64,000 nucleotides of DNA from Bryum argenteum (Eukaryota; Streptophyta; Bryopsida; Bryales; Bryaceae), in the NCBI GenBank assembly GCA_037043015.1, contig CM073323.1:10909758-10973757 (forward strand). Reading direction: 5' to 3'. The notes below the pieces were generated by a model. The model saw only the letters and a program-made list of their open reading frames with translations. It was not told where the DNA came from and searched no databases. Positions 1 through 64,000 of this stretch are shown here, in pieces. Position numbers and translations under genes: made by a program. How positions within the stretch are numbered: position 1 is the first letter of the stretch; every line of letters begins with the position of its first letter.

Positions 1-900
1 CTCCTCCGGAGGAGGTTCGTAGTGAGTGGGGATAAATGAAGAATCAGGGGCCGATCGGGCCCACATCCGGTTATTCTCCTTCGATACTCTCCACTCGGCG
101 GGCGTGGTTTGGGCATCACCCACGTTCGGGCATGGAGTTCAACACATCCCGGATTGTGGATTGTTTGTTGAATCGCGGATGAAGTAATACCGGATGGTGT
201 CATCGGTCCAGTGGTTGCCCACGAACCTTGTTACCACCGTATTAAACCGGCGTATATACTCCGTGATACCCTCGGTGGGCCCTGCGCTTATCTCCGTGAG
301 GGCCACCAAGGCATTTTGTTGCCCGTCTCGGGCCTAAATTGCCTTAGAAAAGCCGTTTGTATGGTCGGCCAATCCACAAACGTTCCGGGGCGTGTGGCGG
401 TACCACTCATATGCCGCTCACTCTAAGGTAGTGGAAAACCACACCAACCAATAGTCTTCTTCGGGAATGACATTGGTCACGAGGGTTTCAATATACCTCT
501 CAATATGATTGGAGGGGTCCTCGTGCCCATCCCGGAGAACTTCGGAAGGTGCGTGGGCATGCGCATGGTGCGCTAACCCCACGGCATCACTATTGGAAGC
601 CCTCGTGGGGCCATCATTGCATCCGCCGGGTCGAGGGCAACCGGGGGTGTCGGGCGCCGGGTTGAATGGTTGCGCCCGTGAGAATAGGACCAACCCAGGA
701 CCGGAATCGAGGGGTTTTCTACCTCTGGAGCCCCCCCTTCCAATTCCTTAGGTTGAACTCCTACTAATTGACTAAATCTACCTTGCGTACCCTTGTGTGA
801 TGGTAATTCACGGTACGACCTTCCCGATCGGAGTGTTACCATTGGCAATTCTTTCGGCTTTGTCGTCATTGAATATTGACTACCGGAGAAATTAGCGCCG
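1..900 (-). mobile_element. Ty3/Gypsy-type LTR retrotransposon remnant, gag region
   Basis: Reading leftward, the complementary strand contains a Gag-like segment: EEDYWLVWFSTTLE near 420-470, followed in the same region by an AYEWYRHTP-like stretch. This is the pattern of the retrotransposon gag domain common in plant Ty3/Gypsy elements. A proline-rich N-terminal part lies near 573-869. The copy is old and broken at several points and runs off the left edge, so pol and both LTRs are not seen. Family placement rests on the Gag pattern alone. Confidence 0.6.
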
Positions 901-3625
901 ATGTCACCCTATCAATGGGAAATTCACCTAGGTAGATGGGAACTTGGGGGGATAAACCACACTACTAACTAGTAGGTGGAAAATCCGATCCTTGTTGAAC
1001 TTAAACCAATCGATCGGTTCCTTAATGGCCGCAAGACAACTCTAAGTGTAACTCCCTAACTCGCTTAGAAATGAGATAACACGATAAAGGTAACCGGAAT
1101 GGGCATGGTAAAAATGACAAATGATAATCCTCGACCCTTTCTAAGAGTGCCCAAATAAGAAGGAAGAGATCGGCGACCTTGTACCTCCTCCCGGCTATGG
1201 GCGGATCTCCCTAGGTCACCGTGCGCACGTCTTGCGCGAAGCGGGGGAAGGCCGAAGCCTTTAGCCCACGCGCCACTCAAATTTGGTAAGACGGAGAGGA
1301 AAGGTGATCGTTGATACCGGGTTGTGCACTTTGCACCACGTCGAGCTTAAGCCACACACCCTTTTCTTCCACTCACACTCCTCCCATGGGCGGGAGTGAA
1401 GGTAACGGATAAAATTGGTTCGTACCGTGCCAATGTCCCAATCCTCCTCGGTCCCACACTTCCCAAGTCCCCCCTAAATTCCTTAACCCCTAGTCTAGTT
1501 GTTATGAATTAAGAGGCCTAAAAACCCCGCAAACTTACTAAGCTAGATTCGACCTAAATCAAGAACCGGGACCTCTAAGACTCTAAAAAGACCAAGGAAA
1601 AAACAAGGCAACATACAAGACTTCAATTTAGGCTTGGTAAATTTTAACACGAGTTTTTTACTACAATTGTAAACGAATGGTCCTCCGCCCCTTACCGTAA
1701 TGGTGCACGCTCGGGAGTGGTAACCACTCAAGAACCCCGCGGGATTCTTGAATGGGCGGCATCACCCGGTCCACTCCCACTTTCGATTGGGCTTCCTGAC
1801 CCACGAGAGGTTTAAATTTTAAATGGTTAAGTTTAAACACCAAGGTTGGACCACAAAACCTCGATGGACGGGTGAAGGGCAACTCATGGGTTCAACCCGC
1901 AAAAACAAACTCTCAAATCCGTTGGGGCATCACCGCCAATGGTCTCGATTTCAACGATGAAAATGGTCCCCGCCGGTGATTAACCCGACCTCACCACATA
2001 CGAAAAACCTATAAAATAAAGAACTACACACATGTCAAAGTCACCCAACAATGGTGAACTTACACTTTCGTTTGGAAAATCACAAAACTAAACACAAGTA
2101 GCTTTTTACCCAAGTGGTAAAGACAAACCACGGCGCGCCTATGAAGTTAGCTAAACCGGGCCCCATCCTACAAGGGTAGGGCGACGATGTGTTAAAAACA
2201 CACCCCGGGCGTCATGTGAGAAGGGGCAGATTACTATTATTAGAATCGCTTACCTCTCTCAATAGACTACAAAAAGACAAGGAAAAGACTCCCTCGACAC
2301 CCAATCTGCTGCCAGAATACGCGCCAACCCAAAACTTCCCACCACAAAAAAAACAATAAACGGTTCCCAACAACACCGATGGGCGCTTTACTAAACGGCC
2401 AACACTCCCACCTCGTGTCCGGATCACCACTCACTAAGCTTACAATCCCCCTACGAAAGAAAAACCACAAAAAGCGAATAACAAGTTTACAAAGCCCTCC
2501 TTCTTGGCTACACAAACAACCCACTTTAATTGATGCCAAGACAATCGCACCTCCACTCAAGTTTTAAGGCCGGTTTTAATAAAAACCATGGTTTCTTTCC
2601 TCCAATTCTTCCAACTTCTACAGATTACTATATTTAGTAATATGCCCTTCATGCCTCCACTTCAAAATTTAAAACAAAACCAATTCAATCAATCCAAAGA
2701 CACTTACAACAACCCAAAACTCCTATCCAAAGCAAGTAGCTTTAACTAATATAACTCAAAACTAAGATCAATTTGAACAACACACGAAAATGAACTCCTT
2801 CTCCTTCAACTACATTACTATAAATAGTAATCCGCCTTGAGAGTTCTTTCTACACAATCCACTCAACTTGGGCTTAAATCAAAATGCAATGAAAGATCAA
2901 AGCTCCATTAAGAATAGACAATGAACCAAGACCTTTAAATCAAAACAATTTTAAATCAAAAGAAAAATTAAATCAAAGAAAAGATAATCAAAACTTAAGG
3001 AGTAGAATGCTTCTTCTTTGCAGTTCAAGTTAAGCTCCTTCCTTCACAACACACAAGGCCACAAGAAGGTTAAACCACAAAACATCCACTTACAAAGTGG
3101 GACCAAATTCAATTCAAATCAATCTAACTCAACTTAATTCAATTCCACAAGAAGACAAGCCCCATAAGTTTTCAATTAAAACTTCAAGGATCAATTAGAA
3201 ATTTCCAAGTTGAACAACCAATCAAAATTCACGCCCAATTCAAGATTAATTCAAAGCAAGATTCTCAAACAAACCACTCAATCAATTCAAACATAATAAA
3301 ACCCAAAGAAAACCAACCAACGAAGAATCAAAGCTTTCAATTCTCACAAACACAATCAATCCGTCCAAAAAGAAAAAGGCCAAAAAGAATTAAGCTCAAT
3401 CCTAAAATCACAAAACTTACTATTTATAGTAAAATTTGGTCCTTTTCTTTTAAATCAATACCTATAAAAGAGACAAAAATCAAACAAAAATTAAAAGAAA
3501 AGATCCACCTCCCGCAGACGCACTAATTATGTGGCCCTGTCCCGGTTCTTCTTGTTTTAAGGTCACAAGTTGGGTCGAGATGGTGGGGTCTGAACCTAAA
3601 GTAGTAGCCTTCCAAGAATCGGACT
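900..3625. other. AT-rich stretch without a recognisable gene
   Basis: No long coding frame or known motif is visible. Around 2600-3500 the plus strand is rich in short CAA/TCAA-type runs. It may be leader or LTR sequence of the element at the left edge, since it lies on its 5' side, but I found no LTR pair or primer-binding site to support that. Confidence 0.4.
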
Positions 3626-3695
3626 CCAATTTCATTCAATCAATCAAGAATCAATTTCATTCAATCAATCAAGAATCAATTTCATTCAATCAAGA
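3626..3695. repeat. Short tandem repeat, unit about 25 bp
   Basis: The unit AATTTCATTCAATCAATCAA plus a few bases occurs about 2.6 times head to tail. Confidence 0.85.
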
Positions 3696-3916
3696 AAAGA
3701 AAGACCATTCATGAATGAACTCACCACAATCATCACCACATCAAACAAAGAACCACACATGTTTTTGGGCAATTAAGTTGCCATTTCAAGATAATGTTAT
3801 GTCTACTATCTAAGATACTACAAATCTACATTGCATAAAAGAAAACACACAAGGAAAAATATAACAAGGAAGGAGGAGCATCTCCTCCTTAAAAGCTGTT
3901 GTCGTCGTCACCAAAG

Positions 3917-4450
3917 GGTCTCCTTGGTAGAATAGTGATTTCTCCTCGTCCTTGCTCCAATGAGAGTGAGCTTGGTCTCGTTGGAAAGGAGACTCGACAA
4001 CGCTTCTGGATCTCTAAGGCACGCCTCCCAATTCTTTGTCAATCGTGAGATCTCGTCCTTCAAAGTCGGCCCTCCAACTCTGCCGTCGCCAGTAGGGTTT
4101 CCTTGGTAGAATCGCGATTTCCCCCTCGTCCTTGCTTCAATGAGAGCGCGCCTAGTCTTGTTGGAAAGGAGACTCGACGACGCTTCCAGATCTCTAAGTC
4201 ACGCCTCCCAATTCTTTGTAAATCGTGAGATCTCGTCCTTCAAAGTCGGCCCTCCAACTCTGCCGTCGCCAGTAGGGTCTCCTTGGTAGAATCACGATTT
4301 CTCCTCGTCCTTGCTTCAATGAGGGCGCGCCTAGTCTTGTTGGAAAGGAGACTCGACGACGCTTCCAGATCTCTAAGGCTCGCCTTCCAATTCTTTGTAA
4401 ATCGTGAGATCTTGTCCTTCAAAGTCGACTCTCCAACTGCTGCCCTCCTA
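3917..4450. repeat. Three tandem copies of a 180-bp unit
   Basis: The string TCCTTGGTAG recurs at 3921, 4100 and 4280, giving periods of 179 and 180 bp. Each unit also repeats GGAAAGGAGACTCGACRACG and TCCTTCAAAGTC. On the minus strand each unit holds a charged, helix-like reading (residues such as SRFTKNW and RDLEASSSLLSN), but it meets a stop at each unit junction, so a continuous repeat protein is not supported. Origin unknown. Confidence 0.85.
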
Positions 4451-6070
4451 TCTTGTCACAACTCACGCCAAATCTCTCAAATCTTCAACAACAACATTCC
4501 AACAACAATCAATCACCAAACTAAACCTAGATTGAACATTTTTTCTCTACACCTCCTTCCTCACTTTCTTCCTCTCTCACCCACACACACCTAGACTCTC
4601 CTCTAACTAACTTGCCATAGGTGATGGAAACCTCTAAAAGCTTTATTCATCGCAAGGATGATTTTTCATCCGTTAGTTTCCATCCATCCAGCCCTTCTAG
4701 CCCCTTTTCACACTCCTAACTCCCTAACCTAAACCATGCCAATTACTACTCCTACAAGTCTAGATTAGCAAGATGGGACTCTGGAGATCCACTACCACCG
4801 CATTTGAATGGGGCCAAATACCAAGCCTCACAAATACATAAAACTTATGATAACCGAATACGGAATAAGAGAAATTGAATTTACCCAACTCTCCTAAACA
4901 CCCCAATTCTAACTATGAATTATTAACTACTTCAATTATTCAAGACCTAAAGAAATACACAAGAATCCCAAAACACTCTAATCCCAACTAACATATGTTG
5001 GGTTTTAGACTAAATGGGTAATACGCATGTTTAATCACTACATAATATGTATATTTGGTCAAAACTCTGCGATAAGGTTTTTCCATGAAGTGAACCATCT
5101 CGGGGTTCACAAGGCCACTGTTTTGAATCACACACGAAATAACGAAACAATGTCCGGAAATCTAAAATGAGTCAAGTGTGGCTTCTACCCTTTCCAAAAC
5201 CTCTCTTCTTCTCCCCGGATCAACAACTCTCTCAAACCATTCTTAGGCCCTGAAAGACACTACCAAAGGTCTTGTGGACGGACACCTACAAACAAAGGCG
5301 GCAAATTAGATTCACTGATGATAGTCGGAGCTACCGCACCTTTCAAGAAATGAATGTAGCAAAGAAGAGCACTAAAACGGCACCCACACTCACGATTGAA
5401 TTACACAAATCGAAACTAAACTCTCAAAGCTTGCGTGAAAATGAGATCACTGCGTCTCTTTGTGCAATTTAGTAAACTTCGATGACGGAGGCAAGTAGTC
5501 GACGCCCTAATACGCCCGGCTTAAGATCGCCGGCTTAAGACTCGATGGCAACGCCTATGCCGATCCGTGTGATTGGACATTCTGGAAGGTGGGCACTAAA
5601 TGCATAATCGGGCTAGTTTAAAAATGGCGGTTTTATGGCACGGCTTTAATAATTCTTTTTTCTTTAAGAGAACGCAAGGACCAACTTATGATACATTATT
5701 CATTTAATTTGAAAGAAGCGAAATTACAATTTCAAAAGCCCTCTCAAGGTATTGTGGGTGTTTTTTGCATGCTCCTTGCGTGGTGGAGCTGATCACAAGT
5801 CAAGATTACAAGTGCAAGCAATGCAAGGATCCTCACCTTGCTTCATCACCGATTCATCTAGCAGCCCCGTGGGTGGCTCAATTTGGAGGATCATGTTGGG
5901 CACTGCAGCGGTCGATCATGCGTGTGTTTACTAGTGTGTTGGAAGCCTCTCACAAGAATGGCAACACTCCAGTTATGGCAAGACTCCAGAATGACTAAAG
6001 AGGGCCATGTAGCCCAAAACAGAGGTGAAAACGTCTAATTTTTGTATATTCCACACTAAAACTAAGTAAT
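4451..6070. other. No gene recognised
   Basis: Short frames only, none with a family motif. A, C and T runs dominate to 5200. From 5200 to 5700 the base composition is more mixed, without visible structure. Confidence 0.4.
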
Positions 6071-6330
6071 ATCAAATGACATGTTCATTTTCCCACTCAG
6101 ATCCGTCTTCGGCCTCCAAGGTCCCCTCTTGAGATGGGTGGAAACTAAGTGTCTCTCTTGCCCCGTTGCTTGATCTGCTTGGTATGTCGCCAGCTTGCAC
6201 TATCTCGCTCCCATGTCCACGCCACTCTATAGAACTCGTATCTCCAACCACCCGGCGCTTCCTCTCTCTCTGCGACGCCCACTTCGCCACTCGCCGGAAG
6301 TCGCTGCAAAGATTTGACGTCCACCATGCC

Positions 6331-9321
6331 TCACGACGTTTTGCACCCAAAGAATGGCGTTTGGATTGACTTGATACATGCCCCGATTGACCAACTTCTT
6401 TTGCTCCTTCCTCGTGTAGCGATCTTTGAATGCACCGTACCACCACCGATCTTCTTTGCGCACAACGACGCTTGTGCGCTGCTGTCCCCCCTCCATGTCT
6501 GCGTGTGACCTTGCGTTCTTTGCTTTTGCGCGGCATGGTGGGACTTTTCCATCCTCGACGACTCCAAAATAGACAAACTTCCATATTTTTCGACAAACCA
6601 CGGCCCGTGCTTCACGAAGCACATGCTACACCCAAGAGACGAAATTGGAAAAATTAGCGGCATGACATGTAATAAAACTAGATTTCACGTCATACATCAT
6701 CTATCAATATCAATCGACATTTCCTCAACAGTTGACATCTATCCCGGCCCATTCATTCCCATGTTGGTCGAACAAAATAATTGAACCATACAATATAGTG
6801 TGTTACGTGGGTTTCGCCAAACGCTGCGAGGAAGGCTTTTCCAAAAGCATCCATCTTCGTTCTACAGGAATCACGTTGTCTCTGCGTCAGCACAAGTCCC
6901 GTAAGATATGGTTGTAAATCCTCTAGTGTCTCCCAGACCCGCCATCGATTTTGCCGAGCATGTCCTCCATTGAGGTTGTTGAGCTCTGACATACACACCT
7001 CTTTCCAGACCTTATCATAGGTGGACCATGAGCTGGGACGGAACAACCTCGCTGCTACTTTTCCGCTCAAACTTGGCTTCATCACCACATTACCGTTTCT
7101 TCCTGACTTCTTCTTATCCTGCTTCAGCTGGCAGTTGCCCCCCTCTACACCTATGGCTGACAAAGTCTTCTCAATGGAATCCATGGCTTCGGCTCTTCTC
7201 ACTACATCTTCCATGTTCCATATGAACATGAAATGTAGGTGTAGAATTTTCTCAATGATTCGCACTTGTGCATGGAGGGTACAAATATGCACGTTTGATA
7301 AGGGAATTGGTAAAATTGGCTTCCATTGTGGATGCGTCCTAGTATCACAAGGTTGTGTTGAAATCCGTGATGCAAAGAGACCCCCTTGCCAGTTACCCTT
7401 TCCTTGAAGTCTGAACTCACGCATAGCTGCAGCACTGGTACAAGACTTCAACATGAGATGGATTTGCTCACAATAGATGCAGGTCATCTTGCATGTAGGA
7501 CCATGCTGAAGCCCATACATACATTTAATGGTCTTCATATCCGCAGCAAGGTGCCATTCCACATTGAAGTTGCCGACTCCTTCGACGACAAGCTGTTGGC
7601 CTGCATTCTGTGCTGCAATTAACTCACAGAAGTTCGTCTGGTTGAACGCCCAGTTGAGCACATCATAGGACTCTTTACCAACCTGGAAGCAACCTATGGG
7701 CCATATCTCCTGTTCGGATTGGACAGAGAAGTATATCTCATCGTTCTTTTGTATGTCAGGATCTAATGCTCGGTTCATCAGCGTCAAACTCACTCGTTCA
7801 AATTTCTTGCCCTGTAGCACCTCTGCTTCATCGAGCTTCAGCACAAATATCAAAGGCCCTCCGTTGCATTCTGCAAAACATGGACATATGAATTTTGTTC
7901 AATGTTGTTACCGACACTAAGATTACAAAATAAATTATTAGATTCACCTGAAACATATTGGAAATCAGATAATCGTACCTTCAATCGTCATTTCATAGAA
8001 CATCACCATTGAACGTTGCACAACTTCCAATTCAACAAACAAGTTGTTTTTGCTATCTAGCACAACCTCCTTTGCTGCTGTGACCACCTTTCCGCCGACT
8101 CGTACTTCTGGAATAGTCCGGCGCCCGTCAATGTGATAATAATCACCGATAAACTGCGGAAGCTTTGCATTCATTTCTTTCCTCAACATCGCAAGCCGAT
8201 GAGGCGCTGGCAAAATACTTGCTTTAACACCAGGTGCTAGTAGCCCAATGCGATTCTTCATTGTCCTGAAAATTGCATCGTAACCTCTTACAGTCACTCC
8301 AGACCCATCGCATGCATCTAACATGCTATCCTCGCCTATGCTATCTCCGATTTTTCTGATCACTTCTTTAACCACAGTCGCCTTTGCTTGGGCCATTCTT
8401 GGTTGTTCAATCATTGCGGCCGCCTCGGTTGGCCTCAGGATATTGGCCAAGCAGGTGGCCGTTTTCACTTGTGTTGTTGAATCTCCAGCCAGCCTCTTCT
8501 TACCACCACCTGATTTGTTTATCGTTGCAATCGCTTCTTCTCATTGCAGTCGCAAATATAGCTCTTATAAGGGCCCGTTGGCGCTTTGTATGGCCGCTGC
8601 TGCTTGCAAGCTCGCAAAAGCTTTTCATTTTTCTTCCGTGAACCCTTTCGCGGAAGCCTCGGGGAGTCCGAACGATGGAGTGCAATTTCTCTTTTAACTT
8701 TTCATGTTCGCCTTTGCACCGCTGCAATTCATCTTCCATTGCCTGTACTTTCTCACTATGATCGACATCCTGTGCTATATTGAATTGTTCGCTACACGTC
8801 AAAGCATTGCCAATTTCAACGCATCTTGCTTCAAGTGTCTCTATGTCCAAACGTAGCTGTTGTCGGTCTATGGCATCTTGTACTGCAGCAACCTCCATAT
8901 TTTTGGCCTCGGTCTGAAACCGCTGACACAAAATCTTGAGTTGCTGAATTTCTATCCCATAGTTCGTAATCCGTTGCTGCAGCGTTGAGACGAGGCTCTC
9001 CATTTCATGACCATTATCCCCTAATTTCAATCGCTTTTTGTAACCTAGCATTCCACTCTCACCCTCACAAAGAAATTCCAAGTATTCTTTTGTGCTCCTA
9101 AACGAGGGCGGCTCTTGTGTGATGGGATCTACAGGATACATGCGTCCATCGACCCAAAGATCTATGTTAGTTTCTCCCCTTGCTCTCCTCAGTGGAAAAC
9201 TACTACGTGATGCTTGGCTATCCAATGACTTCCCTCGCCTAATTATTGGTGCATACTTTCCTGATAACTGAATTTGCGGAATATACGAACTGCATGTATT
9301 TGTGGCATCCTGCAACACCAT
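6331..9321 (-). CDS. Spliced gene of an unclassified transposon-like protein family
   Basis: Three coding blocks read leftward. Block 1 (9321 to about 8505) starts MVLQDATNTCSS and has a long coiled-coil region rich in Q, L and E (residues about 110-230). Block 2 runs from about 8505 to 7979. Block 3 starts at 7870, and a clean 108-bp intron (7871-7978; donor GTACGA, acceptor TTTTGCAG) joins MTIE to CNGGPLIFVLKL in phase. Block 3 contains HLAADMKTIKCMYG, then CKMTCIYCEQ (a CxxC pair), and later WETLEDLQPYL and AFGETHVTHYI. A fourth block near 6640-6331 reads HGPWFVEKYG and MEKSHHAA. The D-K plus CxxC plus late EKSH arrangement resembles unannotated transposon proteins seen across eukaryotes; that likeness is from memory and tentative. 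The join between blocks 1 and 2 needs a one-base shift or a splice I could not resolve, and the 3' splice near 6640-6800 is also uncertain. Confidence 0.55.
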
Positions 9322-9361
9322 GTTGAAGCACAGAGTTGACTTCACAGCCACGCACACGCAC

Positions 9362-9432
9362 ACCGAGGCACCTCGCTAATTCACGAAAGACGCACACCAA
9401 CACCGAGGCAGCTGGCTAATCCACGAAGGATA
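9362..9432. repeat. Imperfect 40-bp direct duplication
   Basis: ACCGAGGCACCTCGCTAATT at 9362 is repeated with a few changes at 9402. It lies just upstream of the start of the minus-strand gene. Confidence 0.75.
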
Positions 9433-9705
9433 CATGGCACACACCCACCCGCCAATTCTATCCTACTTGTCTGTGACACATTGATTTGGCGCCATTTTTG
9501 ACTTAACATCCACATGCTTCCCGCCATCTCATTGCCAAAACGACATGGTACATCCCTTTTTTTTCAATATTATAGTCCGGTACCACGGTTGACTTTCCAA
9601 TTTAATATAATTTGGGGGTAGGACACCTTCTGGGTGATTCAGCATAAAAAATTCTGATAAATAAACGTGATGATGGTGCCACGCAAGCCCACTATGGCGA
9701 TATAA
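9433..9705. other. Intergenic, no gene
   Basis: Nothing coding is visible. No clear piggyBac terminal repeat could be placed here. Confidence 0.4.
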
Positions 9706-12700
9706 TCATGTCAACAAACCTGCCCAATGCCCAAATTGTACAGAAAATGCACCATCGGCATGCTGCCCAAATGGGGCTTGGAGGGCCTTTTGAAGACCCC
9801 AAATTATTTCTAATGAGTTCGGGTCACACGGATTAGTGGCAGTAGAAAGTAAGAAGACCGGCTTCGAGTCGACCCAGCACACGGCAGCGATCTTGCGGGA
9901 ACGGTGCATCTTCACAACTAATGTGCCCCTCGGAGGCAACTGTGTTTTTGGAAAACCTGCAAGTGAAGTTGGAAATCCCCGCGATCCTTTTTTCACAGTG
10001 CCTGTTGCGAAGAAGCCCCGCTGCAGCAGGGACATATGGAGCTTGACACCCGTAAAGAAATTGTCGGTCACAATTGTGTGTCAACGGTGCTCATATCCCA
10101 TTACCACTTGAAGAACCGCACCCTCACCTACGAGGTCGCCCTCTGCCCGTTCGTGAGAAGAACCGAGGTAAACAATGCAATTCTGAACGTACCTACATCA
10201 AGGTGAGCACGAGACTTTGAGGTTAGTACTTCCCTCCAACAGTACCAGCCCGCCCAAAGAACCTGATCGTGCTCGCGTCACGTCCCTGTTCACTGTTCAC
10301 GTGGGGAAGTTTAGGGCACTGTTCACTGCATGCACATGAACAGTGCGCGACGCCACGTTCCAATCTAGTGGACAGTAGCAGCAAGGAATTGGAAACGTGA
10401 GCAGTTCGGTGATTGCCAAACCGAAACCTAGAGTCGGAGTGCCATGACACAAAAAGAATTGAGCAAAAAAGGAAAAGAAAGCAACATACCTTGAAGAGCT
10501 CGATGCAAGAGCCCAGATCTTGATGCCAAACCGGCAAGGTTTGGACTTCATGTATTGCCGAATTCCACAATATCTTCCTTTGTAAGGTACCATAATCTCG
10601 TCCACTGTAAGAACACGTTCCGGGTTGTAGAACTCCTGCGATCTCTTCGCAAAGTCCTCAATGAGCCACCTCACTTTCCCGATCTTGTCGAAAGTCGGGT
10701 CTTTTGAATCCTGCTGCAGAGTCTCGTTGTCAACCAGGTGGACACACCGCACTATTTCCTCAAATCGGGTCCGAGTCATGGTGGTACTGATTAGCGGGCA
10801 TGAGTAAAAGAGCCGACTGTCCCAATACATTCTTCGGTTCGGAAGTTGTTTCAGTCCCATGAGGATCAGAATGCCGAACCAACAAAGGAGTTCGGGCTGC
10901 GATAAGTCGACCCACTCACACCGTCCATTGGTGAGGTGTGGCTCATCGTAGTCTTCTTGGGGGGCATACCTGACCGCATACCCCACAAGTCCCCATCCAC
11001 ACATGTAAGAACCGGTTCAGCAGCAACAACAAAACAGGACGTGTGCCAATCAATCCCTTCAAAGAGCTTCAGACCATACTAACACTCGTTAGAGTCACTC
11101 TCTCCCCTAAACGTGAGTATATAACCTGCACGAAAACACCGTGTAGACACATACATGTTGGTCTCCATGTACATCCTCGCAAGGGTTGCGGGTGGCCAGA
11201 ATTGTAGGAAGTACTCCTCGGGGTTTTCTGGTAAGGAACGGAATGTCCTTGGACCTGGCTCTGGACCTGCCAAACAACGAGAACCACATGTAAGTCAAGA
11301 CCGAGAGCCAAGATTGTCAAACAGCAGTAGGGAACATTCAAAGAGCAGGGTGTAAGGGCGGACATACGAGTGAACTCTCGATCACCAAGCAATGTGAGCT
11401 CTGTCTGTTGCCACTGGTCATCGGCCCAGAGTGATGCGAAATCCGAGGCTCCAGTGTCCTCCTCTTCGTTGTAGACACCCAGCTCATGCAACGGCATCTC
11501 AGTAAAGGAGTCACACGAGGAAGCGCTCCCACCGAGGCTGTTCATGACAGAGAAGTCCTCCCAGGTGGCTACCCACTCCGGGTCGCTCAGATCCCCATCG
11601 ACATGGCCAGGTACGGGCTGCTCAAACTCATCGTCGTTCTCACTTGCAGAGGCTTTACCAGTGCCAGAACTCTCCCCGAATGCTCCCCCGAAGTCTAAAA
11701 TCCGAGTGACCGCGGAAGTGATCCTGCTCTCGTCCAACGCAGACTCCAGCACCAACACCTCCCTCTTCCCAATGCAAGAGCCGAAATCAACGGTGAACAT
11801 GGGCTGACCATGCACCTCATGGTAATAGCGTTGCAATACCTGTCCACTTATTTCTTGTACACCATCCCATAGTCCGGGATCGAAGCCCAAGACCTCCAAT
11901 TTGACTTGCACCCACTGCTCGCCAGGAAAAGCTCGGAAGTCCCCGCGGATGTGATCGTGAGCTGGGCTCAATCCGGTGACGGCAGGATACCCGGCCATCA
12001 TCGCACTGTCTCTCTCGGTCATCCCTTGCTCTGTAAAGGGGCAGGTAGCCTCCTTGCAGTCATGCAGACTGGGTCTGTAGTCGCCCAAGCTTTGGCGCTG
12101 TGCAGTGCTAACCGGGGGTGCGCCCGGCGTGAATTCCTCTACGGAAAACCTACAGACCCCCTCCGCATGTGCCGCGATGCCCAAATCTTTGCAGATGTCG
12201 TTGTGACTCCTCCTTGCCCGTGCGGGAGGTGGTGGGGTGTTGTACCCATCATCGTCCACGATTCCATCTTCACGCACGCTGATGTCAACAGGTGGGAAGT
12301 GAAACTCGCCCACTGTTTCGATCAGGCTCCCGTCTCGTGGGCGGAGCGACACTGGTGAACAGCAGTCCACGAGAATTGGTGGAGGTGTCCACCCTTCCGG
12401 CGCAGGGCAAATCGAGACTGCATTTGCAATCCAATGCTCACCGCAGCCCCCTTTCCTTCCTCGCCCTCGCCGCCCCCTGCGGCCACCCCAAATGCTCCCC
12501 CGCCCACCAGTCTCGCTCGCCTTGCCTCCCTGGCTTCCATCAGAAACCTCTGCAAAAAGAGAAGATCGCACCCAAAATATGATTTTAGGTGATATGCACA
12601 GCTTCACGGTTTCAAAACTAAGAAATTCACGAAAAAATTTATCGTTGGTTAGGGGTGCTTACGTTCGGCAGCAATGCTCACGTCGCTTGGCAGATCGCCC

Positions 12701-13110
12701 GATGTCTTTCGCCGTCTACCACGGCCTGCAATCCTCCCACTACCACGCCCTTCACCCCGGGGTACCGCACTCTGATTCGCTGCAGCAACGCCCTCGTTCC
12801 CACCCAGCCTGTCATGACCTCGCCCGCGTCGGCCCCTTCCTCTTGCTCTCGTTGATTGTGCTCGCCGGCCCCCTCGTGAACCATGCTGGAAGTCTTCTGG
12901 GTCCTGGCTGCTCGCCGGTGGAAGCCCCCCAACAACCACAACATGGAAGTCCTCCGCTTGGGTTTTCCTCAGAACCTCCAACGCTGCCTGGCAGGGGTTC
13001 TTCGTTGCCCCGTTCTCCGTCCTCCGCTTCATCCATGGCTGGTTGTTTGGTGATTGCCAGAGGCCGTTCTCCCTCACTCTCTTCATGGATTCCTCTCTCT
13101 CTCGCGCCAT
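9706..13110 (-). pseudogene. piggyBac-type transposase gene, one internal stop, C-terminus missing
   Basis: Five exons join in frame on the minus strand: 13110-12663, 12549-11368, 11266-11140, 10969-10490 and 10192-9706. The introns are 113, 101, 170 and 297 bp, all GT-AG. The N-terminal half is Arg/Gly-rich and then acidic. Exon 3 has PENPEEYFLQFWPPATL then ETNMYVSTR, the entry to the transposase core. Exon 4 has DLSQPELLCWFGILILMG, MTRTRFEEIVRCVHLVDN and LTVDEIMVPYKGR (first catalytic Asp). Exon 5 has VTDNFFTGVKL (second Asp) and GTLVVKMHRSRKIAAVCWVD. A TGA at 10083-10081 interrupts exon 5. The GGVD-type segment that carries the third acidic residue and the C-terminal zinc finger of the family are not found before the frame ends at 9706. 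The start is uncertain: a different open frame (13384 to about 13100) reads through the region upstream. Terminal repeats were not identified; a GGGTTAA at 14069-14075 is only a possible end. Confidence 0.85.
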
Positions 13111-14450
13111 TGCCCTCGCTTCGCAAATCCGGATAAAACCTCTCGCGAATTAGGCGATTCACCTCCTCACTGAACCCTTCTGATTTCCCTTCGTCTAACC
13201 TCTCAGTCCAACCCAACAGCTTCCCACAATGTCTACGAAAAAGATACCGATGCCACTGCGCCTCAGTCTTCCCCGGCCTCGATGAGTGCGAGGCGGCGTA
13301 GGCAATGCGCACAACCAGCGTAAAGAAAGCAATCCCACAATTCGGCTCGCAGTGACGTGTGACGCTCTTCGACTCTTTGCCCACGAATATAAGAGTTCAG
13401 CCTCTACCTTCAATCCTGCCGGCGCAGGTGGTGGTACTCTTGCACACGACATCATAGCTGCACTTCTCCACACAAGATTGCAAACCTCCCACTCACCACT
13501 AACAAGCCCGCACAATGCTCCCCCACTCAGGAGAATTATGACCCAAGTCCCTCCTCACAAATTCAGCCGCCAAGCCCTGAGCATCCACTCCCACAACGAA
13601 GTACATCAGCGTCTCGCCACTCCCAAAAATCATCAAATGCTACTGTCCGGCATTCACCCCCACTCTCGCCACTCCTTGGAAATGATCTGAATCATACTAA
13701 ACTGAAAACAACCCGAAACCCTAGGATGCTACCGTTGCTGTTTGGCGCCAAGCAGAGAATCCCCAACTGGCGCCGTCCTGTGATTCCGCCCTACCGCGCT
13801 GAAGGTCGACACCTGGCAACCCCTGCACCCGACGAAACTTCGGGCCTCTTCCTTTCTACAGTACTCTCTGATCCGTAGCCCGACGTGAATACAAAACCCT
13901 GCGGAACACACCTCATTGCTCCAAATCGGGTGCTGATTGTCTCGTTGGAAAGGTGGCATTCCAAATACCATTTCTATTTTAAACATTGCAGCGACCAGAT
14001 CAGTGGAAGTAAGCCAAATACACGGAAAACAGGTTGTATTTGCCACAGTGGCATGCTCAGACGTTTGGGGGTTAAATAAGGGGAGTATATCATGAGGAAG
14101 TGCAAGTCAATTTCAAAGCCAAAGTTACTGTACCGGTCGTACCGGTCATACGATGGGATTGGGCAATTCGGCTTTTGCCGACTCCCTGAGGGTAACCTGA
14201 ATAATTCCTCACAATCATTACCATGTAAATTCGGATGGACGAACAGAAGATGAAATTCTGTTTGATGGATGAATGTAGACACTGATTGCTCATGGAGCGA
14301 CGACCTGGCAGGCAGAAGATTCACCTAATCGAACAGGGAGACTTCATTTCACTCGGAGCGGGTACACTACGGGCTAGTACATGAACGAACGAAAGTAATC
14401 TCCGACGGAAACCGAACGATCGTCGAACGTCAAAGCGATCTCCTTCTGTC
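13111..14450. other. No gene recognised between the transposase and the PMT gene
   Basis: 13111-13520 has overlapping minus-strand open frames, one reading WHRYLFRRHCGKLLGWTERL, that could be 5' exon sequence of the piggyBac gene, but I could not join them. 13700-14450 shows only short frames. Confidence 0.35.
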
Positions 14451-15042
14451 TCGCTTGAAGCTTGCCTGCCTTCTTCTTTCTCTTCTACAGCCCTGTTGCT
14501 GGACCCCTCCCTCCCACATCGCTTTTGCGGACGCGACCGCGTCTGGATGTGTCACAGCAGCCTTCCTCTCGGGTTAGTGTTGCTTTGATTTTGCTGCTTC
14601 TCTTCCCGCTCTCTCTTCCTATTTCTAGCCGCAGCTTCTCTTCTTTGGTTCTACAGTACCTTCTTGCCTTGCATTGGCATATTTTATGCGTAGATTCCTG
14701 TTGCCGTCATTCCGGAACCATTCTTAGTTTAGATCTCTGCCATTTCCGGCTCCCCGGCGGTATCTTCTACTCTCTCATGGTCATTTCTCCACTTGGATAC
14801 ATTTGCTGATTTTCAATTCTTGGATGTCCTTGATCTAGCTCAACTAGTCGAGATTTGCATGGAAATGGCAAGCTTGATTCCTTTCTGGTTTGATCGTGTA
14901 GCATCTTGGTCGATTCTTGCGATTCATGATATTAGGGCACTGACCTAGTCAACAATGTCAGGAAGGTTGCGGAATTAGAGTCTTTTTGAATGTTGGTTCA
15001 CGATCTTATAGTTGTTGATGCTGCTTGGGGCAGGTTTAAAGG
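14451..15042 (+). promoter_or_regulatory. Probable 5' leader and promoter-proximal region of the PMT gene
   Basis: A pyrimidine-rich tract (CTTC/TCTCTTC runs, 14460-14660) precedes T/G-rich sequence. A possible leader intron could end at the TTGGGGCAG just before GTTTAAAGG and the start codon at 15043. No TATA box was identified with confidence. Confidence 0.35.
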
Positions 15043-17462
15043 ATGGCTGGCTCTCCGAAGCTCGCGTACGCTGACAATGTGACTGCAAGAAGGCGTCGCG
15101 TGACAGTGTTAGTAGCAGTGGCCGGACTGTGCTGCTTTTTTTACCTTTTGGGCTCGTGGCACCTTGGTGATAGTGCCCTAGGGGCGCTGAGCAGTAGGGT
15201 GGGAGACGCAGCCTGTGGGACGGTGGCTTCGGCGCTTGATTTTGGTGCACATCATGGTAAAGCAAGCACCACCAGCGATGGACTTAAAGTGGAGCAATTT
15301 CCTGCTTGCCACATGAAGTACAGTGAGGTGACTCCTTGCGAAGACCCGCATCGTGCTGTGAAGTTCCCCAGGGCCAAGTTGGAGTATCGTGAGCGTCATT
15401 GTCCACCAAAGAACGAGCTTCTGCGATGCCTCGTTCCTGCCCCCCCAGGGTACAAGAACCCCTTCCGGTGGCCGGAGAGCCGCGACTATGCGTGGTTTGC
15501 GAATACTCCTCACAAAGAGCTTACTGTGGAGAAGGCCATTCAGAAATGGGTGCAGTTTCGGGGTGAGAAGCTTTACTTCCCTGGTGGTGGAACTTTCTCT
15601 GCTGGTGGTGCTGACAAGTACATCGCCGATATTGCTGCGCTTATTCCCTTGGATGATGGATCTATTCGAACTGCCATTGATACTGGTTGCGGGGTAAGCT
15701 TAAGCATTGTTCTACAGTCTACGAGGGTCGAACAGTCTACGTGTCTGCAGATCTCTGACCCTATTCGATAACGTTCTGCAACAGGTAGCAAGTTGGGGAG
15801 CATACTTGCTGAAGAAGAACATCTTGGCCATGTCGTTTGCACCTCGAGATACGCATATCTCTCAAATTCAATTCGCTCTTGAAAGGGGAGTGCCTGCCAT
15901 TCTTGGAATCATGGCCACGATCCGGTTGCCCTATCCTGCCCGGTCGTTTGATATGGCACATTGCTCTCGCTGTCTCATTCCCTGGGGCAACCTGGGTAAG
16001 AACCTCCTGCCTTTACAGTGTATGTTGTCAGTACTTCAAAATGTAAGCTGGGGCATTCGTAATGATATAGAGCTCTTTCTGTTACTGCTCAAAGGACGTG
16101 TTCTCAGCTATGAATGTGTCGGTGGTGTGGTGCAGAGAACATGTACCTGATTGAGGTGGATCGTGTTCTGAGGCCTGGTGGTTATTGGATTCTGTCCGGT
16201 CCTCCCATTAACTGGAAGAAGTATTACAAGGGTTGGGAGCGGACCCAGGAAGATTTGAAAGCGGAACAGGACATGATTGAGGACGGTGCTCGGCGTCTGT
16301 GCTGGAAAAAGTTGGTCGAGAAGGACAACCTGGCCATCTGGCAAAAGCCTCTGAATCACATGGACTGCATTGCATTCCACAAGAAGAATCCCGATGTCGT
16401 TCCACGCATGTGCAGCAAATTGGAGCACCCCGATCACGCATGGTGAGCTCAAAGATCTATGTTTCGTATGCTGATAGCTAGTGCGAGCACAGAGTGGTAT
16501 CTTCACAGCTGATTGTATTCTACTCTTTGTGCAGGTATCGCAAGATGGAGACTTGTATCACCCCACTTCCTGACGTGAAGAGCAGGAACGAGGTTGCAGG
16601 CGGTGAGCTAGCCAAGTTCCCTGCTCGCGTGCACGCCATCCCCCCAAGAATTGCTAGTGGCAGTGTTCCTCTTATGACAGCTGAGAAGTTCAGAGAGGAC
16701 ACGAAGCTGTGGGAGAAGCGGGTCACTTACTACAAAACTCATCTGATCCCACCACTCACGACTGGTCGCTACAGAAACATCATGGACATGAACGCCGGCC
16801 TTGGAGGCTTTGCCGCTGCTCTCGTGAAAGACCCTGTGTGGGTGATGAACGCCATGCCTCCTGAAGCTAAAGTGGATACTCTGGGTGTAATCTACGAGCG
16901 TGGCTTCATCGGAACGTACCAAAACTGGTATGTATATCTCTTCCATAGTTTCTCCCTGACTTACCTTCAATACATGCCAGAGTGCACTTTGACCGACTGA
17001 CTAAGTGAGTATAATGATTGCTTCAGGTGCGAGGCGTTCTCTACGTACCCACGAACATACGATCTCATTCATGCCGACAACGTGTTCAGCATGTACCAGG
17101 ACAGGTTTGTGAAGTCTCCTCTTGTGAATCTGATCAATGACAACGTCGTGTGCTGCCGCTAGTTGATGGATGTATCTATTCGGGTTTGAGGGCTAATTGC
17201 GGTGACGGTTTGCAGGTGTGATATCACGTACGTGCTGCTGGAGATGGACAGAATCCTGCGGCCAGAGGGAGCAGTGTTGATCCGCGACGATGTAGATGTG
17301 ATGACGAAGGTGATGGCCATCACGCAAGGAATGCGGTGGGAGTGCCGATTGGCAGACCACGAGGATGGGCCAATGGTGAGGGAGAAGATCTTGGTTTGTG
17401 TAAAAACATACTGGGTCGGTGAGATCAAATTCGACAACACAACATCGACATCATCAGATTAA
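15043..17462 (+). CDS. PMT-family putative methyltransferase (type II Golgi membrane protein), PMT2/PMT8-like
   Basis: Six exons join without a break: 15043-15693, 15785-15995, 16136-16442, 16535-16927, 17027-17104 and 17216-17462. They encode 628 residues, the usual family length of about 600-640. Introns are 91-140 bp. The N-terminus has a short basic cytosolic tail (RRRR) and one hydrophobic anchor at about residues 21-40, as in Golgi type II proteins. The S-adenosylmethionine-binding segment is [14 protein letters not shown], split by intron 1. It is followed by [31 protein letters not shown] and [20 protein letters not shown]. The second half has [31 protein letters not shown] and [19 protein letters not shown]. 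These match the plant PMT (QUA2/TSD2) family, which is linked to homogalacturonan methylation in the Golgi; the exact substrate of this member is inference. It ends in a Ser/Thr-rich tail. Confidence 0.95.
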
Positions 17463-18381
17463 CCATTGATTTAAGGGGTTGGATTAAGTTATGAGTTTGG
17501 AGCTTAGGGTTTGTGAGAGAGGCGGGAACTAGCCATTTAGTTTTTTTCAGTTTATTTTGATCAATGGGAGAGCATGTTTTGGGCCACTGAGCCTATCTTG
17601 TTGTAAACAGCACAATTCAATACGTATTTGCGAACTTCCCAATGTCTGAAGGGCCCATTGATGCATGTGGACTTTTTTTTTGCTAGTGTTGCAGAATTCT
17701 TGCAGCGTATGTAGCAAAATTGAACTTATGGAACATATATTTACCTATCAACCTGCTATCATATTCTCAAAAACAGATCCAGATTGCAATTTACAAAGTG
17801 CATCGGAAGGATAATGAACCCCATCTCGTAGAGCTATTATGAGATTTTTAAGAATATGGAGAACTACATACCAATGTAGTAAGTACTACATACATTTCTT
17901 ACATATTGTTTACTATACATCAACTTTGACATGTTGAGGTATCTGAAAGAAGGCATAAGGTTTGACCTATAATAGATTCTGGAAGGGAAGGTATGAAGGG
18001 AAGATAAATGTAAGTTACAAATAGAGCAAGAGCTACAAAATTTGTTGCTTAGTGTTGCAAATGTTGATTGTGAACTAGAACACTAATTGTCATACATCTT
18101 AGTGTTACAACTCTAATCTTCAAAATATAATACCAAGTGTGAGACCATGCACTAGTAGGAATAACCCACAAAAAACCATCCATAATGACTTGTCCCTAAT
18201 GATTCAAGAATGCCTTTGTATTATGCTTCTTAAGATTTCAATATAAGTTATTATATTTGCCATTATCCTAAAAATCTTTTGATTTAGTAAGTGATACTAC
18301 TTAAGGTGGCACATAGGTTTGGTAATGGAAGGTAATCAATAATTTTTTCCTGGTTGGATAGCATGTGGCAACAAACAGGAG

Positions 18382-18449
18382 GATCGAGGCTTTTGTTGAT
18401 TGTCTTGAGATAGGAAGATCGAGGCTTTTGTTGATTGTCTTGAGATGTT
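18382..18449. repeat. 35-bp tandem duplication
   Basis: GATCGAGGCTTTTGTTGATT with its following bases occurs at 18382 and again at 18417, identical over almost the whole unit. It directly abuts the hairpin at 18445. Confidence 0.9.
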
Positions 18450-18481
18450 GCTGCATAGTGACCTTCACTATGCAGCAACAT
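18445..18481. repeat. Perfect 17-bp hairpin with 3-base loop
   Basis: ATGTTGCTGCATAGTGA is followed by CCT and then by its exact reverse complement. Confidence 0.9.
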
Positions 18482-18710
18482 TAATTAATTATTCTAGGTC
18501 CTCTCATGCCACATGGATACCCTTGAGGGGGTGCCACATGGACCCCATGAGTGCATTTTATTTTATTAAAATTTTATTCTTCTAGGCTAGCCCCAACCCT
18601 CTTATACTTGCTCAGGGGAGGAAGCAACAACAAATGATATGGCATAAATCCGCTTCCCCAAGACCCCCCGCCTCCAAGACCCCCGCAACTCAAGACCCCT
18701 CCAGCTAGAC

Positions 18711-18768
18711 CCTCCCATACACCCTCTTTTCCGGTTTTTAAGCCGTGATTTGCGGCCCACATTCCAAG
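18711..18768. repeat. Dispersed repeat, copy 1
   Basis: CCGGTTTTTAAGCCGTG and TTTGCGGCCCACATTCCA here are shared with 21745-21800, in the same orientation and spacing. Nature unknown. Confidence 0.8.
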
Positions 18769-19652
18769 AGGCGTCACAATCACCAAATTGCAAACATATA
18801 GACTATATTGATAGAAGATTGATTACAACACACACACCCAAAAATCCTATTTGATTTACTTTCGGCGATTCGAAGGAGTTCTTGGCACTCAGGCTAACTA
18901 CTCTCCCTATCGGTTTTCTTGCCTTACGTTTTGCCTCCTATCCTATCGGCAAATACAGATCTCTATCGGTAAATTCTTGAAATGTCGGGTAACGTACTGA
19001 AACTAATGCCAATCGGTACACTAGTAGTAATAACAACATAGGTGTGAATCCGATTGGCTATCTACTACATTTACTCTAACAAAATCCAATTAGATAATTT
19101 TACAAAAATAAACGGACTACAATTGAATCAAACAATACTTGGTCAAATCCAAGTAGTAAGATATAGAATCCTTTACAATGTAGATTTTCACAATCTTAAT
19201 ATGTCAAACATCTTGCTATTATATCGAATTGTCGGTGATGCGTCTTTGGAAGCTTGAGAAATTACCTTCCAAACACCAAATTACCCTATTTGATATTGTG
19301 GATGTGGTAATAAGTTCAACTATGAAATAAGAAGCTCAAATGATTCCTTTTCAACATTGTAGTCAGTAATAGGAACTTATATAAGTGTCTTTGACCTAGA
19401 CGATTTCAATGTAATATTTGACCATTAACTTGTACTCAACTGATATGATTTATATGATAGTATACTCCGAAAGTGCTTGTCAACTCAATGTTTGAAAACC
19501 TTCTAACATTGTGTGCAAGTTTTGAATATAATGCTGATTTTAGGAATGATGTATTAATTTTGAGTTGCATCAAGATGGCATACCAATTAGTAGATCAATT
19601 TATCCTGAACAATATTGTATCTATACAAACATTTTCTTCTAGTGGTACCTTC

Positions 19653-19706
19653 TGAAATGTTCATACAAGCTAGTAGGATGAAATGTTCATACAAGCTAGT
19701 AGGATA
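19653..19706. repeat. 27-bp tandem duplication
   Basis: GAAATGTTCATACAAGCTAG and the following AGGAT occur twice in a row. Confidence 0.85.
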
Positions 19707-20385
19707 AGACCAGTTCCTTCACTCGAGTAACTTTTTCACCTACTATAGCATTTCAAAACTCACTACAATTATCCAATGAAACATGTGAACATAAATAGAA
19801 GCGGTGGAGTCTTCATACTATTTCAGATGCTAAGTTAATTCATCAAATCTCATTCACTGAAACAATTTGAAATGAATCAAAATGGTAAGTCTCAGTCTCA
19901 TTGCAAGTCAAAATTCATCAATTTGAGTTGTACCAAAATGGTAAGAAACTATAAGTAACAGAGTACTTAATCTTGTTACTAGTGCAAGTATAATTTCATC
20001 AATCCCAGATGGAGCAAAACGTTGTAATAAGACCAAAACGGTGTAGATCCAAAACCGTGTATAACCAAAACGGAGTCATCTCTTTATGAGTGCAAGTCTA
20101 AATTCAAAACTAGTTTCAAAACTAGTTACAATCACAAACAACGTCCCTCATTCGGAACATGTGGGCTACGCGGATACTTCCATCTCCTCATCTCCTTCAC
20201 CCATTGCAAGTATGGCATGAATCAACTCAAGCTTGCCCTTCAAGCTTCTAAACTTCTCGCTTCTAAATTGAATGCTCAAATCACCACAAGATACCACATT
20301 AATATCATTCAAAATTGCTTCACTTCTTGAACAAAATCAAAGCAAACTCATCCATTGTAGCCTTAGTGAAACGAATTTTGAATTT

Positions 20386-20604
20386 CTAGCATCCATGAGG
20401 ATTGATTTCACAAAAATTGTCAAAGAAAGTGAGTGAATCAAGGTGTACCGTTCTACCAGGCCAACTGAAAATGCTGAGTTTTTGAGAAGCTTTCTTCAGG
20501 GTGGTAGCTGAAACGCCCAACTCCTTTGTTGCATCGACCAAGCAGAGAGGGAAATACGACAACAAGTCGATAATCATCACCTGAGAGGGTCCACGTCCCC
20601 ACAC
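20386..20604 (-). pseudogene. RWP-RK domain fragment
   Basis: The minus strand reads LLSYFPLCLVDATKELGVSA then TTLKKASQKLSIFSWPGR. This follows the RWP-RK domain of NIN-like and RKD plant transcription factors (YF..P...AAKELGV..T.LKK.CR..GI.RWP.RK). The defining RWPxRK is changed to SWPGRT, and the CR and GI positions are altered. No flanking exon with PB1 or other domain is visible, so it looks like a decayed fragment. A divergent short gene is possible but less likely. Confidence 0.6.
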
Positions 20605-20876
20605 ACACGGCCATCACTCTTTCAATAATTTCCATACAACATACCGGAATAAGTAACAGTTAAAAATCAATATTCAAATGGAGACAAGGGAACGTAACGG
20701 TTTATGAAACCAATGTACTCATGGAATGGTAAAAGAATGAGTTTTGGCACTCACCTTCTTACTTCTTCTTGTGATCAGATCCACGGCCTCCACAAGCTCT
20801 TCAGCGTGGGAATACTCAGTTTTGATGGAAGGTTTAGCAAGACTGTTACCATGTGGAAGCGGTGCCGACTCATCAT

Positions 20877-21280
20877 AACCTCAATTCCGTTAAAATGGCG
20901 TTATTCTACTAAAATGGCGCTTATTGGGTGCTTAAAATTAAAAAATAATAATGTTGGTTTTCGTCGAGTTTCCACATGATAGGGTAAATATTTCTAAACG
21001 GCCGTTCAAAAACAACAATGTTTTTGAACGACCGTTCAGAAATATTGCCCTTTTATTGTTTACAAAGGTCAAAAACCATAAAAAATGTGTGACATTATGA
21101 AAAAATTGGTGATATTACAGAAATTTTGGTGATATTACGAAGTACATGTGTGATGTTAATAAACATGCCATTTTGTAGGCATAAATACTTTTGAACTTTA
21201 CTTTAAAAATATGCTTGTAAAATGGCACGTTTGCACAATATGGAAACATGGAATAGTGCCATTTTAACGGAATTGAGGTT
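20877..21280. mobile_element. 404-bp MITE with 23-bp terminal inverted repeats
   Basis: The left end AACCTCAATTCCGTTAAAAT (then GGC) is matched exactly by the reverse complement of the right end. TCAT flanks both sides (20873-20876 and 21281-21284), a likely 4-bp target duplication. The interior is AT-rich with recurring GTGATATTA-type strings and no frame. Superfamily not assigned. Confidence 0.8.
20987..21046. repeat. Long palindrome inside the MITE
   Basis: Two 27-bp arms around GAACGGCCGTTCAAAAAC, with a 6-base loop (AACAAT) and two mismatches. It would form a strong hairpin. Confidence 0.85.
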
Positions 21281-21744
21281 TCATGGATAATGGAAGTGCT
21301 GTATGTAACCAGACCAAACTTCGGAGCAATTTGTCGATGGCCATGCTTGTCTCCATTGGCACTCACAAAGTGAGCCTGCTGGGTTGACATGTCCAATGAC
21401 ATGTCCAAAAATTGGAGGTGCCAGATGTGAGCTCTGATTTGTGAAGTGCGAGGTGCGACGCGAGGTGTGACAGCTTGGTTTTGGAGACTATCAAATTATT
21501 AAGAACAAAGGTTGTATGTATTTTATACATGTATTGTTTTTACGTGTATGCATGTACACGTAGTTTCTCAACATACGCTTCTCATGTACACGCCCCTATA
21601 CGTATGCCCATCATCTCATCGGTGTGTGCGGAGGAAGGGAGTGAAGGTATGCGGCAGAAACATAGGTCCTTCTTCTGCGACTCTTGATGTGCAAACAAAG
21701 CCTTCCTGAAGTTCTCCAATTGCTCGGACCCTCCCATACCTGGA

Positions 21745-21800
21745 CCCTCCCATATCCCTCTTCTCCGGTTTTTAAGCCGTGCTTTGCGGCCCACATTCCA
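21745..21800. repeat. Dispersed repeat, copy 2
   Basis: Same CCGGTTTTTAAGCCGTG / GCGGCCCACATTCCA sequence as at 18711-18768. A partial extra copy of GGACCCTCCCATA precedes it. Confidence 0.8.
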
Positions 21801-22227
21801 GGGGTTTTATTGAGATTTTAGGACATAGTCTTGATTTGCCGAAAATAGACTGGCTCTATTACTAGTTTGAAGTTATTGAAGAGACTTAGTACATAATCAA
21901 TGAGCTATTGGTGCAAGACATGTCGAGCACGACAATGAAGAGCTAGAAAGTGAGCAAGCCACTTCCAAATTTCTTCCATCTCTACAAAGCAAGCTCCACA
22001 CTTGTCATGCATGTCCCAAGAGCCTCTTAAAATTGTAAGATTTGGGGGAAATAATAAAATATATTAAATTATTTTGAAGTGATTAGCGGCACAATTCAGA
22101 TAGGCATTTTTGCATCATCAAGAACAAGTCATTTGTTTTAATAGGCACTATATCTACTAATGATGGAACACCTCCCTCAAATTTCCAATTACTAATCACT
22201 TGTGGCTTCATTGCTATTGGCAACATA

Positions 22228-22718
22228 GATAGATAGATAGAAACTCCGGTCCCTTGGGGCCGGCGTGAATGAAGTGTCCATTTGAAATGTTAACATCCTG
22301 ATCATCCCGATGGCCACCGGGGAAGGGGAAATTGGAACAATACTACTTCCCCCTCTCGAGGGTGGACATTACAACTACACTACAACTACGCTAGTTACTA
22401 GTGCCTTGAGGATACTTGACATAGTATCCCCCACATCCCGATGGCCACCGGACAAGGGGAAATTGGAACAATACTACTTCCCCCTCTCGAGGGTGGACAC
22501 TACAACTACGCTAGTTTCTAGCTAGTTACTAGTGCCTTGAGGATACTTGACATAGTATCCCCCAAAGGGCTCTGAGGTACCCATACAACAAGGTCCAAGG
22601 ACCCCCACAATAGTTTGGTGGACTATGGTGGTGAGCATCAAGCCGGCATGGATAATAGAACCCACAACCTCCTCATTGGGGGCCTAAGCCCTAACCACCA
22701 AGCCAAGGCTTGTGGTGC
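22228..22718 (-). mobile_element. tRNA-derived SINE, copy 1
   Basis: It is flanked by a perfect 14-bp target duplication CTATTGGCAACATA at 22214-22227 and 22719-22732. Read on the minus strand it begins GGCACCACAAGCC, has an A-box-like TGGCTTGGTGG and a B-box-like GGTTCTATT, as in tRNA-derived RNA polymerase III promoters, and ends in a TATC/TCTA simple tail. A 131-bp segment of the body is tandemly duplicated (22306-22436, then 22437 to about 22565). Same family as 49024-49507. Confidence 0.9.
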
Positions 22719-22739
22719 CTATTGGCAACATATTTAAGT

Positions 22740-24000
22740 ATGTATAGTCAACAAACAAAGAACAACCCGAAAGTGATTATGGTGGCGTATCAGCTGCAGT
22801 TTGATTGTACAATGCGCAATGAGCATGTACTTGTAATAAATTACATGAAATTTAATTCTTTGTTTTTTTCTTTTTCTTTTTCTTTCTCATACTAAATTTT
22901 CTAAATTGTTCATAATGTTGGTGAAATTGTCAAAAAGGCAATGCTCAATTGGCATTAGCATGCAGATTGAGTGCATGGTGAGCTTACGAGAAGTGGATGG
23001 ATTTAAATCCTTGTCTCATTATGCCTTATGCATCTTTAAATCTTTCTGTCATTTTGAATACTAGTTACTCAACTAGAACTAGAAACTAGTACCCTACTAG
23101 AACCATACAAAAGACAATTGGTAAGTTCTAATATTAACCTTGTAATACATCTTTCCTTTCTCTTTGCAATTATTATGTTTGGATTTATTTACTCGATTGT
23201 AACCAATGATGTCATACTAAGATAATACAAAGAGCGAAACCAACCAAAGTCTTTTCCTTGTTGCTCCTTACTCGATGCGAGTAGAGAGCTTCTCCGTTCA
23301 AAAAGCTACGCTTGAGGTGTAGCTATTTCTTGTCTTACTCATAGTGTAATTATACATGAAAACGTCACAAACAAAATATACAAAATAGATGAACTTCATA
23401 TACTTGTACTACTCCTCAAGATTGTTTCATTGCATGCACTTTATGTACAGAGTGGGGCCAAGTCGGGGACCTTTCTTCCTTCTTTTATTTATATAAAATT
23501 GTCAGATGCATAAAGAATTCTTGGCAAAATTATTGGATCTTATTTTTGTACCATCATTGAGCATACTAAGGCTTAATATTCTCATTCAGGATAACAAGTG
23601 AGAATCATTACTCAAGAGTTGCTGATAAGTGTTATGTGAAGATTAGCGTTCTTTACCAAAATTTACCCAATACACTATTTCTCAACTCTTTTGAGATTAG
23701 TGTTCACTTTGATCCGCCTTTGCAATCAATGATTTTTGTTTTTCCTTCAAGTCACCAATTGCAGCAATTTCAAAAAATTCTTCCACTTGCAAGAAAAACT
23801 GCATGCTCTCACATTTAGTGTTATGGTTTGAGGATTACTGTTGTAACACGTGTGACATATAGTGTTATAGTTTGCAATTAATGTTTATAACACTAATCAA
23901 CAAAAAATGAGTCATTATTTGAAAAGCTATGGTGACTAATGTTGATGGCAGTTCATGCAAGAATTGATCAATCTCACTACCATCAAGCATCACTACGACA
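22740..24000. other. AT-rich intergenic DNA, no gene
   Basis: Only short frames without family motifs. Confidence 0.5.
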
Positions 24001-24009
24001 TGTCTAAAG

Positions 24010-24140
24010 AAACCCGATGCAGTGAATATAATGCGAAGGGTGATTGGAGTAGGAGGTGAGGTAGAGGAGGCGCTACGAGGTGCCATCAAAGCTCTACACG
24101 CATTGCACCTCATTCTGCACACTACACTACAAACTCACAA
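24010..24140 (-). pseudogene. 3'-end pseudogene fragment of the small secreted protein gene at 50253-50636
   Basis: The minus strand matches the last coding part and the 3' untranslated start of the gene at 50.3 kb. Shared blocks in the same order include GTGCAATGCGTGTA/GTGCAGGGCGTGTA, CTCTACCTCACCTCC (the gene's YLYLTSN coding end) and CATTATATTCACTGCATC against the sequence just after the gene's stop codon. Several substitutions and small gaps mean it is not coding. Homology fades upstream near the CACTA-type element at 24149. Confidence 0.75.
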
Positions 24141-24148
24141 TTTGAATA

Positions 24149-24458
24149 CACTAGTAGAAAATGGTGTCCAAAATTTGTCCGTAGTTACATGTCTGTATTC
24201 TGGGATTACATAGAACCACTTTTTTTTCCCTACAACTTCATATACTCAAAGCAATCAACACAACCATCAATATTTCATAAAGTTTTATCATTATAGTAAA
24301 CCAACCTACACTAATATCAAATCACTAAAAATCTCATGAAAATTGCGACTTGTAATAACTTATTGAATAACACAAAGTTATAGAAAAAAATAAATGTGTT
24401 CTACGTAATTCCGGACATGTAATTACAGACAAATTTTGGACACCCTTTTCTATTAGTG
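24149..24458. mobile_element. 310-bp CACTA-type (En/Spm-like) non-autonomous element
   Basis: The left end is CACTAGTAGAAAATGGTGTC. The right end, reverse-complemented, is CACTAATAGAAAAGGGTGTC. Similarity of the two ends continues inward for roughly 85 bp. CACTA termini define the superfamily. I see no matching 3-bp target duplication, so one flank may have changed. Confidence 0.8.
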
Positions 24459-24604
24459 GTGACAGAAGATACTCAAACCAAAAACTTAAGACAGACAGAT
24501 GTGAGCACTCGAAGATGTGATATCGACAACTCAATGGGCATGGTTCGTAAAGACCAAGTTCATGATGGACTTTTCAGACAACAGAATTTTTCGGACATTG
24601 TTTG

Positions 24605-24856
24605 TGGTTACCCTAAATGGAGTTATGCCGCTAAAATGACACACCTCAACTTTCTAAATTGCAGTTCAAAAACCATGTGATATAACAAAAATTGAAGGTG
24701 ATATTATGGAAAATGAGTGACAATGTATAAAAAGGAGTGATATTATTTTAAAAATGTGATATTGCATAATACACCATTCCATCTGAGCACATATATAAGC
24801 TTTGGTGTGACAAAATGGCACATGACATAGTGCCATTTTAACGAAATTGAGGTTCC
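24605..24856. mobile_element. Diverged relative of the MITE at 20877
   Basis: The right end GCCATTTTAACGAAATTGAG matches the 20877-21280 element's right end with one change, and the interior shares GTGATATTA strings. The left end is poorly kept. Confidence 0.6.
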
Positions 24857-24859
24857 AGT

Positions 24860-25780
24860 TGTAGATTCAAGAGAAGTTGAATTTGTCGGACGGAAGACAT
24901 CTGAGCTAATTGATGTTGAAGCGACCATGTTATAGAATTCATAGTCCTAACTCCTAAGATGATATTGCAAATATAACAATAGTTATGATAATCAAGTTAC
25001 AACCTAATCGATCTGTAAGAAGAATATTTCGGCAAGAGCAGAAACCGGTGGAAGAAAAGTCTGTACAATTCAAAAGATGAAAACTTAAAGAGCACAAGAA
25101 CGTTCGCTTGCGTAATGATAATCGATGGGTACATTGAATAATCCAAGATTGATTTTCATATATGTATAATTTAGTGTGGAAGAAGGTCATCATTTGTAGA
25201 ACAAGAATGATGAGTAAGAAAGCCTTGAGGCTCGAAAGTCGCTCTTGGTAATAACCGTAATGGTTATCTTACATGACACACTTTTGAAATGTCTAGCTCG
25301 ACATGTCCGTTTGACGGGAATGTCTGACCATATTAGAAAACACATAGTAAAAAGCAGGATCATTTGCCTCAATGTTGTCACATAAGACAACCTTGATATG
25401 GGGTCATCCGCGCGGGCTGCCTTTCAAGATTTATAACTGGTAGCAAACATGCTTAAAAAAATAACCTTTGATACAACTAGTCTCGAAATAAAAGTGGAAA
25501 AATTTGTGGATCTCATGCCTAAAGATCTTGTTGAGTTTATATGTGTTTGTTGTCGAGGTCAAGTATTCGAGCTCTATGATTAATTATATGAAATCTATAT
25601 AAGTTCCTACTTTCCATGGTACTATGATTTATGAATTTCCTCCTGAAAAATGCCATCAATTTATAGATAGAAAAATCAATGACATTCAACTCCAAATCAA
25701 CTATCTTGGAGTTGGAAATTCCATTGGATTGAGGCATCAATAATAAAATTCACGATAAGTTATCTCAATCTAAGAAACTT
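24860..25780. other. No gene recognised
   Basis: Short frames only. It ends in a T-rich tract (25780-25830) at the boundary of the duplicated unit. Confidence 0.45.
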
Positions 25781-25839
25781 ACAATTTTTTATTTTTTATT
25801 TTTTTATTTTTTTATTTTACTTTATTTTTCCTAAGTGAC

Positions 25840-26560
25840 AAGGCCCCCCCGGACGTGATTTCCAATCCCCTATCCCATGTTCCTAATTCCTTGTTGTTTC
25901 ATCCATTTTTTATACTTCCCCCTCCTCTCTTCTTACTTTCCGTTTTCTATACCTCCCATTTCCGTTTGCGATTCCCAAATCTCCACCCCATGTGACCTAG
26001 TTCCCTTGTTCTTCCATCCCCTCGTTCTCCCCTCTCGTTCTCATGTTCCTCATTCCTTCTCCCCAAATCTTCTTACTATGTTAAATAAATCCTATCTAAC
26101 TCTCACTAACAATCAAACACCACTTATCACAACTCTTCTTCAAACGCTTCTCATGTTGTGTATGCAATCATAACGTCGCACCTATCACCTAGGAACACCG
26201 TAGAGACAGACAAACAATATTCTTTTATTATTCTTTAGATTCAATATATCCATACCTTTTACCAAATAAGAAAAGTCATCATATACCTTTACTAAGTAAA
26301 AATCATAATGTGAAGAATCATGTGTAGTTTGACTTCATGGTTAAAATATTTGTTACAAGAGGGGTTGATACTTTTTCTTAAAGAAACTTCTACAAAATCA
26401 TATGAAAATATTCTTTGATGATTCACCCTCAACACCCCCTCGCTATTTTTTAGCCAAATTTTAAAGATTTTAATTAAACACAACATTTTGAAAGTTGAAA
26501 TGAGTAGGCTGGTCTTGTGCAGACAAGTTGGTGGACAGGATAAGAAGATGCTGGACTAGA
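25840..26560. other. Upstream region of kinase gene 1
   Basis: C/T-rich sequence then AT-rich sequence with no confident coding exon. 26560-26830 is GC-richer and may contain a 5' exon ending at GGCAAG before GTATGTG (donor near 26831). Confidence 0.35.
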
Positions 26561-27300
26561 CCACGTTGACGAAGCAAGCCGCTTGGCTATGGTTTCTGGG
26601 AGAAGCTCGCTCGACGCGGATCCACTCCACATCGCTGCACCTTCGACGGGCTTGTCTTAGTCTGCGAGCACGTCAGTCTGGTGGTGCGCACGCGGCTCCC
26701 GTCGGTAATCGCTCAGGCCGTGTGGACGAGTTGGAGCGGGTTTATCGCCGCAGAGGGTTTCGTGGAGTGGCTCATTTTCTGGTTGAGACTGAGTTTCAGA
26801 GCGATCCGACATCATCTTTGCTGGCAAGGTATGTGATCACTGGGCCGTTATCGCGCCTGCAATCGGTTGCCTTGTACAGTTGGTGGGTTGGTCTCTTTGC
26901 ATCGATGCAAGTGCTGTGTTGGAATCAAGTTGCTCTCTTGTGTTGGACTGTTGGGTAGAGGTCTTGGGAGCTTCTTGTGGTGTCTCGTGATAGCTTCCAC
27001 TCTTTTCTTCTGATATCTGCTGTGAGATTTTGATGAACATGGACTACAATGAATTGCAGAACTTGGTCATAGCTTGATCGCACCGAGGTTTTGATGGGGC
27101 CGGTCTCATAAGACTACTCACGGGCACAGACGTTGAATCACTGGGACACAGTAATCGACAGGAGCAGGAAGTTGCACGTCACTCATCTCTAGGACCGGCT
27201 CAGATCGGATAGCCTATTGAGTATTCTCAGTGATCGAAGTGGCCGTGGTGATCCTCGTTCCACTTGTGAACTAAAAAAGTGGAAGACGGGCAGCGCGGCA

Positions 27301-28637
27301 ATGGGCAACTCCGTAGGCACCAGGAGACAAGCCTTGCTTCCCTCCGATCCTCGGGAGTCGAAATATTTCATGCCCAGGTAGCAAGGGGATGTCGTAATGT
27401 CATCTTTGGTCTCTCTTTTATTTGTATGCAATTTACTCTGGTTTGGCTTGTTATATTAGTCCATAACTAATCCTTTCTATTTTGTGGAATCAATGACTGC
27501 AGGCATTGCGAAAGGAGTGAGAAGGATTGGACATGTCCTCGTCTTGGGAGTTGCTCTTGTCCGCGGGATGCATTGCCGTTATCATCATGCGTGTTTTACT
27601 CTCCACACATTCAAGACTTGATTGAAGGCGAGAGAAGTGAATCAGAGACTAGTCAAGCACATTGGACTGAAGTAAATGACAAGAATGATGATGAGATGGT
27701 GAGGGTTGGAGAGGAGAATCGCAAGTACTTTGATGAGGTATTGAAGAAGGATGCAAGATGGGGTGGGTTCTTTTCAAAGTTTGAGGATTTGATTGTGTTG
27801 GAGAAAATAGGCGAGGGTGGCCAAGCAGAGATCTTTGAAGCTAGAATGAGGTATGGAGAGTTCAAAGATAACAAGCTTGTGGCGAAGGTATTCAAGATGA
27901 ACATGCCTTTGAGAGATCTCAAGCAACAATGGCCTCTTGATTATTTATGTAGACTGAATAAACCTTCTTACAGTTGGAATCCTTTCAGAATGGTATACGG
28001 AGGAGCATTTATAAGGAGGGGTATTCACAAGAACAAATTTGCTTTTGTGATGGAGAGAAGGGTGTGTGATTTGCGAGCCCTTATTGACGAACGCATGTTG
28101 GAGTTGGTGCGCTCAAATAGCCATGGGCCACCTTTTGGTGACTTTAAACTAGTTTTAAATATGTTAGATTTCATTGCATGGAGCATGGAGAGACTACATG
28201 AGCGTGGAGTTGTACATAGAGACGTAAAAGCATCAAATGTGCTTTTAGGTGAAGAACGGTACAAGCACTTTGCTATGTGTTATCTCATGGATTTTGAGTG
28301 TGCATTGGGTGCAATGGGTACTGGATTTTGGAGAGCACCTGAGATCCTTGAACAAGTGGAAAGGGGAGTGCCAAGCCAAGAAGTGGTGTTTACAAAAGAG
28401 AGTGACATTTATAGTTTCGGGATGTTGTGCTATGAAGTCGTAACAGGACGCATTCCTTTTGATGGGCATCTTGTAAATGATTATAGCATAGTTCTTGAAG
28501 GAGCACGACCAGAATTACCATGTACCCTTGATTCGACTTTGAGAAGACTTATACTTGATTGTTGGGAAGGAAATCCTGCGCGTAGGCCTACAGCATCCAT
28601 GGCACGACGAATGATCTGTACTCCACTGTACTCATAA
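27301..28637 (+). CDS. Protein kinase gene, copy 1 (tyrosine-kinase-like type Ser/Thr kinase)
   Basis: Exon 27301-27377 joins exon 27503-28637 over a 125-bp intron (donor GTAGCA, acceptor CTGCAG), giving 403 residues from the MGNSVGTRR start. The intron join yields KYFMPRHCERSEKDW and a Cys-rich segment CPRLGSCSCPRD before the kinase domain. Domain landmarks: glycine loop KIGEGGQAEIFEA (about 128-139), VAK lysine (about 154), HRDVKASNVLL (about 264-274), DFE in place of DFG (about 289-291), GTGFWRAPE (about 298-306) and SDIYSFGMLCYEV. The catalytic Lys, Asp and Asn are all present, so activity is plausible. The substrate is unknown. The true start is uncertain: the frame stays open upstream to 27193, and another frame (27034-27180) also looks protein-like. 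If MGN is the start, it fits an N-myristoylation signal. Confidence 0.85.
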
Positions 28638-28639
28638 GA

Positions 28640-31480
28640 ATAAAGATGACTAGTTACTTACATTTACGTCCACTGAATAAAATGTATATCATTTAGTATG
28701 GCTCTAAGTTTCTCCAATGGTTGCGTATTCAATTGGTTTGCTTTTTTTGATTGTGTTGTGATGTGCAAGCACAATCTTGTAGCACAATAAGTATTCAATT
28801 CCTTGTTTTCACAACTGAAAGTAAGAGGTTTTCTTCTCCTTCACTACTTGATAATGCTAACCTCTTGAACTCATCGATACTATGATACTAAATACGCATT
28901 ATAGATATTATTCAACAACATGAAGAATCCTCTCTTATAGATATATAGCATTGCACTTAATATTGTGGCGGTAACAATTGTTCAACTTAAATTTTCTTGA
29001 ATATAGCAAACTTGAATAGCAATTATATATCCAACATCTGAAAGCTTTCATATACATTGGAATTTCTTGCTTAATTTTGAAGCTCAAGTCTCTTAGAATG
29101 ATTACCAAATAGGAAAGTTATTGTCTTAAGAAATTTAACCACTTCATGAAAGCTACAGTGTATTTCAAAACACATCCAAGTCTTTTGCTAACCTCGAGGT
29201 TTCGGGGGTTAGATATGAAACCCAATCAATAAGTCTTTGCAATATAGACAAGAATAATATATATTATGGTACAATGCAAGTGGCCAACATGATTGCATTG
29301 GCAGTGGTATTAATTGTAGCATAAAAGCAGGTGCCATTAGTAATGACTCATGTATGTATAACACTATTGTCATCTTGTTTCTTTTTATCACACTAAGTTT
29401 AACATGTTTTTTAAAATTTCTATCATCAACTACACCATTGCTCGTGACTGTTCGCTAGTAGTCAAATGATGTACTCTGAGCGCTCGGCAAGGCACCCCTT
29501 TGATGTTTGTGGTGATTGCAGTACATGGAGTTGATAGATTTCTCTATAAACATGTTAAACTTTAAGTATATGTCTATAATGATACGCCACACTCCCAAGT
29601 GGCCACCCAAGATGGTGATGATGCCTCCAATTACTTGATTCATTTTGAAATAGGTGATTGATGGATTCCAAATGGATCTTGTTTAGTTTGTCTCTAGTTT
29701 CTTGCAGCCAAACACCATTTGAGTAGTCTGCAATTATTGAGACACATAACTTTTATTAGCCCCTATACGACTTTGGGGAATTTTTAACGAAAAACTCATT
29801 TCTAAAAAAAGTGACACCGATGAGAATATAGGTAAGCTATTCAGATCTCAGCCATACAAACTTGTAGTAGACTTGTTGTAAATCATGTACTCCGAACATT
29901 GATTCATGGGACCTTACGGAGTGCAAGATCGTAACGATTTATGAACTTTGCTTCATAGTGAAAATACTAGGAACATGATATTTGCACTGAAAAAATTATC
30001 AACTAGGAAGTTGTTCATATCATCTCAAAGTCTCTATTGTACCAAAAACATGCATCAGAAACCCATCTTGGCACAAATAGTAGCCTTGCAATGGTAAAAA
30101 TTGCAAAACATTTTACAAAGAAAATATTTCAAAACTAGACCCCTTGCATTCAAATCCATGCCTTATCTCTAATACATCTTAGATCGAGTCAAGGTTTCTA
30201 CCACAAATATTAGACTATGATTGAAATCCACTCCAAGGAATAAAGTCAGAAACTCATAATACAATGGTGGATGAAGGAGGTGTAGCTCCTCAAAAATCAT
30301 CCATTCATTTACTTTTTTAATCGTAGAAACATCATTGCAAATCCAATACTACAGTTATCCGGATCAAAATCCTTCCAGTTACAAAGTTGTTGGAATATAT
30401 CTAAAGATCACAGTGATGTAGATAAAAATGCATGAAAAACTTCTTTTGATCTTACATAATTGGCTTGCAATGGAAAAATATGCCAAATGTTTGAAAATAC
30501 AAAAACAAAAGTTGCCTTCACTAAAATGCATGTTGTTTATTTATACTTTATTGTACGGGTCTGCATCTTTTACTACAAAATCTAGACATTAGAAGAGAAT
30601 CGGGTTCTTGGAGGGACCAAACTAGAACTGCGTTTTTCCAAAAAATGATACATGGGAAATTCAAGAAAAATAGCAAAGAGCGATGCGTACATGGCACCTA
30701 AGGTGATAACATTTTAATGTGGAAAGGTTATCACCAATCACATGAGGTGGAAGAAAACAAAAGAAATTCAATGAATATGAAAATTGAAAGCCCTAACATT
30801 AAAAATAATAACGGAAGAGTGGTATTTGCAGTGAACGACTCACTAGAGTGTGCATCGGTGTACATTGCAACACTTCATTTCTTGCATGTTTGAGTGTGAT
30901 CTCCGTACTTGCTCGCTCTGTTGATGTTTATGGCCAAATCGGCAAGGTGTCATGATGTGGGTGCCACCTCAACTCACGTGATACCCATATGCGCCGAGTT
31001 GTTCAAAGTTTATGAGGTCAACTCACGTAAAGGACATTTGTGATGACCTTGACTATTTTGTGAAAACAAACAATTAATTTCCAAGCCAAAAGTACTAGGC
31101 ATGTTGAAGCTCCAATTTCCCTCTAATGCTAGATTATGACCCAACCCAATTGATTTTGTCCAAAACAAGTTCGTATAAAGAAGTTATGGCTCTTGTAGCG
31201 TGTGATTTTTGAACCGTCGAATATACCCCGAATTTGGCATCCAGAAGCTTTGTGAGTAGTGGATCAAATGCCATGAAATCATATATTGCTACAAAGCTCT
31301 TAGAGAGAGCTTTTCATTGGCGCCAAAGTAACACAATTGATTCTCAAAATTGAGCTTAATAACAGTATGGGATAGAGGGAGTATAATGTTACCTTTTACA
31401 CCCTCTTTCTTTACCAAAAATTTTACACCCTCTTTTTTTTCCAAAAATAACCTAACGTGCTCCAATACGTTTGTAGAATT
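28640..31480. other. Downstream region of kinase 1, no gene recognised
   Basis: AT-rich, conserved in unit 2 (36690-38574 and 45557-46900), without a coding motif. Confidence 0.5.
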
Positions 31481-31502
31481 CTCAAACAATGATTTACGTG
31501 AT

Positions 31503-31774
31503 CGATATGAGTTGGTCTAGAGTTACGAACGATCGATCGTGGCCTTCGAGCTCATACGACTGATTTGCATATGAAAGAGGCTCCTGATGCTGATACCCAT
31601 TGTATTCTCGATGTTTGCAGCTTCGGAGAGGCTACTGTTGCTTTGCTGGGGATTGACGATCAAGTGGTGAGAGATTTCGACATGCCGTTCTCTTTCGAGG
31701 ACGGTCGTTTGAGTATCTCAATGCATAATCTGAGTCCCTGGCAAGTTTACTCTCCCTATCGTCCGTGTTTCTGA
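31503..31774 (+). pseudogene. Conserved short coding-like fragment, copy 1, family unknown
   Basis: It reads HMKEAPDADTHCILDVCSFG then EATVALLGIDDQVVRDF. The same words occur at 46896-47132 in the other unit (KVAPDADTHCILDVCSFGEA), but the frames diverge after VVRDF. It may be an exon or a gene remnant. I do not recognise it. Confidence 0.35.
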
Positions 31775-31779
31775 AATGT

Positions 31780-33770
31780 TCATTAGAACAACTTCCAGTT
31801 GCTTATCTCCTGTATTTGGAGCTTATACAGTATTTGTAATTCGGTGATATCAATATAACAACGTAAGTTTATAACAGTTCTGTATTCCTAAGTGAGGTTT
31901 CAAAACTTTTATTCAATGAAGGAAGGTTCAGGAAACCCTAAAATGTTGTGACTAAGTAGCATGCTTGAAAGGCTGTTGCAATCAATATGTGGTCTTGTCT
32001 TGATGCTGTTGAGGCGAGTGTATTGACTCTTCGCAATAGAAGGAAGACGATGCATCATAGAGCTTACGCTTGATTCTTGGAATTCTTGGAGAATAAGCTC
32101 CGCTTGGATTATCGATACATTTTCGTTCGTTGTCACCCGATCCATAGTATCGATCCTTCTGTAACCTTCTTGTTAGGAAGGAAGCATTTACTGCGAATTG
32201 AACAACTGGAAGCAGAATCGGGAATCGAGCAACTCATATACAATGGAGTTTACACTTTTGCGTCATTCTAAGTTGGGATTCATTTGAGTTGGACTATGGT
32301 TCCCTTTGGTCTAGTACACCATCAGAGCTATTTTTTTCTGTTTGAAGAGACCGAAACTGTAGTTTGTTTGAAAATATGAAGCTGCTTGAATTCAGTACAT
32401 GTAGTGGTGGACATGGAAATCTCACTGGATCCAGAAACGAGATGTTTGGAACTTTGATTTGGGGACACGTTCGAGTTTGTTGTGCTTCATTTACTGCATC
32501 AAACTTGAGATAAAATGCGCTTTAGGGTTTAGGGTTTGGGTTTGATAGCTTTAGATTCTGGGACAACTCTGTGTTGTGCATGTCGGTTACATTGGGCATC
32601 CATGTCTTGCTTTAAGTTCATGTTAATTTTACCTTTGTTGATTCATGCACTTTATATTTCAGATGTGGAATATACAACAAGTAATGTTCCTTGACTTAGA
32701 AGTCCATAACGCAATCTTGTTTAAGTGGCGCTCTTCTAGGTGACAAGGATTTGCATGTTTATGTCCACGTAATGGTATTCTCTATAATATCACACTTTCT
32801 GTAATTGCATGATACCAATTATATTCTATAATATCACTTGTGAGTTTGAATGACGGGACAATAAGTTGAGGCGTGCCATTTTAGCAAAAGAAACCATTTT
32901 AATGGAATAAGATCTCGTGTATTCCTCAAAGTGTCTCCTTCACATTGACAAGTGATTGTCTAATGCAAATCCGGACAAGAACTAGGTATGAAATTCTTAA
33001 CCCCTAAAGGACCATGGTTTTCATAAACACCCAAATTCATAATATCATTTGTTGAATATATGCCAACAAAAAGATCATAACGTTCACAATTGATTGATTG
33101 AAAAGGTTTTATGGGCTTTGCTTGAAAATGGTGCCGAGGGAGACTTGATGATTGTTACTCCAAACATTTGGCTCATATTTTCTTCCATGTAGGCAATCAA
33201 ATTGAGTCACTCATGCAGATTATTAGAGGCTCAATTTGCTTTTTTGACCTTCATGCAAGTTATTTTCTAGAAGGAGGTCTACAAACAACGATATAGTAAA
33301 ACATGCATTTAATTAGATGTAATTGGTTCCAGAAAAAAAATGAACGGCGAGTAGGTGCGTTTATGAGTTTATGAATTTTAAGAGTATAACAAATTGGAAA
33401 AAATCCAAAATCTTGAATATTGATAAATTTTGTAAGAAATAATTTGGAAATTAATAGATATTGTGAAGATTGTTTTTGAATATTTGGAGGTTGCCCTTGT
33501 ATATTTGACGATCTCTTTTACCTAGATCACTTGAGTACTTGACCAATGATTTGGTAATGAAAATAATTCTATAAAAAAATTAACAAAATGTCTAAATTTC
33601 AAGTGTCCTATTTAAACATGAAATCTTAAAATTCTACATGAGGGTTTTAACATTGAATCTTGGCTTGCAAATTTTACCACATACACTTTACATCTTACAG
33701 TGAACGGGGCAACCGACAACTCTTTGATATACACTATGAAATATGGAATGAGCTTTGATTCCATTGTTTT
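31780..33770. other. No gene recognised
   Basis: AT-rich. It includes the 550-bp stretch absent from unit 2 and a stretch near 32780-32910 (CTATAATATCAC, GCCATTTTAGC) reminiscent of the MITE at 20877. Confidence 0.4.
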
Positions 33771-33776
33771 ATTTTT

Positions 33777-33880
33777 TCTATATATATATATCTATCTATA
33801 TATATATATATATATCTATTATTTTTTTCTATATATATATATTTTTTTATTATTTTTTAAATTTTTAATTTTTTTTTTTT
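33777..33880. repeat. TA/TATC microsatellite and T-rich tract at the unit boundary
   Basis: Runs of TATATA and CTATCTA followed by poly-T lie exactly between duplicated units 1 and 2. Confidence 0.9.
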
Positions 33881-35346
33881 CCTAAATGAGAAGGCCTCCC
33901 ACACCTGATCTCCCATCCCCTATCCCATGTTCCTAATTCCTTGTCATTCATTCATTTTTTATACTTCCCCCTCCTCTCTTCCTACTTTCCGTTTTCTACA
34001 CTTCCAATTTCCGTTTGCGATTCCCAAATCTTCATCCCATGTCACCTAGTTCCCTTGTTCTTCCATGCCCTCGTTCTCCACTCTCGTTCTCATGTTCCTT
34101 GTTCCTTCTCCCCTAATCTTCTTACTATGTTAAATAGATCTTATCTAACTCTCACTAACAATCAAACACCACTTATCACAACTCTTCAAACGCTTCTCAT
34201 GTTGTGTATGCAATCATAACGTCGCACCTATCACCTAGGAACACCGTAGAGACAGACAAACAATATTCTTTTATTATTCTTTATATTCAATATATCCATA
34301 CCTTTTACCAAGTAAGAAAAGTCATCATATACCTTTACTAAGTAAAAATCATAATGTGAAGAATCAATCATACATGTGTAGTTTGACTTCATGGTTAAAA
34401 TATTTGTTACAAGGGGGTTGATACCATTTCGAAAAGAACTTTGTACAAAATCATATGACAATATTCTTTGATGATTCAGCCCTCAACACCCCCTCGTTAG
34501 TTTTTAGCCAATTATAAAGATTTTAATTAAACACAACATTTTGCAAGTTGAAATGAGTAGGCTGGTCTTGTGCAGACAAGTTGGTGGACAGGATAAGAAG
34601 ATGCTGGTCTAGACCACGTTGACGAAGCAAGCCGCTTGGCTATGGTTTCTGCGAGAAGCTCGTTCGACGCGGATCCACTCCACATCGCTGCACCTTCGAC
34701 GGGCTTCTCTTATTCTGCAAGCATGTCAGTCTGGTGGTGCGCACGCGGCTATCGTCGGTAATCGCTCAGGCCGTGTGGACGAGTTGGAGCGGGTTTATCG
34801 CCGCAGAGGGTTTCGTGGAGTGGCTCTGGTTGAGACTGAGTTCAGAGCGATCCGACATCATCTTTGCTGGCAAGGTATGTGATCACTGGGCCGTTATCGC
34901 GCCTGCAATCGGTTGCCTTGTACAGTTGGTGGGTTGGTCTCTTTGCATCGATGCAAGTGCTGTGTTGGAATCAAGTTGCTCTCTTGTGTTGGACTGTTGG
35001 GTAGAGGTCTTGGGAGCTTCTTGTGGTGTCTCGTGATAGCTTCCACTCTTTTCTTCTGATATCTGCTGTGAGATTTTGATGAACATGGACTACAATGAAT
35101 TGCAGAACTTGGTCATAGCTTGATCGCACCGAGGTTTTGATGGGGCCGGTCTCATAAGACTACTCACGGGCACAGACGTTGAATCACTGGGACACAGTAA
35201 TCGACAGGAGCAGGAAGTTGCACGTCACTCATCTCTAGGACCGGCTCAGATCGGATAGCCTATTGAGTATTCTCAGTGATCGAAGTGGCCGTGGTGATCC
35301 TCGTTCCACTTGTGAACTAAAAAAGTGGAAGACGGGCAGCGCGGCA

Positions 35347-36686
35347 ATGGGCAACTCCGTAGGCACCAGGAGACAAGCCTTGCTTCCCTCCGATCCTCGG
35401 GAGTCGAAATATTTCATGCCCAGGTAGCAAGGGGATGTCGTAATGTCATCTTTGGTCTCTCTTTTATTTGTATGCAATTTACTCTGGTTTGGCTTGTTAT
35501 ATTAGTCCATAACTAATCCTTTCTATTTTGTGGAATCAATGACTGCAGGCATTGCGAAAGGAGTGAGAAGGATTGGACATGTCCTCGTCTTGGGAGTTGC
35601 TCTTGTCCGCGGGATGCATTGCCGTTATCATCATGCGTGTTTTACTCTCCACACATTCAAGATTTGATTGAAGGCGAGAGAAGTGAATTCGAGACTACTC
35701 AAGTGCATTGGACTGAAGTAGATGACAAGAATGATGATGAGAAGATGAGGGTTGGAGAGGAGAATTGCAAGTACTTTGATGAGGTATTGAAGAAGGATGC
35801 AAGATGGGGTGGGTTCTTTTCAAAGTTTGAGGATTTGATTGTGAAGAAGAAAATAGGCGAGGGTGGCCAAGCAGAGATCTTTGAAGCTAGAATGAGGTAT
35901 GGAGAGTTCAAGGATAACAAGCTTGTGGCAAAGGTATTCAAGATGAACATGCCTTTGAGAGACCTCAAGCAACAATGGCCTCTTGATGATTTATGTGGAG
36001 TGAATGACAAACCTTTTGTGATTTGGAATCCTTTCAAAGCGGTATATGGAGGAGCATTTATAAGGAAGGGTATTCACAAGAACAAATTTGCTTTTGTGAT
36101 GAAGAGGAGGATGTGCGATTTGCGAGCCTTTATTGACGAACGCATGTTGAAGTTGGTGTCCTCAAATAGCCATGGGCCACCTTTTGGTGACATCAGACAT
36201 GTTTTACAGACTTTAGAATCCATTGCATGGGGCATGAGGATACTACATGAGCATGGAGTTGTACATAGAGACATAAAAGCATCAAATGTGCTTTTAGATG
36301 AAGAAACTCACACATACTTTAATCGGAGTTATCTCATGGACTTTGAGTGTGCATTGGGTGCAATGGGTACCGGATTTTGGAGAGCACCTGAGATCCTTGA
36401 ACAAGTGGCAAGGAGAGTGCCTAGCCAAGAAGTGGTGTTTACAAAAGAGAGTGACATTTATAGTTTCGGGATGTTGTGCTATGAAGTCGTAACAGGTTGC
36501 ATTCCTTTTGATGGGCATCCTAAAAATGATTACAACCTAGTTCTTGAAGGAGGACGACCAAAATTACCGTGTACCCTTGATTCTACTTTGAGAAGACTTG
36601 TACTTGATTGTTGGGAAGGAAATCCTGTGCGTAGGCCTACAGCATCCATGGCACGAGGAATCATCTGTACTCTATTGTTCTCATAA
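35347..36686 (+). CDS. Protein kinase gene, copy 2
   Basis: Same structure as copy 1: exon 35347-35423, 125-bp intron, exon 35549-36686, 404 residues. Landmarks kept are KKIGEGGQAEIFEAR, LVAKVFKMN, VVHRDIKASNVLL, DFE, GTGFWRAPEIL and SDIYSFGMLCYEV. It differs from copy 1 by scattered substitutions across the kinase domain and one extra residue (CGVNDKPF region), while its first exon, intron and upstream 400 bp look identical. All catalytic residues are present. Likely a recent paralogue; function and substrate unknown. Confidence 0.85.
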
Positions 36687-36699
36687 GCATAAAGATGAC

Positions 36700-38574
36700 T
36701 AGTTACTTACATTTACATCCATCAAGTAAAATGTACATCATTTATTATGGCTCTAAGTTTCTCCAATGGTTGCGTATTCAATTGGTTTGCTTTTCTTGAT
36801 TGTGTTATGATGTGCAAGTACAATCTTGTAGCACCATAAGTATTTGATTCCTTGTTTTTACAAATGAAAGTAAGAGGTTTTCTTCTCCTTTACTACTTTG
36901 TAATGCTAACCTCTTGAACTCATCCATACTAAGATACTAAATACGCATTGTAGGTATTATTTAACAACATGAAGAATCTTCATTTGTAGATATTTAGCAT
37001 TGCACTTAATTACTGTGGCGGTAATGATTGTTCAACTTAAATTTTCTTGAACTTGGCAAACTTGAGTAGCAATCACACATTCAACATTTGAAAACTCAAG
37101 CATTTATTATATTATCAATTTCAAATGGTAAGTAGCTATGTTGTATACCACAAGTAAACTTACTATATATATGTTTAGAAACTTGGTGAGTTGGGATTCT
37201 CGTCAACTTTAATGAATCTTGTCCAAATACATAGGCAACAAGCTTTCAACCACATACATGGCAAGGTGTGCTTGGAGTCAAAAAACTGACTATGTTATGA
37301 AACTAATGGCATTCTTTTTATGTTAGTAGTGGCCTTTATAGAGTTCAACTTGTAATGTATTCGATCAACAGATTCCATCACATCTGAGCTACGACTTACA
37401 TACATTAGAATTTCTTGCTCAATTTTGAACCTCAAGTCTCTTAGAATGATTACCAAATAAACAAAAGTATTAGATCAAGAAATTTAACCACTTTGATAAC
37501 TTTTAAACACCAAGATCTTAAATAAAACTTCATGAAAGTTACAAAGTATTTCACAACACATCCAAGTCTTTTGCCAACCTCCAGGTTTTGGGGGTTAGAT
37601 AAGAAACCCAATCAATAATTGTTTGCAATATAGACAAAAATGATAAATATTCATGGTACAATGCAAGTGCTCAACATGGGTGCATTGGCAGCCGTATTAA
37701 CTGTAGCATAAAAGCACGTGCCATTGGTGATGACACCCGTATATATAATACTATTGTCATCTTCTTTCTTTTTATCACACTAAGTTTAAGATGTTCTTCA
37801 AAAATTCTATCATGAACTACGCCATTGCTAGTGACTATTCGCTCGTAGTTTGATGATGTACTCTTAGCACTCGGCAAGGCACCCTCTTGATGCTTGCGGT
37901 GATTGAAGTACATGGAGTTGATAAATTTTCTATGGACATGGAACTTTAAGTCTATGTCTAGAATGATACGCCACACTTCCAAGTGGCCACCCAAGATGGT
38001 GATGATGCCTCCAATTATTTGTTTCATTCTGAAATGGGCCATTGATGGATTCCGAATGGATCTTGTTTAGTTTGTCTCTAGTTTCTTGCAGCCAAAAGCC
38101 ATTTGAGTAGTCTGCAATTGATGAGACACATAACTTTTATTAGTCCCTATACGTCTTTGGGATATTTTTAACGAAAAACTCGTTTCTAAAAAAAGTGACA
38201 CGGATGAAAATATAGATAAGCTATTGAGATCTCAACCGATCAAAATTTTAGTAGACTTGTTGGAAATCAGGTAGAGCAAGCGTTGACTCATGGGACCTCA
38301 TAGAGTGCAAGATCGTAACAATTTAGTGCGCAAAAAAAGCTCCTAAAAATTATGAGCTTCACTTTGAAGTCGAAGTTCTACGAAAATGATATTTGCCATT
38401 ATAAATCACTGACTAGAAAGTTGCTCATCTTCATCTCAAAGTCTCTGTTGTACCAGAAAAATTCATCAACAACACATCTTGGCTCAAATAGTAGCCTTGT
38501 AATGGTAAAAATTGCAAAACATTTTACAAAGAAAAAATAGTCCAAATCTAGACCCCTTGCACTTAAATCCATGC
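36700..38574. other. Downstream region of kinase 2, no gene
   Basis: AT-rich. It parallels 28650-30170 with a local extra segment near 37100-37400. Confidence 0.5.
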
Positions 38575-38917
38575 CTTATCACCAGGGTTGTCAGGACGAC
38601 CGGACCACGAGGCGACCGGTCGACCATGGTCCGGTCGTCCTCAGCCCCTAGGACCTGTCGGTGACATAACGGGTTTTTTATAATTTACATGGGGTAAATT
38701 ACCGTCCGCAGGATTTTTGTATGGCCGACCGCACCCCCCGTCCGACCCTTGGACCGGCCGACCGGTGGTGGGACCGGCGTCTGCAGGGCCGACCGATGTG
38801 AGGACCGGCGAGGTCGGCGGCCGACCGGTGGCGGGACCGGCGAGGTCGGCCGCCAATCGGGGGTCGGACCGGCGGTCGTCAAAGAAGTCGGATCGGATCG
38901 GTTGATTGATCGATCGC

Positions 38918-39246
38918 TGCATTGGCTCTTCAAACTTCAAATGCCCATAACTTCGTCAAAACTTATCCGAATTGCTCATTTAAGATGTTTTTAGACATCT
39001 GCAAAACATTTAGATGCCAAAAAACACCTTAAGTGCACAATTTGGATTAGTTTTGACAAAGTTATAGGCCTTTGAAGGTTGAACGGCCTTTGAAGGCCTA
39101 TAACTTTGTCAAAACTAATCCAAATTGTGCATTTAAGATGTTTTTTGGCATCTACATGTTTTGCAGATGTCAAAAAACATCTTAAATAAGCAATTCGGAT
39201 AATTGTTGACGAAGTTATGGGCATTTGAAGTTTGAAGAGCCAATGC
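38918..39246. repeat. Palindrome A inside the hAT-type element
   Basis: TGCATTGGCTCTTCAAACTT at the left is inverted at the right end. The arms meet around GGCCTTTGAAGG near 39070-39100. Arms are about 155 bp with few differences. Confidence 0.85.
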
Positions 39247-41925
39247 AGGCAATCAGATCGGCCTCCGACCGATGTGCCGACCGATTCAACGGCCGGCGAC
39301 CGATTCGACGGCCACACCCGGTCGGCCCACCCAACCTTCTTCTTTCAATACCCCTTCTCTTCCTAACTTCCCTTCCTCCCCCCCTCCCAAATGCTTGACT
39401 TTCGTGACAAATGAAAGGATCGTTGAGACTTACTGTTTTAGGACGTACAATCTAACATATATAGGCCTAATCGGGAAATTTCTAATACTTGTATTAATAG
39501 TCAAAAGAATGTCCGAAAGATTCTCTTGCAAGAAGGACCATATCCCTAAAGGAGAAGCTCTAGAGTGACCTCCAAGACGGCCATATCTCAAATCTGCGAA
39601 CAAGTTTTTTTGAATTTGATTTTCGGATATCCAACCGTAGGATCTTGGTCATAACGGTTGAATTAGTTGATGTCCAACGGTTGAGTTTTTACTTTCTAGA
39701 AGTTTGGTGAGTTAGGAACCACATCCAATTTACAAAACCTCATTTGAAATCATAGATTGTTCACACCAAGCCTTCAAACACAAACATGACAAAGTTTTCT
39801 TACTGTTAGAAAACTTACTATTAGGGGAAACTAATAGTATTCTTCTTGAGTTATTAGTAGCCTTTTTCTATTTTATCATATATCATATAATATTAGCCAA
39901 TCATATCAAATTTCAAGTACTAATAATAGAAAGTGTCATTTCTATTGATTTTTAAAGTTTTACCCTTTTTAATTCATTACAAAATGAATATTTACTATTT
40001 TAAGAAATTCAACCGTATCGATCTAATTTAAACATTAAGGTCTTCATATTGTTCTTAGAGAATAACTTCATAAGGGTTAGGGAACTCACATTTCATAACA
40101 CATCTAAGTTTTTATCCAAACCCCTCGGGCTTTTAGGGGTTAAATGCTCCCAACTCTCATATGTTAACTGAAAACATTATCAAAAGCATTAATAAGCTTT
40201 AAATGGTACTAAATGGATAGAATATTAGTATTATATGAATCTTACTATACCACCAACTTGTATATTCAAATATCTATCTACTATCCCTCGTATTTTAAAT
40301 CTTGTTCACAATCTCTTACTCTCAATTTTAATTTATTATTTTTCAATTTTAATGAACATATCACCCCCCAAGAATTCTTAATCTTGGTCTTATTTTATTT
40401 AAATTGATATTTCTAAAGCTTGATTGATAACTAAATTTCACATATCAACTTAAAGTAAAAAAATTCAATAATTAAATGGAAGCATTTAAAATCTTAATTT
40501 AAACCGTAAATAATTTTAAGTTGTACTAAATGGATACTTTAACATACATATGTGGATAATATACATTCTATTTTACTTTTGAGAAAGTTGGAAGTTAATG
40601 CAATCTAATAATTGTAATAAATTGTCAAATTGTCCAATAGGCACAAACATTTACTGGAACGTGGTTTACGTAGTCTATAATCTATAAAAAACCCAAAATA
40701 CTATGCGGTCTACGTATGAGAGATGGAGGTGATTTAGTAATTACGACTTGTGTGAATAAGGTACAAAAGGGCATTAGTCACATTAGTCACAACCTACAAA
40801 AAATTAGATAAAATTGTGTGAGGTCCTTCTTGACGTAGATGAGGAAGAAGAGGAGAAAATCCAGCCAAGATAGCAAATTAGATTTGTTTAATTCCTACTC
40901 TACCCCTACCTTGTGTTTTAATTTCTATCTACCAACGCTAGTATTTTAAATCTTGTCCGGCAACCTCAACTTCTAATTTTGATTTATTGCCTTTCAATTT
41001 TAATTAACATGTAACCCTCCTATATAATGTAAATCTATATGATATTTTACTCAAAACTTTAATTTCAAAAGTTTGTCTTCTTGCCTTAATTATCTTCTTT
41101 AATTCCCAATTTATTTAATTTTTTGAAATTGCAAGTATCCTCCTATTAAATATTAATTTTTTTTCTTTCCTTTGTAATTTACATCTACCGCCCCCTTCCC
41201 CCAAATTTCATTCCTTTGTTTCACTCTAACAACTTAATTTCGCACCACTCTCCAAAAACTACAATTAAAAACTCAAAAATGAAACTATTAAGTTCAATAG
41301 TTTATATATATACCCATAAGTATACCCCTTAACCCCTAAAGGAGAGTTTGACCCGAATCAGGTCGATTTGCTTCAAAAGATATGATGCTTTTTACAAAAA
41401 CTGAAACTTTGACTCAATATATCTCAAGATTCGTACATTGAAATCTAATAAAAATTGATGGGTAGACTAAATCAACCGTTATGAACAAGATCCTACGGTT
41501 GGATTTCCCAAAATCAAATTTTAAAAAAATAATTGTTTGCAGATTTCAGATATGGCCGTCTTGGAGGTCACTCTAGAGCTTCTCCTTTAGGGATATGGTC
41601 CTTCTTGCAAGAGAATCTTTCGGACATTCTTTTGACTATTAATACAAGTATTAGAAATTTCCCGATTAGGCCTATATATGTTAGATTGTACGTCCTAAAA
41701 CAGTAAGTCTCAACAATCCTTTCATTTGTCACGAAAGTCAAGCATTTGGGAGGGGGAGGGAGGAAGGGAAGTTAGGAAGAGAAGGGGCATTGAAAGAAGA
41801 AGGTTGGGTGGGCCGACCGGGTGTGGCCGTCGAATCGGTCGGCACATCGGTCGGAGGCCGATCTGATTGCCTGCATTGGCTCTTCAAACTTCAAATGCCC
41901 ATAACTTCGTCAAAAATTATCCGAA
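39190..41925. repeat. Large inverted repeat 1 inside the hAT-type element
   Basis: The left arm (about 39190-39690) is repeated inverted at about 41450-41925. Shared strings include AAGTCAAGCATTTGGG, GGCCTATATATGTTAGATTG, GAGTGACCTCCAAGACGGCC and CCAACCGTAGGATCTTG. The arms enclose an AT-rich centre of about 1.75 kb with no long frame. Confidence 0.9.
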
Positions 41926-42009
41926 TTGCTTATTTAAGATGTTTTTTGACATCTGCAAAACATGTAGATGCCAAAAAACATCTTAAATGTTCGATTTGGA
42001 TAAGTTTTG

Positions 42010-44770
42010 ACTAAGTTAGGGGCATTTCAAGTTTCTGCAGGCAGTCACATCGGCCGCCGACCGATTTGCCGACCGATCCAACGACGGCCGACCGATCCTA
42101 CGGCCCACACCCGGTCGGCCTCTAGCACTCCCCTCTCTCCCTCTCCCCTCTCTCACTCACGAGCCCTTCCTCTCCTCTTCTTCCTCCTCTTCAATGTATT
42201 TAAGAACTTTCTATTTCGAGGACCTGACATCATATTCTCAGCCAAATTCAAGGCATCGACCCACGTGCCACATTCTTTGGGGAATGTCAAGAAGATTTTA
42301 TTGTAATCTATGAGAATTTTTTATTTGAATAATCTTATGGGCTTGGATATGAAAAATAGAACTTTTTATGTATAGGTCCACTTTGTTCATATGAATTTTA
42401 GTTTTCACTATTCATGAACCATTCGACATGCTCAACGAGTAAAATGTCCACATGTTTTCATAGAATTTGCAATTTCTTCATATTGACATATGATAATGAA
42501 AAAGAATGTGGTCTTTGTTTTTTTACAGATTTAACCATCTTTTGTTTGCCTCGTAATGGGTCATTCTTTTTTTAAGGGTTAAAGTGAACATGTATTGGTG
42601 ATGAAAAATTGTAGTATTCCAAAATTATGTTACTTCACCTCTCAGTAGCAGCTTGAAGTAAATTCTATGAAACGTATGGAATAAATTTAAGCATGAACTA
42701 AATTGGAAGGCTAATAGCATTCATACAATTGTGTGAATAAATAGAAATATAAAATAAAACTTCCAATGTAAATTCGTATAACCCAAATTCAATAGACATG
42801 TGTATAAACTAGTATATGCTAATATTTGTTTTTTGAGTGCCTAATAGGATTCAAAGATTACATTTCTATAAGACTTTCCTATATATATAACAAGTTACAT
42901 AGTGGCAATGTGTAAACTTAGACTATGCATTTATCGTTTTTGGTCAATGTTCATAACTTCCACACAAGAATGATTCTTTTCTAGATTTATGGCCTATGTT
43001 ATTTTTTGTTTATGTATAAAATGATCTATTTTTGAGTTTTTATTTTATCAATTCTTGTTATTACAAGAAACTCCATTTTGACATAATTTACATGTATATT
43101 GGAAATATTTGACAGTACAACTTACGGATTATATTTTAAACGTTCAATATATTGCACCTTGTAATATTCTTTCATATAAAATTCTAATCCTACATTACTT
43201 TATTAACAGACATCATGTACCCTATAATTTTTTTATAATATATTGTTGTTTAGCATTCTTGGATTATGATTAAACTTGAGTTTTATCTAAGTGTAAGGTT
43301 TTCTATTTATATTGCGTACATAATAATTTTTTATCTTCTCTAGTATGATTTCTCTTCACATTATAATTAGAATACTTTTTAAATGACTTATACAAAGCAA
43401 ATAAGAATTTTTTTTTATTGTCTATTATTCCATGATAATAAATAATGATAATTTTAACCAAAGCCAAATAAAATTTCAAAAATCTACTAGTTTTATAATA
43501 TATAGCATTGGAATATTAGTATACTTGTTCCTACAGTTGTAGACTCATATGTTATTTTAATACGCAATTGGATAATATTAACTTCAATTGATTGATATGG
43601 CGATCAAATTTGTATTGAATAAGAATATTCTTTGTAGAAGCCTCTTCTTAGCCTCAATTAGATACTTTCTATTCATCTTGTTCGACCCCTATAATATTAT
43701 GCATTTTTGTCAAAGGACTTTAAAAACTTACACTCAAATACTAAATGCCCCCCGGGTTGAATTTGAATATGAGGCATGTTCCTAAAATTCCTTCTTTGGA
43801 CAAAAGGAAAGAAAAGGTAATTTTAAATACACAAAATGTAAAGATCTTTATATTTTCTTTTTACAGTTGTAAAACTATAATATGCGTTAAATAGTAAGTA
43901 ACATCTTATTGATCTTCATTATCCCCTAAAGATCATTGATACAAAATTGTCTAAATTATCAAGAAGAACCTTCTTCTACTTCAGGCCCAAAGAAACTCAA
44001 TCTAAGGATTAATAAGAAGATCCAACCGTAGGATCTTGAAGTTAACTTGACCCTTTACTCGAATGTTGAATTTGAACCGTTGATATTTCTCCAATTTTGA
44101 GATTATAATGGTCAAAGTTGGCTGAATTTTTTCCCTGCGGAAATCCCAAAAAGCCATTTCGACTTTCTTGGATCTTTAGGGGTTATTAGAGTATGTGAAT
44201 TATTGAGAAATTATCAAAAGTGGCTTGAGTCTAGTTTATGTCTTAGTTCAAATAGAGAGACTTTAATTCCTAAAGATCCTTGATGCAAAATTGCCTATAT
44301 TCTCTACAATAATATTCTTCTACTTGAGGCCTAAAAAGCCTCAATTCAAGCATTATATAGAAGACTCAACCGTAGGATCTTAAGGTCACATGTCAAATTT
44401 CAACCTTTCATATATCTCCAAGACCATATGATTATTCAAATAAAACATTCTCATAGATTACAATAAAATCTTCTTCACATTCCCCGAAGAATATGGCACG
44501 TGGGTCCATGCCTTGAATTAGGCAGAGAATTTAATGTCTGATTCCCAAAATAGAAAGTTCATAAATGCGTTGAAGGAGAGGAAGAAGAGGAGAGGAAGGG
44601 CTTGTGAGTGAGAGAGGGGAGAGGGAGAGAGGGGAGTGCTAGAGGCCGACCGGGTGTGGGCCGTAGGATCGGTCGGCCGTCGTTGAATCGGTCGGCAAAT
44701 CGGTCGGCGGCCGATGTGACTGCCTGCAGAAACTTGAAATGCCCCTAACTTAGTCAAAACGTATCCGAAT
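42010..44770. repeat. Large inverted repeat 2 inside the hAT-type element
   Basis: The left arm (about 42010-42330) is repeated inverted at about 44440-44770. Shared strings include GCCGACCGATCCAACGACGG, CTAGCACTCCCCTCTCTCCC and ATTGTAATCTATGAGAAT. The arms enclose an AT-rich centre of about 2.1 kb with no long frame. Confidence 0.9.
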
Positions 44771-45050
44771 CGAACATTTAAGATGTTTTTTGACATCTAC
44801 AGAACATGTACTTGCCAAAAAACATCTTAAACATCCAATTTGGACACGTTTTGACGAAGTTATAGACCTTTGAAGGTTTGACGGCCTTTGAAGGCCTATA
44901 ACTTTGTCAAAAATAATCCAAATTGTGCATTTAAGATGTTTTTTGGCATCTACATGTTTTGTAGATGTCAAAAAACATCTTAAATAAGAAATTCTGATAA
45001 GTTTTGACGAAGTTATGGACATTTGAAGTTTAAAGAGCCACTGCAGGCAG
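44735..45050. repeat. Palindrome B inside the hAT-type element
   Basis: Same design as palindrome A: TAACTTNGTCAAAA and ACATCTTAAAT strings appear in both orientations around GGCCTTTGAAGG near 44890. Confidence 0.8.
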
Positions 45051-45556
45051 TCAGATCGACCGCCGACCGATCCGACGGCCTTGCCGACCGCTGGTCCGAC
45101 CCCCGGACCGCCCCGGCGACGGCTAGCCCGACCCCCGACCGCCACGGCGACGGCCAGCCCGACTCCCGGACCGCCATGGCGACGGCCAGCCCGACCCCCC
45201 GATCCGTCGGCCGCGCCCAGATCTGACGGCCGTCGGGCATGCGGACGGCGGCCCGATCCAACGGCCCGCAAGCGCCTGAAATTGATCCGACGGCCATGAT
45301 CTACTGCGGTCGGCCGCCGTCCGATCTGACGGAGCGACCGGAGGTCGGTCGGCCAGACCGGGGATCAAATTTTGACGGCTGAGATGTGGTCAGGTGGATG
45401 ATCCAACGGTCTCTGAAGTTACCAGGGACCGGGGTAACTCGCATTTACCCCCCCGGACCATGGTCCGGACTATGGTCCCGGTCGACATAGTCCGGACTAC
45501 GTCCGCGGACTAGGTTTACCTCGAATGTCGACCGATTTGACAACCCTGCTTATCAC

Positions 45557-46895
45557 CAATACATCCTTATCTTAGATCGAGTCAAGGTTTCTAGAACAAA
45601 TATTAGACTATGATTGAAATCCACTTCAAGGAATAAAGTAAGAAACTCACAATACAATGGTGGATGAAGGAGATGTAGCTCCTCAAAAATCATCCATTCT
45701 TTTACTTTTTTATTGTAGAAACATTCATTGCAACTCCAATACTAGAGTTACCCGGACCAAAATCCTGCCAACTACAAAGTTGTTGGAATATATCTAAAGA
45801 TCACAATGATGTAGAAAAAAATGCATGAAAAACTTTTTTTGATCTCACATGATTGGCTTGCAATGGAAAAACATGCCCAAACTTTGAAAATACAAAAACA
45901 AAAGTTGCCTTCACTAAAATGCATGTTGTTTATTTATACTTTATTGTATGGGTCTGCATCTTATACTACAAAATCTAGACATTAGAAGAGAATTGGGTTC
46001 TTGGAGTCACTAAACCAAAAATTGGGTTTTCCCAAAAGAAAGATAAAGGAGAAATTCGAGAAAAATAGCAGAGAGCAATGCGTATATGGCACCTAAGGTG
46101 ATGACATTCGAATGTAGAAGGGTTATCACCAATCACATGAGGTTGAAGAAAACAAAAGAAATTCAATGAATATGAAAATTGACAGCCCTAGACATTAAAA
46201 ATAATAACTGGGGAGTGGAATACGCGGTGAAGGACTTACTAGAGTGTGCATCGGTGTACATTGCAACACTTGATTTCTTGCATGTTTGAGTGTGATGTCT
46301 GTACCCGCTCCGTTCATGTTAGTGGCCACATCGGCAAGGTGTCATGACGTAGGTGCCACCTCACCCACCCACGTTGTTCAAAGTGTATGAGGTCAACTCA
46401 AGTGAAGGAATTTTTAATGACCTTGACTATTTTGTGGAAAACAAACAGTTAATTTCCAAGCCAAAAGTACTAGGCATGTTGAAGCTCCAATTCCCCTCTA
46501 ATTATGCTAGATTATGATCCAACCCAACTAATTTAGTCCAAAACGAGTTTGTATAAAGAAGTTATGGGCTTATGGCTCTTGTAGCGTGTGATTTTTGCGT
46601 CAAATGTACCCCGAATTTGGCATCCAAAAGCTTTGTGAGTAGTGGATCAAATGCCATCAGATCATAAATTGCCATCAAATGCCATCAAGTCATATATATA
46701 TCAAATCTTAGAGAGAGCTTTTCATTGGCGCCAAAGTAACACAATTGATTCTCAAAATTGAGCTTGGGACAATATGGGATAGAGGGAGTATGATGTTACC
46801 TTTTACACCCACTTTCTTTACCAAAAATTTTACACCCTCTTTCTTTACCAAAAATAACCTAACGTGCTCCAATACGTTTGTAGAATTCTCAAACA
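45557..46895. other. Continuation of unit 2 after the insertion, no gene
   Basis: It follows 30170-31500 of unit 1 closely. AT-rich and non-coding. Confidence 0.5.
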
Positions 46896-47132
46896 ATGAT
46901 TTGCGTGTTCGATATGAGTTGGTCTAGAGTTACGAATGATGGTGGCCTTCAAGCTCATACAAATGATTTGCATATGAAAGTGGCTCCTGATGCTGACACT
47001 CATTGTATTCTCGATGTTTGCAGCTTCGGAGAGGCTATTGTTGTTGCTTTGCTGGGGATTGACGGTCAAGTGGTGAGAGATTTCGGCATGGTTCTCTTTC
47101 GCGGACGGTCGTTTGAGTATCTCAACGCATAA
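46896..47132 (+). pseudogene. Conserved short coding-like fragment, copy 2, family unknown
   Basis: It reads MSWSRVTNDGGLQAHTNDLH then KVAPDADTHCILDVCSFGEA and LLGIDGQVVRDF. It is the counterpart of 31503-31774 and ends soon after. No family recognised. Confidence 0.35.
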
Positions 47133-47549
47133 TCTGTGTCCCTGGTAAGTTTACTCTAGCTCCCTATCGTCCGTGTTTCTGAAAGAACAACTTGCAGTTG
47201 CTTATCTCATGTATTTGGTGCTTATATTAATGTATTTGTAATTCAGTGATATCAATATAACAGCGGAAGTTTACAACAGTTCTGTATTCCTAATTCAGTG
47301 AGGTTTCGAAACTTTTATTCAATGAAGGAAGATTCAGGAAACCCTAAAATGCTGTAACTAAGTAGCATGCTAATGTGTGCTTGAAAGGCTGTTGCAATTA
47401 ATATGTGGTCTTGTCTTGTGCAAGTAATTGGTGTTGTTGTGCCGACTGCCGAGTGTATTGACTCTTCGCAATAGAAGGAAGACGATGCATCATAGAGCTT
47501 ACGCTTGATTCTTGGAATTCTTGGAGAATAAGCTCCGCTTGGATTATCG

Positions 47550-47801
47550 TACTAGAGAAGCGGCATTGTATTGCCGATTCGGTAGTATGGTGAGGTCACT
47601 GGCGAGCCCATAGGGCGAGCCAGCTGGCCAAACCATACTGCCGAATCGGCAATACACTGCCGCTTCTCTAGCGTTAAAGGAGGAGAATCGGCAAGGCTGG
47701 CCGATTATGAACGGGCAGAATCGGCACTCCACCTCACTTGCCGATTCTACCTAAAAAAAATCTTTATAAACTAGCCGAATGAGACATACGGTCCTTTAAC
47801 G
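47550..47801. mobile_element. 252-bp foldback insertion specific to unit 2
   Basis: Unit 1 reads GGATTATCGATACATTTT with no gap; unit 2 is interrupted after TTATCG. The insert has a hairpin at 47552-47671 with near-perfect arms of about 39 bp (CTAGAGAAGCGGCA ends), followed by a second segment bounded by CGTTAAAGGA (47672) and TCCTTTAACG (47792-47801). A possible 2-bp CG duplication flanks it. Family unknown. Confidence 0.75.
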
Positions 47802-48955
47802 ATACATTTTTGTTTAAACTCTTCGGGGTTGTCACCCGATCCACAGTATCGATCCTTCTGTAACCTCTTTGTTAGGAAGGAAGCATTTACTCACACGAGG
47901 ATTTGCATGTTCATGTCTACGTAATGGTATTCTCTATAATATCACACTTTGTTGTAATTGTATGATACCAATTATATTCTATAATATCACTTGTGAAATT
48001 GAACGGCACTACAATAAGATGAGGCGTGCCACTTTAGCAAAAGAAAACCATTTTAATGGAATAAGATTACGTGTATTCCTCAAAGTGTCTCCTTCACATT
48101 GACAAGTGATTGTCTAATGCAAATCCAAACAACAACTAGGTAACTATGAAATTTTTAACCTCTAAAGAACCACGGTTTTCTTAAACCCCCAAAATCAAAT
48201 TTTCATTCGTTGGATATATACCAATGGCAAGATCATAACGTTCATAGTTGACTGAAAAGGTTTTTTGGGCTTTGCTAGAAGACGTTGTCTAAATGGTGCC
48301 AAGGGAGACTTGATGACTGTTACTCCAAACATTTGGCTCATATTTTCTTCCATGTAGACAATCAAGTTGAGTCACTCATGCAAAATATTAGAGGCCCAAT
48401 TTGCTTTTTTGACCTTCATGCAAGTTATTTTCTAGAAGAAGGTCTAAAAACAATGATATAGTAAAACATGCATTTAATTAGATATATTTAGTTTTAGAAA
48501 AAAAATGAACGATGAGTAGGTGCGTTTATGGATTATAGATTTTGAGAGAAAAACAAATTGGAAAAAATCCAAAATCTTGAATATTGATAAATTTTATAAG
48601 AAATAATTTGGAAATTACTAGAAATTGTGAAGATTGTTTTTGAAAATTTTGGAGGTTGCCCATGTTAATTTGACAATCTCTTTAACCTCAATCACTTGAG
48701 AACTTGACCAATGATTTGGTAATGAAAATCATTCTATAAAAAAAATTAACCAAAAATCTAAATTTCAAGTGTCCTATTTAAACATAAAATCTTAAATTTC
48801 TACATGAAGGTTTTAACATTGAATCTGGCTTTGCAAATTTTACCACATACACTTTACATCTTACAGTGAACACGGCAACGGACAACTCTTTATTATGTAC
48901 TATAAAATATGGAATGAGCTTTCATTTCAATTTTTTATTTTTCAATTTCTATAAA
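47802..48955. other. End of unit 2, no gene
   Basis: It parallels 32740-33790 of unit 1. AT-rich. Confidence 0.5.
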
Positions 48956-49023
48956 TGATGTGAATCATTTTTAATGTCAAGAGGCACCATGGATGAGGAG
49001 ATTATATTGGTGTTCAAAAGTGA

Positions 49024-49507
49024 AGGCACCACAAGCCTTGGCTTGGTGGTTAGGGCTCATGGCCCCCAATGAGGAGGTTGTGGGTTCTATTCCCCATGCT
49101 GGCCTAGTGCTGGCACTCTGGTTCACCCAACTATTGTAAGGGGTCCTTGGACCTTGTTGTATGGGTACCTCAAAGCCCTTTGGAGGGATACTATGTCAAG
49201 TATCTTCAAGGCACTAGTAACTAGCTAGAAACTAGCGTAGTTATAGTGTCCACCCTCGAGAGGGGGAAGTAGTATTATTCTAGTTTCTCCTTGTCCGGTG
49301 GCCATCAAGATATTAGCATTTCAAATGGACACTTCTTTCACGCCGGCCCCTTAAATAGTCAGTTAAAAACTAGCGTAGTTATAGTGTCCACCACTCCACC
49401 CTCGAGAGGGGAAGTAGTATTATTCTAGTTTCCCCTTGTCCGGTGGCCATCGAGACACTCCATTCACGCCGGCCCCTTAAATAGGGGCGGGAGTTTCTAT
49501 TTATCTA
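49024..49507 (+). mobile_element. tRNA-derived SINE, copy 2
   Basis: It is flanked by the 11-bp duplication TTCAAAAGTGA (49013-49023 and 49508-49518). The A box TGGCTTGGTGG is at 49039-49049 and the B box GGTTCTATTCC at 49083-49093. The body is shared with 22228-22718, and the tail is TTTCTATTTATCTATT. It carries its own 138-bp internal tandem duplication (from 49230 and 49368) with different limits from copy 1. Confidence 0.9.
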
Positions 49508-49519
49508 TTCAAAAGTGAT

Positions 49520-50140
49520 TCATACTTGTTCCTTCTAGACAAGGGATTAAGCGAACTAGAAAAAGGAAGGAACTGGAGAATGAAGGAAATGAGTGTCCAG
49601 AACAAGGAAAAACAGGAATACGAGCATACACAGAGAGTGAGGGAACGAGGGATAGAGCGAGGAGAGAATGAAGGAATGAGAAGTGAGGGAGCAGAAGACC
49701 GAGAGAATCGAAGCTGTATGTCCACCTCTGAAGCTCAAAAGTCATGCATCAATTAGGCAGGTTGTATATTCTTAACTCTTAAGTGATATATCAAGTAACT
49801 TATTGATACGTTCACGTGCGAGAAATGGTCAAGGATGACTTGATACTAGCGGAACTAATTTTGTTTTGTCTCCATACATCGATCCGTGAAATCAGCTGTT
49901 TCTATAGAAAAAATCGTTTATTCTGAGACAACCTGCATGCATGACATGGTCGCTTTGACACGATCCTAACTCTATCTGTCAAATCTCCCACGTCCAACAA
50001 GCCTTCGACAATTGGAATTTCAACAACTCGTCAATCTACAACCAAAAAAGTCGTGGTCACATGAGTAGCTAGCTCCTTGTCCGGAAGCTAGTCCAACTTC
50101 GGAAAATCGGTAACGGGTACATGCACATCATGCATGAAGT
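49520..50140. other. Intergenic, upstream of the small secreted protein gene
   Basis: The A/G-rich tract at 49550-49720 (minus-strand pyrimidine tract) gives several shadow frames. Nothing recognisable. Confidence 0.4.
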
Positions 50141-50145
50141 GGTCC

Positions 50146-50153
50146 TATATAAA
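50146..50153 (+). promoter_or_regulatory. TATA box of the small secreted protein gene
   Basis: TATATAAA about 100 bp before the start codon at 50253. Transcription would begin near 50175-50185. Confidence 0.7.
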
Positions 50154-50252
50154 CCATGGCCATTGAGCTACCGATATCAAGTGCTCATTATCTGACATAC
50201 GCTAGATCTCGATTTCAGTAACTTCGATCAGCCGTTGTGATCGATCGAGGTT

Positions 50253-50636
50253 ATGGGGTTCCACGGCGTGATTGCGATGGTGATGGTGATGGGGATGATG
50301 ATGTCCTCGCAAGTGGAGGCGCAAGGTTTGTCCTGCCTGTCGGTGGCGGGCGGAAGCGCACCGTACGGCGACGCTACATCGGTGGTGCAACAGTTGCGAA
50401 CGAGAGCGGGGTTGTGCTGTCCCCCAGCAGTCGGATTTTGCGCCGTGGTGGCAAGGGTGGGCAACGCTGCGGCATCCGTGTGCGGGTCGTGGGAGCCGTG
50501 CCCGAGCTGCGCGAACGTGGGCAACCGCCTGAACCAGGTGCTGGCGCAGTGCAACATTCAGAACCAAGTGCAGGGCGTGTACAGCCCCGGCGGCACGCGC
50601 TACCTCTACCTCACCTCCAACACCAACCACCCCTAG
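50253..50636 (+). CDS. Small secreted cysteine-rich protein, family not recognised
   Basis: A single exon encodes 127 residues. The N-terminus is a clear signal peptide (MGFHGVIAMVMVMGMMM, cleavage likely after SSQVEAQ). The mature part of about 103 residues has eight cysteines in the order C, CC, C, C, CxxC, C. Nearby words are RAGLCCPPAVGFCAVVARVG, CPSCANVGNRLNQVLAQC and GTRYLYLTSN. The spacing does not fit the eight-cysteine pattern of lipid-transfer proteins. It has its own TATA box and polyadenylation signal and is far from other genes. A broken 3' copy lies at 24010-24140, so the family has been duplicated in this genome. A defence or apoplastic role is possible from the layout, but this is a guess. 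Confidence 0.8.
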   Translation: MGFHGVIAMVMVMGMMMSSQVEAQGLSCLSVAGGSAPYGDATSVVQQLRTRAGLCCPPAVGFCAVVARVGNAAASVCGSWEPCPSCANVGNRLNQVLAQCNIQNQVQGVYSPGGTRYLYLTSNTNHP

Positions 50637-50805
50637 ATTAATATTCACGCTGCATCCGTAAACACTCACGGTCCCATAATCAGACGTACGTACATGATGG
50701 TTGTGATCAAGATTGTACGGATCTTGTCAACATCTGCTTGATAAGTGATCCTCACCGGCTATATCTCACAAGAACCGCCAACCCTTCGCGGTGCTGGTAT
50801 ATATG

Positions 50806-50811
50806 AATAAA
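50806..50811 (+). terminator. Polyadenylation signal AATAAA
   Basis: AATAAA 170 bp after the stop codon at 50636, in a T/A-rich setting. Plant polyadenylation signals are loose, so this is a likely one. Confidence 0.5.
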
Positions 50812-50819
50812 GTGTTTGA

Positions 50820-53015
50820 CCTACTGTCTTTTGGTGATATGCCCATCTGATAGGTGTAAAATTGAGCACTATGGGTGGACGCTTTTCATGCATGTGTATG
50901 GTGGTCAACACTTGCCAGAACTCTTGTTTGATTAATCTGAGGTTTTTGTATCAAAATCACAACCATGGTACGGAGAATGGGAGAAACGTTGCTTCATCCA
51001 GTGTCAGGACTACACTGGCATGTACTCCCTGTTACTGATTTCAAGAGTAAGCGAAGTCATTTCATGTACCAATTTAGCTGTCCAGTGACTAACTAGGAGT
51101 AGGTAAGCGAGCAGACGCTCATCTTTTTCGACAAGCATCAAGGGTCGTGAACTGTAATTATCTTCGGCATGCAGAAACTTACAGTACGATATCTAATTGC
51201 GAATTCTTCAATCGGACTGTTCCACTTTTAAGGGCGCCGCTGCATTGTTTGCTCGCACTACTGCAAGTATGTGGTACTGTTAAATAGCCACCCCGTTAAA
51301 CAGCTTCATGACAGAGTAACGTGGAGTCTGTATAGCAGGACCCCCCGATGAGAGGGTATTCCGCACGGGGCGGTCTCTCAAGTCTCAACGCGGAGGAATT
51401 TCCCGGGCTGCCAGATTTGACGGAAACTTTCTGGTTTCTGCTGCCCGGTTTGACAGAATTCATAGGATTCACTTTTATACATTCGGGAGCATTTGTTTCT
51501 TTGTTTCTTCTGTTGCCAAAGTTTTTTTCTGTGTAAGGTGAGAATTGTAAAGGGCGTTATGCAGTAATCCCCTCTCTGGAGCGAGCATTACCGGACAGAG
51601 TTCCCGTCAAATGAACGGGCCCAAAACCGGAAAGTGTGTTATGTATCCTAAGTTGGACCGGCCGTAAGATACGGTAATCGCCTTGTTTGGAAATATGTAC
51701 AGTTTTGTATTTAAATCTGCTTGTATCGATCCTAGAGATTATTGTAGTTCCCTCAGTTGGAAAGATTAATCAATGGAATGGCGTCGATCTATAATGACGG
51801 ACGACCTTACTACATGGCGCCTTCGGATGCAAGGTATGAGGACTTCTTTAAAATTACTCAGTATAACCTTTAGTTATATAAGCAACAAAACTACTCTACA
51901 TCACGATTGTAAAATCATTCTTTTTTTATATTTCTAGGCTTAGTATATTTAACCCTTAATATCCAAGCCTAATAAGTTCACTTAATGGCACTATATCACT
52001 TCACTTCTTATCACAAAATTGTTGCATGATTCAGCTCATTCTACTAATTATAATAAGGGTATCTTACCAACTTAGAAAAACTATGGTGATATTGGTTCAA
52101 AGGGAACGAGTACTGTAATTAAATTTATTTAAATGTCACCATATCAATAATACCAATTCACAAAATAATTTATTGCTCAAAATAAAGCTCCCTGCCCAAT
52201 CCTAACTAATTAAATTGCATTTTTTCAAACTTCAAGTATATATTCAATTTCAATAAAAGTAATCATAGATTGCTACCTTGTACCATTTTTTTTTGAAGAA
52301 TAATTTGAGGATGGATTTGAAATGACAACTCTAGGCTCAAAAACTGAAATTTTCCATTCAAGACTATTTTACATTACACTTCCAAGTCTTTGGGATACCG
52401 TATTATCTACGAAACCATCTCTAATCTAAGAAACCCATCGTACCTAAAAAAGTGAAATTTTCCATCCTTAACTTTCTTTGAACTATTTAAAAAATAAAAA
52501 AAAAAAAAAAAAAAATATAAAAAAAAAAAAAAAAAAAAAAAAAACAAAACAGATTCCAAAATGAAAGAAACATAATTATTATATTCCATTAAAATCCTCT
52601 AATGATTTTCTCTCCAAACATCTCTCATATCAATGAAACCCTTATGTTATTTCTCAAAATGAGGCTAAACAAAAGTTCCATACAAAATAACCTCCACTAT
52701 TTCGAAACCTAAAACCTATTTCTAACCAATGTAATGATCCTAAGAAAACTAAAGAAAGAGAAACAATAGAAGAAGTAACCAAGCTCAAGCTCATCGGCAA
52801 TGAGTCTACAAGGACGCATCAGCCCAGGCCGGCATTGCATAGAACAAAATGTGGGATCAGAGAAATCGAATGCAAGAGCAGCAATCGATCGATGCAAGAG
52901 CAGCAATCGAACGATGCAAGATCTAGGATCGATCTATCAAAGGGAAGAGAAGCTACCGATCGATGGCACGGAAGCGATGGATCCATGCGATGGCGATGGC
53001 GAAGCAGGCAAGGGA
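50820..53015. other. Intergenic, no gene
   Basis: No family motif in the short frames. It includes an A-rich tract at 52495-52545. 52860-52930 has a local direct repeat of GCAAGAGCAGCAATCGA. Confidence 0.5.
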
Positions 53016-55259
<2,244 letters not shown>

Positions 55260-55279
55260 CTAGCTTCGATGATAACCAT

Positions 55280-55289
55280 GTATATATAT
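55280..55289 (-). promoter_or_regulatory. Probable TATA box of the GH9 gene
   Basis: The minus strand reads CATATATATA about 55 bp upstream of the start codon at 55226. Confidence 0.5.
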
Positions 55290-55947
55290 GAAAGAATCGA
55301 TGAATCGAGGCTCTTGAGATTGTTGTGATCGGAGGTTGTCAACCAGACGAGATCTGGCTACCAACAGAAATCTATATTATGACTGCATATAGTTAGTTAG
55401 TGTTGTTTGTATCGATTGAATGTGTTTCGATTCTGGAGTGCCGGATGTATTGAGATCCGGGTTTCAGATTCGATCGTTAAGCAAGTAACGCTCATTCCAA
55501 ATTGATGAGCCTCACTTAACAGAGGTTCATGGGATTCTTCAGTGCGGCATGTCTCTTTCTTCAGCTCCGGTGCGGAGTTTTTTAATTATAGATGGCTCTC
55601 ACTACTATTATATATTCATTACTAAAAGCCCCACTTTTACTTCGCAAGCTTTTACATTTTGTTTTGGGAGAAATGAAATTTCGGAGAAGTGGTTCTTTAG
55701 TGTTTTCACTATCTTACGATTTTATGTTGAAGTTACATGATTATTGTTGTGTCTCTCTCTCAATGAATGAAATGGAAAGTGGTGAAAGTTCATTGTATTT
55801 TATTTCTTTCAATCTAAGAAATGATCACTAGAAGAAGTAGATTATAATGTGGAGTATACCGAAATGATTTGTTGTATTTCTTTTTGTTTGGTGATAGTAT
55901 ACATTTGGTCTTTGTTCATGTCAAAAGAATTTGAGTTAAAGTTAAAC

Positions 55948-56100
55948 CAGGGTTGTCTTATCGGACGAAATTCCTATTCATTAGTCAGTCATAATTTAGA
56001 TGAAATGTACATTTAAGACGTTTTCAATGTATCAAATGTACATCTCATCTTGATTGTGTCCGACAAATGAATAGGAATTTTTTCGGATAAGACAACACTG
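55948..56100. mobile_element. 153-bp hAT-type MITE
   Basis: Ends are CAGGGTTGTCTTATC and, inverted, CAGTGTTGTCTTATC, with similarity continuing through AATTCCTATTCATT. A perfect 8-bp duplication AGTTAAAC flanks it (55940-55947 and 56101-56108). No coding content. It shares the terminal decamer CAGGGTTGTC with the 6,966-bp element at 38583. Confidence 0.92.
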
Positions 56101-56109
56101 AGTTAAACT

Positions 56110-57855
56110 ACTGAATAATACCGTACCACCATAGCACGTTCGGTCTCTAACTAAAGAATATTTATTATTTTTGAAAAAATAAGGTTCGTCTGCCAAAAAT
56201 AGATTATTAAAAATTCAATCTTTTGTTTCTTGGATATAATTTTCCCAAATTTTGGATACCCTCTCGTCACAATAAAGCGGTTTTTGGAAACAATATGATT
56301 TCCCAACTATTTGTTCCTCTTGGCTTGTAATTTCTGAATTTTTTCGTTTCTTATAAATAGAATTATTTATGACCAAACCTGCTATGGTGGTACGGTAGAT
56401 GTTAATGTAAGTAGTCAATGTTAATGTTAAGTTACACATTGATTGCATTTTCTGTATTCTTACATTAGCAATTTACTTGAATTTGGAGACCAAAAGTGTC
56501 TTGAATACAATTGTAATGCATAGTCAACTAAAGGAGAGTGCTCAGAATTAGAGCAGTACCAATATTGGAGCACTAGGCTTCTTCACTCAAGAGTAGCATG
56601 TACTTCTGGCAAACATTGTAGGGTGCACAATTAGGGCACCATTGTAGAAACACCTATGAGACGGCCCTCAAAAAATCATAGCACATTGTAGGAGAGTTTG
56701 GAATTCATGAATTCACTTTGACTATCCTTCCATTTACTTTTCCCTTTGTTAACGAAAATTGCTTCGCTACACATCAGGAAATTTGAATTTTGAGCCATTA
56801 TTGAGCACTCTCCCGTAGGTTGGCCAACCAAAGTGAACTCAGCTGAAATCTAGGAGTCAATGAGGCACAAAATTCGTTGATTGACTACAATTCAATTATT
56901 TCAGGAGAAAGAAGGAAAAAGTAAAGAGTGAAAGACTGAATGATGAGGATATACATTAGAAAATCAAGCTCGCACTCATCTCAGTCTACCTCCACTTTAC
57001 ACTACAAGAAGTGACCGTGATACTTCAAATTTCACTTTTAATTCTTCATGCTCATGGCTCTTAAATATTTCCATCTCAATCTGCATCCACTTTACACTAC
57101 AAGAAGTGACCAGGACACTTAAAATTTCACTTTTGACTTGGCTCTTACAATTTTCTTAGTCATAGCTCTTGGTCCATAGTGTAAAGCAACCCTTGGTTCC
57201 AAGATTCTGCTTCAATAGTGTACCCGATAATAAAATACTATAGCTACTTCCTTTAGTTGTTTCAACCGTGTAAGGTTCACTGATGTGTACTGAAAGAAAG
57301 GAGGCTTTCTAACAAAATTCAGTTCTGAAATATTTGAGATATTCGGCATATAAACCTCCAATGTATGAACATATGCCGAAGATCATCTTATTCAGTCTGC
57401 AGCGGTTCATGAGTAACCAATTCACACAGAAATTGACAACATTGACAAGGAGTAAAGCAAATGACTTCGATTTACAAGAAGAGCGGGTCAAACAACTTCT
57501 GCGTGGTAAAAAATCTACCGTTGACAGATGTCTTTTTTTCTTTCTATTTGATACAATTTTCCAGCAAATACACCTCCGTCTAAAACAGGTGTTTTCCCCA
57601 TATTTTCAATTCACGTGACGAGAAGAAAAAAAAATCTAGAACAGCTCTGTAACGATGCCAATGACAAACCATAGTCTATTGGGAGCATTTTTTGTTACTC
57701 ACAGCTTGGAACAAAGGAATGACATGTAGAAGTGACAAAATTTTAGGAGTGGCAACCCGTACTGTTTCTATCAATAACCAATGAATAGAACCAGATGAAT
57801 AAAAATTCTTAAAAAAGGCTTTGAATATTCCAGTTCCTATGCCCTGTGTTGCAGC
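56110..57855. other. Intergenic, no gene
   Basis: AT-rich. It includes a short direct repeat, TCCACTTTACACTACAAGAA, at about 56991 and 57086. The importin 3' untranslated region probably occupies the right end. Confidence 0.5.
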
Positions 57856-60800
57856 TCACGGCTGCCCTGCCAAAATAGACTGGAGCGTTGCTTGCTGTTG
57901 TGGCTCCAGCAGGGACCATGTGGCTGCTAATGCGTCCGGGTGTAAGGTCTGTTGCAGTTGCCTCAATAAACCAACCATGCGAGCTGCTGTTTGCTCTGTT
58001 GCAAGCTCCGTTCCAGTACTCAACACCTGCATCCATCCAATAAGATAAGATCAATCAACGAAAACTGAATTAATAAGCAATTCATACATGAAAACTGAAT
58101 TAATAAGCAATTCATACATGAAAACGTTCTAAATGGCACTCTGTGTTACTTGTTGAGTTCTGAGTAGTATCCTTTAACCCATTAAAGGATTTGTTTTATC
58201 TTCGTGAAAGTAACTTTCAGAATTACAAGATACACTATTCGTACCTCAGCAAAAACAGAGATGATCTTCGAGAGGTATTGGTTGTTCGGTCCAAGTAGTA
58301 GAGGATCCGACCTGCAAGATGGAACTCGTTAGCAATCTTAGTCACAAGATCTGAGTAATGATACCGGCGAAGTCATCAGATTTGGAGGACACCAGCTCAC
58401 CTCTCGACCATAGTGCACAACTGCTCGTGGACAATTTTTGCTTCCACAAGATCCCCTTTCAATGGCAAGCACCCTAACCATGCTGGCACAACCTGAGATG
58501 TTCAATAGGGCATAATCAGGAAAAGTTCACGTTCATGTTAAAAACACCATACCCTTGATGATGTAGCGTGTAAGAAATCAAAAGTGGGTGAAAGAAATTT
58601 TCTTACTTGGGCGCCATCGATACTATCCCTTTGGTGCTCGCATATCTTGCCAAGAGCAGACACTGCATTATCAGTGGCCATGATGTTCTCGGCGGAGCGG
58701 GATGTAGGTTGACTGATGGTGGCATTCAGCCTTGCCAAAGCGTCTACAGGGAAAAGCAATCATCAGACTGGGTGAATAGATACCAGACTAAAGACAGCAA
58801 AACCGAGTATCTAGCACAACTACATATGATAGTCGTGCAGTCAATTTATTATACCCTCAAAGTTGTAGCGAAAAGAAAGTGCGTACCTCCAACAACTGGC
58901 TTGAATGCAGCACCGCCAAACTCAGCACAGACTCCAATACCATACACCGACGCCTGGTATAAGTGATCATACAAGAAGTTAAGGCATGTCATGATTTTAT
59001 GGTGGAATAGATGAATCATACAAGAGCATACAAGAGCATTGGTACTGTACGACAAACCTGACGAACATCAGCACTAGCGTCATTGCACGCTTCCAACAAG
59101 AAAGGAAGGAATCCTTCATAGTATCTGTAGGACCAATATGGAAGGCAGTGGTGTCAATAAAGAAGTACTTCGTGAGAATACTAATCATACTAATTCAGAG
59201 AGCATGTAACGAAACGATTGTCGACTGTCCTATATCATACTAGGTTTCATGAAGAAGGCACTTACTTAATTGCTGCATCCCCACATTGCTCTGCGATATC
59301 GTCAAAGACACAGATGGCTACTCGTCTTTCATCAGGTGTGCGTTCTTTTCCCTGTCCACCCATAGGTAACCAAAACCTCTTAGTAACTTGCACATACACT
59401 GACCAGCTTTGCAACCGACAGACCAGATAAAGATGCAACCGACATCAGCTGCGAGGTAGTCACCTCGATGCATTCAGAAAGTTAAAGGAAGAAAGTTTAC
59501 CAGCATGGGCGTCATGTATGGAATCAATTCTTCGAAGTACGGTAAGAAGGCTGTCTTGAAAGTTTTGATCAGAGATCCGAGACACTCTCCCACCTGCATT
59601 GTACCAGAGGCATAAGTTAAAGTGCATAATTGGTCAAATTTTCACGTCAAAGTTCATTGTCAGTCGGTCATATGTTCCGAATTTGTGAAAGTGATACACG
59701 GAGGAAGATGTACAGGAACTCCGGTGAAGAATTTGTAAAAATGCACCTGCTCAAAGACTTCCTCTTCTTGTTCGTTCTCTTCTTCGAGAAGTTCCCCTTC
59801 CTCCGCATCAAAATCCTCCGTTTGAGTCCTCTCAGCTCTCTCTCTCTTGCGAGTGACACTGGCTGTAATCACTTGCTTGAATTGTTCAACCATTGACTTG
59901 ATTTGACCTGCATCCAGCAACGGCCCGACAATCTGCACAAAAAAGATGGTAGATCAAGAACCAACTATAAACAAAGGATGTCACAAAATGAATCACTTAT
60001 CCTGAAGATACTAGTAAGACCTCATCGCAATGTAGGGATGCATAATTCGCAAAAACGGATACCTGGATACACTCATTTAGAGAGTCCAGCATACTGGAAC
60101 AGATTTCGGTTTCGGGCTCCTGCATCGAAAAGCAAATATGAAAACACAGCGTAAGCATGTGACCAACGTCAATAATTGTGACTACGTTGAACAGGAACTT
60201 TACGATAGAGATGAAGTCTTGTGTTGGAGTGCACGCTATAATATCTAGTTAGACAGCACACCTTATGCATAGCCTCGACAAGAGGTGGAATAATGTAGTC
60301 TGCGAGCTGTTTCACATACGACTCATCACGCCCAGTGGCTTGTCCCTTCTCCACAGCAAGTTTACCAGCACGCAGAAGCTCAGGCATGGCTGAAAAGAAA
60401 CAAAATCCGAGTGATCAGTAGCTGCTCCTACAGCTGTTACACATTCTTTTTACGCCCGTTCCACTATAGAATGTGGAACAGAAAAATTACTATGGACTAA
60501 GCACTACAGTCGCATGATGTAACAAATATGACATCCGTACCGTAGACCTGACATGAAAAAGGAAGCATTCGGCACTCACCAGACACAGCTGCTTTTCGGA
60601 CCTCCTCGTGGAAGTAGAATTTCAACAGAGGCACCAAAATCGGGGCAACCTAATGGCAAAAAAGCAAGGAACGTACATATTGAGTTCGTTATCTTAAGAG
60701 GCAATTTCAACAGGTGAACATGCGCCAGAGACCATGGCAAATTTGGTAATCTACACAAAAAAAAAACCTCGGCAAGGTTCGTACGGATAAAGTTCAGAAC

Positions 60801-63800
60801 TTAAAAATTGAGCAAGGCTGTACTTTACCTGGTCAATCCAGGGATAGAATCCTTCTTTAAGTTCATCTGCGTAACAGCACAACATGTTGCAAGCAGTGGC
60901 TTTTTCTTCCAATACACTTGTGCGAATGCCGATTTTCTTGTCCCCAATAGTAATTGTCTCCACACTGAAGAGGATCCAACTTGTGTCACGGCATGCATAA
61001 CAGAGGCGAGGCAAAGCCTTACATTCATCTACTATACAAATGCAGATCTACTCTAGTGATCTGAGCATTTTCACAAGACATGATGTATCAATGAAATAAG
61101 TAATCCACAATATTCCAGGAAGCTACTGTTGTACTTCTATCCATACCTGTCATCGTCAGAATCGTTGCCCTCATCATCTGAATCAGCATCAGTGATAGTG
61201 ACATCAGGTTTCAGCTGAGCAGACCGTAGGAGTGGTGGCATCACCACACTCATGTAGGGCAAGAACTCTTGTCCCAAACACTTGCATAACCTAGCCCAGG
61301 CCTGCAACATATAGCTGATGGTGGGATCGTCATCCTCCATTTGTGCCCCTTGAAGGGTCATCAGGACCTCCATAACCTGAAACCACGTCAATGACGTCAA
61401 GCCAAACCCATCGCAAATCATGCTATCCAGATGCAAGGATAACTTCAAATGACTAATAGAAAGTGTGACTTGCAACAATTTGCTCAAAAGCCAAGTCATT
61501 GTATCTATTTTAGATCTGATATGATACGAAATGCATCAAGACGATCACAAGGGAGAGCATGCTATTTTCTGTAAGATGAAGTGTGGATTTTTACCTGTTT
61601 GGCATCTTCCCTGAATTTGTCCTTCCCCACAGCCATACCCACTAAACTGATGCACTCCATTGACTTGGCTCGCAACATACGGTTTTGCTTGTCGTTGGCA
61701 CCGATCAAGATAGTCTTTAAGTATGGCATCACAGCATCATAGTACTTTTGGAAGTGTGCCTGCATTGTACATCATCCTTAGCATAGGCTACATACTCAAT
61801 TATAAATGAAGGTCGTAATCGAGCAATTTTCAGACGCGTGCGCAACTTCAGTTATATCCGCAGAAGTATTGTCCACGCCAATGAACTGCAATCTACAAAC
61901 TCCTTCGGGGGATCAAGTTACAGAGATTGATTGATTCTTGACATAAGTTTAATTAGTGGATGTTAGAAGAGAACCTGAGCAGAGTCAGCGACAGAGGCAA
62001 GAGCAGTTAGGGCTCCCTCTTGGACCATCCTCTTTCCGTTCTGCAAATGACAACACATAAATAACTCCAATCAATTTCCACTTGACATCACAATCAACAA
62101 CCAAGCTGAACATTGGAGAACGTGCAACAAATAAATTGCAGAATTAACTAAAAAGATATTCATAGCTTAATATGTTTGCAATGATTCCGAACCTGGAGAA
62201 GAATCAACAGCTTAGAGATGACCCCATCTAAGTACGGGGTCAATATCTCGGGCGTACAGCTCTCACTGAAGTTTAACACTGCTGCAGCTGCATGGGCCTG
62301 TTAACATCAATACTATCTGAATCAATTATATGATCCCGAGGTTTCCCATTGCCACATGCCTAGTTGGTTGAATGGAAGGAGGCAACGTTGACTGTCACAT
62401 CGGCAAAGAATCCACTCCTGTGATATGCAATGAACAGTCCTTGAATGGATATGTTATCCAAAAAAGACAAGGACAACTCAGATGAAAAAGTAAACTCACC
62501 TGAACACGTGGATTCTGAAAGTCATCCATAGCATTCACAAGTGCAGGAAGAACTTGCTGGTGGTAATTTTGTTGTAGGTCAGGGCCAAGATCAGTCGACA
62601 ATTGACCAATGGCATTAATAGCGGCCCAGCGAACACGAGAGTGTGAATCCCGGAATGAGTTCAATATCATAGATACCACTGAGTCTAAGTTTTTGATCAT
62701 AACCTGCATGCAACCAGCATTCAAATTAGTTACTTTAGGAACCCTACGAATAAAATGGGATTGTCAAAGTAAACACATGGCGAGGACATGAGACACACAG
62801 CGATGAACTGAGAAGTTGAGTATGTAAGCTTATGAGGTCCTGCATACCTTGGCACACCCTTCAGCAATCTGAGCAAGGGTGATAAGAGCTGCATGCCTCT
62901 TCTTCCAGTCACCGTCGTTGATAAACGAAGGGAGAATCTGAGAGGCAACAGGGAGCACTGTATTTCCTCCAAGAGAAATGGCCAACCTGTCTAGACATTC
63001 TTGACCGACTTCATACTCGGCCGTCTCCCCAGTGTCTTCATCTTCAGTATCAGCCACATACCACTGCGGATCGTCCTCAATATCCAACAACATTTTCATG
63101 AGTGCGGCAAAGAGCCGGGTAGTAAACAGAGGCAACTTGCGCATCATTCCTGGAGCCCGCTCTCTGGCTTCCGCCAAGGTAATCAGGAACTCAACAGCTA
63201 AGTGTCTAGTTCCTTCTTCCAACTCCGCAGCTTCCGCAATCTGCAGCATGTTGCCCACAACTTCGGCTAACTGGCGACGCAAGAATCGGGGCTCAGTACC
63301 AGCGACTTCGATAAACATCTCCAGGGCTTCCTGTGCAGTCGCTTCTTCATGGTTGTTCAAAGCAAGTGATAGCGTCTGCAACATGCCTGGCAAAAGGTCT
63401 TGAAAGCGTTCCCTGTCTTGAGCCGTTTCTAAGGTCTGGACAAAGTTAGTGGTGGCCCTGAGTGCGGCGATTCGCACATCGCTAGAGGTGTTGCCAGACA
63501 GATTTTGTTGGAAGACATTGTGAAGGGTTGGCAGGTAAGTCCGGAGTTGTGGCCCTATGTACTGCGCAAGCTGTGCGAACATGAGAAGTGCGCTCTCTCT
63601 CAAGCGCATGGAATCGGAGCTCACGCATTGGAACATGAAAGGAAGGAGCTCGGGCCACATTCCTTCCTCGAGAATCCCAGCAGCAAGTTCCGCAACGGTG
63701 TCGCATAACTTCTTTGAAATGCTTTTACCCTCCTCTCTCTGTACACACAAGAGGAGTTGATTCTTCACAGCGGCTTGGGTGGCTGGCGAAAGCTGAGGCC

Positions 63801-63879
63801 ACAACGATACGTCGTCCTTGGTAATAAGTTTCCTCAATAAAATAGCAACCATAGCACGGACTTCTAGCTGTTGCGAAAC
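57856..63879 (-). CDS. Importin beta-3 (IPO5/RanBP5, plant IMB3 type), 5' end outside the window
   Basis: Nineteen exons join in phase: 63879-62848, 62703-62500, 62297-62193, 62040-61975, 61759-61595, 61376-61147, 60964-60829, 60649-60580, 60389-60262, 60119-60063, 59932-59747, 59593-59501, 59351-59266, 59124-59058, 58953-58887, 58743-58607, 58492-58401, 58311-58245 and 58026-57856. They give about 1,052 residues; the family is about 1,110, so roughly 60 N-terminal residues lie beyond the right edge. HEAT repeats run throughout. Hallmarks: VRAMVAILLRKLITKDD, RFLRRQLAEVVGNMLQIAEA, WYVADTEDEDTGE, RVRWAAINAIGQLSTDLGPD, MLRAKSMECISLVGMAVGKD, TSVLEEKATACNMLCCYADE, the acidic EEGELLEEENEQEEE, ASVYGIGVCAEFGG and the tail ATLQSILAGQP. 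It is a karyopherin that carries cargo such as ribosomal proteins into the nucleus with Ran-GTP. No damage seen. Confidence 0.96.
58060..58119. repeat. 30-bp tandem duplication in the last importin intron
   Basis: GAAAACTGAATTAATAAGCA with the following ATTCATACAT occurs twice in a row, without coding effect. Confidence 0.9.
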
Positions 63880-64000
63880 CTGATCATCAAAAAAACACCA
63901 TAGTAAGTGACACTGGCAGAGAAAAGATACTCCAGTGAAGTCGATTACTCAGTTCACAGCCGCATGCATGCCGACAAACATCGACATTATTGTTCGAAGA
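63880..64000 (-). other. Importin intron running off the window
   Basis: The acceptor TGATGATCAG lies just before the exon starting at 63879. No further exon is recognisable up to the edge. Confidence 0.6.

Follow-up and report, generated by a model that had tools for sequence, protein, structure and literature searches.

A 6,966-bp insertion at positions 38583 to 45548 of a 64,000-nucleotide stretch of Bryum argenteum DNA (the window, with a GC content of 41.9%) probably arose when two hAT elements, each with long inverted repeats, fused within a palindromic unit designated p and were then mobilized as one unit. This reading draws on the boundaries of the insertion, on an empty site, on a p unit (p3) that is chimeric and on inverted-repeat arms that match within but not between pairs, all of which are observed in the DNA.

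The insertion is located in unit 2 (33842–48956) of a tandem segmental duplication of about 8 kb, whose unit 1 spans positions 25788 to 33791. Its ends are 11-bp perfect terminal inverted repeats (TIRs), CAGGGTTGTCA at 38583 and TGACAACCCTG at 45538–45548, and an exact 8-bp target duplication, CTTATCAC, flanks it on each side (38575–38582 and 45549–45556, plus strand). Unit 1 aligns to both of these flanks without the insert (30082–30242, plus strand), and near 30162 it carries, as the counterpart of the left duplication, a single CTTATCTC that agrees with CTTATCAC in seven of eight letters. The preliminary description of this DNA had held that the ends and the duplication are intact, that the boundaries are certain and that unit 1 preserves the empty site, and these statements stand. 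An exact 8-bp duplication next to an 11-bp perfect TIR occurs six times in the window, comprising the element itself and five self-palindromic 8-mers within the arms of inverted repeat 1, and no such combination was present in any of 100 Markov-simulated windows. Near the insertion, the two units are identical at 656 of 758 and 916 of 1017 aligned bases. This close agreement, together with the empty site in unit 1, indicates that the insertion postdates the tandem duplication.

The surroundings contain several other features. Units 1 and 2 are joined at a (TA)n tract (33779–33842), and each carries a kinase-like ORF (27471–28637 and 35517–36686). An inverted repeat pair (22305–22720 and 49455–49024; 82% over 437 bp) flanks the duplicated region, and a further insertion in unit 2 (47550–47827), absent from unit 1, consists of a foldback of about 125 bp (47551–47675) and GCCGATT repeats. 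In addition to the kinase-like ORFs, Pfam searches of the window revealed a Methyltransf_29 gene, an importin-5-like gene and piggyBac-type transposase fragments, the last being two separate matches to PF13843 on the minus strand at 9706–11016 (E 7.4e-41 and 1.6e-9). Beside these fragments, also on the minus strand, lie three consecutive ORFs of 381, 191 and 291 aa (6753–9375) for which no Pfam match reached the cut-off, and which possibly represent another mobile element.

Several features of the insertion are typical of hAT transposons, including the 8-bp target duplication, seen on both sides and as the unit 1 empty site, and the short TIRs, which are perfect over 11 bp (CAGGGTTGTCA). The TIR begins with CAGGG, and in this respect it presumably resembles the TIR of Ac. 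Like non-autonomous hAT elements of the Ac/Ds type, the insertion combines a short TIR starting with CAGGG, repeated subterminal motifs and an 8-bp duplication that fits the pattern nTnnnnAn; it differs from them in its 7-kb length, its two internal long inverted repeats and its palindromes. The duplication CTTATCAC, which represents one site only, has T at position 2 and A at position 7, in keeping with the nTnnnnAn target pattern given for Hermes in excerpts of PMC10368747.

The preliminary description had called this a hAT-type element with no transposase and no long frame inside, and both the ends and the coding content bear this out. The element is overlapped by 41 stop-to-stop frames of 50 aa or more, and the longest of them, located in the GC-rich right end, measures only 204 aa. 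No transposase remnant was detected by Pfam in the 17 of these 41 frames that were scanned, where no match reached the curated cut-off and neither of two weak ones (E 0.048 and 0.067) bears any relation to transposases; because the frames run from stop to stop and were left unjoined across stops, a badly decayed transposase could escape such a scan. Thus, the hAT family cannot be confirmed by protein. A full-text literature search with the CAGGGTTGTCA string gave no transposon paper, judged by title, among the matches listed.

The element is built from a series of modules. Its left end (38583–38916) consists of the TIR followed by a GC-rich subterminal region with GACCGG and GGCCGACC motifs and a 32-bp tandem repeat (38755–38874). 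Next comes palindrome P1 (38917–39248), made of units p1 and p2, with p1 matching the reverse complement of p2 at 93%. The left arm of inverted repeat 1 (39244–39667, plus strand) begins with a shared GC block (39244–39327) and continues as the X arm; after the AT-rich loop L1 (39668–41465), the right arm (41466–41874, minus strand) comprises the X′ arm and its GC block and leads into p3 (41871–42034). To the right of p3 lies inverted repeat 2, with a left arm (42035–42365, plus strand) formed by a GC block (42035–42120) and the Y arm, an AT-rich loop L2 (42366–44394) and a right arm (44395–44729, minus strand) formed by the Y′ arm and a GC block. L2 contains a 113-bp direct repeat (43925 and 44269; 80%). 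Palindrome P2 (44730–45031; units p4 and p5) and the right end (45032–45548), with a GC-rich subterminal region, a 32-bp tandem repeat (45096–45199) and the TIR TGACAACCCTG, complete the element.

When delimited by BLAST, the arms of inverted repeat 1 (39093–39667 and 41466–42026) are 92.4% identical and those of inverted repeat 2 (41869–42365 and 44395–44895) are 88.2% identical, so the two large inverted repeats do lie side by side, as first reported, adjoining at a p3 unit that is common to both. The two palindromes described earlier as having the same core, P1 and P2, indeed carry TAACTTYGTCAAAA, and p3 is an additional, single p unit that was absent from that description. All five p units are related, and each is quasi-palindromic, with a self-inverted identity of 0.72 to 0.82. 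Folded as single-stranded DNA, P1 reaches −169.9 kcal/mol (shuffle mean −34.1), the P2 region −101.3 (shuffle mean −26.9) and p3 −50.7 (shuffle mean −14.2). The sequence CAACCGTAGGATCTT occurs in four copies, all within the element (39632, 41487 on the minus strand, 44023 and 44367), which places one copy in each X arm and two in L2; besides p and the GC blocks, no other sequence was seen to link both halves.

The structure of p3 locates the joint between the two halves. When p3 was aligned with p2 and p4, both reverse-complemented, 40 informative sites were obtained. Up to position 41971, 27 of 28 sites match the reverse complement of p2, the p unit of the first repeat, whereas from position 41990 onward 10 of 12 match that of p4, the p unit of the second repeat. 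The left half of p3 therefore groups with X′, and its right half with Y. The MaxChi value of this switch, in a test that takes sites as independent and chooses the breakpoint itself, was not reached once when the order of the sites was shuffled 100,000 times. The switch falls within CAAAAAACATCTTAAATG (41972–41989), an 18-bp segment that is the longest run identical between the two parental sequences, the next longest being 16 and 13. For this single copy, both the boundaries of the element and the chimeric nature of p3 are solid.

The GC blocks tell the same story, matching within pairs and less so between them: X and X′ agree at 64 of 64 positions (with 40 gap columns) and Y and Y′ at 84 of 85, compared with 74 of 84 for X and Y. 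Past the GC blocks, the X and Y arms are unrelated, as are L1 and L2, except for a 19-bp motif. Within each inverted repeat, arm identity is high next to the junction and lower toward the loop. Inverted repeat 1 has 3 mismatches in 440 positions at 39130–39588 versus 9 in 79 at 39589–39667 (Fisher 4e-6), and inverted repeat 2 has 3 in 189 at 41972–42160 versus 22 in 185 at 42161–42345 (Fisher 4e-5), where the cut points were set after seeing the data and the Fisher values are descriptive. This gradient fits either gene conversion that homogenizes the arms or younger sequence near the junction.

These comparisons bear on whether a second parent is needed at all. An element might have grown on its own if DNA stalled or broken at a palindrome were repaired by fold-back copying, such that arms and p units would form step by step. 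The relatedness and hairpin-forming capacity of all five p units accord with such growth, as do arms that repeat each other in inverted orientation and are highly similar close to p. However, X and L1 are unrelated to Y and L2, and at least one of these sets must therefore have come from outside; moreover, the GC blocks differ by 12% between pairs versus 0 to 1% within them. Growth within a single element thus appears rather unlikely.

Under the preferred reading of a fusion between two elements, we infer that separate, related parents, alpha on the left and beta on the right, would each have possessed ends of the hAT type and a GC-rich subterminal region, together with palindromic p units, the common GC block and an AT-rich loop enclosed by a long inverted-repeat arm of its own. 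With mirrored ends assumed, alpha alone would measure about 3.9 kb and beta about 4.2 kb. The right p unit of alpha would have recombined with, or template-switched to, the left p unit of beta. Such an end-to-end fusion is possible because the quasi-palindromic p allows the right end of one element to pair directly with the left end of another. At this step alpha and beta would have lost their inner ends, leaving the composite with the outer left end of alpha and the outer right end of beta. A hAT transposase provided in trans would then have moved the composite as one unit, probably by way of the terminal repeats and subterminal motifs. The exact matching 8-bp duplication and an empty site that matches both flanks argue for insertion as one unit, and the most economical interpretation is a chimera that had formed before its insertion at this site. 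By comparison, excerpts of a study of Galileo (PMC3573991) describe chimeric copies produced by exchange in place that are bounded by different 7-bp sequences, in twelve copies.

Some observations run against this model or complicate it. The composite is present as a single copy, and neither alpha nor beta is seen alone. The P1 and P2 centers share the same orientation (56 of 60 identical when aligned directly, versus 39 of 55 plus 10 gaps when inverted), and p5 is closest to p2, also in direct orientation (0.95). Mirror-symmetric parents would give inverted centers, so the direct arrangement calls for a later inversion, such as a flip inside a palindrome, or for further exchange. Together, the direct centers and the likeness of p5 to p2 indicate that a single crossover is probably too simple a history. 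Conversion at the site itself, once the element had inserted, may represent an alternative route.

The main alternative for the order of events is gap repair after insertion, in which alpha would have inserted first and later gained Y-L2-Y′ from beta while keeping its own right end. This order also accounts for the matching target duplication, and p5 is indeed near both p2 (0.95 direct) and p1 (0.91 inverted), with p4 as the outlier. Yet the right end of alpha should then mirror its left end as closely as the arms of inverted repeat 1 mirror each other (437 of 440), whereas p1 and p5 agree at only 0.91 and the outer GC-rich regions mostly fail to align. We therefore regard fusion in place as unlikely. 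Alignment of the outer GC-rich ends is confined to the 11-bp TIR and some 73 bp adjoining P (80%), separated by short motif matches. Foldback-type elements are marked by long, internally repetitive inverted repeats that extend to the ends; long inverted repeats and p units are present here, and the outer ends align over these two stretches only.

The preliminary description had proposed that the element grew by the insertion of related foldback elements into one another. The first part of this proposal is sustained, given that the two inverted-repeat pairs are foldback-like and related, sharing p units and GC blocks while differing in arms and loops. Mutual insertion fares less well, as there is no convincing internal insertion footprint and the junction between the halves is a sequence switch in p3. 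The modular make-up with repeated p units is what the insertion of one foldback element into another could produce, and the segment 39096–44867 has inverted ends (9 of 10) with CTTTGAAG on both sides, a sequence that also fits nTnnnnAn. As a nested element this segment was rejected: the element has four copies of CTTTGAAG, two in the center of P1 and two in that of P2, and since these centers are direct repeats, the 8-mer belongs to the p sequence.

Scans of the element for duplications beside inverted ends point the same way. With 10-bp ends and up to 2 mismatches, 10 matches were obtained (block shuffles: mean 1.3, maximum 6), consisting of the true ends, five self-palindromic 8-mers in the arms, three AT-rich near-matches with 2 mismatches and 39096–44867. 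With non-palindromic duplications of 5 to 11 bp, 11-bp ends and up to 1 mismatch, the true ends were the only 8-bp match, accompanied by two 5-bp matches and one 6-bp match inside the internal repeats. Neither scan thus gave a convincing inner duplication of a target site framing inner inverted ends; apart from the true ends, non-palindromic duplications of 7 to 11 bp next to 11-bp inverted ends were absent. Nor does the element contain an internal copy of CAGGGTTGTCA with 1 mismatch or fewer. Nested insertion also leaves the chimeric p3 unexplained, and we consider it quite unlikely. That the element is instead a transcribed locus carried by a transposon, whose long hairpins function as a small-RNA source, is very improbable, for even though its long inverted repeats could form double-stranded RNA, as judged from the folded DNA, the window contains no Rfam match at gathering scores. 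No tRNA was found in the window either.

The GC-rich clusters that had been noted near the arms were recovered as blocks with a GC content of 0.63 to 0.70. Their CpG observed/expected ratio is 1.17 to 1.37, compared with 0.46 and 0.60 in the two flanks, and this lack of CpG depletion fits youth, lack of methylation or selection. According to excerpts of PMC10368747, hAT transposases bind subterminal repeats besides the tips, and Hermes requires about 220 terminal bp at both ends. By analogy, the GC-rich ends, dense in short motifs whose counts are unequal between the two ends, could be putative transposase-binding regions. Read from the outside inward, the ends contain GACCGG 10 times (9 left, 1 right; 1.2 expected) and GGCCGACC 6 times (0.04 expected), counts to be viewed against a shuffle maximum for 6-mers and 7-mers of 9, which is near or above them. 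Because the strongest hexamer is left-biased, we do not claim a single shared binding site.

Loop L1 contains a segment (39697–40145, plus strand) that resembles host DNA at 37176–37600, with 284 of 422 aligned bases identical (67%; BLAST E 7.6e-36) and a local score of 222 versus at most 53 in 30 Markov controls. The host match is non-coding and lies about 500 to 900 bp downstream of the kinase-like ORF of unit 2. Weaker matches to L1 are present in unit 1 (29001–29140 and 29162–29214), and since the L1 match extends over the border of a stretch that unit 1 lacks, this unit probably lost its copy of that stretch. The similarity may reflect capture by L1 of a diverged paralogue of this host DNA, or else an undescribed repeat present in both places. 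No match of this kind to the left flank was seen for L2 or for the X and Y arms. Pack-TYPE elements, including Pack-hAT, carry host DNA that was captured between their ends (PMC8903248, in excerpt), and a captured-looking host segment, lying outside the kinase-like ORF, is present here; because this segment is non-coding, the element may fall outside the definition by capture of a gene (CDS) fragment.

Several known transposons, judged from excerpts of the studies cited, share part of this architecture and differ in other respects. Galileo of Drosophila, a member of the P superfamily, likewise has long, internally repetitive TIRs and chimeric copies, the latter formed by exchange between subfamilies (PMC3573991). 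It belongs to a different superfamily, and its chimeras have unlike 7-bp flanks, in contrast to the matching duplication seen here. Mutator-like elements with multiple long TIRs from tomato, Arabidopsis, rice and maize (PMC3310237) share with this element the extra internal long TIRs, a target duplication on the outside with none around the inner TIRs and a mostly non-autonomous nature; they too represent another superfamily, and the mechanism is left open there, whereas the switch is placed within 18 bp here. Composite insertions of maize Ac (PMC4270019) are joined structures made by a hAT system, with transposon ends and 8-bp duplications at their borders, and some arise by homologous recombination. 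Unlike the present element, both halves of which are element-like, they hold flanking genomic segments and arise by alternative transposition at one locus.

A search of the full-text literature, with most subscription journals outside its scope, gave no description of a hAT element fused in this way. In two sequence collections without plants, the p-core pattern had no match in viral_contigs and one in genome_contigs; the latter, 27 bp in a contig with 58% GC and bacterial-type frames, was dismissed as a chance match.

The origin of elements with multiple TIRs is said to be not clear in the excerpted discussion of tandem-TIR Mutator-like elements (PMC3310237). In the element described here, the position where the two halves meet is narrowed to 18 bp of a palindrome, and the matching target duplication gives a chimeric structure the flanks of a single insertion. 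A possible, if doubtful, extension is that p serves as a joining module: by recombination in direct orientation between the right end of one element and the left end of another, members of this hAT family would keep being linked end to end to form larger composites. If this is true, such composites would still transpose as single units and would carry pieces of host DNA with them.
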